Source of the DNA: Physcia stellaris
Taxonomy: Eukaryota > Ascomycota > Lecanoromycetes > Caliciales > Physciaceae
Direction: 5' to 3'
NCBI GenBank assembly: GCA_018902385.1
Contig: JABSSW010000010.1
Location: 62,001-126,000, forward strand
Length of the DNA stretch: 64,000 nucleotides
The notes below the pieces were generated by a model. The model was given only the letters and a program-made list of their open reading frames with translations. It made no database searches and was not told where the DNA came from. The translations under genes were made by a program, and so were the position numbers. Positions within the stretch are counted from its first letter, which is position 1. Every line of letters starts with the position of its first letter. Shown piece after piece: positions 1 through 64,000 of this stretch.

Positions 1-2150
1 AACGCAAATAAAACAATTGAAATAATGCGTTCGATAACGTCAAACGAAAATTACAATTAAAATTCAGAAAATAAAAATTCGACTCGATGAATCGTTGATT
101 TATGAATTTGAAAATTCATTTATGAATTTCATGATTGAACGATGATTTTCAATTTTAAACATGTGACGTCAACGCGACTAGAAATTTCTAAATAATGCGT
201 TCGATAACGTCAGACGAAAATTACAATCAAAATTCAGAAAATAGAAATTCAACTCGATGAATCGTTGATTTATGAATCTGAAAATTCATTTATGAATTTC
301 ATGATTGAACGATGATTTTCAATTTTAAGCATGTGACGTCAACGCGAATAGAAATTTCGAAATAATGCGTTCGATAGCGTCAAACGAAAACTACAATCAA
401 AATTCAAAAATAGAAATTCGACTCGATGAATCGTTGATTTATGAGTCTGAAAATTCATTTATGAGTCTCATGATTGAACGATGATTTTCAATTTTAAGCA
501 TGTGACGTCAACGCGACTAAAAATTTCTGAATAATGCGTTCGATAACGTCAAACGAAAACTACAATTAGAATTCAAAAAGTAGAAATTCAACTCGATGAA
601 TCGTTGATTTATGAATCTGAAAATTCATTTATGAATTTCATGATTGAACGATGATTTTCAACTTTAAACATGTGACGTCAACGCGAATAAAAATTTCGAA
701 ATAATGCGTTCGATAGCGTCAGACGAAAATTACAATTAAAATTCAAAAAATAAAAATTCGATTTGATGAATCGTTGATTTATGAATTTATCACGTCGTTT
801 ATATAATCGAGCGATGATTTTCAATTTTAAACATGTGACGTCAACGCGAATAGAAATTTCTGAATAGTGCGTTCGATAACGTCAGACGAAAACTACAATG
901 AAAATTCAAAAAATAGAAAATCGACTCGATGAATCGTTGATTTATGAATTTGAAATTTCATTTATGAATTTCATGTTTGAACGATGATTTTCAATTCATT
1001 GCATGTGAAATCAACACAGATAGAAATTTCTGAAAAGTGCGTTCGAAAACGTCAAACGAAAGCTACAATTAGAACTCAAAAAATAGAAAATCGACTCGAT
1101 GAATCGTTGATTTATGAATCTTTTGAAATTTCATTTATGAATCTATCGCGTCGTTTACGAGTTTCATGATTGAGCGAAATACGACTCGACGTTTGACATG
1201 ATTTTCGAATGTGTCGTTCGTCATGATCATGTCATTAATGCTTAATGCGTCAACACAGATAAAACAATCTGAATCGTGCGTTGAATAACGTCAAACGAAA
1301 ACTACAATGAAAATCAAAAAATAAGAAATCGATTCGATGAATCGTTGATTTATGAATTTGAAATTTCATTTATGAATTTCATGTTTGAACGATGATTTTC
1401 AACTCATTGCATGTGAAATCAACACAGATAAAAATTTTTGAAAAATGCGTTCGAAAGCGTCAAACGAAAACTACAATTAAAATTCAAAAAATAAAAATCG
1501 ACTCGATGAATCGTTGATTTATGAATTTTTTGAAATTTCATTTATGAATTTATCGCGTCGTTTACGAGTTTCATGATTGAACGAAATACGACTCGACGTT
1601 TGACATGATTTTCGAATGTGTTGTTCGTCATGATCATGTCATCAATGTTTAATGCGTCAACACAAATAAAACAATCTGAATCGTGCGTTGAATAACGTCA
1701 AACGAAAACTACAATGAAAATTCAAAAAATAAAAAATCGACTCGATGAATCGTTGATTTATGAATTTGAAATTTCATTTATGAATTTCATGTCTGAACGA
1801 TGATTTTCAATTCATTGATTGTTGCGTCAACGCAAATAGAACAATTTGAAAAATGCGTTCGAAAACGTCAAACGAAAACTACAATTAAAATTCAGAAAAT
1901 AGAAAATCGACTCGATGAATCGTTGATTTATGAGCTTTTTGAAATTTCATTTATGAATTTATCGCGTCGTTTACGAATTTCATGATTGAACGAAATACGA
2001 CTCGACGTTTGACATGATTTTCGAATGTGTCGTTCGTCATGATCATGTCATCAAAAATTTTAATGCGTCAACGCAAATAGAACAATCAAAATATGCGTTC
2101 GATAACATTCGATTTGAAAACTACAATTAAAATTCAAAAGATAGCAAATT
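1..2150. repeat. 170-bp satellite array, with a 170/238-bp higher-order pattern in its right half
   Basis: The anchor gcgttcgat-like motif recurs near 27, 197, 367, 536, 706, 869 and 1039, which gives a period of about 170 bp. From 1039 on, spacing alternates between about 170 and 238 bp (1278, 1447, 1684, 1854, 2095) because every second unit carries an extra block containing gtcgtttacgagtttcatg. Each unit also holds tgaatcgttgatttatgaat. Short open frames at 984-1169 and 1800-1985 are by-products of the repeat and not genes. Many differences between units are A/G or C/T changes. The array runs off the left edge. Confidence 0.9.
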
Positions 2151-4899
2151 TTTCACGTAATTTAACACAATATTCACATACATTGTTATCGATTTAAATC
2201 AATGAATGATTTTTAACGAATTTTTTTAAATTTGATTTTGAAAAATTTCGTTTAAAATTCGCGTTTTCGTTGAATGTAAATTCGATTTTCGATGAATATT
2301 ATATTTATCGAATATTTGAAATCATTTTCGAAATCAATTAATTTAATTACATAATTTTCACATAAACAATAATTCGATTGAATTGACGATTGATTGTATA
2401 AATAAAATTTAAAATTTTGATATTCAAAAATTTCGTTTAAATATCGAATTCTCGTTGAAAATAAAATCGTTTTTCGATGAATGTTACATTTATTAAAAAT
2501 TGAACATTAATTTTCAATTCGACGTAAAAATTTAATGAAAAAATTGATAAATTAAATCGAATTAAATTAAAATCGATTTGATACGAAATTTTGAAATTTG
2601 ATTTCAATTGAAAAATATTGAAATTGAATTAAATCGAATTAACGATTGATTTTTTACAAATTTTTCAAATTTTTAAATCGCGAAATTTGCAATATTCAAA
2701 TCGTTTTTCGATAAATATTAAACGTATCGAAAATTTAAAAACAATTTTGAATATTAATAAAAAAATAAAATTAACAATTTTAACATTGAATTAAATCGAA
2801 TAAACAATGAATTTTTATATATTAACAAACAAATGCGAAATTTTTTAAAAAAATTCTTTCGAAACGATTTCAGAATTAGAATTGCATTTGATAAAATTGC
2901 GAAATTCGACATTTCGTCATTGTTTTGCGATTTCGCGAATTTCGCATTTTAATAACATTTGCATTCAATAAATAAAATTTACAATCAAAAATTCATTTTG
3001 AAACACGAAATGAATTTTATTCAAATAATCAATAATATCGAAAATCGATCGAATGCGCATTGAATTGTAACGAAAATCGTATTATTGCATTGCAAATATT
3101 GCGAAAAATTGAATCGACACGAATTTGACAACGACGCAATTTTTCAAAATTCAAAATTATTGCGATAATGAATCGATTTTCGTTATTTTTGACGCATTGA
3201 AATGCGTTCGTTTTGTTTTACAATCATGATTAAATAAATGAAAATCATATGTGATTGTTAATTAAAATGCAAAATACGAAACAATTGTACAAATTTAAAA
3301 AAATCAAACGAAATTATTTCGCAAACATCACAGTTGACGATTTGACACAAATTTGATAATAACGAAAAATTCGAAATTTCATAATTATTACGATAATGAA
3401 TCGATTTTTTTTTATTTTTACAACGTTGAAATGCGTTCATTTTGTTTTACAATTTCGATTAAATATGCGAAAATCATATGTGATTGTTGATTGATGTGCA
3501 ACATATACAATAATCGCACGTTGTTGAAACGTTTTAAAATAATTTTTTGACGTATATTTCGATTGAAAACAAAAATTAAATATTGATTGAATTTATCGAC
3601 TTTAAACAACGAAATTTTCGTATTGATCAGAAATTTTCTCGATCGATTATTCGCGTCAAGCGAATATACTGAATATTTTTTTATAGATTGTGTTTTATAA
3701 AATTCGAAATTTATCGATATTTCGTCAAAAATTTCGCATAATGAAAATTTGAATGATTGAATTCGTATAAACAAAATTAAAATTAAAATTTTAATTTTAA
3801 ATTGTATTCGTTAATAAATATAAAATTCGATTTTATTAACGATTATTGTTATATAAATTTTCGACAATTGATATAAACATAAATTGAATTGTAATTGTAA
3901 ATTAACAAATTGATATATTACGATAAATAAAATATTTAATTTTGTGTGTAAATTAATTTATTATAATAATATCGATTGACAAATTACGTGCAAAAATAAA
4001 AACAATTACATTGTAAAAAATTAAAAATTTGTTAAATGATATTTCAACACAATAATCGTAAATTCGAAATTCAATATTTTCAATATACGAAAATCGATCG
4101 TTGAACAAAACAAACGTGAACTCGAAATCGAGCAAAACAGACGTGATTTCTTTTTCGAAAAATTCGAAAGAAAAAACGCAATTTTTCATAATTCTAACAG
4201 TAAAACGAAATGATTTTTCTAGAAAAATCAATTGATGACAGAAGTTTGATTGATGAAATCGCTTTAATCATTTCGCATGTTAATGAAAAATCACTTAACG
4301 TTTTCTCAAAAAAATCAACATTTTTTGAATTGTTTGCAAATTTTCTTTGCATGCAATCAAACACGTCATTACTTTTTGCAATACTTAGAAATCAATTCGT
4401 CATTTTCAGAACGACAATTCTCAACGTCAAGATCAAAAACATCGAATTGATTGTTAACAATGATTCAATCGTTTGATTCAGTCATTAAATTTTCATCACG
4501 AAACTCGCGCGTCTTTTTCGATCGTTTACATGAAATTTTGCAATCTCAATTATCATTTTTCATTTCGTCTATTTGTTTGTACAGAGCATTGATTATTGCG
4601 TATTCGTTTCGATCATTGAAAATCATTTAAGAAATCAACACAAAGTGAAAGAAAACGATTGCAAACAATTTTGATCGAAATTCGCATTCATGACTTTCGC
4701 GATTTTCGTCAAGTTCATTCATTCAATGACATCGAACATGTATTCGAATTGTTAAATCGAGTTCGAATTTCGATGTGATAAATGCATTGAAAACAGTCGA
4801 TTAGTCAATAAAAGTCGACGTACGATTGAAAACATCTGTTTTCGATTCATGACATCGAAAACGCAAAAAACAAGATTTCGCTCAATGAAAACGACGTGT
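2151..4899. other. AT-rich, strongly mutated block without recognisable genes
   Basis: C is followed almost only by A or G, and G is preceded almost only by C or T. The reading frames found here (for example 3418-3774 minus and 3953-4231 minus) contain almost no Gly, Pro or Trp and match no protein family I know. Two similar stretches near 3170-3270 and 3400-3500 (both with gaaaatcatatgtgattgtt) show an old internal duplication. This is probably decayed transposon DNA; I cannot assign a family. Confidence 0.6.
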
Positions 4900-5945
4900 A
4901 ATCGATTTATTTTCTATGCGTTCGTTTATCAGAACTCATAAACGAAATTTTGTATGTAGAGACTAGAGTCTTGACTTTCGAGCAAAGAACTCATAAACGA
5001 GATTTGAAAGAAATTCATAAACAAGACATTCACGACATGAATTTGCTATGTAAAATCAGATATCGATAGCGTTTGACGAGAGAAATTCAACGATGTAAAA
5101 ATCAAAATTGTGTGACAAATGCGCATCGAGATATTCAACTGCGAAGAATTGATTGCATACAATTTGATGAAATCGATTTTCGAAACTAAAATTTTAATTT
5201 TCGCTCAATAGATTCATAAACGAAACAGAAAATTTCATAAACGAACTTTCAAAAACTCATAAACAAAACATTCACAATATCAATTGAATATATAAAACAT
5301 GATATTTGTAACGTCGAACGAGAACGATTCAACGATGCAAAAATCAAAATCGTGTGACAAATGCGCATAAAGTTATTCAACTGCGAAGATTTGATTGTAT
5401 ACAAAGAAATTTTGACATTCAAATTTGATTCGAATTTATGACACAATTCAGCAATCATCATTAAGTCAAAACGCAAATGATTGATATGTGTGATTTGATC
5501 TTTATAACGTTCGACGAGAGAAATTCAACGATGCAACAATCTAGTTGTTGTGACAAAAGCGCATTGAATTATACAATTGCAAAAGTTCGATTGCACACAA
5601 ACGCAAAGAAATGATATTGAATGCAAAATTCGATCGAATCATCGATTAATCATCATTTCAATGACATTTTTTAATATTCATACAATCAAATCTGATATTC
5701 GAAACGTCTAACAAGAAAAATTCAACGATGTCAAAACGAACTTTGTGTGACATTCGTGCAGTTAAATATTCAATTGCGAACATTTGACTACATACAAATT
5801 TATGAATGTTTGACATTCGAGTTTGATCGTTCAATCGAATCGTATTTCGTTTGATCATGAAATTCGTAAACGACGCGATAAATTCATAAATGAAATTTCA
5901 AAGAACTCATAAATCAACGATTCATCGCGTCGATTTTTGAATTTT
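4900..5945. repeat. Degenerate tandem repeats ending in an inverted satellite unit
   Basis: The motif attcaacgatg recurs near 5084, 5327, 5523 and 5719, so the units are about 196-243 bp. Each unit is followed by a gtgacaaatgcgca-like stretch and preceded by cataaacgaaat-like blocks. The last part (about 5830-5945) is a clear reverse-complement copy of the higher-order unit of the 1-2150 satellite, including cataaatcaacgattcatcg. The 2.2-5.8 kb block is therefore framed by oppositely oriented copies of the same repeat. Confidence 0.75.
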
Positions 5946-6079
5946 AAAACGTTTTTGTGTACGTTAATTTATTTATGTATTTTTGAGTTTTTGAAACTTT
6001 TTGTTGAATTTCTACAAAACAAAAATGTCAAAAAAAAAGACGACGAGTGAAATTGAACTCGCAATCTTGATAAAAAATA

Positions 6080-6125
6080 AACACAGCTTGTCTTTTTTCA
6101 CATAGAAGAAAGACAAGCGATGTTT
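6080..6125. repeat. Near-perfect hairpin (16-17 bp arms)
   Basis: The arm aacacagcttgtcttt (6080-6095) pairs with aaagacaagcgatgttt (6109-6125), with about two mismatches and a 13-base loop. It sits just before the 183-bp array. A stretch at about 6045-6070, read on the minus strand, contains gagttcaa, which looks like a tRNA T-loop, and is followed by a run of T. The stems do not fold into a tRNA, so no RNA gene is called. Confidence 0.55.
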
Positions 6126-6179
6126 ATGAATATTTTTATTTTATTAATATATTTATAAATTCAAAAATTCGTAAAAAAT

Positions 6180-7900
6180 CAGTCGTTAATTCGATCGAAT
6201 TCAATCTTATCACTTTTTATTTTCATTTTTTACGTAGATTTCAAAACTGATTTTACATTTTCAATACGTCAAATATTCATCGAGAAACGGTTTCGATATC
6301 GATGTTTTATCGAAACTTAATCGAATTTTCGAGATACAAAATTTCAAAAATTTCTAAAAAATCAGTCGCTAACCCGATCGGGCCCAACCTTATCACTTTT
6401 TATTTTCATTTTTTTCGCAGATTTCAAAACTGGTCTTACATTTTCAATACGTCAAATATTCATCGAGAAACGGCTTCGGTATCGATGTTTTATCGAGACT
6501 TAGTCGAATTTTCGAGATACAAATTTTCAAAAATTTCTAAAAAATCAGTCGCTAACCCGATCGAGTCATAATGTATGTGTATCTTGTTGAAAATTTTGCG
6601 TAGATTTCAGATCTGGTTTCAGATTTTTCATACATGTAATATTGACGTCAAACTAGATTCACTACCAACAAAAGTTCGGGACTTAGAACTTTTCGTTTCA
6701 AAAAAAGTTTCGAAAATTTTTAAAAAATCAGGCGCTAACCCGATCGAGACAACATGTATGCGTATCTTGTTGAAAATTTTGCGTAGATTTCAGATCTGGT
6801 TTCAGATTTTTCATACATGTAATATTGACGTCAAACTAGATTCACTATCAACAAAAGTTCGGGACTTAGAACTTTTCGTTTCAAAAAAAGTTTCGAAAAT
6901 TTTTAAAAAATCAGGCGCTAACCCGATCGAGCCATGATGTATGTGTATCTTGTTGGAAATTTTGCGTAGATTTCAGATCTGGTTTCAGATTTTTCATACA
7001 TGTAATATTGACGTCAAACTAGATTCACTACCAACAAAAGTTCGGGACTTAGAACTTTTCGTTTCAAAAAAAGTTTCGAAAATTTTTAAAAAATCAGGCG
7101 CTAACCCGATCGAGCCATGATGTATGTGTATCTTGTTGAAAATTTTGCGTAGATTTCAGATCTGGTTTCAGATTTTTGATACGAGCATTATTTATTGAGA
7201 ACTCGATTCACTATCAACAAAACTTTTTTTTGTTGATAGTGAATCTAGTTAACCCTAACCTCACTCATCAAAATCAGTTGGTAGTCGATATCGACTACCG
7301 TTAGAGTGAATGTTAGAATTGATTTCAGATTTTTGATACGTGTAATATTCATTGAGAAACGACTTCACTTCCAATCAAATCTCGAAACTTCGAGAAATTT
7401 CGAGTTAACAAAATTTCAAAAATTTGTAACAAATTAGCCGCTAGCCCGATCCGGCCCAACCTCATCACTTTTCAATTACGTTTTTTACGCAGATTTCAGA
7501 ACTGGTTTTAGATTTTTGATACGTGTAATATTCATCGAGAATCGGCTTCACTTTCAATCAAATCTCGAAATTCTCAATTTGAAAAATTCGTAACAAATTA
7601 GCCGCTAGCCCGATTCGGCCCAACCTCACCACTTTTCAACTTCATTTTTTACGTAGATTTCAGAACTGGTTTCAAATTTTTGATAGATGTAATATTCATC
7701 GAGAAACGACTTCACTTTCAACCAAATCTCGAGACTTCGAGAAATTTCGAGTGAACAAAATTTGAAAAATTCGTAACAAATTAGCCGCTAACCCGATCCG
7801 GACAAACTATATGTCTTTTTAACTTCGTTTTTTACGTAGATTTCAGAACTGGTTTCAGAATTTCGATAGATGCAATATTCATTGAGAAACGACTTCACTT
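6180..7900. repeat. 183-bp tandem array, weakly mutated
   Basis: The anchor (a/g)gcgctaacccgatcg or its variants lies at 6182, 6365, 6548, 6731, 6914 and 7097, exactly 183 bp apart. Diverged copies follow at 7437, 7601 and 7784. The middle copies (6575-7190) are nearly identical. Since 183 is a multiple of three, the frame stays open as a 61-residue repeat (6302-6571 and 6575-6937), but this is a consequence of the period and I do not call it a gene. Unlike the DNA on both sides, the array keeps many CC, GG, CT and AG steps. It is interrupted by a hairpin module at 7205-7320. Confidence 0.92.
7205..7320. repeat. Double-hairpin module, copy 1
   Basis: An 18-bp perfect inverted repeat (7205-7222 with 7228-7245) is followed by a second structure. 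Its core is the 20-bp perfect palindrome ggtagtcgatatcgactacc (7280-7299), enclosed by outer arms ctaacctcactc and gagtgaatgttag. The first hairpin begins with the gattcactatcaac sequence of the neighbouring 183-bp unit. A related module is at 7893-8003, and a decayed core is at 12137-12200. Confidence 0.8.
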
Positions 7901-8003
7901 TCAACAGATCCTCTAGTGGTTGAAAGTGGAGCTAAGTAATCCTAACTTCACTCATCAAATCGGTTGGAAGTGATGCATCACTTCCGTTAGAATGAATGTT
8001 AGA
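7893..8003. repeat. Double-hairpin module, copy 2
   Basis: Arms at 7893-7905 and 7919-7931 pair at 12 of 13 positions. The second core is the 20-bp perfect palindrome ggaagtgatgcatcacttcc (7966-7985), enclosed by ctaacttcactc and gaatgaatgttag. Arm sequence and core differ from copy 1, yet both stay self-complementary. It closes the right end of the 183-bp array. Confidence 0.8.
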
Positions 8004-11000
8004 ATTTGAACGATGTCGATTGATCATCGTTGAATTTGTTATGAACGTTTTCAAAAATCAAATCATTTCGACGATTAACGATGTGTATCGATCGAATTTT
8101 TCGTCGACAAAAACAAATTCTCGAAATATGTGTTGACGAAAAACTTGACATTTCGAGCAAAAATAAATCAATAATTTCGAATCATGATATAAATTTTGTA
8201 AAACGTTTGTTCATCGTTCGTTCGAAAAACGTTAATGAATGTCATTTCGACGAAACAAAATTCGACGTCACGAATTAACAAAAATGAATACGTCGCGTTG
8301 CGAACTCGACGAACGACGTTAATTTTGTCGTGAAAAAACGTTTTTTAATATTCGAAACACGATGTTTTTCACAATAACGTAATGTTTTTGACAACGAAAT
8401 CGACATAATGCAAACAAAAAATATATTTTATTTCGAAATTAATTCAAATTTCGTTTATGAATTCGTCGAAAATACGAAAACGTTATTTCAAATAAATGAT
8501 GAAAATCGTTCGCGTTTTTCTAAAATTGATCGCTAAAAATGCAATTTTTGATTTCATTCAAAAATTATCAACATCGATTTTCTGAATTTCGCAAATTCGT
8601 TGATCAAAATGACAATTTGAATTCAAAAAACGACAAGATTGTCGACGAAAATGAGTCGAAAATTGTTCATGAAATAATTAACATTGTACATGTGAATTTT
8701 TTCTTTATTGTGCGTTTGAACTTTGACGATTTCAAAATTGAAAAAATATCGCGTTCGAACATTGATCGACACGCTTGCGCGAATCGCAAATAATACAATT
8801 TGATTTATTCAAATCTTTTGAATTGCATTTTTCAAATGACGAAATTTCGAAAGTTTCATGTGAAAAAAAAGAACGTGAATATTGTAATTTCAATCTCGAT
8901 CATTGAAATCGATTTTTAAACGAAAATTCATGATTTCATGCGATTTGTGTTCGTCGATGAATATTTTTGAATCGTTCATCACACGTTGAAAATAAAATGA
9001 AACATACGACAAATTCAAATCGTTTTTTAAATTTTTTAACGTTTTGAAATGCGCAACGAAATCATCGACATCGAAACGTCGACGCAATTTTCAACGAAAA
9101 TTGATTTGTATTTATTCGAAAAATGTTTCGAAAACGACGATATCGAAACGATACAAAAAAAATTTATCGTTATATAAATTGTTTCAATTTATGTTTTTAT
9201 AATTTCGAAACGCGTCGTCGCGTTGTAACATTGTCGAAAAATATAAAAAACATCAATGTTGAAAAACGATTTTGAACGATTGTTTTGCATTATACGTCAA
9301 TATTGCGCAAAATTCATCATGATCGCGAAAACATTTTTTTTTTTTTTTTGAAATGATATTTTTTTTTGAAATGATATTATTTGAACGATTTCATTAACGA
9401 TCGTTTTGATTTGCACGACGATCGTAAATAAATTCATCACAAACGCAAATAAATCGCGAAATCTCATGCAAAATGTTTGTTGTTGATTGATTGACAATAA
9501 AATTGTCATTTGACAAATGATTGTTATTGTTTTTTTGCACGTCATTGTTGAAATGATCAAAATGTTTTGATTTTGCGTTTTCTTTCGATTCGCTAAAGAA
9601 GTTGAAAAGAAACTGAAAAAAAAAAAAAAAATCGAAATCGATGTAAATGAGCGAAAGTGAAAATTGTTTTGATTGTTTTGAAAATTGTATCGATGAATTT
9701 TGCATCGTCGATGATTCGAATCGCGAGCGAGTTGTAAATGACGATAACGATAAAAAAAATTGATTTTTGACACGAAAAAACGACATCATCAATTGCGTCG
9801 ACGCACTTTGACGACGAAATGACAAAAAAATTCGTTGCGAAATCGCAACGTTGAATAAAAACACGATTTCGACGAAAATAAACGCATCGATTACTGTAAA
9901 CGTTTTTGAAAAATTAATTGTCGACGTGTTAACATTTGAAACATGAAAAAACATCGTTTTCAAAAAAAATGCTGTAATGTTTTTATTTGCAGTGTTAATA
10001 CGATCTCGAAAATCAAAAAAATTTGTTGAAACGAAATTGTTTTCGACATCATGCTGTTTGTTATCAATGATGATGCGAAATGATTTGTTCGTTTTAAATT
10101 TTTTAAAAAACGTCAACGATAAAATTTGAATCGAAAACGAAACGATTTCTGAATTTTCTACATACGTTTGAAAAAAAAAGCGAAATTGTCGCGATGTTGA
10201 ACGTGTTGCAAATTCGAATTTTTGAAATATCGTCGATAATGATGACACAATCGTCGTCAAAAAATGTGATTCATGTCGTCGTTTTACATGAAAAAAAACA
10301 ATTTTTTGAAAATTCGTGACGTAAATAAAAATGTCGATTTTGATGAATTTCAACAAAATGACAAAAAACGTGAATTTTGTGATTTCAAAAAAAATTGTGT
10401 TGATGAAAAAAATTGATATATTTGTATTGAATTCGTTCATTGATTCATTGATATCGATGTTCGTTTTTTTGTTTGTTTTATATTTTTGAATGTCAATTTT
10501 TCTCGTTGTCTTTTTCTTTTTCGTTGTATTGTATTTGATTGAGCGATTCATTGTCACAACAATGCAATAAGTTTCACTGTGAACAAATGACAAATGAACA
10601 AAAAGTTAATCGTGTTGTTCGCAAACAAAATATTTATCGAAAAGAAAAAAAAACAAATATTTGAAAAAATAAAAAGCAAATCAATGACATGATTGATGAA
10701 AACAATATGAACGATTTGATATTTAAAGAAATTCTGATTAACGATTGATAAAAATGTTTGATCGTGTCGATTTTTAAATTGAAATGCATGTTGATTGCAA
10801 TATTGCGCATTGATCGCGATAAATATCATGATGCGCAATGATCGAATCGAATTCATAATAATGCGAATTCGTTGTCGAACTTTGAATTGAAAGCAATGAA
10901 TAAATGTAATCAGCGAAGAATGTTGTCTATAAATTACATTTTTGATTTTTTGTTTCGAAATCATGCTCGACAATGATGAATGCAAATGCGATTATTGATG

Positions 11001-12136
11001 TTGTAAATTGACGATTAAAATTCGCGTTTGATTGTGATAAACGTTTGATGTGCATTGCAAAAATAAACAAATGATTTAAAAATGAAATAAAACATTCAAC
11101 GTTAATGTTCGATAAAATAAAACGAAATGATTGAATCAAAACGAATGATTTTTAAACGTGATTTGATTGATCGCAAATTTTGCTGTTAAATTTTCATATT
11201 TTTGAATGATGTAAAATTTTCGCAATTGAATGATTTTGCACATAGTCGTTAAATCAATTTCGTGTCGACGACGTTGAATTTCGTTTTTCGAATGTTACAT
11301 GAAAATTTCGATAACGATTATTTGAATTTTTCATTTGAAATGATTGTTGAACGATATATTGTCGCGAACAAATTAAAAAATTCGATTATCGTTATTTCGT
11401 ATAAAATCACGATTTTACATCGCATTAATTGTTCACGCATTGATTACACGAATTTTGATTTTTACGACGTTGAATTGCGTTTGTTCAATGCGTCAAACAA
11501 CGAGTTTTCGATGATAATGATTTTCGTTTATATTTTTGAATGATGATCGCTGAATTGTAAATTCGATTAAAAACAAACGCGCAATTTTTGTTGCTAAATA
11601 TTCAAAAATTTGTATGAAATCAAAATTTCGCAATTGAATCATTTTTACGCAATTGTCACATCATTTTCATTTTTGCGAAATTGAATTTTTTTATCGAGCG
11701 TTACACATATTATGTTTTCATTAAATATCATTTGCAAATGTATTTTGAAATGACATCATAATTGTTAAATTGAAAATTCTGAATGAACGCAAACTGAAAA
11801 ATCGAACTGTTATAAATTTATATGAAATTGAATTTTCGCAATTGAATAACAATTCATTCATTTGTCACATTATTTTCATTGTTACAGCATTGAACTTTTT
11901 TTCATCGAACGTTACAAATATCAAATTCTACATGTTTATCATTTGTTATTTCAAATTTTGATGAGAAGTCGTCGAGACGAATGATTTAAACGATCGATTT
12001 GATTGACTTTATTTTGACGTCGATCAGAACGAATGACTAAAATTAACGATTTGATTGATTTCAAACAAACAAATCGAATTGAAAATTTTTAAATTTTTCG
12101 TTTGTTCGTTTCGTAATTCTAATTCGAACTCGTTAT

Positions 12137-12200
12137 TCATTTCTAATTTCATTCATCAAAATTTGCGATATCGATGCATCGATATCGTTAGAATGAATAT
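12137..12200. repeat. Decayed copy of the palindromic module
   Basis: The outer arms tctaatttcattcatc and gttagaatgaatatta flank a 22-bp perfect palindrome at 12166-12187 centred on atgcat. The flanks match the modules at 7250-7320 and 7935-8003 after C/T and G/A changes. The first hairpin of the pair is not visible here. Confidence 0.65.
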
Positions 12201-13539
12201 TAAAATAAATTTTAATAATAAAAAAATTTCGATATCAATATCAAACGAATTTCGTACGTAAAAAATATCAATTATATAATATTAAATATCGTTTAATAAT
12301 TAATTATTGTTTAATGTTTCGATTTGATTATCGATCATTCATCAATATTAAAAAAAAAATTTCGTTATTTCGTTTTTATCGTCGATTGTTTCGAATTTTT
12401 TTAACATTTTTTCGAAATTGAAATTTTTGTTCGTTGTTTTCGAAATTTTTTTTTTTTTTTTTTTGAATTTGATTTTCGAATTAAAAATGTTTATTTCGTC
12501 GTTGTCGTCGCGATTTTTTATTCGCAAAATGATATTATTATTTTTGATTTTTCGCGATTCGATTTGAAATCGTATTTTATTTTAAAAACAAAATACGAAT
12601 ATGTTTCGTCGATTTAACGAATTTATCATAAAACGATAATCGCGTAAACGAACAAACATTTTTTGTTTTTCGAAAAAAAAAAAATCAATATCAATTGATT
12701 TAAAATCAATCAAAAAAAAATCAAAAACACAAAAAATTTTCGAACGCGAAAAAAATTACAAACGAATAATGATTAAAAAAAATAATCATTGTCGAAATAA
12801 TTAAAATACAATATGTTGCGATGTTTCAAATGATCGAAAATGAAAAAAACGTCGTTAAATCACAATTCGTAAATTTTTTTGTTTTCGTTGAAATAACGAA
12901 AAACGATTGATTTTTGTTGTTTTGATTTTTTCAATTTATTTACGAGTTTTGTTTGTTATATATTTGTTATATATCGATGATTATACATTTTTAATTTGAA
13001 CGATTTTTGATGATTTTATTCGAAATGTTTGAATAATATATTGATTAATTTATTACGCGTTATACGTTTATTGTTATATCGCAAAATTATATTTTAAAAT
13101 AAATCAATTATAATTTGATAAAAAGTTGTAAATTATTATTCAATTATAAAAAAATAAATGAATTTCGTACGTATTGAATGCGTATTTTTTATTATATATC
13201 AAATTAAATACATAATTTAATTTTATCGAAATTTAAATTTATTTGTCGATTTAAATTTGAATTATCGTTCAATCGATTATCATGCAAATTTCACAAACGC
13301 GTCAAGAAACGCGTGTTCGAAAAAACATCATTCAAAATATGAAAATCGCACATGAATTCAAAATTCAAATCTTGTCAAATTTTTTCGAAAAAAAACATCG
13401 TTTCAAAAATTTCTGACTTTTATGATCGAGAAATTTTTCGAAACGATGAAAATGATTTTGAAAAACATATTCAAGAAAATGTTTCGATTTATTGACAACG
13501 ATTTTATCGAAAAAGAAAAAACGAAAACAACAAATCAGA

Positions 13540-13870
13540 TCGCTCGAAATGAAACTCGAAAAATCAAAAAAACAAATCAATTCAATCAAAAATATTGTTG
13601 TTTTTATTATTGATAAATGATGAAAAAATATTATATTAAATCGAAATGAAATTTGAAATCAAAACAACAAATCGAACGAAACGATTCGAAATGAAATTCG
13701 AAATCAAAAAAACAATCAATTTAATCAAAAATAATATTGTTTTCATTTTTGACAAATGAAAAAATACAAATTAAAATCGAAATAAAATTTAAAATCAAAA
13801 AAACAAATCAGACGAAACGACTCGAAATAAAATTTGAAATCAAAAAAACAAAATCGAATAAAATTTCGAA
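13540..13870. repeat. Degenerate tandem repeat, about 125-140 bp period
   Basis: Three copies of a block containing cgaaatgaaattcgaaatc, aaaaaaacaaatcaa and aaaaatattgtt follow one another from about 13544, 13684 and 13810. They are diverged mostly by C/T and G/A changes. No coding content is visible. Confidence 0.6.
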
Positions 13871-13984
13871 ATGTTCGCGACGAAAACAATTTCAAATGAA
13901 AACAAAAAATGAATAAAACAAAAAATTTTTCAAATTCGTTAATTCGAATTCGATTAATTGAATACAAAATTATATATATAATAT

Positions 13985-14115
13985 ATTGTTTGCAAACAAT
14001 ATGTATACAATAATATCGTTTGCAAATATCATAATAATAACGTGTACAAACAATATATATACAATAATATCGTTTGCAAACATTATGTATGCGATAATGT
14101 TGTTTGCAAACATAA
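13985..14115. repeat. Short palindromic array (24-30 bp spacing)
   Basis: The palindrome gtttgcaaac or a close variant recurs at 13988, 14018, 14042, 14072 and 14102, separated by tat-acaataat stretches. Spacing is 30, 24, 30 and 30 bp. It lies inside the AT-rich desert. Confidence 0.6.
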
Positions 14116-16166
14116 TGTATACGTTGATGCATGTTAATTATTCATGTTAAATTTCGAAAAACGTCGAATAACGATTTGAAACGACAAAAATGATCAAAGT
14201 TTGATGAATATGAAACAACACAATAATTCAATTTCGAACGAAATAGCACAAAATGAAAACAAAAATGAACACGTTATCGTATATCGACGATATCGAAACA
14301 TTTTGTAAAATTTTATCGAATAAAAAATTCGAATTTTTCAATTAATTATAAATTATTCGTGAAAATTTTTTATCATTTTATATGTTTGATCAATTTGCGA
14401 TTTAATATTTTGAATTTCGATAATGTTTTGATTGATAACATGATCAATACGTAAATTACAAAAATAATTTAGAAAAATTCATTGAATTTTTCATTGATTG
14501 TTGAATTTATTATTTTTATTTGATTCGTTATGTTTTTTTTTTATCGTTTCAAATTCGTTGTTTTTTAACAAAAAAATTAATTTTTTTTCAATGTTTTTGA
14601 CATTTTCAAAAACAAATGATTGAGAATTTTCGATGTCATTGAATTGTTAAACGATCTTTGAATGAAAATAATTATATTTGAAAATCAATTGTTCAAAACG
14701 TTACAAATTTGTTTGACAATTTGACAATATTTTCGTCAATTTATTATTCATTAAAGTTTTTTTCGCATTTTTTTTGATTGAAAATTGAATAAAATTTTTC
14801 GTTTTTTTGAAATTAACAATAATATAAAACGTTGTTCACAACAAATAATTGATTTTTAATATTTTTAAAAACATTTAAAACGTTGCGACGATCAAAATCA
14901 AACGTTTTAATCAATCGATATTCAAATTTAAAAAACATCAAAACATTTTTAATTGACACAAAATTAATTATAACATTGATTATAATTTATTCGAATGATT
15001 TATACGAAAAATTAAACGAATTTCATCGATTCGATCATTTGTTTCAATCGTCATGATTTAAAATCAGAAATTGAAATTGAATGTTTGAAAAATGATTTTG
15101 AATTTTGATGTAATTGCGAACAATATCAAATATCAACGTCGATTTGTTAAATAAAAATTTTAATGCAAAAAAGACGCAACATTCAAAAAAATATTCGAAT
15201 TTTTTGTTTATAAAACGCAAATAATTGCGTATTGTTTTTTGTTTTCGTTTTTTGTTTTTCAAATTTTTTCATTTTTTGTTTATTCGTTTTTGAAATCGTT
15301 TTAATATAAACATCAACTTCGCAACTCGATCGTTTAAATCGAAAAATTCAATCGACGATGTTATTGTTCAACAAAATTTATGTGAATTATTTCTACATTG
15401 ACGAAATTCAATTGACGATTGTTTTGCATAAACGATGTTAAATAATCGAATCAATCGTCAAAATTTCTATACAGAAATTTTCAAAAACATTGAAATGAAT
15501 GAATAAACGAAAATTTTGATTTTTTTCGATGTTATCACGATACAATTTTTGAACAAATTGCGAAACAATTTTTCGAACGCATTTATTGCAATTGTGTCAA
15601 TTCGTTTTCAATGTTATTTATCAGTTTGTCGCACGTGATATTTAAAACATACAATTATTTGAATATTAAAACATGTTTAAAAAAAAATGCGACAATTAAA
15701 TGATAAATCGATTTCTTTGAACTTTATAATTTAATTCGATGTTTTTCGTTAATGCTGCGTATTTTTTCATTGTTATGTACAAAATTTTTGATGTTTTGAA
15801 CATGATCGATTTGCAAACAATGATTTTGCAAAACAAAATGATTTTGCAAAATCGATTTCGTTGAACAAAATGATTCAACAAAACAATTTTCAAAATTTAA
15901 TTATTTTTTTTGTTTTTGCGATTGAATTTTGAAACGAAAAAAAAATTTCAAAAAAAATGAAAACGTCGAAAAAAATCAAAAACAAAAAATGAATAAACGA
16001 AAAAAAAAAAACGAAAAATAAAAAATAAAATAAATGAAACATTGATTTTTTGTTTAATTAAAAAGTCAATTTTTTCAAGTTTTTTCATTTCGTCATTTTT
16101 GTATTAACATTCATGTTTAATTTGAACGATTTACATTTTTAACACGTTTATGTTTCAAAATTTTAT

Positions 16167-16414
16167 TGTATCATGAATATTATGAATCGTGTTTAAATAA
16201 ACGTATTATTGATTAATTAAACGAAAACAATAAATTTGCAAAAACAAATAAATACAAAATGATGAAATTGCAAACAATATGCGAACGTCAAATTTCAAAT
16301 CACGTTAATTTCGTCAAAAAATTAAAACATAATTCGATTTAAACATATTTGTTTAATCATTTATTATATCAATTATTTATTTGTCAAATTTATTTGTCAA
16401 ACATGTTCGTAACA
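16167..16414 (-). repeat. Gypsy LTR (3' side of the element)
   Basis: It matches 22565-22806 over nearly its whole length, sharing for example cgtattattgattaatt and ending catgttcgtaaca. Differences include a 6-base insertion near 16171-16180 and C/T or G/A changes. Confidence 0.88.
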
Positions 16415-17218
16415 TTATTTTTTTTTCGCGAACGTCGTTTCGACGATTCGTTGTTGTTTCGAAATTTGAAAACGTTGTTGAAAATTTTGTTAATCAATTC
16501 GTATAATTGCAAAATTCAAAAATTTCACGATCATTATTTTTTATTTTTTAATATTTTATTGTCATTTCAACGTTCGATAAAATTTGACGACAATTTTTGA
16601 AAATGTTTTTGACACGATTCAATTTTTATGCGATGTAAATTTTAATTGTAAATAATATCGAAATAATAATAAAAATTGAATTGTTAAATAAAAATCGTGA
16701 AATCAAAAACGAATGAATGAATATTGAATTCGTAATTTCAAATGTTAATTGAAAATAATTTCGATTAATGTCAACATGACGATTTTTTTCGAAAACGACG
16801 ACGATTCGTTGAAAAATTTGATTCGTTAACGACGATTTGAAATATTGAAATCAACGTTTTGAACGATTTTGAATTTGTTGTCATGAAATAATTACAATGA
16901 AAATCGTTCATCACATCGCGAACATTATCGAATTTTTCGTTGTTAACATAATATTACGTTCGATTATAAAATCAATTCGATCAATTGACACGATATTGAA
17001 AACGATTATAATAATATCGAAATTTCAAAATATCGTTCATTTTTCATTCGAAATTTTCGTTGATTATGACGAATTCAAAAATTCATTGATTTAATTTTCG
17101 AATGAATTACGAAAATTTTTGCGCAAAAATCAACAATAAAATACATCGTAAATATGCATGATTTCAAACAATTCGAATCGATAAAAATTGTTCATACGTT
17201 GTAATATTTTGTAAAAAT

Positions 17219-20052
17219 TTAATTTTTTGTCATCGAGTTTGTCAAACGATTTAATCGTTTTGATGTTTCGTCGATCGAAAAAAACGAAATTTTTTCGACG
17301 TATTTTACGATTTTTCGATGTTTGTTGATTTGAATTATTATACGTTTTTGAATCATTTTTGCATGATTTCGTACGTAATTGAAAATATTTTGCATCGTGT
17401 CAATAATATTTTCGATTTTAACGATCAGAAATCGTTTTTTCGTTGTAACATACGAGATAAAATTTAATGAAAAATTCATACGAAAATGAAAATTCTTATT
17501 GATAAAAAAAAATTTGTTGTTGCAAATATCGCGTTGTTGTTTTCAAATTCGATCATTGACAATTAGACGTTTTAATCGTTTTGCATGTAATTGCAATATT
17601 GTCGCAATTGTTTTTCGATATTTTGATTGATTTTTTCGATTTGTTTATCGATTTTGAATGAAAAACGATAAAAAATTTATATTTGATGTCGAAAATTCGA
17701 CAAAATGTTTGTCAAACGAACGATATAAATTGAAAATTTCGATCAAACGTTATAAAAAAAAATAATTCATACGTACGAAATACGTAATTGATAAATATTT
17801 TGATCGTAATTTCAATATTGATATTTTCGTCGTCGACGATACAAAACACGTAATGACGTTTTTTGTTAAATTTGTCAATTATCGTGTATATGACATTATA
17901 ATCGTGAACGTCGAATAATTCGATGATAAAATTCATTGATATATCGATTTAACATTGCAAAAATATAATCAAAAATGTAAACAAATCGTTTTTACAATTT
18001 TTGAAAATTTTCGTGCGTTGACATTTATGACAATTACGTACGTATCGACGAATCGTTTTGCGCATATTGAATCAATAATAATCGCGACGTATAAAATTTT
18101 CATGCGATTAAAATTTGAATGTTTCGAAACAAAAAATTCATGAATTTCTTTGAAAAAATCAACGAATAAAAAAACATCGACGAACATTCATAATCGATTT
18201 TTTCGATACAAAACGTCGTTTTTTTCAATGCAATTTCGTAAATCAATTTTATTCATTGAAATGAAATTTTGTTCGATAATTTCACGATAAATCGTGCAAT
18301 CATCGTCAATTTTGTTAACAACAAAAATTTGTTCGTAAATAAATTCGTTAAATTTCATCGCGTGAATTTCGAATCGTTTCGAAATAAACAATATTTGTTT
18401 TCGATATTGATGTCGTTCGTCAATGTCGTTTTTTGATCGTGAATCAAACATACAAATCAAAACATTTGTTTTAACGTTTTGAATTTTCAATTGAAATTGA
18501 ATGACAATATTAAATTTCGAAAAAGTTTTTGTTCAACGAATTTGACGAAAAATTAATTTCTTTGACGTTATAAAAATTTTCAAACTTTTGTGATCGATGA
18601 AAATTTTGATCGATTTTTCAATATTTTCAAATTCAAAACGTCAATGTTTTAAACAACGAATAATGATTAACAATTTTTTGTCGTAAATTTCGTAATTGCA
18701 TTCAATTGAAATCATGTTACGATTATAAAAAATAACAAAATGCAAAATTTTTCGTCGTCGTATTAAAATAATATTTTCGCATTGACGTAATCAAAAAAAT
18801 CAATTTTCAAAATGATTTGTTTGATTCGATCGTAATGTCGTAATATGAAAATTTTCGTTATCGTTTTTTTGAAAAAATTGAAAACTTTTTCGATTTTAGC
18901 AATTCATTCGAAATTGACGAATTTCTTGATCATTCGAATGAAAACTCGAATTTTTTTCGAAAAATCACGAATGAATCGTTTGTAAAAATTGACGAAATTC
19001 ACGAAAATTTGCATTTTTTCAAATTTGTAAAACGTTTTCAATTGACAATGATTTTTATTTTTTCGAATTTATGCGAAAATCATTCATCGATAATATAACG
19101 TTCAAAAATGTTTTTTTTTTTTGAAAAATTCGCATTTTTCAATATTCATTTGTAATTCGAATTTTTTAAGTTTTTTCAACATTTTACGAACGTGAACGAT
19201 GTATTTTTTCTTGAATTTGTTGTAAATGAAAATATCATTTAAATAAATTTGACAGAAATTGTTCAAAAAATTGAATAACAAATCGTTTATATAATATTGT
19301 TAATTCGCGAATTCGTTGATCAATTCGAAAAATAATATTCGATATTTGTATAATTTCATGAAAATAACAAACGTGATGAATTTTTCATTTTTTTCATTCA
19401 TTCGAAATTTGTTGAAAATCGATATAATATTCAATTTGATCAAATATTTGCAATTTTGCATTTTGATTAAAATTTTTTCGATCAAAAAAATGAAATATCG
19501 ATTGCGTTTCGTGATATGATTAAATCGTCGATAATTTACACACAAACGTAATTAATCGTTTGATTTGATTACAAATAAAACGAACGAAACGTATACAATT
19601 TGATTGAATACGATAAAAATTTTTTGAAAATTATTTTTCAAATATTTCTTGAGTTTTTGAAATTTGAATTCGAACAAAAAATATATTTTGTTTCGAAACA
19701 ATGTATTGTTATCGTTTAAAAATTCGATTTTGTGATCGTAAAATCGATGCAATAACAATTCAATTGTTTTTTGAAAATCGAATATTTTTGATAAATGTTT
19801 GAAATATTTGAATATTTTTTTCATTATACGTTCAAAAATCGATTTGATTTGTTCATGTTTCAAAATTTTTTTGATTATGACAACAATTTTCAACGATTCA
19901 AAATTTGTTCGCAATGTTTTGAACGCGAAATCGATTTGATTGATCGTAATGAAAAAACATTGCATTTTTTGTTTTTTGTTTTTGAAATCGACGAATAAAC
20001 AAAAAAAAATTGTTTCAATTATGACGATATTCATCGAATCGTTTGAATTCAA
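17219..20052 (-). pseudogene. Gypsy pol remnant: RT, RNase H linker, integrase
   Basis: Translated fragments keep the spacing of fungal Gypsy polymerases. 19552-20052 holds the region before RT (YDHKIEF...N), and 19300-19545 the RT start (CVNYRRFNHITKRNRYFIF, then KLNIISIFNKFRM). 18188-18490 matches the linker ahead of integrase (NLRNC...VLYRKNRL). 17969-18187 matches the zinc-binding region and 17712-17936 the integrase core (MNFIIELFD...DKFNKKRHYV). Gly, Pro and Trp of the family are replaced, as expected from GGN to GAN, CCN to TTN or TCN, and TGG to TGA changes. The frame is broken between fragments. Not functional. Confidence 0.85.
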
Positions 20053-21372
20053 TTTCGATAATGAAAAAATTTCGAATTGTTGTTTTTTGATTTTTCAACG
20101 TTTGTTGCGTTGTTTTTTCAAATTTTTTTTTAATGAATGTCGTTTTCGTAATTGTTATGATATCAATTTTTGAATTATTTGATTTAATAATTGACAATTC
20201 GTCATCGTTATCGACGTTCGAATGAATTGAACATTCGAAACATTTCGAATCGAATACATTTGATTCATTTTCAATTGTAAAAAACAAAAATTTGATTTTG
20301 AAACGAAACAAAATAATATATCGAAATTTTATTATCGTTATATGTTTCGAATCGTTTTTTTGCGATAATAAAATATTACGACGTCAATTAAATACATTTT
20401 ATCGACGATTTGATTTGAAAATTTTCAAACGTCGAATTTAAACAATTTGATTGAATATATTGTCATAATGATTGCATTTAAACGATTTAAAAATCAATTT
20501 ATCGTAAATCATGTTCAATATAATTTCATGTTTGTTCATTCACGATTTTTTTAAAATTATCGAATGATTATTCAAATCGATAATTAACAAAAAAACGATC
20601 AATTCGAAATGCAATTTTATCGTTAATTTAAAATATATAACATGAATTATTGATAAAATTTGACGATCGTCGAATTCAATCAATAATTTCGATTTTAATA
20701 AAAATACGAATTTCATGTTCAACATGTTGCATACAAATTGCGCGATTTTTTTATCAATGAATGCATAATCAATTGCATCAATATTTATTAAAATTTTTAA
20801 TTTATGTTTATTATCGTTGAATGATAACGTACAATTGATAATTAAAAATCGTTTAATGAAAAATCAAACAAATCATCATCGTGAATAAAATTTTTTTTTA
20901 AATATTTATCAATCGCGTTTTTGATGTAAATTGTTAATTTTTCGAATTCGAATCGTTCGATTCGACGATTAAATTTATATACGATATTTGCATTTTGTGT
21001 CAATAACGTTTTTGATATTTGTGAACGTTCGAACATTTTTTTTAAACGTAATTCAATTCGTCACATGTAAAATATTTGTTCGTGACGATTAATTTGTCAA
21101 TTATCGAATTACGAAATTTGATTTTCACATTGAAATAAAAATGAATCGTTGATTTCACAAAAAAAACGAATGTAACAAATTTCGTGAACGATATCGAAAT
21201 CGAAACGACAAAAATGAATTTAAATTGAAATAATTCAAAACGTTGTTGACGTGTTGTCGTTTTTTTTTTTTTTGAAATTCGTTTGTCGATTGTAAATTTG
21301 TTAAAAAATGATTTTGATTTCGTCAAAAATAATAAATTCACGAAAATACACGTTCATAATTTTTTTCAAATT

Positions 21373-21564
21373 TCAAAATATTTTTTTCATTAATTTTTCA
21401 ATTTTGATAATTTCGTTATAATTTGTTGAATTATTGAAACGAAAAAAAATAAAATAAAACGATTGAAAATTTTGAATGTTTATGATCAATATTCGAAATT
21501 GATTACGCATGTTGCGTTTGAAATCAAAATTATCGTAAATGTTTGACAAAAATTTCAACATCAT
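21373..21564 (-). pseudogene. Gypsy gag fragment
   Basis: The 63-residue fragment (LSNIYDNFDFKRNMRNQFR, then a Phe-rich stretch and NYNEIIKIEKLM) has the pattern of the Gypsy gag core, where a short helix with an (I/Y)Y(D/E)DP-like start is followed by F...F..L..SGYNE. It is upstream of pol in the minus-strand order, as expected. Pro and Gly are missing. Confidence 0.65.
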
Positions 21565-22564
21565 AAATCAATTTTTGAAATGATTGAAATCGATGTCACG
21601 TATCGATTGAATGTAATCGTCAATTTCGTCGACAATTCAATCAATAACAAAAATAACGACGAACAAATTCGTATTGTAATGATCGTTGTTGATCGTCATT
21701 TTATTATGCATTTTCGTTTTTTACACACGTCAAATGAAATTCATTTCATCGATAAACGTGAATAAATCAAAATGTTTGACAAAACGACGTTTTTTTGAAA
21801 CGTTAAAAACAAACGTATCGTCGTCATCGTTGTTTTTACGTTTTTTTTCGTTGATCGATAAAATTTGATATTTCAATTTCAACGCGTCGTATTTGTTTTG
21901 AAAAATGTTATAAATTGTATCGTTTTGAATTTTCAATGAACGTTTTTTCGTTAATTCGAAATTAATTTTTGCGAATTTGTTGATATTGTTTTGAAATTCA
22001 TTCGCAAATTTCTGATATTGATTAAAAATTTTCAAATAAATGTTTCGATTCGAACGCAAAACATCGAATTTTTGCAAAAAATTGACGACATGATTTTCGA
22101 TTCATTATTTCAATTGATTGACGTTGATGACGTTCAAAAAATGAATGATATCGTCATTTTTATCGATACATTTATACGCGAAAAAACGAATTTGCGACGT
22201 TTGAATTGAATAACAATTTTTTTTTCGTTGATGTTGTCGATTATTTGTTTCAAATGACGATCGATTTCGACACGAAAAATTTCAAATGACGAAATTTCAA
22301 ATGAAAAAAAATTATGATAATTTCGAATCATAACGAAAAATAAAAAATTGACGATTGTAAATAAAAAAAATAAATTGTTTGTTGTTCGTTTTATCGTTTT
22401 TTATCGTCGAAAATTTCGTCGTTGTTTCGTCAAAAAAATTTTCAAATCGTTTGTTTGATCAACAAAATTTTTCGTCGTTTGTTTCGTCAAAAAAACTTGA
22501 TCGATTTGAAATTTTATTTTTGAACGTTCGCGTATTTCGACGAACGATAAAAATGAAAATTTAT

Positions 22565-22806
22565 TGTAATATCATGAATCGTGTTTGAATAAACGTATTA
22601 TTGATTAATTAAACGAAAACAATAAATTTGCAAAAACAAATAAATACAAAATGATAAAATTGCAAACAATGTGCGAACGTCAAATTTCAAATCACGTTAA
22701 TTTCGTCAAAAAATTAAAACATAATTCGATTTAAATATATTTGTTTAATCATTTATCATATCAATTATTTATCTGTCAGATTTATCTGTTAGACATGTTC
22801 GTAACA
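22565..22806 (-). repeat. Gypsy LTR (5' side of the element)
   Basis: Direct repeat of 16167-16414, with ends tgtaatatc and gttcgtaaca. It lies about 270 bp from the first recognisable codons of the VIT/vWA pseudogene, so that gene is the nearest neighbour of this element. Confidence 0.88.
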
Positions 22807-23079
22807 ATGAAAAACATTGACGAAAATATCATTCATTTATTGTCATTTTTGTTTGATGTAAATCAATTCGTTTTTTCGCATCTTTGTGTAATTAGTTTTA
22901 TTACACACTAAATTACTATTGACATAATAAATGAACGTTCAAAATCAAATGTTTTTTATTATATGATTGATTGTTTCAATCATTTTGAAAAACATTCTTT
23001 TAAAAAAACAAAAATGCAACATAAATTTCGTAATGAAAATTTACAAATATTTGCAATAAAAAAATCGACTTTAAAAAGA
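22807..23079. other. AT-rich strip between the Gypsy LTR and the gene island
   Basis: No transposon sequence is recognised here. The strip shares the mutated composition of the element and grades into the island. The first GG step appears only near 23271. It probably contains the ruined promoter and start of the downstream gene. Confidence 0.5.
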
Positions 23080-26000
23080 AAATTTTGAAAATTAAAACGA
23101 CAAAATGTATCATTGTTAAATGTTACGACAAATATCAATGTCGCTGATATTAATTCGCGTTCGATTTTAACTTAAATGTTTTTCAACTGTTCGAATAAAG
23201 CAATCAAGAACGTCATATACGTGTTTTCATTATACGATGAGTCAACAATCGTGTCGTTCAATTGTTGAATTGGAAAGAGAGTTTCACTAAAAGAAATTGT
23301 CAAATCAAACGATGAAGCATAGAAGTCATACATTATCGTCGCTAAGGAGAAAAAGTTCGCAGCAGTTCTATCTGAAAAGACATCAGAGATTTTCGAAACT
23401 CAAATTGGCACAATACTCGCAAATACATGTGTGAAGCTTGAAATTGTCTATCTGAATGAATTAAGATCAGATCTTAGTGGGGATGAAATACTTGTGACGC
23501 TTTCTACTTCAATCGCATCTCGGTACGGCCCAAACACTCTTCGGAATCACATACAGAATCAGAGTGCTCCAGCTCAGCTAGAAGACAAAGGATTAAAAGT
23601 GCGGGTAGAAGTATCGGTCCCGGATTCCATCATAGACATCGAAAGTCGGACACATCCCATTGCATTCAACATTGAGTCAGTGAAAGATCCCATTCCGACG
23701 AAGAACATCTTCGCATTATCAAACGAGGCCTTCAACAAGCTACCCATTGACAGAACAAAGGACCACGCTACCATGTCTTATCCTACGGCAGTTCTCCGGA
23801 AAGACTTCGTGTTGCTTATTGCTTGGCTGTGCCAGTATGCTCAAAGCAAGAGCTCTTATGGAGAAATTGAAGGAATCTCGGAATACATCCGCGCTACAAA
23901 TTTCGTTCACTCCTTTAGACCTATTCACAGAGACGCTTCCAGAGATTGCCCTGAATACCGAGCTCATATTTGTGGTAGATCGCTCTGGGTCTATGAGGGC
24001 TGGGAAGCTTGCACTTTTGAAGCAGGTCTTGTCATTTTCTATTCAATTTTTGCAACAAATGGCAGATTGTATGTTCAATATATGTTCTTTTGGATCAACA
24101 TCTGAAATGCTTTGGCGTCGATCCAGCCCTTGCTCCAAGTGTGGAATCGATGAAGCCATGAAGTTTGTCGGTACATGTGACGCGAACATGGGCGGCACAG
24201 AATTGGTGTCCGCCCTTCAGCGTGCTGTCCGGCATCGAACGATGAAATCGAGTACTCAAGTTATTGTCATGACTGACGGGGAGTTGTGGGACTACGATGC
24301 AGTGATGAATTATGTCAGTTGCACGAGAGAAGAGCTTCATGATCGCATCAGGTTCTTTTCTTTGGGTATCGGAGATGAGGTATCACATCAGATGATTGAA
24401 GGCATTGGCAGGCGTGGAGGAGGCTTGTCGAATGTCATTCCAGTCTACCCCCATGGCGACTGGGAGTCTGGAGTAAGACGCATGCTCAAAGGAGCCTTCG
24501 CGCCGGATAATTGGAAATGCAGCGCCAAGTTGACTTCTCGTCTTCACGAGGAACAGAAGAATATTCCTTTTTTTGACTCTGAACAGGTTCAAGCTCCCTT
24601 CGAAATTCCTTCGCTCCATGTCCTCAGCCCGTTCACACTATACTTTCTCTTTGAGTCTGGTCAGCCGCCGTTTGATGAGGTCTGGATTGAAGGCAGGTCA
24701 TCCAATGGTCAATTAGTGATAGCAACAATTCCTATACGAGATGTGTACGTCAGATCTCCAACAATTCATCCTTTGGCGGCAAGAGCTATCGTCAAGGATT
24801 TGGAGGCGGCACTTGATAAGACCCCGCATACCGAAACACAAACAGACATCACTGAACAATTTCGAACTGAGGCGATTCATATTGGCAAGCGCTGGAATAT
24901 TGCCGGGAAATGGACGAGTTTCATATGTGTTGATACTAGCACAGAGGAAGAACGTGCTGCCCGTATTTACGAACCAGACCGGATGGAGACCATAGAACTC
25001 ATGGAATCTACCAACATGAGCGTCTTTGAAGCCTTAGATGGCTACCCTCACGCTTTCACCGACCGGGTCTCGCTGTTGCCACCCTGCAATGCCGAAGATT
25101 ATAACAATGAAGTACAGGTGGGCTTAATGTTCACCGGAGAAAAATATGGGATCGGAATCTTTTGGGTCATATACTTTTGACAGCTACAAAGACGAAAGCT
25201 CTGATAATAGATTCAAGGGATTCAGCCAGGGGCTAAGCAGGCCCAGCAGTGTGCAATAAAACCCAAGCGGTGAAGACCACAAAATTACTCAAAGCAGTCG
25301 CACGAATGATCCCGGTGGTAGGTTTAGGGGTTCAAAGCAGCTCGATTCCAGAGATATTCAAACGCCTGATGACGACCATTTTCAGTCACTTACAAGCAAT
25401 AAGGACGGCCAAACTACATTGAATGCCCAAGACAAGCCTGAAGCCATTCTGCTGTCCACAACACATATTTCAAGGAAGACAGAGGAGCTCTGGCAAGCAG
25501 CGATACCTAGCAGAGCTTCAAACATCTGGGGTCATCCATATTCATCCCCGGACCTCAAGTACAAACTTCGTTCCTCTACATCCTGGGGTTTTCGAGATGG
25601 CTGGGATGATTCATTTAGAGGTCACGTGAAGAAATGTGGAGGTCGTCACGGAAATCCTGTTGGAGCGAGCAAAGACATGGCAAAAAGCCCTATTTTGTTA
25701 AATCTATCAGGGGTCAGTTTATACCCGCTGGACCAAATGCGAATCGCGTCAGGATCTTCCTCATGGTCTCAGCTGGATACGTATTTCACAAAAAAAGTTT
25801 TGATATTGGAGCTAATTCGATCTTCCTTCCATTCAACTTTTCAATATTCTGATCAACAACATTTAATTCGTCTTATGACGAACTTTTGAAACAACGTTTT
25901 CAATAGACGTCTGTCGCAATTCACTTCTGCGAAGAGCGAATTCCAAATAAGACAAACACTTGTGTCACTAAGAGATGCTGAATGCATTTCTCGTAGTCTA

Positions 26001-26207
26001 CTGAGAAGACGACTCGATGCCGGGACACATGAAAGGCTAAGTAACGAAGAACAATTTTTAGAAAAATTGCTTATCTTGATGCGAGATCATCAGATCATCA
26101 GCATCTCCATCTACGAGATGCTACTGTCTACTGCTTCCATGATCGGCTGGCTGGACAGGAATGCTGAAGCAGAGGAGACGAAAATACACGAAATGGTTGG
26201 GGGTTAG
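23080..26207 (+). pseudogene. VIT and von Willebrand A domain protein, broken
   Basis: The N-terminal VIT domain can be read in frame 1 from about 23101 to 23820. Landmarks are NKAIKNVIYVFSLYDE near 23210, KTSEIFETQIG near 23380 and LEIVYLNEL near 23440. This stretch contains TAA (23173), TGA (23266) and TAG (23320). The reading then shifts to frame 2 near 23820-23850, where the vWA domain follows with a complete MIDAS: DRSGS (about 23975), the GGTEL threonine (about 24195) and TDGE (about 24275). After 25180 a third frame continues to 26207 with a Ser/Gln-rich linker and a helical C-terminus, interrupted by TAA near 25258 and TGA at 25887. Fungal VIT/vWA proteins are normally single large proteins. 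A 25118-25182 intron could explain the last shift but not the stops. The 5' part lies in the RIP-like zone. Confidence 0.85.
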
Positions 26208-28469
26208 GCATTCTGTCTATATATTGGTATCATGCGACTCGCTAAACGACTCTTGCACATAGCGATTAGCATATCAGTTTTTAGATGCTATACGCAAGTC
26301 CGAAATAACGGTAAAGTCTTGCGATTTTGGTGGAGTGATTGATCGATCTCGTGGCTTAATGGACATGATCACTCAATTCGCGTTGAGGTAGACTCCGTAA
26401 TGTCATCTGTCCATGAGCCATAATTGGAACCCTGCTGCACTTGACGTACTCTCGCACATCGTCCGTGCTCTTCATCGCATAATTGATATGTAGATTGCGG
26501 TCGAGCTTCCTACGGTGCGGGGCTAATAGTCGGACGGCACAGCAAGCAAATACCCCAAAGACCAATCAATTTCTGATAGAGTGCTTCCATGCCTAGGTCG
26601 ATCAGGAGACGCAGTGGCAACCAGAACAGCGACGAAGAAGAGTGTCTGCAGAGAAGAGCGGTAGTAATCAGTGAATACAGCAGAAGCTACATTGTTTTTT
26701 CAGCCAGCAAAGGCTAGTAGTTTCTGGAGCTCGTCGTCGTGGATGGCGAATCGCAACAGCCGTGAAGGTGATGAGGAGATTCACTTGATTATTACTGGAC
26801 GAATGGGAAGTATAACTATAAACTTTCCCCAAGCTAGGAATCTAATATGACCGTCGTCATTTGTATTCATGATCAATCAGTGACGAGAGCAACAACAGGA
26901 TGAAATGGTTGCTGCGAGAAGCTGTTGAAGCTGACTTACAATCAATGACCGTCTGCGAGAAGCTGTTGAAGTCGACTTACAATCAATGACCGGTCCCATC
27001 TTAGTTCGTGGTATCTTCATACTTCATGACGCGTCAAACAATGGCACAAGACCAGATCGACACTGTGGAGGTCATAAGATGCAGAAGTGGTTGTTTGGGG
27101 TTTTGCGAAGTAGATGTCTCGGCGGCTCGCAATTTCAACACCTTACGTCATCGGTCAAACTATTGGCAGATCATCATGGAATCTCTATCCAGAGGATGTA
27201 CGCTTCTGCTCAATTGCAAGACATGGCTTTGAAGCCATTGAATATCGAGAAGTAATGTCTTCATAGACTTTACCGTTCTAACAAATAAGTCAGATCCAAC
27301 CCGAACGCTTCTTGATGTGCTCCTGTGACCTTGGAAGAAGTGATGAATCTAGAGTACGAGAAAGGACTCTGTAATACTGTGAACCTCATTGGATGAGAAC
27401 TCCTTGAGGCCTTGGCAGCTACAATCTGGGGTGGCGGACTTAGCCGGGTCAGTTGCCCAAGAATCCACCAGATACGGAGGTATCTCACTGTAGTTATGCA
27501 TCCACACTATGACTGTCAACTAACATCAGTAACTGGCAATCCTTTTCAGGAGAGCTTCTCGATCCGAGCGTCGTGTCACATCCAGCAAGCAGGTCAACTG
27601 CAATTCAAAGCTATCAAGGTGCTCTAGAAGCTCATTGATGATGCCCGCTCTCGAGCCATCAAGAACGGCCTTTCGAACTCGATTCCAGTTCTCTCATTAA
27701 GTGCTGCCCGTCCTTGCTGTAAATGCGTTGAAACCTGACAGGACCAGCTTTGGAAAAAATACTCTAGAAAATCGTATCCTAACTCGGCAGCAGATCCTGG
27801 TTGCCTTCTTCAACACTCATACTGTCTTCCTCATCCCTCTAATTACGTGGCAGTGGAGAGCGATAGTACGGGAGGCGAGTAGGTTCAAGGTATTACCGTG
27901 GAGAGCCTGTAGAAAAATACGGTCGTAGAATAAGGATCAAAGGACGACTTTCAAGTTCTGTGACTGTCATCGATCGAATCATGTCTATCGTACCATGCTT
28001 TCGTGCGTACACTTAGTATTCATGTGAGAGCGGAATGCAGCCCCTACTTATCTCTCCGACCCCGAAGCTTTCAGTTTCCACTCCAAAAGCGCATCATCGA
28101 AATGCGTTCTTGAATCTTCCATGAAGCGACCCGAGTATGTGCGAACGATTAGCTCTCACAAGCACTGTCAGCGGATTGGATAACGCGTGTCAGTGCACGT
28201 TTTAGCCGATAGATTAGTAAGAGAAGCAGGTCCCATGCACAATCTCGTACAATTGCATGCATGCTTTATCCGCTCTCATGCGAATAAGATCATTTTCATC
28301 AGTCCTTTCATACTACATCATCGTCTCGGGAAGATGGCAATGAGCTTCCTGCAAATATCGATATTCCTCATCCCACTACTTTGTCCAGATCGTGTCACCT
28401 ATCCAGATTCTGCGCGCTGATCAGGACGACCCAGGTCTCAAGAGCTGCTTAGTTGCAGTACGAAGGAGA
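26208..28469. other. Intergenic region, no gene recognised
   Basis: Base composition is that of the island, but open frames are short on both strands (longest about 89 codons at 26986-27255) and none resembles a family I know. It contains one 41-bp tandem duplication at 26911-26992. The last few hundred bases probably include the promoter of the adenylate-forming gene. Confidence 0.5.
26911..26992. repeat. 41-bp tandem duplication
   Basis: ctgcgagaagctgttgaag followed by (c/t)gacttacaatcaatgacc occurs twice in a row. The copies differ by only a few bases, so the duplication is recent. It is not obviously part of a gene. Confidence 0.85.
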
Positions 28470-30271
28470 ATGCCCCCGACATCTACCAGTATGGCACCTT
28501 CTGATGGGAAAGAGCCATTGTCCGAAGTTTTCGGTGAAACGCTGAACTATACGGCATTAACTGTAGGAGAATTGCTTGCAGCCTCTTCAACCGCCAATGC
28601 AAACCGTACAGCCCTCGTCTGCCTGCATCAACCAGCATCGCTATTCCGGGAACTCGCGGGCGGAGATGACGCAGAGCATGAACCAGCAACGTATGTCAGA
28701 TGGTCTTATGCCCAAATCCAATTTCTTGCGGACAGATTAGCTGCAAGTCTAAGCTTTAGAGGTATAGAAGCAGGAGCGCCCATTGCCACACTGTTGCCCA
28801 ATGGAGCTCAACGAGTTATTATACAGTGGACTGCCGCCAGATTGGCTTGTCCTCTCGTTCCCCTAGACCTACGCTTGTTATCCAGTAGCAGTCAAGTCGA
28901 GCACATGTTAAGGCTGTCTCACGCCAAGGCTCTGCTTGTATGGGACTCGCAAATGGCTTTGGCGTTAGCCCGCTACATGCCAGAAGTGATAAAGCAGATT
29001 GATTTGAAAATTATTGCATTGCCAGGTGGCGTACCGGGCTGGCAGAATTTCCAAGACTTAGCCAGTGAATCTCAAAGAGACAATATCAGGTCACAGACCA
29101 TAGGGACTGATGAAGCGGCTCTCGTTATCTTCACAAGCGGAACAACAGCTTTGCCAAAAGGTTGTATCCAAAGTCACGAAAATCTCATGGCTGGGGCCGA
29201 GGCCAACAGAAAGATCACCACCATGGACGAGAACTCAGTAGTGTGTGGGCACATGTCACTGAGCCACATAGCGGGTAACAACTACGCGCTGGCTTGCTGG
29301 GCCGTTGGAGGCACACTTGTCTTGCCAGCGGAGTCCTTTGAAGCGACCTCAACTCTTCAGGCGATCAGCATCGAGAAATGTACGCATGTACAAATGACGC
29401 CAAATTGGATGTATAAGCTCCTTCGTCATCCTTCGTTGGCTACTACAGACCTCCGGTCCATGAGGTCTGTGTGTTTATCAGGAACGAGCATTGCGCCGGC
29501 CCATATTGCTCAATGTAGGACTGGTTTCAAGTTGAACGCTGTGACGAACCGCTTCGGTATGACAGAAGGTTCGCCAACTATAAGTATGCGATATTGTACG
29601 AGTTCGGTGTCTTGCATGGATGACACAGTGGCCGTTGGGTACGTTGCGCCTGGAGCTAGAGTAAGAGTATGCGCCCCTGGTAATAAGGCCCCGCTTCCGA
29701 GAGGGACCGCTGGAGAACTCCATCAAGGAGGGGCACAAGTCATTGAGCAGTATCTGGATAGGGCTCGAGAGGCCTTCTATACGGACTGTTTTGGCTCATG
29801 GCTCATAACGGGTGACCGGGCTGTCATGGATCCGGACGGGAAGATCTGGATCCTAGGGCGCTATAAAGATGTCATTATTAGGGGTGGTCTCAACCTTTCA
29901 CCAGCTGTAATCCAGACTGTCCTGGATGGTTTCCCGGAGTTAACGTGAGTCTTGCCAACATTTTCTGTTCTCCTCAATGCTCATAAGATCTGGCTCACGA
30001 TCACTAGTCTCAAGTCGTGGGGCGAAAAGATACTGCAATGGGCGAGGTTCCCGTTGCCATCGTCTCATCCATTGAAGAGAATGTTTCAACAGAAACTCTG
30101 CGTCAAGCAGTTGTTGATAAGCACGGGCTTCATTACGCACCGGAGAGCATCATTCGACTGGAGCTGCTTGGAATGAAGGAGTTTCCCATGACTTCCACAG
30201 GCAAAGTTTGCAAACCGGACCTCGTGGCTGCACTCGGACAGTACCTTGCCAGCCAAACGATAAGTGATTAG
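28470..30271 (+). CDS. Adenylate-forming (AMP-binding, acyl-CoA synthetase-like) enzyme, one intron, frame problem
   Basis: The ATG at 28470 opens a frame of about 492 codons with the ANL superfamily motifs in order: IFTSGTTALPKG (residues about 218-229; the usual second Gly of TSGTTG is Ala), NRFGMTEGSP (about 360), LITGDRAVMDPDGKIW and GRYKDVIIRGG (about 450-480). A GTGAGT...CACTAG intron lies at 29945-30007. The second exon continues with VVGRKDTAMGEVPVAIV and ends with the catalytic-lysine motif PMTSTGKV. Joining at the canonical sites puts exon 2 out of frame by one base, so a small indel near 30008-30011 or an unusual splice is needed. Such enzymes activate a carboxylic acid as the adenylate, then usually the CoA thioester; the substrate cannot be read. 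No polyketide or peptide synthetase gene is adjacent. The next gene converges from the right. Confidence 0.82.
29945..30007 (+). other. Intron in the adenylate-forming gene
   Basis: Donor gtgagt, an internal ctcac branch-like site, and acceptor cactag; 63 nt. It falls between the GFPEL and VVG motifs of the C-terminal domain. The stop codon that ends the exon 1 frame lies inside this intron, which supports splicing. The frame after splicing is off by one. Confidence 0.7.
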
Positions 30272-30505
30272 TAGTAAAATTGTTTGTAATTCTCCATAAG
30301 GTTAAAAGATTTAAGTTTATTATGCATTCGGATTGAACTTGCAAAAATCAGAGGTCATCTTACGCAAGGATTTAATGGTTTACTTCTATCGAGTACGCAT
30401 TGTCACTTAAATGTGCACCTTCAATCCTGCGACATTGCCTTAGTCCAGTATTTTTTTTGAAGGTCGCCTGGCCCAATGGCAAGGTGGCGTTACACATACA
30501 TTGTC

Positions 30506-32480
30506 CTAGTCTTTCAGCTCTTTCCACATTGCTTCGGCTAAACGACTAGCTAAATATGAGGGAATAACGCAGTAGTCGTCCTTTACGTTCCGATAATGAA
30601 TTTGGGCTTCCAGCCTCAATGCGGCGAAGTCTTCGTCTGCGTTGATATTGAAATAGGCGATCGGAGGACTGGGTGTCATGTTGATGTGTACATTGCGAAA
30701 GGCCTTGATTTCTGCTTCCATGTGGTTGGCCAAAGCGTCGTACGAGGGAAGTTCAACCTCTTCGACTACAGAAGGAACAACTGATGGCATAGCGATTTGT
30801 TTAAGCCATGACTCAAGGGGAGAAGCTCCGCTGTTCCAGTCCGTGGCAGTCACTACACTCTGATGACTGGATATTTCAAACCCATTGGTCTTGGAATTTT
30901 CATTACGGCGGCCATTGTCCTCGCAACCTGACAAAGTTCGCTTAGGTGAGGGAAGGGGCAGGACAGGATGCATCGTCCACATCCCAATTATCGGACAGGT
31001 TGAAGACAATAACCTGCTAAAATAGAGTCGCAAGTCCTCTTCGGCTTGCTGGTACGCAACAGCGTCCTCCGAAACTGTCAACCGCTTAAGGAAGTGTTCT
31101 ACGTTATCTGAGTCCATAATTACTGCAGAAAATCTGCAGAGAACCAGTATCACTTCAAAAGTAAGCATTTGCCTGCACTTAGCCTATATCTACGTACCAC
31201 TTGATCAAACAAGGATTGCAGGAAGGTGTCATGGCGACGCCCGAACATTCAGTTCTTGGACAATGCCCGGGTCTGACTTGAATGTGCCTTATCACGATCG
31301 ACATGGCCAGGAATGCACCTGGAGAGATGCTTTAATTCCCGTCTGCTTTGCTCACCATCACAACTCGATCGTCATCTTCCATATGCAAATCGCCGTCAAT
31401 AATCTTGGATTCATCAGGTTTGTTCTTGAACTGTGCACATGTAAACCATTCAAAGGGCTGTCCGAAAATGTTGATGCGTGTAAAGCATAGCAAGGAGAGG
31501 GTATCAGCACGTACTTCTCAGTGACAAATACTCGTAGGGCAACAACCAGTACTTTTTCCAACGCGTTCGCGAATTGAATATTGGATGCTTGTAAACTGGT
31601 AGACGAATGGGCAGTCTGTTTCTGTATTCGCAGTACCGCTTGATATGTTCGCCAGTCTGCTTGATTATGGCTTACAGACCGTCCCGCATCTCTCTGTAAT
31701 GATCGCATATATACCAAAATCTGACGGGCGAGGCCTCTTACGCTGACCATGGATGTCTGTATTGCATCTGCCTAGATTGAAATAACATCTAATCTTGTTC
31801 CGGCCATGTTAGCTGTTGCGTTCGCTTTGTGCTCTGTTTCTTTCACAAAATATTGTACCTGACGGAATGAGGCTTGGTCTCCATAGCCTTCGACGGCGCC
31901 CTGTCATTTCCTTGCCTTACAGAGTTTTCGAATGTTCATTGACGAGAAGGTTTGCCTGCGTCCATGTAAGCACTCAATGCTTTAATTCGTAGACGGTATT
32001 TGGCTTACGATCAACGCATAGCAATCAACAGCTTTAAGCTGTTTTGTTTGCGGCCACCAGAGCCCTAAGCCTTTTCACCTTCTCGCGTAAGGAAATCGCC
32101 CAACGGGTCTTTCGGCCAAGAATAGCAAACGCGTCTGTGTATCGCCAAAGGCCGAGCAGGGTCTCGAATGTCTCAAGCGTTGTCATGAGATCTTGTAGAG
32201 GTAGTCTGCGAGCAAGAGTCATTCCCCGAACAGCATTAACATGGCCAGCATTGTCATGTCATCGGTTTGTTCCAGTCCCTCCAGATATTGAAGGGCATGC
32301 TTCAGGCCGTTCAACTCAATAACCGCGCCTTGATACTCTGACGATGCCCCACCCGTCTCTTTCAATCTTTGCATATCTTTCTGATCAGGTCTGCTGGAAG
32401 GAGTTGTCAGCAAGGGCCGGACGCGATGCTAGATCCACTCACTCATGCTGTTGATAAGATCTCCTACAGAGGCAGGCGTC
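30506..32480 (-). pseudogene. Fungal N-terminal helical domain plus ubiquitin-like domain protein, broken
   Basis: The minus strand carries, in order, KETGGASSEYQGAVIELN (about 32350), ETFETLLGLW and RKTRWAISLREKVKRLRALV (32222-32034), GLARQILVYMRSL and SNIQFANAL (31735-31550), a segment around FEWFTCAQFKNKP (about 31430), SISPGAFLAMSIVIR and HCPRTEC (about 31325-31240), and a 30506-31168 C-terminal frame starting near IMDSDNVEHFLKRL. This is the order of a common fungal family with a STAND-type N-terminal helical domain followed by a ubiquitin-like domain. Faults are a frameshift near 32035, TAG at 31772-31774, a frame change just before a GTACGT...GGACAG intron (31458-31514), and TAA at 31332-31334. 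The first ATG is probably near 32477. Stops in three places argue for a pseudogene. The last 220 codons are uninterrupted. Confidence 0.7.
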
Positions 32481-32903
32481 ATGGTCGAGCCATATCAGAC
32501 CACACTATCGTAATCCCGCTTACAGGTCTTGCTCAGTTGTCGAGGGAAGGAAACATGATGATATTGGAGTGCGCGAGCTCTGCGACTGAGGCGCAGACCT
32601 GAGCTGTCAGCCTTGCTGGCGTTTGCTTGCATGAGGAGGCCTCCAATGACAGCTTTCGAGCTGTATCCATAAGGCTGTGGGGCCGGAAAGATGATAATCA
32701 TTCGACGAGGCTGATTGTTTACGTTTTCCGAAGCTTGAACCGATTAGGCCTAGTTCTAGCAGCTTGGCGCACTTTTGCCTCACTCTTCATCCGACACCAA
32801 GGCCGTCCAACTATCATGCCTGTTACAGGTCTGGAAATCAAAAGCACTTTTTCTCCAGCTGTCTCTTCGCATTTGGCTTCCCTAGGATGGAATAATTGAA
32901 CAC

Positions 32904-33047
32904 TGTAGAACTAAATGACCAATCAGAAACCGCCAAAAGCTTAGTAACTAGTGCGCACTTCAATGACATTAAATGCTAAAAATCATGTAAATTAGCATTC
33001 GATAAAACAGTATGCAATCAATGATTTATCTATTCAGAAATTTTACA
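32904..33047 (+). repeat. Copia 5' LTR
   Basis: It aligns over 144 bases without gaps to 43869-44012. By hand I count 20 differences. Sixteen are transitions at CpC (4), CpT (6) or ApG (6). The other four form two adjacent pairs that include transversions. Confidence 0.95.
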
Positions 33048-33663
33048 GTTATGAATTCGAATCACGCTTATTGCTGCATTCAATACGTGATCTAATTGAT
33101 TATCAATATTTTCAGCATTCGATTGCTTCGACAGATTAACACGAAAAATCAGAACATCGCGAGAACACTTTTGTGTTTACACTTTTTACAATCAACAACA
33201 ATCAAGAATTTCTTTTTATTTATTCGTTCGTTCAAAGACGATGACGAATACGAAACGAAAACTCAAATTGAATTTTTCAAAAATTGAAACGCGTGATTTT
33301 CGATCGTACGAATCAAAATCACAGAATATTCGATTTGAAATTTCATCGATTCATTCAACGATACTAAATCAATAGAGAAAATTGAATTTCTAGAGTTCAA
33401 TCTTGACACACAACAAGATGCGAATTTCAACGAAAAACATGCTCGATACAAAATAACGACATCGAAATACAAAAAGAAATTTCAAAACTGAAAGAAGCAA
33501 AAGAATTTCATGACAAAGATAATCGATCATATTTACGATACAACAACGATTACAAATCTCAATTTTATTCAAATCGTTGAAATTCATTCATGAATCGTTT
33601 TCGCGTTCTCAAAGCACGTTTTGCACTCATCGATTCGACTAAAAGTTTGAAACTGAAACAAAA

Positions 33664-33954
33664 TGTAAAAGACATAACATCAGAGATGTATAGCAGAGAC
33701 AATAATATGACTAGACTAATAACTGCAAAACTAATTGCTTTGCAAATCTCGCAATATATATTCGTTTTGTCTGTTGAATTGTACGAATTTTTGAGTCTTT
33801 GCGCATGAATATCTAGCCGATATGCGATATGCGTGTTGAATGACTAGTATGATGAAACTGATCGTCTCGTGAGTTAATGTTTCGAATTTGCTTGATTTGA
33901 ATTTTTGACAATCGAGATTCGATTCGCACTGTTTTGAATTCTGAGTTTTTTACA
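33664..33954. repeat. Left LTR of the nested element
   Basis: Direct repeat of 39327-39616, sharing for example catcagagatgtatagcag and gaatatctag(c/t)cgatatgcg. Differences are mostly at CpT, CpC and ApG, with a few at TpG. Confidence 0.93.
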
Positions 33955-34539
33955 CGCGTTCTCTTTTAAACATCGAAATTTTTTGAAATAACAAAATCAC
34001 ATCGAATCATTGTTGAAGTTGCAAACTTGTTGTAAATATGTGACATTTTTATGATTTGAAAAATCGTTATAATCGCGATTTTCGCATCGAATATGCAAAC
34101 TTGAAAAATCATTGTGATCGTGATTTTCGCATTCGAAATATCATTCATTTCGATTCATATCAATCTGCGTTAAAAATCTGAAAATCATTTTCGTGAATGA
34201 TTCAGAAAAAACATGATTTGATGATTTCATTGTTTGTTTGCTGTTTTCAGTATCGAGAGTCTGATTTCGTACAATTCACAATTTTCGATTTGGTGACTTG
34301 ACAACTGATTGAATGACAGAAAGATCGAATTCGAATTCTTCTTTATTTTCTATTCTTTTATTTTTCTACTCTTTACACTGAATCGATGAATTGCTCGAGA
34401 AAAATGATTAAACGCGAAAGACGTCGAATAAACGCGATCGCATTGAATATCAGATTTCGAAAATCTCGTCGATTTTTTATTTTTTCGTTTCACATTCACA
34501 ATATTCAACGTTCAATTAGATCGAACAGCAGTTTCTGAA

Positions 34540-36120
34540 AATGTTTTTGACACGATTCAGCTTTTCATGCGTCGTAAGTTTTAAACAGTAAACAGCACGA
34601 AATTCGTGACATGAAATTTGAAATGATTGTTTCGAATCAATTGCTTCGTTAAAGAAATTATATTTGTAGACGTTGAACGCGTCATGATATTGAATTACTC
34701 TCGAGTCGATTGTATCATCAGAAGATTGCATTTTCTTTGCTATTGATTTTCAGATATTTTCTCGTTGTACGACGTGTTCGAAATTTGATCGCGACATTGA
34801 CATGACTATTCGAGTCAATTGTTTCGTCAAGAAGATTATATTTGCAAAGCGTTGAACGCGTCATGATACTGAATTGCTTTCGAGTCAATTGTATCATCAA
34901 AAGATCGCATTCGTCTTGTTATTGATTTTCAAATATCTTCTCGCTGCACGACTTGTTCGAGACATGATCACTTATTCGTGTTTACAGATCGTTGATCGCG
35001 TCGCAATACTAACATGATTGTTTTCGAATCAATTGCTTTATCAAATGAATTGCACTTACAAAATCTCTGAAACGTCACGATATCGATGACTGCTCGAGTC
35101 AGTTGTATCGTCAGAAAATTTGTATCTGTTTGTCATCGACTTCGATACGTTTTTGCTGCATGATTTGATTTTGATTTGTTGTCAATGTCGATGTCTTATA
35201 AGTTGATTCGTGAGTTTTAGCGAAGTTCTGACGAAATTCTCTTTTTCTTTTAGTTTGAACTTCTTCAAGAAGCAAGACGACGTGTATATGACTATGTGAT
35301 GAGTTCATTTGTTTAACTGCTTCGAGTTTTGAACTATGCACAATTAGCAACATCGCGAATCTTTTCGCGTAATGTTTGCAGATTTGATTTATTTCGAAAT
35401 TTGAAAAAATCTCAACAGAGTTTCGAGCGATGATATTCAATTGTGCTCTGTATGATGTGCTATGTGCGAGATCTCGTCGATCATTTGCACATTTCATGCT
35501 TTACTCTTCGATAGTTTGCTATGAAATTCACGTAAAATTAGTTCATATCAATGTTTATTGAATTGAAACGATAATTTATCGTGTAAATTGAAATGAAATG
35601 TTTGTTGCACATTTTCGATTATGTTTGCATGTCTGAATTCTGTCAAGATGTCTGCAACGATGTATATATTTTGCAGTTTACGATCGTTGTTTGCATGCTA
35701 AAATATAACGAGATGTTGAATTTGATTCACGCATTCTCGTAGTTTAATTTCTTCTGTATGTTCTAATTCGAACGAGATGTTTTTTCATTTGATCGTTATC
35801 TCGCTATCGATTTGCGCACTACATGTGAAAATGTAAAAAGTTCTGACAAGATGTCTGCAGCGATCTATATATTTCGCAATTTATGACTTCGTAATATTCT
35901 GCAATTTTTACATGCTCAAATTCTGTCAAGATGTCTACAAGATGATTTATATATTTCGCAATTTACGATCATTGTTTGCATGCTAAAATCGTGTTCGATG
36001 TTCGACAAATCATCTTGTTCGTGATTCGATCATATGTTTTGATATGTTTTCATCAAAGTGTTCGATCAAATGCGTTTCACATCATAATGTTCGATCAAAT
36101 GCGTTTCACATCATAATTCG
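34540..36120. repeat. Internal degenerate tandem repeats of the nested element
   Basis: Units near 34640, 34800 and 34950 share ttgtatcatcaaaagat and gattttcaaatat stretches. A second set (35620-36000) shares ctgtcaagatgtctgcaacgat and gtttgcatgctaaaat. No coding frame spans them. Confidence 0.65.
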
Positions 36121-39100
36121 ATCAGAAATTGTTTGCAAATAGCAACGTTTTCTCTAATGTCAATGCGAACGTGATGTATCAAAAGTAACTAATTTTCGTC
36201 TCACAACTGCACACGAGACTTACGCTAATGAACGAATTCAAATATCGAAAATCGTCGTCATTGTTTGACAACGAAATTGTCGTTTGTCAATAAACAATGA
36301 AACGTCATTGTTTATATCAGATTTTTGAATATGTTTTCGCGCAATCATCACGAAAATCGATTCGAAAATTGTTGCATTATTCAGTACTATTGTATTCAAC
36401 GAAAATTCACGTCTGATGCACGTTCGAAAACAAAAAAAACGAATTCGTCGATATCGCACGTCACTCGTTGTTAGAGTTCGAATTCGCAATTTCTTTCGAA
36501 AATTATTCGAATTCGCGATATTTTTCGTGATTTGATTTTCGCATATTGCTTGAATCATTTCGAAATGACTTGAAAAATCACTATGATCGTGATTTTCTCA
36601 TTTAGCAAATTCGAATTAATCGAAACGTTTGCAAAAATCGTCGCAATCATGTATCAGACTGACGATTGTTTTCACGTCAAATTGACGATTGTTTTTGAAA
36701 TTTTTTTTTCAATGATTTTCTTTTGATGAAATTTCATGAACGAATCATTCGTTTTGCAAAATTTTCGCTGTCGAAACGACAATCGATAACGATGTTGCGT
36801 CTATCGTGTTTGTTGAAATTTCGATGATAATGTGATCAATAGTTTTTTGTGAACTCGTTGCATTATTAAAATTATTTTATTGTTTGTTTCGAGACGTCGA
36901 TTTTCGCACGAACGATTTAATCGAATCGAATTGTTTCAGAATGAATGTTTTCAAAAACATTTCAAATGTACGTTTCGTCGACGTTTAGAAACTTGATTGC
37001 TTCGACAATTGTTTTATGATTCGCGAAACGTATGATTTTCGATCGAATATATCACAACGTATAATTTTAAACGTTTCGTCAAAAATTTTGTTTCAGACGA
37101 AATCTGTTGCATGTCGCAATCATATAAAAACTTGTAATTGCGAAATCTGTTGCGTGTGCAATCATATAATCTGTACAATTTCGATTGCGAATTTTCGTCG
37201 AACGATAGTGATCAGATAATTCATATGATTCGTATAAATGTCAAATTTCTCGATTTGACGCTGTTTATATTCGTCATTTGATTTTACACGAAATTTGTTG
37301 TACGTTGCATTTTTGTGATTTGTATAAATGTGAAATTTTCGTCGAACAGTCAGATGACAGAATTGACGTCTTCGTCGAACGATTTCTGATCAAATGATAG
37401 ATTGATATTTTCGAATGAAATGACAGAATTGAAAAATTTAATAAAATCGTTTCGATGTTTATACAGCATATTTTTTTTGCTCGACTTCAACGACAGAAAT
37501 AGAAAAAACGAGCGATTTGATGAGATCGTTGTCTAGACATTCAATCGAGTATATTTTCAATACTGTTAATCATCTTTCATTAAGAAAAATAAATAGAATT
37601 ATAAAGTAATTTCTTGCTCAACTGCGAGTCTATTGTATGCTCGTGACTCATTGCGAACTCGTCAAACATATCGCATGCTCATCAAATCTGTTGCAAGTTT
37701 GTTGAACGTGTTGTTTGTCTTTCAAGTTCAAAATACGTCAATTCGTGACTGAATGATTCGCATTTTCAGTGTCGATGTTTATGCTTTCAATCTTCGATAG
37801 AGTCGAATCTATACGAGTTCATTGTTCAAGATGCGCTTCACGCGAAGTCGTATTCTCGCTACGATGTACTCGTACGAATATATCGAACGTTTTATACTGA
37901 TTATAGATAACAAAATCGATTGTTTTTTCGATTCGAGATGCTCGAAACGAGTATGATGAAAAGATTCTGCATTGAAGAATATCAAAATCGAATTTGATCG
38001 ATATATTCATTTTGATCTTGTTGCATCGAGAGCAGTTTCACGAAATCGATTGATTCAAATCAACTTTTAGAAACTCTCATTCAGAAAACGTCTGAAATCG
38101 TTCTTGTTCAAAATCGATATTCGTACGAAATAAACGTCATGAATTTGAATTGATTGTTGCTCAATGTCGCAACATCGTGATTATAAATTTGAAACGAAAT
38201 TGTTTTGAATTCAACGAAAACATTATTTTTCAAATTGATTTTTGCATTTGAAATCGATGTGATTTTCTATTCATATCATGAATTTTATTGCAATTAGTCA
38301 TGCAAGACTTTTTGCGACGATGTTTGATGATAATGTCAACAATGTTTGTCACGAAAAATTCATTGCAATTATTGTTGATTGCTTGATCATTGAAATTTCC
38401 AATATACGATGTGAATTTGCTCGAAAACGATCAATTGACTCAATTATTGAGTTGATTCGATTGTTTTTTTCGTGATCAATTTTTGCAAAATCGACATCTT
38501 TCTTGTAAAACAGTATGAGACGAAACGTCGACGATACAATGTATCTTGATTGATTTTTCGTTAATTTTATCGAACGTGAATTTTCTATCGTCGTCTTTTT
38601 GATTTTGATTGCATTGCATTCATGCGATTTCGCAATCATGTCATTTCTCGATTTGAAATTGTATTGTATACATACAATTTTACGATCGTTAAAAAGTTTT
38701 CGTTCAAATCGTCGTTTGTTTTTGTCGAGATCAACATTCGATTTGTTCTTGAAAATATTTTTGATATTTTGATTTTTGATGAATAAAATCGTCGAATCGT
38801 TATTTTCGAATTGTTTCTCGATGACTTGAATGTAAAAAATTTATATCGCGTGAGAATTTCGACAAACTGCGCAAATTTTTTCAATTGTTTTGACGTTTTT
38901 GATTTGTGATTATTACTGTGAATAATCGAAAACTTGAAACGATTGACGTTTGTCGCTGAAAACGTCAATGAAATCGAATGATTGAAATCACGTATGTAAA
39001 TTTGTCATTGTATGAAAATAGATAGCTTGCTCTTGAAAATCTGTTTAGACTTTTTTCTTGTGATTTTTCAAATTCGAACTTGCTTTCTAGACTGAACAGT

Positions 39101-39326
39101 ACGTGATAATATGACAGTACAATCAATCTGAATTGCGATACTTAACTGTATAAAATAAATTTTTCGTTTCAAATCTGATTCTCGTTCAGATTCTCGTAGA
39201 GTGAATTTTACGTTCAAATCGAACATCGAAAACGTAACAACACGTTCAGTCATTGAACTGCTTGATTGCTTGACTGTTAACTATACACGAGTGATGCTAA
39301 TTTGATGATTATTGTAATTATTAAAA

Positions 39327-39616
39327 TGTAAAAGACATGACATCAGAGATGTATAGCAGAAACAATAATATAACTAGACTAATAATTGCAGAACTAATTG
39401 TTTTGCAAATTTCGCAATATATATTCGTTCTGTCTGTTCAATTGTACGAATTTCTGAATTTTTGCGCATGAATATCTAGTCGATATGCGATATTAATGCC
39501 GAATAACTAGTATGATAAAACTGATCGTCTCGTGAGTTGATATTTCGAATCTGCTTGATCTGAATTCTTGACAGTCGGAATCCGGTTCGCACTGTCTTGA
39601 ATTTTGAATTTTTACA
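39327..39616. repeat. Right LTR of the nested element
   Basis: Pairs with 33664-33954. It retains a few CC and GG steps (tcggaatccggttc) that are mutated in the left copy, so decay was uneven between the two LTRs. Confidence 0.93.
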
Positions 39617-40317
39617 CAAAAGTACAATCGCATGATCAAAGACTCATTCAATCGTCAAAGCATCGATGTTTGATTAAACGATTATTTGAAAATGTTGACT
39701 CTCGTTAAGCAAACGAAAATTGCTGAAATCATCGATAACAAACGAGTCTATCGTGATTTTTTACACGCAATCGACAAAATCGTATCTATTTTCGTTGAAA
39801 TACAATTATTTCAGCTAGACATTGTAACGAATCACGAAATTCAATTTTTTATTTTCATCGAGATTTTTCGACATCACATGCGTAGAAAAAAAGTTCGAAA
39901 AGAAAAAAAAAACGATATTCAATTCGACATTCGCTATTGACGAATACAATCACACAAATCATCGAAATCATTTTGACATTTCGTCATTTCGAGATCAAAA
40001 ACAATCTCGAGATTTTTGCATTTGCGAAAAGAAGCATTTTTACGACGATCGCTTCTATTTCAACGAGAAAATACGCTCAGATGATTTCAAACTGAACTCA
40101 GAAATCGTGATCAAAATAGACGAAGCGAAGAAAAATTCAAAAAGAAAAAACAAATAGAACAAAGATCAAACGAATTGACGAAAAACGTCAAAAGAAAAAC
40201 GATAACAAAAATAAAAAAGTCGAAATAGAATTTTTCGTCGTCATTCACGTCAATGTCATAGAGTCGTTTACAAACGATTCGTTCTCGTCAAGTTATTTTT
40301 TTCGTTCGTCATGATTT

Positions 40318-41270
40318 ATGAATCACGATTTCGACATTCACGTGATCAACAGCACAATGAAACAACGCTTTCAAAAAAAACGAAATTGCACAAACGAATC
40401 GAAAATTATGTTCGACATGAAATCATTTTCTATTTTGACATATGATCGAATGCGTATCAACGTCGATACGTTCACAGAAAAGAAATCAATGAAACTTCTA
40501 AACGTCAATTACGTATCAGACTTCATGATCAATATCGTCGCGAAAAACATTCTCGCAAACAAAAATTGCATTTTGATACAATTCATGAACATTTGCACAG
40601 AAACGATGCATCGATCGTTTTCGTGTCACGAGTAAAAACACATTACGTTTTCGAAAATAATAAATTTGAAGAAATGAACATTTTCGCAATCATCGTGCGA
40701 CAAAAATCTATTTTAGAATGACATCAATTTTTCGCTCATGCGAATAATGACGTCATACAGCATTTACAAAAAACAATTGAAAAAATGAAATTCATCAACA
40801 AAAATAAAATGTTTCTAACTAATAAATGCGAAGAATGTGCACTTTTCAAAACACATAAAATCGTATTCAAATTTTCTGAAAAGTCAAAAATTTCAAACAA
40901 ATCGTTTTATCGAATTATTTACGATTTCATCGATATGACAACGACATTGAACAAACACAAATGAATATTACACGTGACATGTTTCGAAACAGAATTTCAC
41001 ATGATATACACGCACGACAACAAAAAACAAATCACGAAAATTCTTATTCGAATCATTCACATTATCGAGATCAAATACAACGACAAAATGATATTTGTAC
41101 GTTTTGACGACGAACGCGCGCTAAACACTGTTTGAAATGACTATTGTGCATTCAAAAACATTACACATGAATTTTCGATCGTTGATATTTCAACACAAAA
41201 CGATCACAACGAACGATTAAATGACATATTGTTGATCAAATCACGAGCAATGAGATTCGAAACAAATTTA
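40318..41270 (+). pseudogene. Copia protease and integrase remnant
   Basis: 40318-40635 reads DIHVINSTMKQRF, then RINVDTFTEKKSMKLLNVNYVSDFM, matching the protease and pre-integrase part of fungal Copia polyproteins. From about 40720 broken frames give FFAHANNDVIQHLQK-like, KCEECALFKTHKIV (zinc-binding Cys pair) and YRIIYDFIDM, the start of the integrase core. Trp and Gly positions of the family are substituted or stop codons. Confidence 0.8.
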
Positions 41271-42303
41271 TCTGTTTATTTATGATCGTGAATCAATGAG
41301 ATCGCTGATTACATAATGAACCGTACATTTTTCAAAAAGCATGAATGAAAAACATCGTTCGAAATGATTATCGACAAAAAGTCGAATCTTGCTCACATCG
41401 TTCAATATGAAACAAAAACATATTTTTTGAATAAAAATATTTCGAAAAAGAAAAAGATGAAAATCAAAACACACATCGACTTTTTTGTAAAATATGACAG
41501 CATCAACATTTTTTTAATTTGAATTTCTAGTCAACGAAAAATTATACGCACACGTGATGTCACATTCAACGAAAATTTACGTTATCGTTTTAACGAAATA
41601 GATTTAGTTCAGCTCGTCAACGAGCTCTTTTTGATTAACGATACATTTGACATATCGCAAAGCGATTTCACGAAAATAATGAACATCGAATCAAACAACG
41701 ACGAAAATGTATGAAAATTAACATTTACAAAATTTATTATCGATCGCGATGCAAAGAAATTTCACAAACAAACAATTGAAAACGATTTTGAATCAAAATA
41801 TTTATTTTCATTTGTTTCATTTTCGTCAAAAGATGAAAACACGTCAAATACGTTTGATTTTTCGTATTTTTCGTCATTTGTCGTTACAGAAATCGTTACA
41901 AAAAATTTCTCGTCATTTGTCGTTGCAAAAACAATAAAGAAACTATTTTCGTTTGCATCGTCGTTGAAAAAGAAAAAATCGAAACATTGAACGAAAACAA
42001 CGATTGACGAAATCAATATTCAATTTGAAAAATTCATTTGTATTCGCAAATCAAATTCGTTTCGAAATTTCAATCATTTCATCGTTTTAAAAATGCATTC
42101 GCAGAAAAATGCGTTCATTTTATGAAACATTTATGATTTCACTCACGAAAAAAAAAGAAATCGCATCGTGACAATCTTTTCGTCGAATCACGTTTTTATC
42201 ATCAAATGTTCAAACATTTTGAAATCGTCGATTTTTACGAATCATTGACGTGAAAATCAAAACATTACAGTCAAAACAAATCTGAAAAAAATTTCATGAA
42301 ATC

Positions 42304-43850
42304 ATGTCAAACAAGCAAAAAGACTTTTATATTTATCACATGAATATTCAAATACAAATTCGACAACGAGAAATATTTGATAAAACACAAAATTCGATTG
42401 TGTGTTCGAAAAATTTTCAACAAATCGAGCAAAATGTCTACGCAACTACATTAACTATTAAAATTTTTCGAATTTTAATGATCATAATTACAGTTTTCGA
42501 TTTGAACACTCGTCAATATGACGCAATCAACGCATTCGCAAATAACGATATCGACGAATTTATCTATTGCAAATCGTTTGACGATTGGAAGAAAACAAAC
42601 AATGTGTTACTTTTTCTATTGAAAGCACTCTATGAACTGAAACAGTTTTCAACGTTATAATATCGTCATTTATCGATCACTCTCAACAATCTAAATCTAG
42701 AACAAATGTCAAACATCGAGTGTTTATTCATAAACGACTACATGATTGTTTTTTTCTTCGTGAATGATATAATCGTCATGTATTACTTTCAGTATTTCAA
42801 ACAAATCGACGTTTTCGAAAAAAAACTCTTCGAAACATACGAAATGAAAAATATCGATAAAATCGAATGATTTTTCAACATTCGCATTACACGCGATAAA
42901 AACAACAAACAACGTCGTTTTGTCAAAACAGTTATATCGACAAACTCATCAACAAATTCAACATTGATATGATCAAAAAAAAATCAAAATCATCAATACT
43001 CACTCATATTTCGATGATAAAGAATGAAAGTAATGTTATTTTTCAGAAAATTCATATGTATTAACAAAAAATCGACTCAGTCAATTTCGTTGCAACAATA
43101 ATTCGATCAGACGTGATCGTTGCAATTTCGTTATTATCAAAATATTTTACGAATTCATTTAAACATCATGCGAAGCAAACGACTCGAACGTTAAAATATC
43201 TAGCACACATCAAATATTACGTCATTGTCTACAAAAATCAAGCAAATTATACAATCATTATTTTTCTAATCTCGTCAAATGCGTCATTCGCAAACGATTT
43301 AAACATTCGTCAAAATTCAAATGAATATTGCTTCATGCTTTTCGACGATTTCATTGATTGAAAAATCACAAAACAAAAAACAATTATCACGAATTTCATC
43401 GAGATCGAATTGTTGATCATGTCAATGACGATCAACATCAAAATGTGATGAAATCGTTTTTTTGAATCAATACAAATGAACATGAAAAAATTCACTCACA
43501 TTCAATGCGATAATCGTCAAACTATACGAACGTTTACTATGTCAGCGATCAAATTAATCACTAAATTACGTCATGTCGATATACATCGTCACTGATTACG
43601 TCAAAAAATGCAAAAAAACACGATCAACATTCAATGAATTTTTACAACGAGTATTCTGATCGATGATTTCATCAAAATTTTATCATTTCAGAAGCAGAAA
43701 ACATTCGTGAAACTGATTGATTTAAAATCTATTTCGATATCAAAATCGAAAAAAAACAACGAATTCGATCAATCAAAAATCGAATAAATCGCATCATGAA
43801 TCGCATCGAAAAATGAATAAAACATCAAAAATAAAACGAAATATCAAATA
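42304..43850 (+). pseudogene. Copia reverse transcriptase and RNase H remnant
   Basis: 42304-42660 carries FDLNTRQYDAINAFANNDID, LLKALYELKQ and neighbouring residues typical of Copia RT. 43113-43361 carries ISLLSKYFTNSFKHHAKQT, TLKYLAHIKYYVIVY and SFANDLNIRQNSNEYCFMLF, the end of RT and RNase H. From about 43540 broken frames resemble LRHVDIH...WL and the C-terminal end of the polyprotein. It is decayed, but clearly plus strand. Confidence 0.88.
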
Positions 43851-43868
43851 TTTTCTTCTAAAAAGATG

Positions 43869-44012
43869 TGTAGAACTAAGTGATCAATCAAAAATCGTCA
43901 AGAGTTTAGTAACTAATGCGCACTTCAATGACATTAGATGTTAAAAATCATGTAAATTAGCACTTCATAAAACATCATGCAATCAATGACTTATTTATCC
44001 AGAAGTCTTACA
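43869..44012 (+). repeat. Copia 3' LTR
   Basis: Pairs with 32904-33047 and is followed directly by the AACAC duplication and then by island-type DNA. Confidence 0.95.
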
Positions 44013-44430
44013 AACACGCGAACAACCATTACCACTCGAAAGTGAGCACTGATTTTAGCCAAGCACTTCCATTCGGCTTTTCCTGTTGGCTTCAATGAAG
44101 CCACCCCCTTTTATCAGCAGGTCTGCACAAAAGCTTCACATCTGAACCAGTCAAGACTGCGAAAATATTCCCATGTAGCATTATCATGTAGTGCAGACCG
44201 GATTCCGCCCCAAACACGGAGGTACTAATTTTGGATTTGGCCTAATCTGTCATGCCCGGCCCCCATCATTAAACATTAAGGGCAGATATAAATCGGGCGG
44301 CCTTCGTCGAAATGTTTCACTTTTATTGGGATCTGGTGGATGCCACTTCTTGAGAAAGACCCGTGAAACCCGCACGATCCAGTTATATAGTACAGGTCCT
44401 ATCAAGGCTTTCAAATCCGATTCATAGGTA

Positions 44431-45891
44431 ATGAACGCACCATCGCGCGTTGGAAAGTATGGTCTGCAAAAACCACCCTCCCTTCTAAGATTACTCGAAA
44501 ATTGGGAACTTAGGGATTTCACTTTCCTAGCGTCACCCAAAGAAGTCTTGGGAGAGTGTCACCTCTCCCATGATCGGGACACCTTGCTCCCAGTACAAAA
44601 AGATATACAGGAGTTCATTGATTACGGTCTTTTTGGCTGCGGACCTTTCATTGAAAGATTGACCATCATTGGACGAGCAGTATGTTGTCGGAAACACCAA
44701 GTGAAGGAGATCACACAGTATTTCACATATTCTGGGTTGCGGACGAGCCTGGAGGCCGAGAATGGGAGGTAGATGAACTCGCTTTCTTTAGCCTCAACAC
44801 CGATCAATCACGGCCTACGACTCCAATAGGAATCCAGACTGGCCACGATGCAGTCTGCGCGATCGACAGGCTGAAGGTCTATGTTGAGGCAGTGGACGAT
44901 TTTGAGAGGGACGATCTGTACCAGGCTATCACGAATCTTACCATGCAGTGGCTCGCCAGGCAGGCTCTTCAAAATTTTGAGCCGTTCGAGCACAGAGTGA
45001 AGCTTGCCTTAGTGCGTGCACGCAATTTAAGCATGAATGGCCAGTCCACTCGGGTAATCCCCAATATTGATCGGTCGACCTTCAATGCGGTCCAAATGAC
45101 CTTGAGTGCAAGGTTTAGAGAGCTTAACCGCCTCGAGTTGAACTCCGTACCTCGATTTGCCGATCATATAGACAATACTGATGGCCTATGGAGTTGCTTG
45201 AAGTCCAAAACCCAGCATGGTAGCCCGTCAGCCACCGCCAATGCTCCGGAAAAGCCGGTGTCTGATAGCATCGCAACCCTGCTAGATATAGGGATCGCTG
45301 CGACGCCTAGTCAGGCACCTGATGTGCCGGCTCTAAAAAAGTCGCCTATGTTCGTATATCCGCTAAATTCGATCCAAGCGATCGAAATATAACTTCTCAG
45401 GCTTCTCATTTCCTCTTTGACTCTGATATTGATCGATCCAGGAGGCTGCTAGATCGGACAAAGATAGCACAGGAAGCTCTTATATTGCTACAGACATCTA
45501 TTGTACTCGATCAAAAGGATCCTGTAGCTGGCAAAGGCTATGTGTTAATCAGCCAATCCTCCTTCTTTCTAGGTCAAACCAGAATTGGGCACTAGACTCA
45601 AGATCCAAGCAGCAATTTTTCATAGGGCTGTCAAGTTCTCAAAGCGAATGAATTACGGGCCATGTCTGTCTGAATTGAGTCCAGACATAGTCGACTATTA
45701 AGAGACATAATCCACTTGGAGCTTCTGGACAAACGACGAGAAGCATTCGAGTGCGGTTGCAAAAATAATATCACACTAAACTGGTTCGGGATAGATTTCG
45801 AAGACGCGATTAAGACGGCGAATAAATGGGTCAACTGGATGGATCAAGAGCCATACTCTCCTACAGGGAACCTCAAAGGGGGCTACAGCTA
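44431..45891 (+). pseudogene. Fragments of an unidentified protein-coding gene
   Basis: Consecutive plus-strand frames look coding but do not join: 44431-44772 (113 codons), 44682-45392 (236 codons, including VFHIFWVADEPGGREWEVDE), a frame-shifted continuation at about 45365-45594 (SDIDRSRRLLDRTKIAQEAL), and about 45700-45891 (HLELLDKRREAFECGCKNN, then NWFGIDFEDAIKTANKWV). The pattern fits one gene with several frameshifts or unrecognised introns. I do not recognise the family. It is the first genic sequence to the right of the Copia element. Confidence 0.45.
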
Positions 45892-46072
45892 GAAATGGAC
45901 CAATCACAGGTTTCAGTCTTGGTAAACGATTTCATATTATTTCCATTGGGATACGACAGCGCGGCAAGTCATGAAAAGGCCTTGAGGTAGCACACTGAGT
46001 CATTTTCCGTTGATGCAGCTATCAGAAACATGCTCCCTTGACGACATTTGACCCGTAGACTCCCATGATTGC

Positions 46073-46592
46073 ATGTTTATAGTGGATATGGCGGACTGGA
46101 GCCCCGAGCTAGACGAATGGAGTTGGTATTGGTGGCAGGAGCTCTGGCATGAGGCTTTTGCCGTTGATGCAATGTGCGTCAGACGTTGGCAGGTGGGCTA
46201 TGTTTATAAACATCAAGCTTGTTTCAATGAGCACAGGAATATAACTCGTCTGGTTTCCGTCGAAAATAGCAGTTCGCCACCACCAATCGGAAGCACAAAA
46301 TAACATTGCACGTTTGATAGCAATGGACCTCAATAGTATCGCGGCTCTACTGGAAATGGATCGTCCCATAAGTCGCATGGAATACGCTATATTGGAAGCA
46401 AGGTTTTGGCACTTGTCGCGCATAAAAGGCCGAAAGTGGAGAGCGGTCGCATGGAAAGTATTGCCGTCGTCACGCGGGCGGCAGAACAGTCCCACAGTAA
46501 AGTGCCTTGAAAACCCGGAAGGATGTCAAAAGCCAGCGGGTCGACGCATTTTTGAATGTTCATTATTTTTGGCTTCGATCCCCTTCGGTTGA
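46073..46592 (+). other. Two adjoining open frames of unknown nature
   Basis: 46073-46303 (76 codons; SPELDEWSWYWWQELWHEAF, rich in Trp) and 46314-46592 (92 codons; MDRPISRMEYAILEARFWHL) have amino-acid usage like real protein and lie between the fragment cluster and the secreted-protein gene. They may be exons of the same decayed gene as 44431-45891. No family recognised. Confidence 0.35.
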
Positions 46593-46610
46593 ACGTTGTG
46601 TGAAACCAAC

Positions 46611-47254
46611 ATGCTTCTTTATTCGTCGCTACATATCTTGTTGAGGCTTGTTCTTCTGTCCTTCTCAGTATCTACGCCTTTACCGGAAACCACTTTATCC
46701 AGACTTTCAGCTAGCATTGAATCTCCTAATCACTTATCCCTGGGTCGAGCGAACTTGAATCAGAACACCCAAGCGTAAGCTGTTGTTTCCTTGAAAATGC
46801 AAGCATCTAAGATGCCGTAATCAGGAACCTCACAGCCTGGCCCCCCGTTCCCTTTCCAATACGGATTTTCAACCACATCGGTGCGCGCATTCAAGTCTTC
46901 AAAACCTACGCTGTCGGCACCCGAGAACAAGCCGAAGAAGCCCAGCGCCTCATTGCCGGAGAGATTCACTACCTTGAGACTCATCCCGCGACTATTGGTC
47001 CCAAAGATCTTAGTGTTGAGGCGCACTTCACGTCTATCTGGCTGGGTTGTCATGCTTGGTTGAATCCGAGGAGTAGATGGAATCAGGCCTTTGCGATCGA
47101 CATGCTGAGGAGCCTCCAAGAGTGGATCAAATCGAAAGGATTCCAGGAGGGAGAATTTGATGTTACAGATGAAAATCAAGCGTGGGTGGCGACATGTCGA
47201 ATTCTGATGCATGTCCCTTATCCTGGAAGTAGGTTGGGAGTGAGCGATGCTTGA
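46611..47254 (+). CDS. Probable secreted protein, two exons, 197 residues
   Basis: The ATG at 46611 starts a typical signal peptide (LLYSSLHILLRLVLLSFSVS, then TPLPE). Exon 1 ends at 46774. A 50-nt intron (46775-46824, GTAAGC...AATCAG) brings the reading exactly into the frame of exon 2 (46825-47254); the exons total 594 nt, or 198 codons with stop. The mature part begins NLTAWPPVPFPIRIFNHIGA and contains TREQAEEAQRLIAGEIHYLE, FTSIWLGCHAW and ENQAWVATCRILM, with two cysteines. No catalytic motif is seen. Short secreted proteins of this shape are common in fungi, and some act as effectors when next to transposon blocks, but that role is inference. The minus-strand frame 46760-47212 is a shadow of this gene. 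Confidence 0.72.
46775..46824 (+). other. Intron of the secreted-protein gene
   Basis: Donor gtaagc, acceptor aatcag, 50 nt, within the usual fungal size. Splicing removes the TAA that ends the signal-peptide frame and keeps the frame. Confidence 0.7.
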
Positions 47255-48116
47255 CTTACTGTAGAGTAAGTAAAGTGTTTAAATGAGCACGCAATCCCTG
47301 AAATCTTGTCAATATTATTTGTGCTCGTCAGGATTCTGTAGAATGATCCGAGCTTTGGTTCCTCGCGACTTCTTAGCCTTGCCTGGATTTTCGGTAGCAA
47401 ATGTTTTGATGACGAAAGATGGATGACTGAGTTTATCAATCAAGTAGCTCATTAGTGAACATACTCTTGGAATAGCTTTTGGGATTGGTTTTCGGGCTCG
47501 CGAGCACAGGACTTGAGCACCAAGGTCAGCGCTGGCACAAGTATTACACAGGGTAGTATTTCAGAAGGTGACAAAGGTGTTCCAAAAGCATACGAGCATA
47601 TCTATCTCATGTGGAGCATTGGTGGTCTTCGAGAAGAGCGTGATTGACTGACGACATGTGAGATGCGACAGAGGACAAAGCCCCATCATTTAGTGTTCCG
47701 CCTCTTGTGATATTTCAACCCCTTCTCGCTCATAGTACCGATCATGTTTCGGGTCGTAGAGGCCCTATTGAACGGCGGACTTGACCTCTAATTGTCTTAA
47801 TGAGCTCAGGTGTGAACATAAGAGAATTGTGAGAGAATTGTGAGACCAAACGGACGAGATCTTGCGGCACTTGAGCACTCGTGGAAGATGTATAAATTGC
47901 ACACAAGACGTGTGTCTAGTACGCCATGTGGATTTATACGGGCGCTCGATTTCGTTGTTCAGAAGAACATGATTCGGAAAAGCTGAGGCGACTGTGTGCT
48001 TTAAGACCCTTATAAGAGTAGGATCTCTCTCTTCTTCCAAATGCCGGGCCTGCCCCTAGAACCGTTCTATATTTTGTCCACTTTTTACACATTCGGTCGG
48101 AATTCCAACAACTGGA
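47255..48116. other. Intergenic region, nothing recognised
   Basis: Island-type composition with short frames only. It separates two genes whose 3' ends face each other (secreted-protein gene from the left, membrane-protein gene from the right). Confidence 0.5.
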
Positions 48117-48538
48117 TCAAACCCCTCTTGTGTCCTTCGCATTCTCCGGCACAGGGTCCATCTTGGGACCCAAGTTCCCCTTCTCGCCTGGCTGGTTTGT
48201 GCCCTTCTCGATGCCGACGTCCGAAATTCCGGAGTCCGACGCGACCTGGTATATTCCATCAGCGACTGTCAGATTCAGGGTGCAGCACAGCCAGAGTTGA
48301 AGTAAGAATGACGAGGCGGCTGTGAGGTAAAGCGGTCTGACGTACAGCTGCCTCTCCTGGCGCTTTGCCCTCAGTATGGCCACCAGCGTTAGAGGCACCT
48401 TCGCCGTGCTCTGGAGAACAAGTGTTAGTGGCCGAGATGGCTTTTGGGAATGCAGGGAGTGAGGGTAGTACTCTCGGCTTGCTGCTTCAGAAACTTATCG
48501 CTGGCGCCAGAACCACCGGGGGTCTTGGAGTGGGGCAT
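48117..48538 (-). CDS. Probable small membrane protein, two exons
   Basis: The ATG at 48538 (minus) starts a short Ser/Gly/Lys-rich N-terminus (GGSGASDKFLKQQAE). After a likely intron the second exon reads STAKVPLTLVAILRAKRQ, then a hydrophobic segment (LYLTAASSFLLQLWLCC), NLTVADGIYQVASDSG and a Gly/Lys-rich tail ending at 48117. The hydrophobic stretch of about 20 residues predicts one membrane span. The exact splice sites are uncertain (donor GTACTA or a nearby site; acceptor TTCTCCAG). No family assigned. The gene lies about 130 bp from the inverted-repeat element. Confidence 0.45.
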
Positions 48539-48671
48539 CGTAACGGTTGGTAAGGCAGGTGATTTAAACGGATCAGAATCAGGAAGGAGTACCGAGTGCA
48601 GAGACGATGGTTCAAAGGGTTTTGGAAGTTGGGAGGTGTAGGAGGGCCGACGAAAACTGTGAAAACATTTA

Positions 48672-48835
48672 CAGTCGTTTTAAAAAAGGTTGGCGGTCGC
48701 ACGGGCCGAGGTTGGGAGTTTTTTCACCACACACCAAAATTGGGTGAGAGGTTTGAAAAATCTCATCGTCATGTAGAGTAATCATTATATCGTAATAAAA
48801 CTTTGTATAATTTTTTTGATGTTGCATTTCTTCAA
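48672..48835. repeat. Left terminal inverted repeat
   Basis: Its outer part of about 100 bp has island-type composition and its inner part is AT-rich. It pairs with about 52660-52840, sharing ggttggcggtcgcacgggcc. Confidence 0.85.
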
Positions 48836-51619
48836 TCTGTGATTTTTCTGTTGTCGTTATGACATTTTCATTGAGCGACATTGTTCGTGCGAACGTTCAA
48901 TATTATTTCGATATCGACAAAAATCATTGATACGTTTTGAATCACATCAGCATTAATTTACGTCAAACGAAACGAATGTATAACAATTGAAAACAATGAA
49001 AAAAAATGATTGATTTTTACACGAAACTTTTTGATCGTTTTGTCGTATTGCAACAAAAACATTTCGACGCTTTTCTGAAATACGTTGCGATCAAATTTTC
49101 AGTTTATTTGAACGAACTGATCTGATTTTTGTACGATGATTTCGATTTCGTTGTCTGTGAAATCACGATCTGAAACAACTTGAGACGTCTAGAGTGAAAC
49201 AAGAAGAAATTTTTCAAAATAATCGCAGAACGTAACGTCGCACTTCGTGCTGAATGAACGTTGAAATTTACTCGTTGAACGATCAAACAATTGATTTTCA
49301 TCGACGAGTTTGCTGTCAACGAACGTACGAGCGATAAAAAAACGAGTTGATTTTTTGTTGAAACATCGTTTTATGTAATTCATGAGTTTCATCGAAGCAA
49401 AAAATGAAATATTTTATCGATTTTCACAGTTGATGATTACATAATTCATTTAGTACATCATGACAACATCATCGTCGTTATTTTCAACGATTTCATTCGA
49501 TACAATGTTTTTTTTCAATGTTTCATCGACGAAGTGAATTCTCGAAACGTGCCATCATGAATAACGTCAAAATATATCGCAATGACGAGTTGCGAACGAT
49601 GTGCGTCGAAATCAACGTTCAATTCGAATATTTATTTTCGTACTTTTTGATTACAATTTTATCGAAATCTCTTTCGCCATTTTGAAGATTTGAATCAAAA
49701 GAAACATATATCTGGCGAAAACATACACGCAAAAGCTTGAAAACTTCGATCAATTTCTGAACGATGCAATGCAAAAGACGCAACGAGTGCAAACGACTAA
49801 CAAAGATGATAAAAGAAATTCTGACAATCTGTTTCGTCTTGCAAACATTGTTTATTCGTAACATGCAAATCATAACAATAAAATTCAAATCGTAATATGT
49901 TTGCAAAGCGATAGAAATCGTTTTTTCAACATGAAATATGTGTCATTATTGCATGAAAATGAGTAAATCAATTTTAAACACGTGATTTCTCGACGCGTTG
50001 ATCTAGAATTATGCGATATCGAAATCAAATTCGCGTCGATTTTGAAAATACATTGACGAAAAAATTTAGCGTGAAAAATTCTGATATTGATCATGTTACG
50101 TTGCAAAGACTTCGAATTCGAACGTTTTTATTTAAATGCTGATTGTCAGAAAAAGCTACTATTTGTATGATAAAACATGCATTTTCTTTTGCAAAATCTC
50201 GATTGCTAATTCTTCAAATCGTTCTTCACACGATTCTGAATGAAGTAGAAATTCTCGTCAATAATTTTTCTTTTTCAACATTCTGCGTTTCGTTCTCATC
50301 AATTAACGATTCAAACGATTTTGATTCAGACTGTCGATTAGCAAATTGTCGTGAAAATCTTTGCGATTGTTGTTTTCGACGTCATTTCTCGAAAATTTTG
50401 ATTTTACGATTGAGTTGCATTTCTATGAAAAGTTTCGACATATCGACATTCATTCATGTTTTAGTACGAGCGAATGCAGATTGAATTTTGCTATATTCAT
50501 GAAATTCATCGAGATTCATATCGAGCGTATGTTTCAGAAAATCAAAATCATCGACATAATTCTGTTGTTTCGACGATTCACGAATAATTATTCAATTTAC
50601 GTATTCGTTTAACGAAATTTCATTTTTCATCGAATTGCTTCGCATCGAATTTGAAACTTTCGAAACAAAAATTTTCTTGAAAAAATGAAACATTTCGTTC
50701 AACTCGTTTTCGTCATTCGTGTTCAACAAATCAATCGATATCTTTCGATTGAAATGTTTTTTTTTGAATTTACGACGATTTTTGACACGATCATTGCGCA
50801 AAACACGAACGTGTTTTTTTTGTTGTTGTTTCAAAAAAAAAATCATCATGATCGACGTTATATCAATTGCATTCGAAACAAAAACAAAAATTTTTTTTTT
50901 TTTTACGATTGTTTTGATTTCTTTGTTTTCAATACGTTTCATTTTATCGTCACGCATTTTTTCATCAAGAAATATTGATTTAGACGATTTGTTGATATCG
51001 ACGTCGTTTGAATTTTCATCAATAGTTCGTTGTCACGTCTTAAACTTCATCTCGATGACTGACATATGACGTTGATTATCGAAATTAATATAACAATATT
51101 TTGTTTTTGACGAGTTTTTGCAAATTCGAAGTTTGCAAATATGTTTGTTTTGCAAAATCGTTATTTTGTTGTCAAACTCAGTTTTATCGAACGCTCTTTC
51201 GATCAACTGTGAAGCATTTGAGAAATTGTTGAGTTTTTCGTTTCAGAAACAGACGCATTTGTTTTATTTTTAGTTTTCGACTTCTTTTTGTTGATTTCAT
51301 TCGTCGCAACGACGATGACGACGACGATTTGCTGTTGAGTCTGAACGTCAAAAGAAACAATATCGTTCATATATCTCGAAAAACGATAATCTAACAACAA
51401 AGCAAAATCTTTTTCTGAATCGTTTCGCGTGCAACGAATCTTCAAACGAGATTCTGTCTTTCAGAAAAAATTCTCGTTTGTGAAATTCGAAGAAATTCGA
51501 TCAGCAATTTTCATGCGATCAAATATGACGACGATGATTATGCTAACTATATGACAGATTAATTTTGTTTTATCTGTTTTTTTCTTTGCGATATTTGTAG
51601 TTCAACTCTTTTGAAACGT

Positions 51620-52599
51620 TCAATTCAGATTCACGATCAAATCAGTGTTTTCAAATCTGATCATAAATGCATCACTAAACATCTTTTTATCGTCGAAAAA
51701 AATCTTCGATCGAAATTCAAATTCGAAAAATTGATCGAGAATAAAACGAATTGATTGAGTTGCAACGAAAGTGACTGATCGAATTGTAACAACTGATTTC
51801 GATTCGATTGCTTGTTTGAAAAATGATTTTGAAAATGATTTTGAAAATGACGAAACGTGTAATTTCTCGAACGATTTTATGTCAGAAAGATCGTCAAAAT
51901 GCGTTTTTTTGACGTGCTTTTCGAACATTCTTGAGTTTTTTGAAAGCTCGAATTCATCAAAAGAAATAGACGAAAAATCAAACGAAATATCGAAATTCAG
52001 ATTACTTTGAGACAGATTTCTCAATATTGACGAGAATGAAATATCGAAGTTCAAACTACTCTGAGCCAAAAGTTTCAATATTGATGAAAGCGAAAATACA
52101 TCGCTTTGTCTGTAATATTCAAACAATTGAGTCATTTGTTGTTGAGTCGTTGAAAAAAGCGAAAAAAATCGTTCGAAAACTTCAAACTCGTTTCATTTCG
52201 ATTTAGATTTTTCGAAATATCGTTCATCGTATCGAACAACTTTTGAGATTGCACGTTTTCAAAATATCGATTTTGAAAATCAGAATTGTCGTATTTCGCT
52301 GACGCGAAAATCAAATCTAGAATACAGTTTTTTTTGAACACTTTCTTGAAAATCTTCGTTTCAATGAAAATCTCATTTCGTTCACGACGAGAAGTTTGAA
52401 CGATATCGACGTCTGCAAATCTCGTCGACTTGTTGATGAGACGTTTCGAGAAATTTTTTTCTTTTTTTTTTTTTTTTTTCGCGAAATTCGCAGAGATCTT
52501 TTCCGATACGAAAGCAATGAGCTTGAGTTTTGATTGTTTCAATATGAATTCATTCAATTGAATCGACGATTTTTTTGTGTAACGACTGAAAAAATTCAT
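51620..52599 (-). pseudogene. Remnant frames inside the inverted-repeat element
   Basis: Two adjoining minus-strand frames (52599-52132 and 52135-51620) overlap by a few bases. The second has an internal repeat (SSILKLLAQSSLNFDISF, then SSILRNLSQSNLNFDISF). Neither contains Gly, Pro or Trp. They may be parts of one former element-encoded protein. I cannot assign a domain. Confidence 0.4.
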
Positions 52600-52659
52600 C
52601 AGACGTCAACTGAATCGAATTCGTGAACTTGATTTTGAAAGACATATTGCGAATCACGA

Positions 52660-52840
52660 TTCAAAAATTCAACATCACGAAAATTATACAGAATGAAGTT
52701 ACTACGAATCATCTACATACTGTTATGGAAGCGAAAACGAATGGCGATGAGATTTTCCAGGCCTCTCACCCAATTTTGGTGTGTGGTGAAGAAACTCCCA
52801 ACCTCGGCCCGTGCGACCGCCAACCTTTTTAAAACGACTG
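52660..52840. repeat. Right terminal inverted repeat
   Basis: Reverse complement of 48672-48835. The switch from AT-rich to island composition falls near 52735, at the corresponding place to the switch in the left arm. Confidence 0.85.
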
Positions 52841-52842
52841 TA

Positions 52843-55216
52843 CTGGTGTGCCATGACGTCAAGACACAATATCCGGGCCTCTTGAGCTTATCTCCGGGGT
52901 TATGCACGGGCACCGGTGCAACCTCCAGCAAGTTCTGGCCATCCTTCTTTATTGATGTTCCTCCGAAATCCCATGGCATCGAAGAAGAGATTGCGACTAT
53001 CATGCCTGCCTAGTCTCTGAACGCATACGTACCGCAAGCTCAATGCAATGTCTGACTCGGCTTGCGAGAACGGCCATCACACACACACTTTGCCTAAGGA
53101 CCTAAGACTCCAAGGGGCTATATTTCTTCTCTGCCTGCATAAACGACGCTCTCCTTTTCGCGTATGAGCGTGCGAACAGGGTGCGCCGAATACATGTTCC
53201 ACTACCTCCATATGTTATTTCGATGACCAACAGAAACATGGCATCCCAAGCCAACAAACGTCATTGTACAGGTGCCAGTGTCCGGAATCCCTTACAAAGG
53301 CATCAAACCCTAAGCCAGTATCAGCAACAATCACAAATCAGCTCCGTTTACACGATGAGCCTCCCTCTGCCCTGTTCAGTTACTACATGAACGTCGTCTC
53401 ACCAAGATCTGCCCGGTTCAGACTTCGTCACCTTCCAGCATGTAAGCGTTAAGATAGATCTTCGCAGAAAATTCGACTTTAAACGAAGTATCAGTTCCTC
53501 AATCGATAGAAACGACCCCCATGAAGGTCTCTATCCGTGGGCTCCTAGGGTATGACGCGTTCTCAAGATTAAGTCATTTTTCAAGAGAGTTAGACAACGC
53601 GATCAACCATGAGATCTCAATTCAGACCCCTTTCCTTGAAGGCTACCAGCTGCCGGGTACCTTTTGCGTCCAGATTATAATGGTCAATCAGCTTGATCCC
53701 GGGCAAGTAAGCCAGCGCTAACGCTGGCTCCAATATCTCTCAAACCTCGACGTCCAATGGCCAGATTGCGAAGGATAAGATACACGGCCACAAAGACGGA
53801 TTTTGGCACACCATTCAGGAAGTCAAGTACCAAATTGAGAGATGTAGCGGCCATTCACAGTTGAAAAAGCCACTAAGTTTCTCGACGGCCCTTGATACGC
53901 CCTACACAAGTAGGGAAAGCGCATTGCGGAGCATCTGAGAACCTGCAATTCGCGACTAAGCTACTTCTTTTTGCTAAGGCGCAATGTATGAATTCTTTTC
54001 AGACGCTGGAGTCTGTCAATTTCTTCGGGCATCGTCCAGCATCACTCTTGGTATGCGGGCTCGTGGTATGAAGTTGAGATCTCCAAATTGGTCACATCCC
54101 TTTTTGTCCTCGAGACCTAATTATAGGCTGTGATGCAGTCTGTTTGTTTCTTCTAGGGTGTGGCAGAGGAGGTCAAGGTGAGCTTTTACTTTTCATTTGA
54201 AACATTCGTTATCGAGAGGAGGACAAGACATCATACAATATGCAGCTTCGTTACTCTCTTGTGTCATGGAGCTAATTCCCGCGAGTATCCACGCCAACAA
54301 TTGTTAAGAGGCTGGGATTGATCATGATGAATATAAGAAACGGGTTTCTACCCGGGGCTTCAGAGGTATATGATCTCCATTCCCTCAAACTGAGAGTGGA
54401 GGTATGTTTTAATTTCTTCGGATACTCTCATTAATTGATACTGCTGGTTATCCTAAGCTTGCCTCAGGTTCCCGCGAGGACTAGCGAGGTGCAAGCATCA
54501 CGTCGGCGCGTGCTTGATGTAACAAGGATATCAGTGTCGACCTCGAGACCAAGGTTTTCCTCAGGATTTATAAACTCGGAAATACATTGCTACGCTCATA
54601 CCCGGCATTGAGCCTGTAATAGAGAGTAGTCGGAGAATCAAAAGAAATCCTTGCAACAAGAATTGACATCGTTTATCTCTTTCTTTTCTCCGGTGCCTTC
54701 TGCGAAAGATGGCTTGCGTTTGTTACATTCTTGAAGAATAGCTTTTTGAAGCTGAATTACTGCTAAGCTTGAGACAATTCCAAACTGAGTGTTACGAATT
54801 TACGCATGCTCTCAACCCCCAGGTTTGTCGTAAGTGATATCATACGTTTTCTTTCGGCAAATCCACAACGCTTATGTGCCTGACTCCGATGATCTGATTG
54901 GTGTCATCTCTAGTTGTTAGATGTGATGTGCTAAATGATTTTGCAGTGTCAATGTTCTTTTAATTTGTTCCTGGTCCCCGACACACAACTAGCTTCACTT
55001 TTATTCTGTGTATCGAGCTACATGGCACGATAACACGCTACATCACCGATGGTGTTGAAGGCTTCCAAGGCGATCCGTATCACTCTAACACCACGTTAGC
55101 TCTCACTGAGCACTACTTGAACCCTTTCTAGCCTTTAAGAACTCTTGACTTCTTAAACATACAATAATACCCGTTATCTCCTGGTCCTACCCACCTATTG
55201 AAACAAATTCTTGTGC
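52843..55216. other. Intergenic region, no gene recognised
   Basis: Island-type composition. Open frames are short (53181-53390, 53264-53452, 53521-53721) and show no known motif or convincing splice pattern. It may hold worn gene remnants. The last few hundred bases should include the promoter of the gene starting at 55217. Confidence 0.45.
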
Positions 55217-58200
55217 ATGATCGTCGATAACATCTCGAGTACTGAGAACCCCATACATCAAAGCATGGGATCTGACATCTCACCCTCAGAGATGGCGATG
55301 TCCATTTTCGCTTGGATTCTGGTCCTGACTTCCCGCCCTGTCGACTTCATATCATCAGAAATAAAGCTCATGATCGGGCTCTTCCTTGGGAGTCTTTACC
55401 TAAAGCACAGACTGACGACCTGTTTGTTTGGTGCTGTGGGTTTATGGATTAGGATGCTTTGTGATGATGGTAGATCCTTTGACTAAAGCCCCACTTGAAT
55501 ATACTAATTCTTTCCCTAATTCTTTCAGACTCTTCATTCACCAATCATAGCCCTTTATTATACTTATTTGCCACCATAAGTTGTCTTCAACTCTTCGAAC
55601 ATCAAATGAAGTGCTATACCAGCTGGGCCAAACTCACCAACAGCAACCCTTCCGAAGCTAAAGGGGAGATGCCAGATAGCCAATCTACACAAACCCGAGA
55701 CACAGACATCCGCGGCGTTGGGAGTGTGCGCTCTTCTGGCGACCATGACAAGAAATCATTGAATCTTATCAAAATGGGGAACTCTGCAATGGTGTTGCAA
55801 CCCCCAGCTTGCGAACACCGCTGCGAAGATGTCGAAAAGATAACCAATGTCGTTGATCCACCCACACCATACCCATCTTGTCAACTCGAATTTCTTCAGC
55901 TCAAGTTCTGTCGGCTCGAATTCGGCCAGCTCTGGAGAACCCGATGTCCAACCCCGCCTCTTACAGCAGTCCAACCTTTTCAAGAGGTTGATAACTCTCT
56001 CAGCGTGGCGATATTGTCACAACTAAATGGTCATAGCAGCGACGTCTTTGGTCAAGTGAGAGTCTGCTTTAACGTCAGATCCTCGAGTGATCAACTTGTC
56101 TCTTCAAGAGTTCTTTATACTGGATTCGAGGGTTCGAGCTTTGCCGTCTGCTTTGACGTCAGTCCCTTTCGTAATCAACTTGTACCTTCAAGATCTTTTG
56201 GCTCTGGATTCGCGAGCTCAAACCCTGCGGTTGCTATACTCACGCAAACTCTCAAGCCTCTTCTTTCCAAATGCTTTGTGGCTTCTTCAGCAGCGAGAAG
56301 CATCTTGCCACGGTCTGATCGCGCCCTTGGAGAGTTTACATGTACTTATGGTCGGTCAGCTGAAGATTATGCTTACGAAACAAATGCTGGCAGTATTGGA
56401 TTTCAGTACGGCGGGATGATTCCTTGGTTCGTGGACCAATGGATAGCCCTATCTCGAAATTCTGCTACCGCAGCTCTTACAGAGAGATATCTTGGTCACC
56501 GCAACCACTATTCGAAGTTGCAAAGTATGAATATCTACAAATCCTTCCCTGGAGTTGCTCTGCAGGTGATTATAAAATTAGGACTCTTTTCTAATCCAGT
56601 CCAATGTCATCAAGACCCGGGAGCCGATGTCAATTCGGGGAAGGAGCGCAACTGTTCACAGATTCTACTTCTGGCTACGGCTGCTGATACCCACGAGTTC
56701 AATGAGAAGGCTTTGAGTGTCACAGTAGCTCTCTCGGTAACAGAGAACCCCTATTTGGCCAGGGATAATCTCAACCTTACCGAGCCTGGAAAGCGCAATA
56801 TTAGACCTCAGGTAGCAGCAAGTGATGCGACAGCTACGGAGGTAGAGGAAAAGCGCCAGACGGTCAGGGCTGATTTGAGCGCAGTCAATCGCTGTCATGA
56901 ATCTATGGTTCAAACCACTGGATTCGATCGACAGATCCATACGTACCTTGGCTGCCAATCTCATAATGCTGAGTCTGAAACGACTTTCACGTCTCAAGAG
57001 ACCGTGGCGTCCAGCATGAAGATCAGAGTCAAATCGAATGCGTCAAAGCTGGATGGAGAAGAGCTCCATCTTGTTCCAAGAAGTCTTGAGGATATGGTTC
57101 AAGACTTTGGACGTCTCACAATTCGCAAAGTTTCCCAGAATCAACACATTGGTGAAGAGACATCAAAGCAGGACGGAAAACAGCTTTGTCTTATTCCGAC
57201 ACATCTTGAGAAGAGTACCGAAGAGCTTAGGCCTCTCACCATTCACAAGGAATCACGAAACGATAACAGTCATAAACAAGAATACAAGCGACCATCAGCA
57301 CAAAGTGCTCGGCCAACTGGCACATTTACAAAACATGACGGTTTGAGTCGAGACTTGCCAGATATCACTGAAGGATCTTCCAGTGCCATACCAGCCAGGA
57401 TAGCCACAAGGTCTTTGAGTGTCTCCTCTACGGATACCATGTATGAGACTTCAATGGCATCATCGACGACCTCGCTGTCGAATGACATCACAGAAGGCAT
57501 TCATACCTCACGCTCTAGGGCTGTATCGGCATCCTTTACCGACGACTGCTCTCTCAGTGGAGACAAAGCTGTGTCACAAGAGGTGGACCAAGAGATATCT
57601 CAGCATACAATTACGTCGAATGTTCTGTCTACCATCGATCAAGAAATTATACCACCCTCCACTAGCAATAGCAATGCGGCGAAGGCTTCAAGGTTCAACA
57701 TGGGTGAGAAGAGGTCCTTTAACAACAGTGATGAAGGACTACCTGCATCGAGCAAGGTCACAAGCACCACTTCGATATTAACGAGAGACTCGGGTTCGCA
57801 TTCTAGCACAGTCTCCGGAGATGTTCCAAGCTGTACTACTCACCCAACTCCTACCATCTTCAGTGCTGGTCTTTGTAAAGAAGAACACACAGCAACCCAT
57901 CTCATCATCATGAAAGAAGACATCCATGCCGATCAGAACTATGGACAGGAATCCATTATGCCGCAAGTGCAGCCTCAGGATACAGCTCAGTGCGGAGAAA
58001 TAGATTATGGAACGTCTCGAACAGGCTTACCTGCGATTCACGTCAATGCTGAAGACATTGATGTCGAGCTTTCTGATTCTGTCAGTCAACCCGAGAGTGA
58101 AATTACGACGTGAGCGAATGATTCTGTGGATATCGATCTTGATGGTATAAACCTCGAAGGTTTAGACCCCTTTGGCGAACCCATTGACGAAGACATGGAG

Positions 58201-60256
58201 CACGAGGACAACACCTCCAATGGTGATTCATCACACATGCTGAATAGCAATATCCACGAGGATGACCACCTTATGCTGGACAGTGGGGAAGTCACAGATC
58301 GACAATTTCTGGATACCTCGCCTTTGACCAACGGTACCACCACTATCGAGATGCATTCCGAAGATCAAATTATGCAAGACATCAGTCACGAAGCGCCATT
58401 CAAAGCAACCGAAGATGAGTTTACAGACCAGAACATAAGCTGCAATGGCCCAGAGTCCATTGAAACCACCCCCCATGAAACGGTGGATGATCACGACATG
58501 AGTGATGCTGACCTTCAAGTATTCGCTATCAGCCAGATTGATGACATGGAAATAGACAACGCGAGCCCGATAGCGGATTTTGCCAGCACTATCAATAACT
58601 CAATGTCGAAGATTCCCTCATTTACTTCATCCATGAATGGATCAGAACATTTTGATCAATTCCAATTAATAAATGACGACATGGCTTTATCAAGTCGGAA
58701 CACTCGACAAGCCTCCCAGGACACCGCACTGCCTATCTCAGATATGGGCTTCGAGTCGGCTATCGACACTGATTTCCACTTAAATGGATTCAATGGGAGT
58801 ATTCAATCTGGTTCAGAACTGGGGAAGACAGCTTTGTCGGGCGACCTTGGTCACACGGTCCTTGATACAGATCTGGCTTCTAGATCACTTCCGTCTTTGT
58901 CTGTTCGCAAGCGGAATGCACCCCAGACGAAGTTTGCTGCTGGATTACACCATAGTTCAAATCACAAAGCAGCCAAGCAAAAGAGTGGTATACGCCGCGG
59001 TATGCCACAAGACGACTTCTTAGTGCCGTTTGCTGCTGCCCCGGGTGCATTAGACCAAATCCCTACCACATCGACCATACTTGAAGATATTAACAAAGCA
59101 GTCGAGGCACTGTCTCTTAGCCCAGAAGTGTGCGAATTAGCCGATGAGATAGCGGAGATGTTTGATGCCGAAGAAGCAGCGAAGGAACAATCAAAAGTCG
59201 AAGATCAAGCCTGGGCCAAAGCACAGATGGCTCTAGATGAAACCAAGGCACCTCAAACTGCCGATTTCGACGTGACTCAAGTTGAAAAAGACGATGCATC
59301 TCCATACAAAGTTGAAGATGCTCCGACTCCGACCGAGCTCGGTAGCGGTACTCGTGTACAGAAGTCATGGGAATCTGTTGCAGAGGCAAAGTCTTATAAT
59401 GACTCGGTACAGGCTGATCTTACTTCTCCTCAAAGCCATGATTTCTGTGCAGGTGCACAAACACCTGAGTCTTGCGGTGACTTCCAGGCCCAAACCACTG
59501 TGAACGAAGACACAATTATGGCAGCACCTCCACCATGTGAATCGTTTTCAGGAGTCTCGTCCAATGACATCCCGAAGGCTGGCAAGCGTAAATATATCAT
59601 CGAAGATGACCAAGGGTCTGAAGAACTTCCAGAGCCAATCGGCGAAGAGAAGCTCAAGAAGCACAGAGTCACTGAAAAGATTGATGGAGCAAACCCTGTT
59701 CTAAACGGCGAAGTTACCTATGAGGATGTGATTCGCGCGATACCACCAAAGTACAAGTTCAGCCGTATTGATGTGGACATGGTCATTTACCTCACGTAAG
59801 TACACAAAGCTTATCTAAAACGATGGCGGTATGCTAAGATATGTACAGGCAACAATGGTCTGCCAGAACCAGGTCCCCTACGATCGAGGCCCGTCATTTC
59901 AATCAAATTGTACAAAATGTCATGATGGATAAGCTCTGTAACGAGGTCCGCCCTCTCGACGAGTACCAAACGATGAAGGTCCTTGCACAATGCTATCCCG
60001 AATACAAACGCGATTATGTTGACTGGCCAACCTTGTGTAATTTCACCAGAGACTTTAGTGGTATCGATCTCCGGAAAGTGGTTTCTCTAGCGTGAGTAGC
60101 TTCTCCACCCATATGTGTCCCGGTCTGACGATTGTACCTAGACATGAGCTCGCAGTTCAAAAGAGGGGCCCCTCGGCAGCTATTAGTGAACATAATTTCA
60201 AGCTAGCAATCTCGAAGTGGAAGAGGAAATTGCGGGAAGAAAAGTCTCAGAAATGA
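55217..60256 (+). CDS. Large four-exon gene, membrane N-terminus and Ser/Thr-rich body, one in-frame TGA
   Basis: Exons 55217-55469, 55529-59795, 59849-60091 and 60142-60256 sum to 4878 nt, exactly 1626 codons, and every junction keeps the frame. The N-terminus has several hydrophobic segments (AMSIFAWILVLTS, IGLFLGSLYL, CLFGAVGLWI, then LLYLFATISCLQL across intron 1). Residues from about 120 to 1390 are Ser/Thr/Asp-rich and look disordered. The C-terminal 120 residues are compact (IEARHFNQIVQNVMMDKL, YPEYKRDYVDWPTL) and end in a basic tail (KWKRKLREEKSQK). A single TGA at 58111-58113 interrupts the frame; 560 codons after it remain open and spliced. It could be a sequencing error, a recent nonsense mutation, or a readthrough stop. 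The TGA lies within a gtgagc that resembles a donor, but no acceptor I found keeps the frame. Family unknown. Confidence 0.8.
55470..55528 (+). other. Intron 1 of the large gene
   Basis: Donor gtagat, branch-like ccctaat, acceptor ttctttcag, 59 nt. It joins the two hydrophobic exons in frame. Confidence 0.7.
59796..59848 (+). other. Intron 2 of the large gene
   Basis: Donor gtaagt, branch-like tgctaag, acceptor tgtacag, 53 nt; frame kept. Confidence 0.85.
60092..60141 (+). other. Intron 3 of the large gene
   Basis: Donor gtgagt, branch-like tctgacg, acceptor tacctag, 50 nt; frame kept to the stop at 60254-60256. Confidence 0.85.
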
Positions 60257-61864
60257 GGTTAAATTACTCTTGTCGTCGACTTTGCTTCTACCATCTGATT
60301 GAAGCTAGGTTGAGTAGACTAAGATACTGTTGGACCTAAGCATCTGTTGTAACTAGCACGTATCCGGTCATGGCCGTACTGGGGTCTTTATTGTGGCGCG
60401 ACCCACTTATGGCCAAACGTTGCTGATGCCGAAATTGTCGCTTGATATCTTGAACTGTCCAGTAGGTCAGAGTCAAGCATCATTATTGCTCATGCTATAA
60501 TAGCCAAAAAATTGTATCGCAGAACTATTGAAGACAAGTGGATAAAGCTAAAAGTTGTATCGTTTGCATCATATTTGCAGCAAGAAAAACTTTGCGCACG
60601 TGTATGCAACTAAGAGTGTGGTTGTTGAAGCCCGCTCTTCCCAAGTGATGTCTCTGCTTTCTATTTTCTTTGTTCTATATCGTTAACGATTGCTTCATGG
60701 TCGTTTTCAAATTCTCCACGTGTTCTCTCAAGATGTTTCGTTTTCTTTCGAGTGATTGTTGATAGTTCAAGTTACTGTCATTATTATGTCTAGTAAATTT
60801 CCCTTCACTCAAAGCCCGGTCTACTAACGTAAGTTAGGTCGCATTCACACATCAACCACATAATCAACATAGATACAAGCGCGATTGTCGCAGGACAAAA
60901 GGGTCAGAGCGGCACAACAGCTACCAAGACAAAGGACTAGGATGCCAGATCTAGGTGTAGTGCCAACCCTCAAGAAAATTACTTTTCCAGATATATGGAT
61001 TTGAATAGGACTTATATTGCTGTTTAGATTATAAAGATGCTGGTCCTAGCTTGCTCTTGATTGTGATCTCTCTCATCTCTGCAGCACACGCGAATGCTGC
61101 GGTGATAACGATGACTATATATGCCAGGTATATCGGGTAAAACGTTCGTATCAACGCAGAGTGAGGCCTCTAGTGGTGTTAGCGCATGTTGACTTTTGTC
61201 TATGGTGACATTGAAGATTAGCCAAAATGCTTCAAGTGACATCAATTCAGCTCATATATATGCTGCTATAGTGATTTACGAAGGTTAAACCAGTGCTTAG
61301 GTGTCCATACAATGAAGGCAATGACCTCAGCATCTTGTTTGCGCTGCATTGGGTAGCTCCACGGTTGACTCTTTGCTTTTCAGGTAACCGCCTCTTTGTC
61401 TCCCCTAGCGCAATAATTTAGCATTATTTATACGGATAAAGGTACAGCTTCCACTCTTTGGACATCCGTATGCTTATTAGATTGTGATTATGGCTTGTAA
61501 GAGAAAAGTTAAGTGACCTATCACAATTCTTTTTTCTTACATATTTCAAATCCCGGAGCGCTGCGTGAGGTCTTGATTTGTGATGATGTACATTAGATAT
61601 GCAATCATTGTTCTCACGACAGCTGAACGCGGATACTATCAATACTCACAGCTAAGTATACTGGAGGCCATACTTGTGCATTCCCTAATTGCCACTACTA
61701 ATGTATAGTGTGCCCTCCTCATCTTGCTGCTCAGCCACGCTTGATCTTTGCTCTGTTCGACCTGATGATCGAAGTCTCGATGCTCTAGATACATGCTCTT
61801 TAAATTTTGAGTATCGGTAACCAGATCGCAGTCAGAAGCCCAAAAGGGCCAGTATTTGGTATCA
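60257..61864. other. Intergenic region, nothing recognised
   Basis: Short frames only (61024-61245 and 61424-61642, minus, 73 and 72 codons, without recognisable domains). It lies between the 3' ends of two converging genes. Confidence 0.5.
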
Positions 61865-63208
61865 TCATCGCTGGCGTGTCAGTCTGTCGAAAAATTTCTT
61901 ATCCAAAGGGGTACCATTCTTTGCCGGCGCCCTCGACCCATTCGGGTTGCGATAATTCTGATCGAAAAAGTGGCGGTTCTTTTTGAACCATTTGAAATAG
62001 TCACTTTCCCCTTTCTGGCTTTTGTAGGTGTGGTGTATCCCGCCAGCAAGCTTGTTCCTAGTAACCCATGTTTGTATAGTCTCTGCGGTTGGAGGATTCG
62101 GTAAAAGGCGCATCAAGCCAATGTAAAGACCAAGAAGGCAGCTCTCCTCTTCCGGATTATTTACCTTGCTAAATCCGAACATTTGGCGCACAGTATCGTC
62201 GATGGGAATAAGGTCAGCGTGAACGCTTTCACTTAGCTTCTGCGCGGGTGTCAAGCTCTGGAGAGTGTCTTTTGCTGTGGCCTCTGACTTGTCCTCCCCA
62301 ATCCCTGCAACGGCTTCGATCCAGTCACGATCTACCACCGCAGTCAGCTGTGTTCCAGATGAGGGAGTGCACCCTGAGTATGCTACCTGTTCGATTGTGA
62401 ATGTAGCTCCTAGAAGATCCGTCTTCACGCCTGTAGCTTGTCAGCTATAGGCATCACCATTAGCTGCACCAAGCGGGGGGATTGCCATACTTCGTAGCTT
62501 TCTTAAGGTCTGCTACGTAAATCTCCTTGATCAGGTCCTTCTCTTGATTCTGGGTCTCAAGCGCGGCCTCATGCCTTGTCTCTGTTTTGTCCTTCTCCTT
62601 CTCTAAGGCATCAAGTTCCTCCAATGACTCAAATCTTGGACCGGTTCCGGACCTGAAGCAACGTTGACTTTTGTATCAATGAGCAGGCCTCAATCCTTAC
62701 CTGGGCGCTTTGTTACCTCCAATGATCATAATCTGAAAATTGTCGACCCAGCTAGTGCCATCACCGGGAGTCCCAGTCCGTTGCTTAGCCTCCAAGCGCA
62801 TTTGATCTTTCCAATCCTCCAGGACTGTAGAGGTCAGCTGAGCTACGATTTGTTTTGATGGGCGGCCCACCCCCTCGGGTATTGATTGACTCCTTACCGG
62901 ATTGTACTTCCCTATTACCAGTGTGCTCAGCTACACACTCGCTCAGTGCACAGCTTGTTAGGGTAATTGGAAGCGTTACTTTCTATCATTGCCGACCATG
63001 TGAGTTTGTTGCATTAAGTCAGCAAGCTTAGGATTATTTTCCGCTGCTCGTTTTATTCTAGAAGTTCTATCAGTTCTTTATAGCTAGATTTAGGGCTAAT
63101 GAGGTGCTATAGAACTTACTGAGCGACGTTACCGATTATTACGAGACCATCTGGTCTTGTGGCTTGATCTGAGCTACCAGCCGTACTGGACAATGGTATG
63201 GAACTCAT
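61865..63208 (-). CDS. Multi-exon gene of unknown function
   Basis: Exons read on the minus strand: about 63208-63120 (SSIPLSSTAGSSDQATRPDG), 62982-62898 (VTLPITLTSCALSECVAEHT), 62824-62701 (LEDWKDQMRLEAKQRTGTPG), 62652-62470 (a coiled-coil-like Glu/Lys segment, EELDALEKEKDKTETRHEA) and 62430-61865 (187 codons; FGFSKVNNPEEESCLLGLYI, FKWFKKNRHFFDQNYRNP). Introns 62825-62897 and 62653-62700 (48 nt, GTAAGG) keep the frame exactly. The first junction needs an alternative donor such as GTAATA. The last, 62431-62469, is short (39 nt) and off by one base; one C fewer in the six-C run at about 62475-62480 would restore it. I recognise no family. Confidence 0.6.
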
Positions 63209-64000
63209 CTTCGCCTGACAAAAGGAGGTGAATGTTTGAGGAATAGATTCAAAGAGGTCGGCGAGATGGGAGAGTAGAGAAAGTATGCACTATTGTAGTC
63301 CAGTGTAAAGTGAGGTTAACAACACTTTAAGACGTCGGCACGATGACAGAGGAAGGGATTTATGCACTATTGTAATCCTATGTAAAGTGAAATTAGGAAC
63401 ACTCTGGAGTTCGGAGGGAGATGAACTACTCTCGAGAATTCGAGTCAAAAGGTGGATCTCGTAATTGACTTGAGTTTTGTTGAACTTCTATTGTCCAAGA
63501 AGTAAAAGATGCTACTAGACGAAAGTCAGAAGTGCTTCTTGGTCCATTAGCTTCTCGGAGGCTTGACATTCACCCGGTAGTCAAGAATCTTGCGTTCACT
63601 CATCATTCACACATCAGTGCAAGCCAATCGCAGAGCTTCTGCTTTTAGGATTTATTGCGTCGAGTATGTAGTAAGATCAAAAGTTAATACTGTCTCTCCC
63701 AATTCAAGCCGGCTGTAGGTATGAAGTTTTTGTCGCCTGAACTACTGCATTGCCCTATTAAGCTCTCAACTGTCGAGGGTTGAGCAAAACTACTCACTTG
63801 CTCTCACTGTCCTGCGGCGATGTATTCCAACCATTACGATACCACTTACAGCAATTCTCTATACGAAGCATGGGATAGTGTCTCCAGCCTTTGGACTGTG
63901 CCAGACTTGGTATGCCAGTTGACTCGCAATTCTCACCGAGGTATCTACAATTGTGACTCTCTCCCTCTCTTGCTCCACGTTCACGCGCCAAGATTTCACA
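63209..64000. other. Region upstream of the last gene, no further gene seen
   Basis: It holds one direct repeat pair (63284 and 63361) and otherwise only short frames, including a minus-strand frame at 63794-63991 without recognisable content. It likely includes the promoter of the minus-strand gene. Confidence 0.4.
63284..63405. repeat. 45-bp direct repeat, 77 bp apart
   Basis: tatgcactattgta(g/a)tcc, followed by a tgtaaagtga(g/a)(g/a)tta stretch and aacact, occurs at 63284 and again at 63361. Copies differ at a handful of bases. It is upstream of the minus-strand gene at 61865-63208. Confidence 0.75.

Follow-up and report, generated by a model that had tools for sequence, protein, structure and literature searches.

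Repeats, genes and dinucleotide state of the window

The window, a 64-kb stretch of the Physcia stellaris genome, contains repeats of several kinds and a gene island (Table 1). The first 2 kb of the LTR-retrotransposon-like element had matches at 40 or more genomic sites. Inside the insert with 144-nt terminal repeats there is a further direct-repeat pair (33,660-33,950 and 39,323-39,613). The weak copia-type match came from a Pfam search at a laxer E value than 0.001; at E values up to 0.001, no Pfam match was obtained for five relic frames of the window. Neither Rfam, at gathering cut-offs, nor tRNA scans gave any match in the 64 kb.

Table 1. Position and nature of the features in the 64-kb window
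Feature	Position	Strand	Details
AT-rich tract without CC/GG	1..6288	.	includes converted tandem array at 20-2,143
Tandem array, ~183-bp units	6160..7985	.	mostly unconverted; before/after material
Main CC/GG-free tract	7986..23271	.	CT/AG ~10x depleted, CA and CG kept (dinucleotide counts)
Relic open frame	9397..10605	-	403 codons, none of them for Pro, Gly or Trp; in mutated DNA
LTR-retrotransposon-like element, in main tract	16176..22806	.	direct terminal repeats 16,176-16,414 and 22,568-22,806, 95% alike
Gene island, internal control	23323..32900	.	VWA-domain and AMP-binding-enzyme frames; ordinary dinucleotides
Insert with direct terminal repeats	32904..44012	.	144-nt repeats, 86% alike
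Copia-type reverse transcriptase relic	42286..42657	+	weak RVT_2 match, E 0.0015, below curated cut-off
DNA-transposon-like element	48679..52834	.	94-nt terminal inverted repeats, 94% complementary

The main tract was delimited by the nearest flanking CC or GG, and its 15,286 bases contain none of these dinucleotides for 456 expected, the minimum in 200 shuffles being 405. CT and AG together amount to 147 for 1,409 expected, CA and CG are retained and TA is not enriched. The initial annotation had described a decay of CpC and CpT at 8,006-22,806, where the counts are CC 0, GG 0, CT 70, AG 62, CA 762 and CG 875, with observed/expected ratios of 0 (CC), 0.11 (CT), 1.19 (CA), 3.98 (CG) and 0.44 (TA). 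Its count by eye in the sample 19,801-20,040 was exact: the 27 C are 14 CpA and 13 CpG, without any CpC or CpT, twelve CG being located inside the sample and the thirteenth formed by the last C (20,040) and the G at 20,041. As it also stated, G is preceded there only by T or C (AG = 0, GG = 0). The described state is real and stronger than first noted, but it extends beyond those coordinates and the same CC/CT-poor state prevails in the remaining AT-rich blocks of the window. The removal of CpY holds without exception for CpC and as a strong depletion for CpT, CT and AG being present in the tract outside the small sample. CpA and CpG, which had been considered as spared, are both largely retained, CpA being slowly eroded rather than wholly spared.

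Ordinary dinucleotides were observed at 23.3-32.9 kb, 44.0-48.7 kb and 53-64 kb. In the insert, CC and GG are near zero (a handful) from 32,934 to 43,999 and normal on both sides; CT is lost only in part, which is a younger stage of the same state. The DNA-transposon-like element keeps many CC/GG at its ends and has five in its interior (48,751-52,726). In both transposons, the limits of the change lie within tens of bases of the element ends, and the outermost tens of bases keep CC/GG. The ~183-bp array is mostly spared, with 76 CC/GG at 6,289-7,984 and a converted unit at about 6,160-6,277, whereas the other tandem array of the window is converted.

Mutation spectrum in aligned copies and across the genome

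The alignment of 20 copies of the LTR-retrotransposon-like element revealed a fraction of T of 0.871 at CpT (140 sites), 0.158 at CpA (245 sites) and 0.082 at CpG (252 sites), CC being absent in 19 of the copies. The two strands are balanced (224 C/T and 264 A/G two-state columns), and the 5' base has no effect, the fraction of T at CpT being 0.85-0.89 across the -1 base classes (gaps aside). Two copies with 89% identity were compared in both directions and the changed sites were 5/5 for CpC, 43/102 and 87/147 for CpT (130/249 in total), 8/279 and 8/276 for CpA (16/555), and 4/219 and 6/222 for CpG (10/441). The before/after comparison of satellite units gave 34/40 for CpC, 13/40 for CpT, 8/55 for CpA and 1/50 for CpG. 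These results show a C-to-T change on both strands with the 3'-neighbour preference CpC > CpT >> CpA > CpG; a predominance of CpA, which would have contradicted the initial annotation, was not observed.

CpC is essentially exhausted before CpT. Among 653 windows CC is lost first, none of them having a CT count of 15 or less together with a CC count of 8 or more. The copies are in graded states, CT ranging from 2 to 59 in 19 copies of 2 kb, and three relatives of about 5 kb each, flanks included (L026, L028 and L029), have 0-14 CC and 118-257 CT. A further relative, L027, retains more CC; at 25 of the 30 positions compared, it has CC and the window TC.

Across 44 Mb, sites flanked by ten A/T on each side comprise 12 CC, 301 CT, 4,497 CA and 2,104 CG, and the reversed controls gave 3,309 TC, 1,468 AC and 436 GC sites. 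The genome-wide comparison of AT-rich and gene DNA that the annotation had called for revealed the CC/CT depletion in AT-rich DNA only; 500-bp windows with a GC content of 45% or more, taken as gene islands, have observed/expected ratios of 0.93-0.98 for CC and 1.08 for CT, so that an equal depletion in genes is absent. The change is found in repeats and single-copy genes are spared, copy number having been checked for two elements. The common RIP index (TA/AT > 0.89 and (CA+TG)/(AC+GT) < 1.03) is passed by 0 of 202 affected windows, in which the median TA/AT is 0.429, and by 12 of 434 normal ones.

Both a simulation and the real relics indicate that this spectrum generates few stop codons, TGG to TGA being the sole route to stop in the codon table, and that Pro, Gly and Trp codons and AG are lost, the loss of AG entailing that of splice acceptors. 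Six relic proteins from other assemblies, related to the 403-codon frame, are likewise without, or almost without, Pro, Gly and Trp; judging from these proteins, the spectrum may extend beyond the Physcia stellaris genome. Viral contigs were scanned for relatives of the relic protein and none was found.

Candidate enzymes and possible origins of the spectrum

The search for RID and DIM-2 homologues proposed in the initial annotation was successful: the genome encodes one DIM-2-like and two RID-type methyltransferases with the expected motifs. Both RID-type genes carry SPPCQ, one with EQT (contig C5) and the other with EET (contig C6). Eight matches to the cytidine-deaminase family PF00383 were also detected, whereas APOBEC_N had no match in the genome, a negative of little weight since its control likewise matched no genome. 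The agent suggested in that annotation, a methyltransferase or deaminase preferring a pyrimidine at the 3' side, is compatible with these data, the genes listed here being candidates.

Classic RIP directed at CpA would account for C-to-T change restricted to repeats in an ascomycete that has both RID-type and DIM-2-like genes. CpA is nevertheless nearly untouched in the reciprocal pair, TA is depleted and no affected window is flagged by the common index; dinucleotides, alignments and index lead us to reject it as the main process, a minor CpA component being possible. UV-type damage at any dipyrimidine was rejected too because TC is kept (observed/expected 1.41). It is hardly credible that the pattern is an artefact of AT-rich assembly errors, or that the elements were CC-poor before their arrival. 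The published assembly does combine Nanopore and Illumina data according to the available text of PMC7513301, but satellite units occur in both states, unrelated repeat types are alike, the flanking genes are normal and, at most of the compared positions, L027 has CC and the window TC. An ancestral CC-poor composition was rejected because the copies are in graded states.

Maintained CpY methylation by DIM-2 or another enzyme in vegetative cells, with spontaneous deamination of 5-methylcytosine and no RIP step, is unlikely. In Neurospora, the DIM-2 route acts on DNA adjoining the repeats, whereas the edges are sharp here; CpG, which is commonly a target of methylation, is the context that changes least; and the exhaustion of CpC while much CT remains in L026, L028 and L029 points to strong bouts of mutation and not to a slow decay. 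On the other side, a DIM-2-like gene is present, CT is more depleted in older copies and Neurospora DIM-2 is given a CpT preference in the available part of a 2026 review (PMC13297926). The editing of repeats or of retrotransposon intermediates by an APOBEC-like DNA cytidine deaminase, for which the PF00383 matches could be invoked, is disfavoured and seems quite improbable. Some animal deaminases do act in a CC context, but APOBEC enzymes read 5' bases, and here the rule is set by the 3' base with none at the 5' side; moreover both strands are equally affected, without the expected asymmetry, and repeats without LTRs (the satellite and the element with terminal inverted repeats) are affected as well. 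Still less probable is a mutator acting in all contexts, after which mismatch or base-excision repair would restore C before purines so that only CpY changes persist. G:T repair enzymes preferring CpG occur in other organisms and CpG is indeed the best-kept context, but the protection of CpA and the order CpC before CpT would also have to be explained.

The explanation that we favour, with a probability of about 70%, is a RIP-like genome defence of this lichen-forming fungus in which the base preference is inverted in comparison with classic RIP. Repeats would be recognised by homology during the sexual cycle and attacked by a RID-type cytosine methyltransferase preferring a 3' pyrimidine, C or 5-methylcytosine would be deaminated to T, and repeated rounds would use up CpC, then CpT, CpA eroding slowly. 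C-to-T change on both strands (CC = GG = 0 in the tract, balanced columns) and the presence of RID-type genes are features of RIP; the CpA preference with gain of TpA is not found, and the absence of this best-known mark counts against the RIP-like reading. Abundant apothecia and ascospore cultures are reported for the source lichen in the available text of PMC7513301 and allow a premeiotic timing. Two further observations count against a RIP-like process: most units of one repeated satellite array within AT-rich DNA are unmutated, and the terminal inverted repeats have escaped the change; limits set by length or by edges could account for both. The acting enzyme is probably of the RID type and could be encoded by either candidate gene, and DIM-2 could contribute to the mutation.

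Comparison with known RIP systems and significance

RIP is generally regarded as directed at CpA, an assumption built into the common indices, and in Neurospora CpC is the context least often used. As in classic RIP of Neurospora crassa and many Pezizomycotina, the process described here is a repeat-directed C-to-T change on both strands which spares single-copy genes, in a genome with RID-type and DIM-2-like genes; the available texts of PMC2621366 and PMC12543289 give CpA as the preferred context of classic RIP, whereas in Physcia stellaris CpC and CpT are exhausted and CpA is nearly intact. No CpC-dominant RIP was found in our literature search. CpT-biased signatures are known in Botrytis, Sclerotinia and Magnaporthe (PMC4352252, whose text does not contain the word CpC) and in some Colletotrichum truncatum families (PMC6180176). 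They share CpT as a main target and RID-type genes with our case, but couple CpT with CpA, with a TpA/ApT of 0.93-1.68 in C. truncatum (PMC6180176), whereas in Physcia stellaris CpC comes first and TpA/ApT is low. The RIP-like mutation of the basidiomycetes Microbotryum and Rhizoctonia (PMC4352252, PMC4014442) is also a repeat-linked C-to-T change in a context other than CpA, but it is directed at CpG or TpCpG, and CpG is the least changed context here; in the Rhizoctonia table, raw CpC SNPs are the commonest CpN class and CC exhaustion is not listed.

Among lichen fungi, Cladonia rangiformis similarly has a two-compartment genome, down to about 16% GC, in which the mutated repeats have sharp edges and homologues of RID and DIM-2 occur (PMC12542154); the words CpA, CpC and dinucleotide are absent from that text. 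The repeats of Endocarpon pusillum have the classic sign (TA/AT 1.47, (CA+TG)/(AC+GT) 0.70; PMC3897900), and this TA/AT gain is missing in Physcia stellaris. RIP was reported by the standard index in Cladonia metacorallifera and Gyalolechia flavorubescens (PMC7882544).

A survey published in 2025 and covering 1,239 fungi concluded, in its available text, that RIP-like defences share the CpA preference (PMC12543289). Here, repeats are exhausted in the opposite context and are invisible to the usual RIP formula; as none of the affected windows is flagged, an entire type of RIP could escape index-based surveys. Besides the TpA index, PMC2621366 lists indices of the type (CpN+NpG)/(TpN+NpA) for all four contexts. 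RID activity is described as undetected in vitro in the available part of PMC13297926, and a natural target switch would make the choice of cytosine by RID-type enzymes testable. The outcome of RIP for genes is also changed: few stops arise, but all Pro, Gly and Trp codons disappear, together with AG acceptors. We tentatively propose that in one lineage of RID-type methyltransferases the target has shifted from CpA to CpY, with CpC attacked first. This would amount to a second form of RIP with distinct genetic consequences, in which frames would stay largely open and CpG and CpA remain; being invisible to standard surveys, it may be widespread and unrecorded in lichen fungi.

Base composition of the AT-rich blocks

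From a count by eye at 19,801-20,040, the initial annotation had described a decay that removes CpC and CpT (together CpY) and spares CpA and CpG. This count was exact: the 27 C are 14 CpA and 13 CpG (the last C precedes the G at 20,041), CpC and CpT are both 0 and, as only T or C was said to precede G, AG and GG are both 0. Over 8,006-22,806, we counted CC 0, GG 0, CT 70, AG 62, CA 762 and CG 875, with observed/expected ratios of 0 (CC), 0.11 (CT), 1.19 (CA), 3.98 (CG), 0.44 (TA) and 1.41 (TC). In the whole tract 7,986-23,271 (15,286 bases), CC+GG was 0 against 456 expected (minimum of 200 shuffles, 405) and CT+AG was 147 against 1,409 expected. The C/(C+T) ratio before A, C, G and T was, respectively, 0.444, 0/1,368, 0.505 and 0.015 at 12,001-22,806, and 0.613, 0.405, 0.398 and 0.481 in the gene island 24,000-32,800. 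The gene islands between the AT-rich blocks have roughly 43-51% GC and ordinary dinucleotides; the two gene-island frames of the table are unmutated and lie near mutated blocks.

Features of the window and methyltransferase genes of the genome (C, contig; L, locus outside the window)
Feature	Position	Remarks
AT-rich block	1-6,288	CC/GG none or few
AT-rich block	7,986-23,271	CC/GG none or few
AT-rich block	about 32,934-43,999	CC/GG none or few
AT-rich block	about 48,751-52,726	CC/GG none or few
183-bp satellite	6,160-7,985	also in C5, C10, C18, C53, C62, C105, C142
Gene-island frame	23,684-25,177	von Willebrand A domain
Gene-island frame	28,344-29,945	AMP-binding-enzyme domain
DIM-2-like gene	C3	motifs SPCQ, ENV; frame uninterrupted
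RID-type gene	C5 (L003/L004)	motifs SPPCQ, EQT
RID-type gene	C6 (L001)	motifs SPPCQ, EET

At the edges of the insert with direct terminal repeats (32,904-44,012), CC/GG per 100 bp was 10, 3, 0, 0 inward and 0, 1, 12, 10 outward. In the DNA-transposon-like element 48,679-52,834, the terminal inverted repeats (48,679-48,772 and 52,741-52,834) retained most CC/GG and the interior holds five. The tandem array 20-2,143 has no CC/GG, and the 183-bp array at 6.2-8.0 kb, with 76, is largely unmutated. The edge profiles and the arrays therefore indicate that the target is repeated DNA and that the action is weaker toward repeat ends.

Direction, context and order of the change

A 2-kb piece of the LTR-retrotransposon-like element 16,176-22,806 was compared between the window's copy and 19 others (the composite locus L049 being excluded). 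CC was 0 in 19 of the 20 copies, with one CC in L033, and CT ranged from 2 to 59 across the 19 non-window copies. The T share was 0.871 at CpT (140 sites with at least one of the 20 copies retaining C), 0.939 before a mixed pyrimidine (14 sites), 0.158 at CpA (245 sites) and 0.082 at CpG (252 sites), so that CpA does not dominate the change in aligned repeats. The single CpC site was T in 19/20, CpC being undercounted in this set because sites changed in all copies stay invisible. At CpT, the 5' base of C and the second 3' base matter little (0.84-0.89 in gap-free classes); at CpA, a T as second 3' base gives a share of 0.22 and an A one of 0.11. Two-state columns were C/T in 224 cases and A/G in 264; both strands have therefore been changed.

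Window 33,660-35,659 and its 89% identical relative L026 were scored in both directions (C in one copy, T in the other): T replaced C at 3/3 and 2/2 CpC, 43/102 and 87/147 CpT, 8/279 and 8/276 CpA, and 4/219 and 6/222 CpG. For three remoter relatives, with 78-80% identity in their longest aligned piece, the sites reading T in the window where the relative has C were, for CpC, CpT, CpA and CpG respectively, 25/30, 92/181, 26/271 and 18/223 with L027, 0/0, 24/50, 13/172 and 14/158 with L028, and 2/3, 42/88, 21/232 and 17/181 with L029, the CpA and CpG values containing ordinary divergence and some positions of L027 and L029 being doubled in overlapping pieces.

The 183-bp satellite, for which one 27-base pattern (at most 3 mismatches) gave 27 matches across several contigs, is unconverted in most copies and converted in certain units. 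Eleven units of one subtype, out of 27 with at least 100 bases, entered the comparison. Five are converted, with no more than 1 CC/GG, and six unconverted, with 7 or more; each converted unit was set against its closest unconverted counterpart, which proved to be one and the same unit for all five. T was found at 34/40 CpC, a figure partly circular because the units were split by CC, and at 13/40 CpT (4 further sites being G); the CpA (8/55) and CpG (1/50) figures are free of this.

The order of loss was followed in 653 windows of 500 bp from the window, 20 sampled stretches and loci picked as repeats (seven gene or overlapping loci were dropped). Mean CT+AG was 66.8 where CC+GG was at least 45, and 9.8 (range 0-47) in the 181 windows without CC+GG; none of the 653 combined CT+AG of at most 15 with CC+GG of at least 8. 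When a CT-rich copy was set against a CT-poor one, both picked by CT content, 60/251 CpA were T in the poorer copy against 20/213 in the reverse direction (CpG, 15/269 and 8/259), and three further pairs were concordant (CpA, 32-56 of 247-253 against 10-17 of 214-230). CpA and CpG are mostly kept, as annotated initially, but CpA is lost slowly.

Genome-wide extent and methyltransferase genes

The genome analysed comprises 43.97 Mb in 147 contigs. P. stellaris belongs to the Physciaceae and is a lichen-forming ascomycete that bears apothecia in abundance. Its published genome (46.57 Mb, 184 scaffolds, 43.3% GC) combines Nanopore and Illumina sequencing of ascospore cultures, and the available parts of that paper do not mention repeats or RIP (repeat-induced point mutation) in this species (PMC7513301). 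In 20 hand-chosen stretches of 10 kb at round coordinates outside the window, 25/400 windows of 500 bp were affected, confined to 2/20 stretches, and no intermediate was seen among the 400. When 500-bp windows of the window and these stretches were pooled, CC observed/expected was 0.93-0.98 and CT 1.08 at GC of at least 45%, showing no depletion in gene islands. Across 44 Mb and both strands, sites with ten A/T on both sides numbered CC 12, CT 301, CA 4,497 and CG 2,104; the reversed-pattern controls with the same flanks gave TC 3,309, AC 1,468 and GC 436.

The search for RID and DIM-2 homologues that the initial annotation had proposed gave four PF00145 matches at three places, corresponding to one DIM-2-like and two RID-type genes; eight PF00383 deaminase matches were also found. 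Two TGA in the C6 gene are read as falling within introns (short GT...AG stretches). The RID-type genes fell into separate groups of a FastTree tree of 60 sequences, rooted on DIM-2, displayed without support values and lacking a Neurospora RID. The C5 group includes Physcia, Heterodermia, Dirinaria, Pseudocyphellaria and Usnea entries; the C6 group includes a Heterodermia entry and adjoins Aspergillus and Talaromyces entries. EET was present, by a simple pattern, in 23/29 nearest C6 relatives among the matches listed. This one genome carries two RID-type genes of different groups, with apparently intact motifs. In Neurospora, the DIM-2 route works on repeat-adjacent DNA (PMC12543289); because of this, the lack of spread beyond repeat edges favours a RID-type over a DIM-2 route. 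We infer that a RID-type enzyme carries out the change, which would take place in the sexual phase and proceed from C to T via deamination.

Coding consequences and comparison with known RIP

Simulated change of all CpA in four putative gene-island frames produced 30, 26, 16 and 29 stops, and that of all CpY 8, 8, 5 and 2, with the loss of all Pro, Gly and Trp. Five relic frames within mutated DNA, 157-403 codons long, agree with the CpY simulation, Pro, Gly and Trp being 0. Frames of at least 100 codons number 12 in the 15.3-kb tract, whereas 20 shuffles average 0.5; TAA occurs 871 times, TGA 943 and TAG 24 over its six reading frames. Among six related relic proteins (56-83% identical) from other public assemblies, which may derive from the same or related species, five lack Pro, Gly and Trp and the sixth has 2 Pro and 1 Gly; each has 9-24 Gln.

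In the available parts of the literature, RIP-like defences have CpA in common (PMC12543289). CpA is foremost, with CpT greater in N. crassa (PMC5555474), or dominant, with CpT in Tad1, in a study defining a CpC index (PMC2621366); CpT occurs in certain families with high TpA/ApT (PMC6180176). Signatures are CpA, CpT and CpG in the accessible text of PMC4352252, where the word CpC is absent. Rhizoctonia has a CpG bias (PMC4014442); in Table 2 of that paper, raw CpC SNPs are the commonest CpN class of R. solani AG8, the authors emphasising CpG. Concerning lichen fungi, classic RIP was described in Endocarpon (PMC3897900), strong RIP, without neighbour analysis, in C. rangiformis (PMC12542154), the standard index counts two species as RIP (PMC7882544), and AT-rich regions form a significant part of Teloschistales genomes (PMC9907504). 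On neighbour context, the accessible parts of PMC7296669, PMC7765829, PMC5602860 and PMC7513301 give background or nothing. No description of CpC-dominant RIP was found in these parts or in the portion available of the review PMC13297926, all from open-licence PubMed Central papers, and one may exist elsewhere. The thresholds of PMC3897900 call as RIP 0/202 affected and 12/434 normal windows.

In the DNA of this one species, C-to-T change is confined to repeats, acts on both strands, takes CpC first and extends genome-wide in AT-rich DNA. It behaves like classic RIP, whereas its base context in P. stellaris is different.
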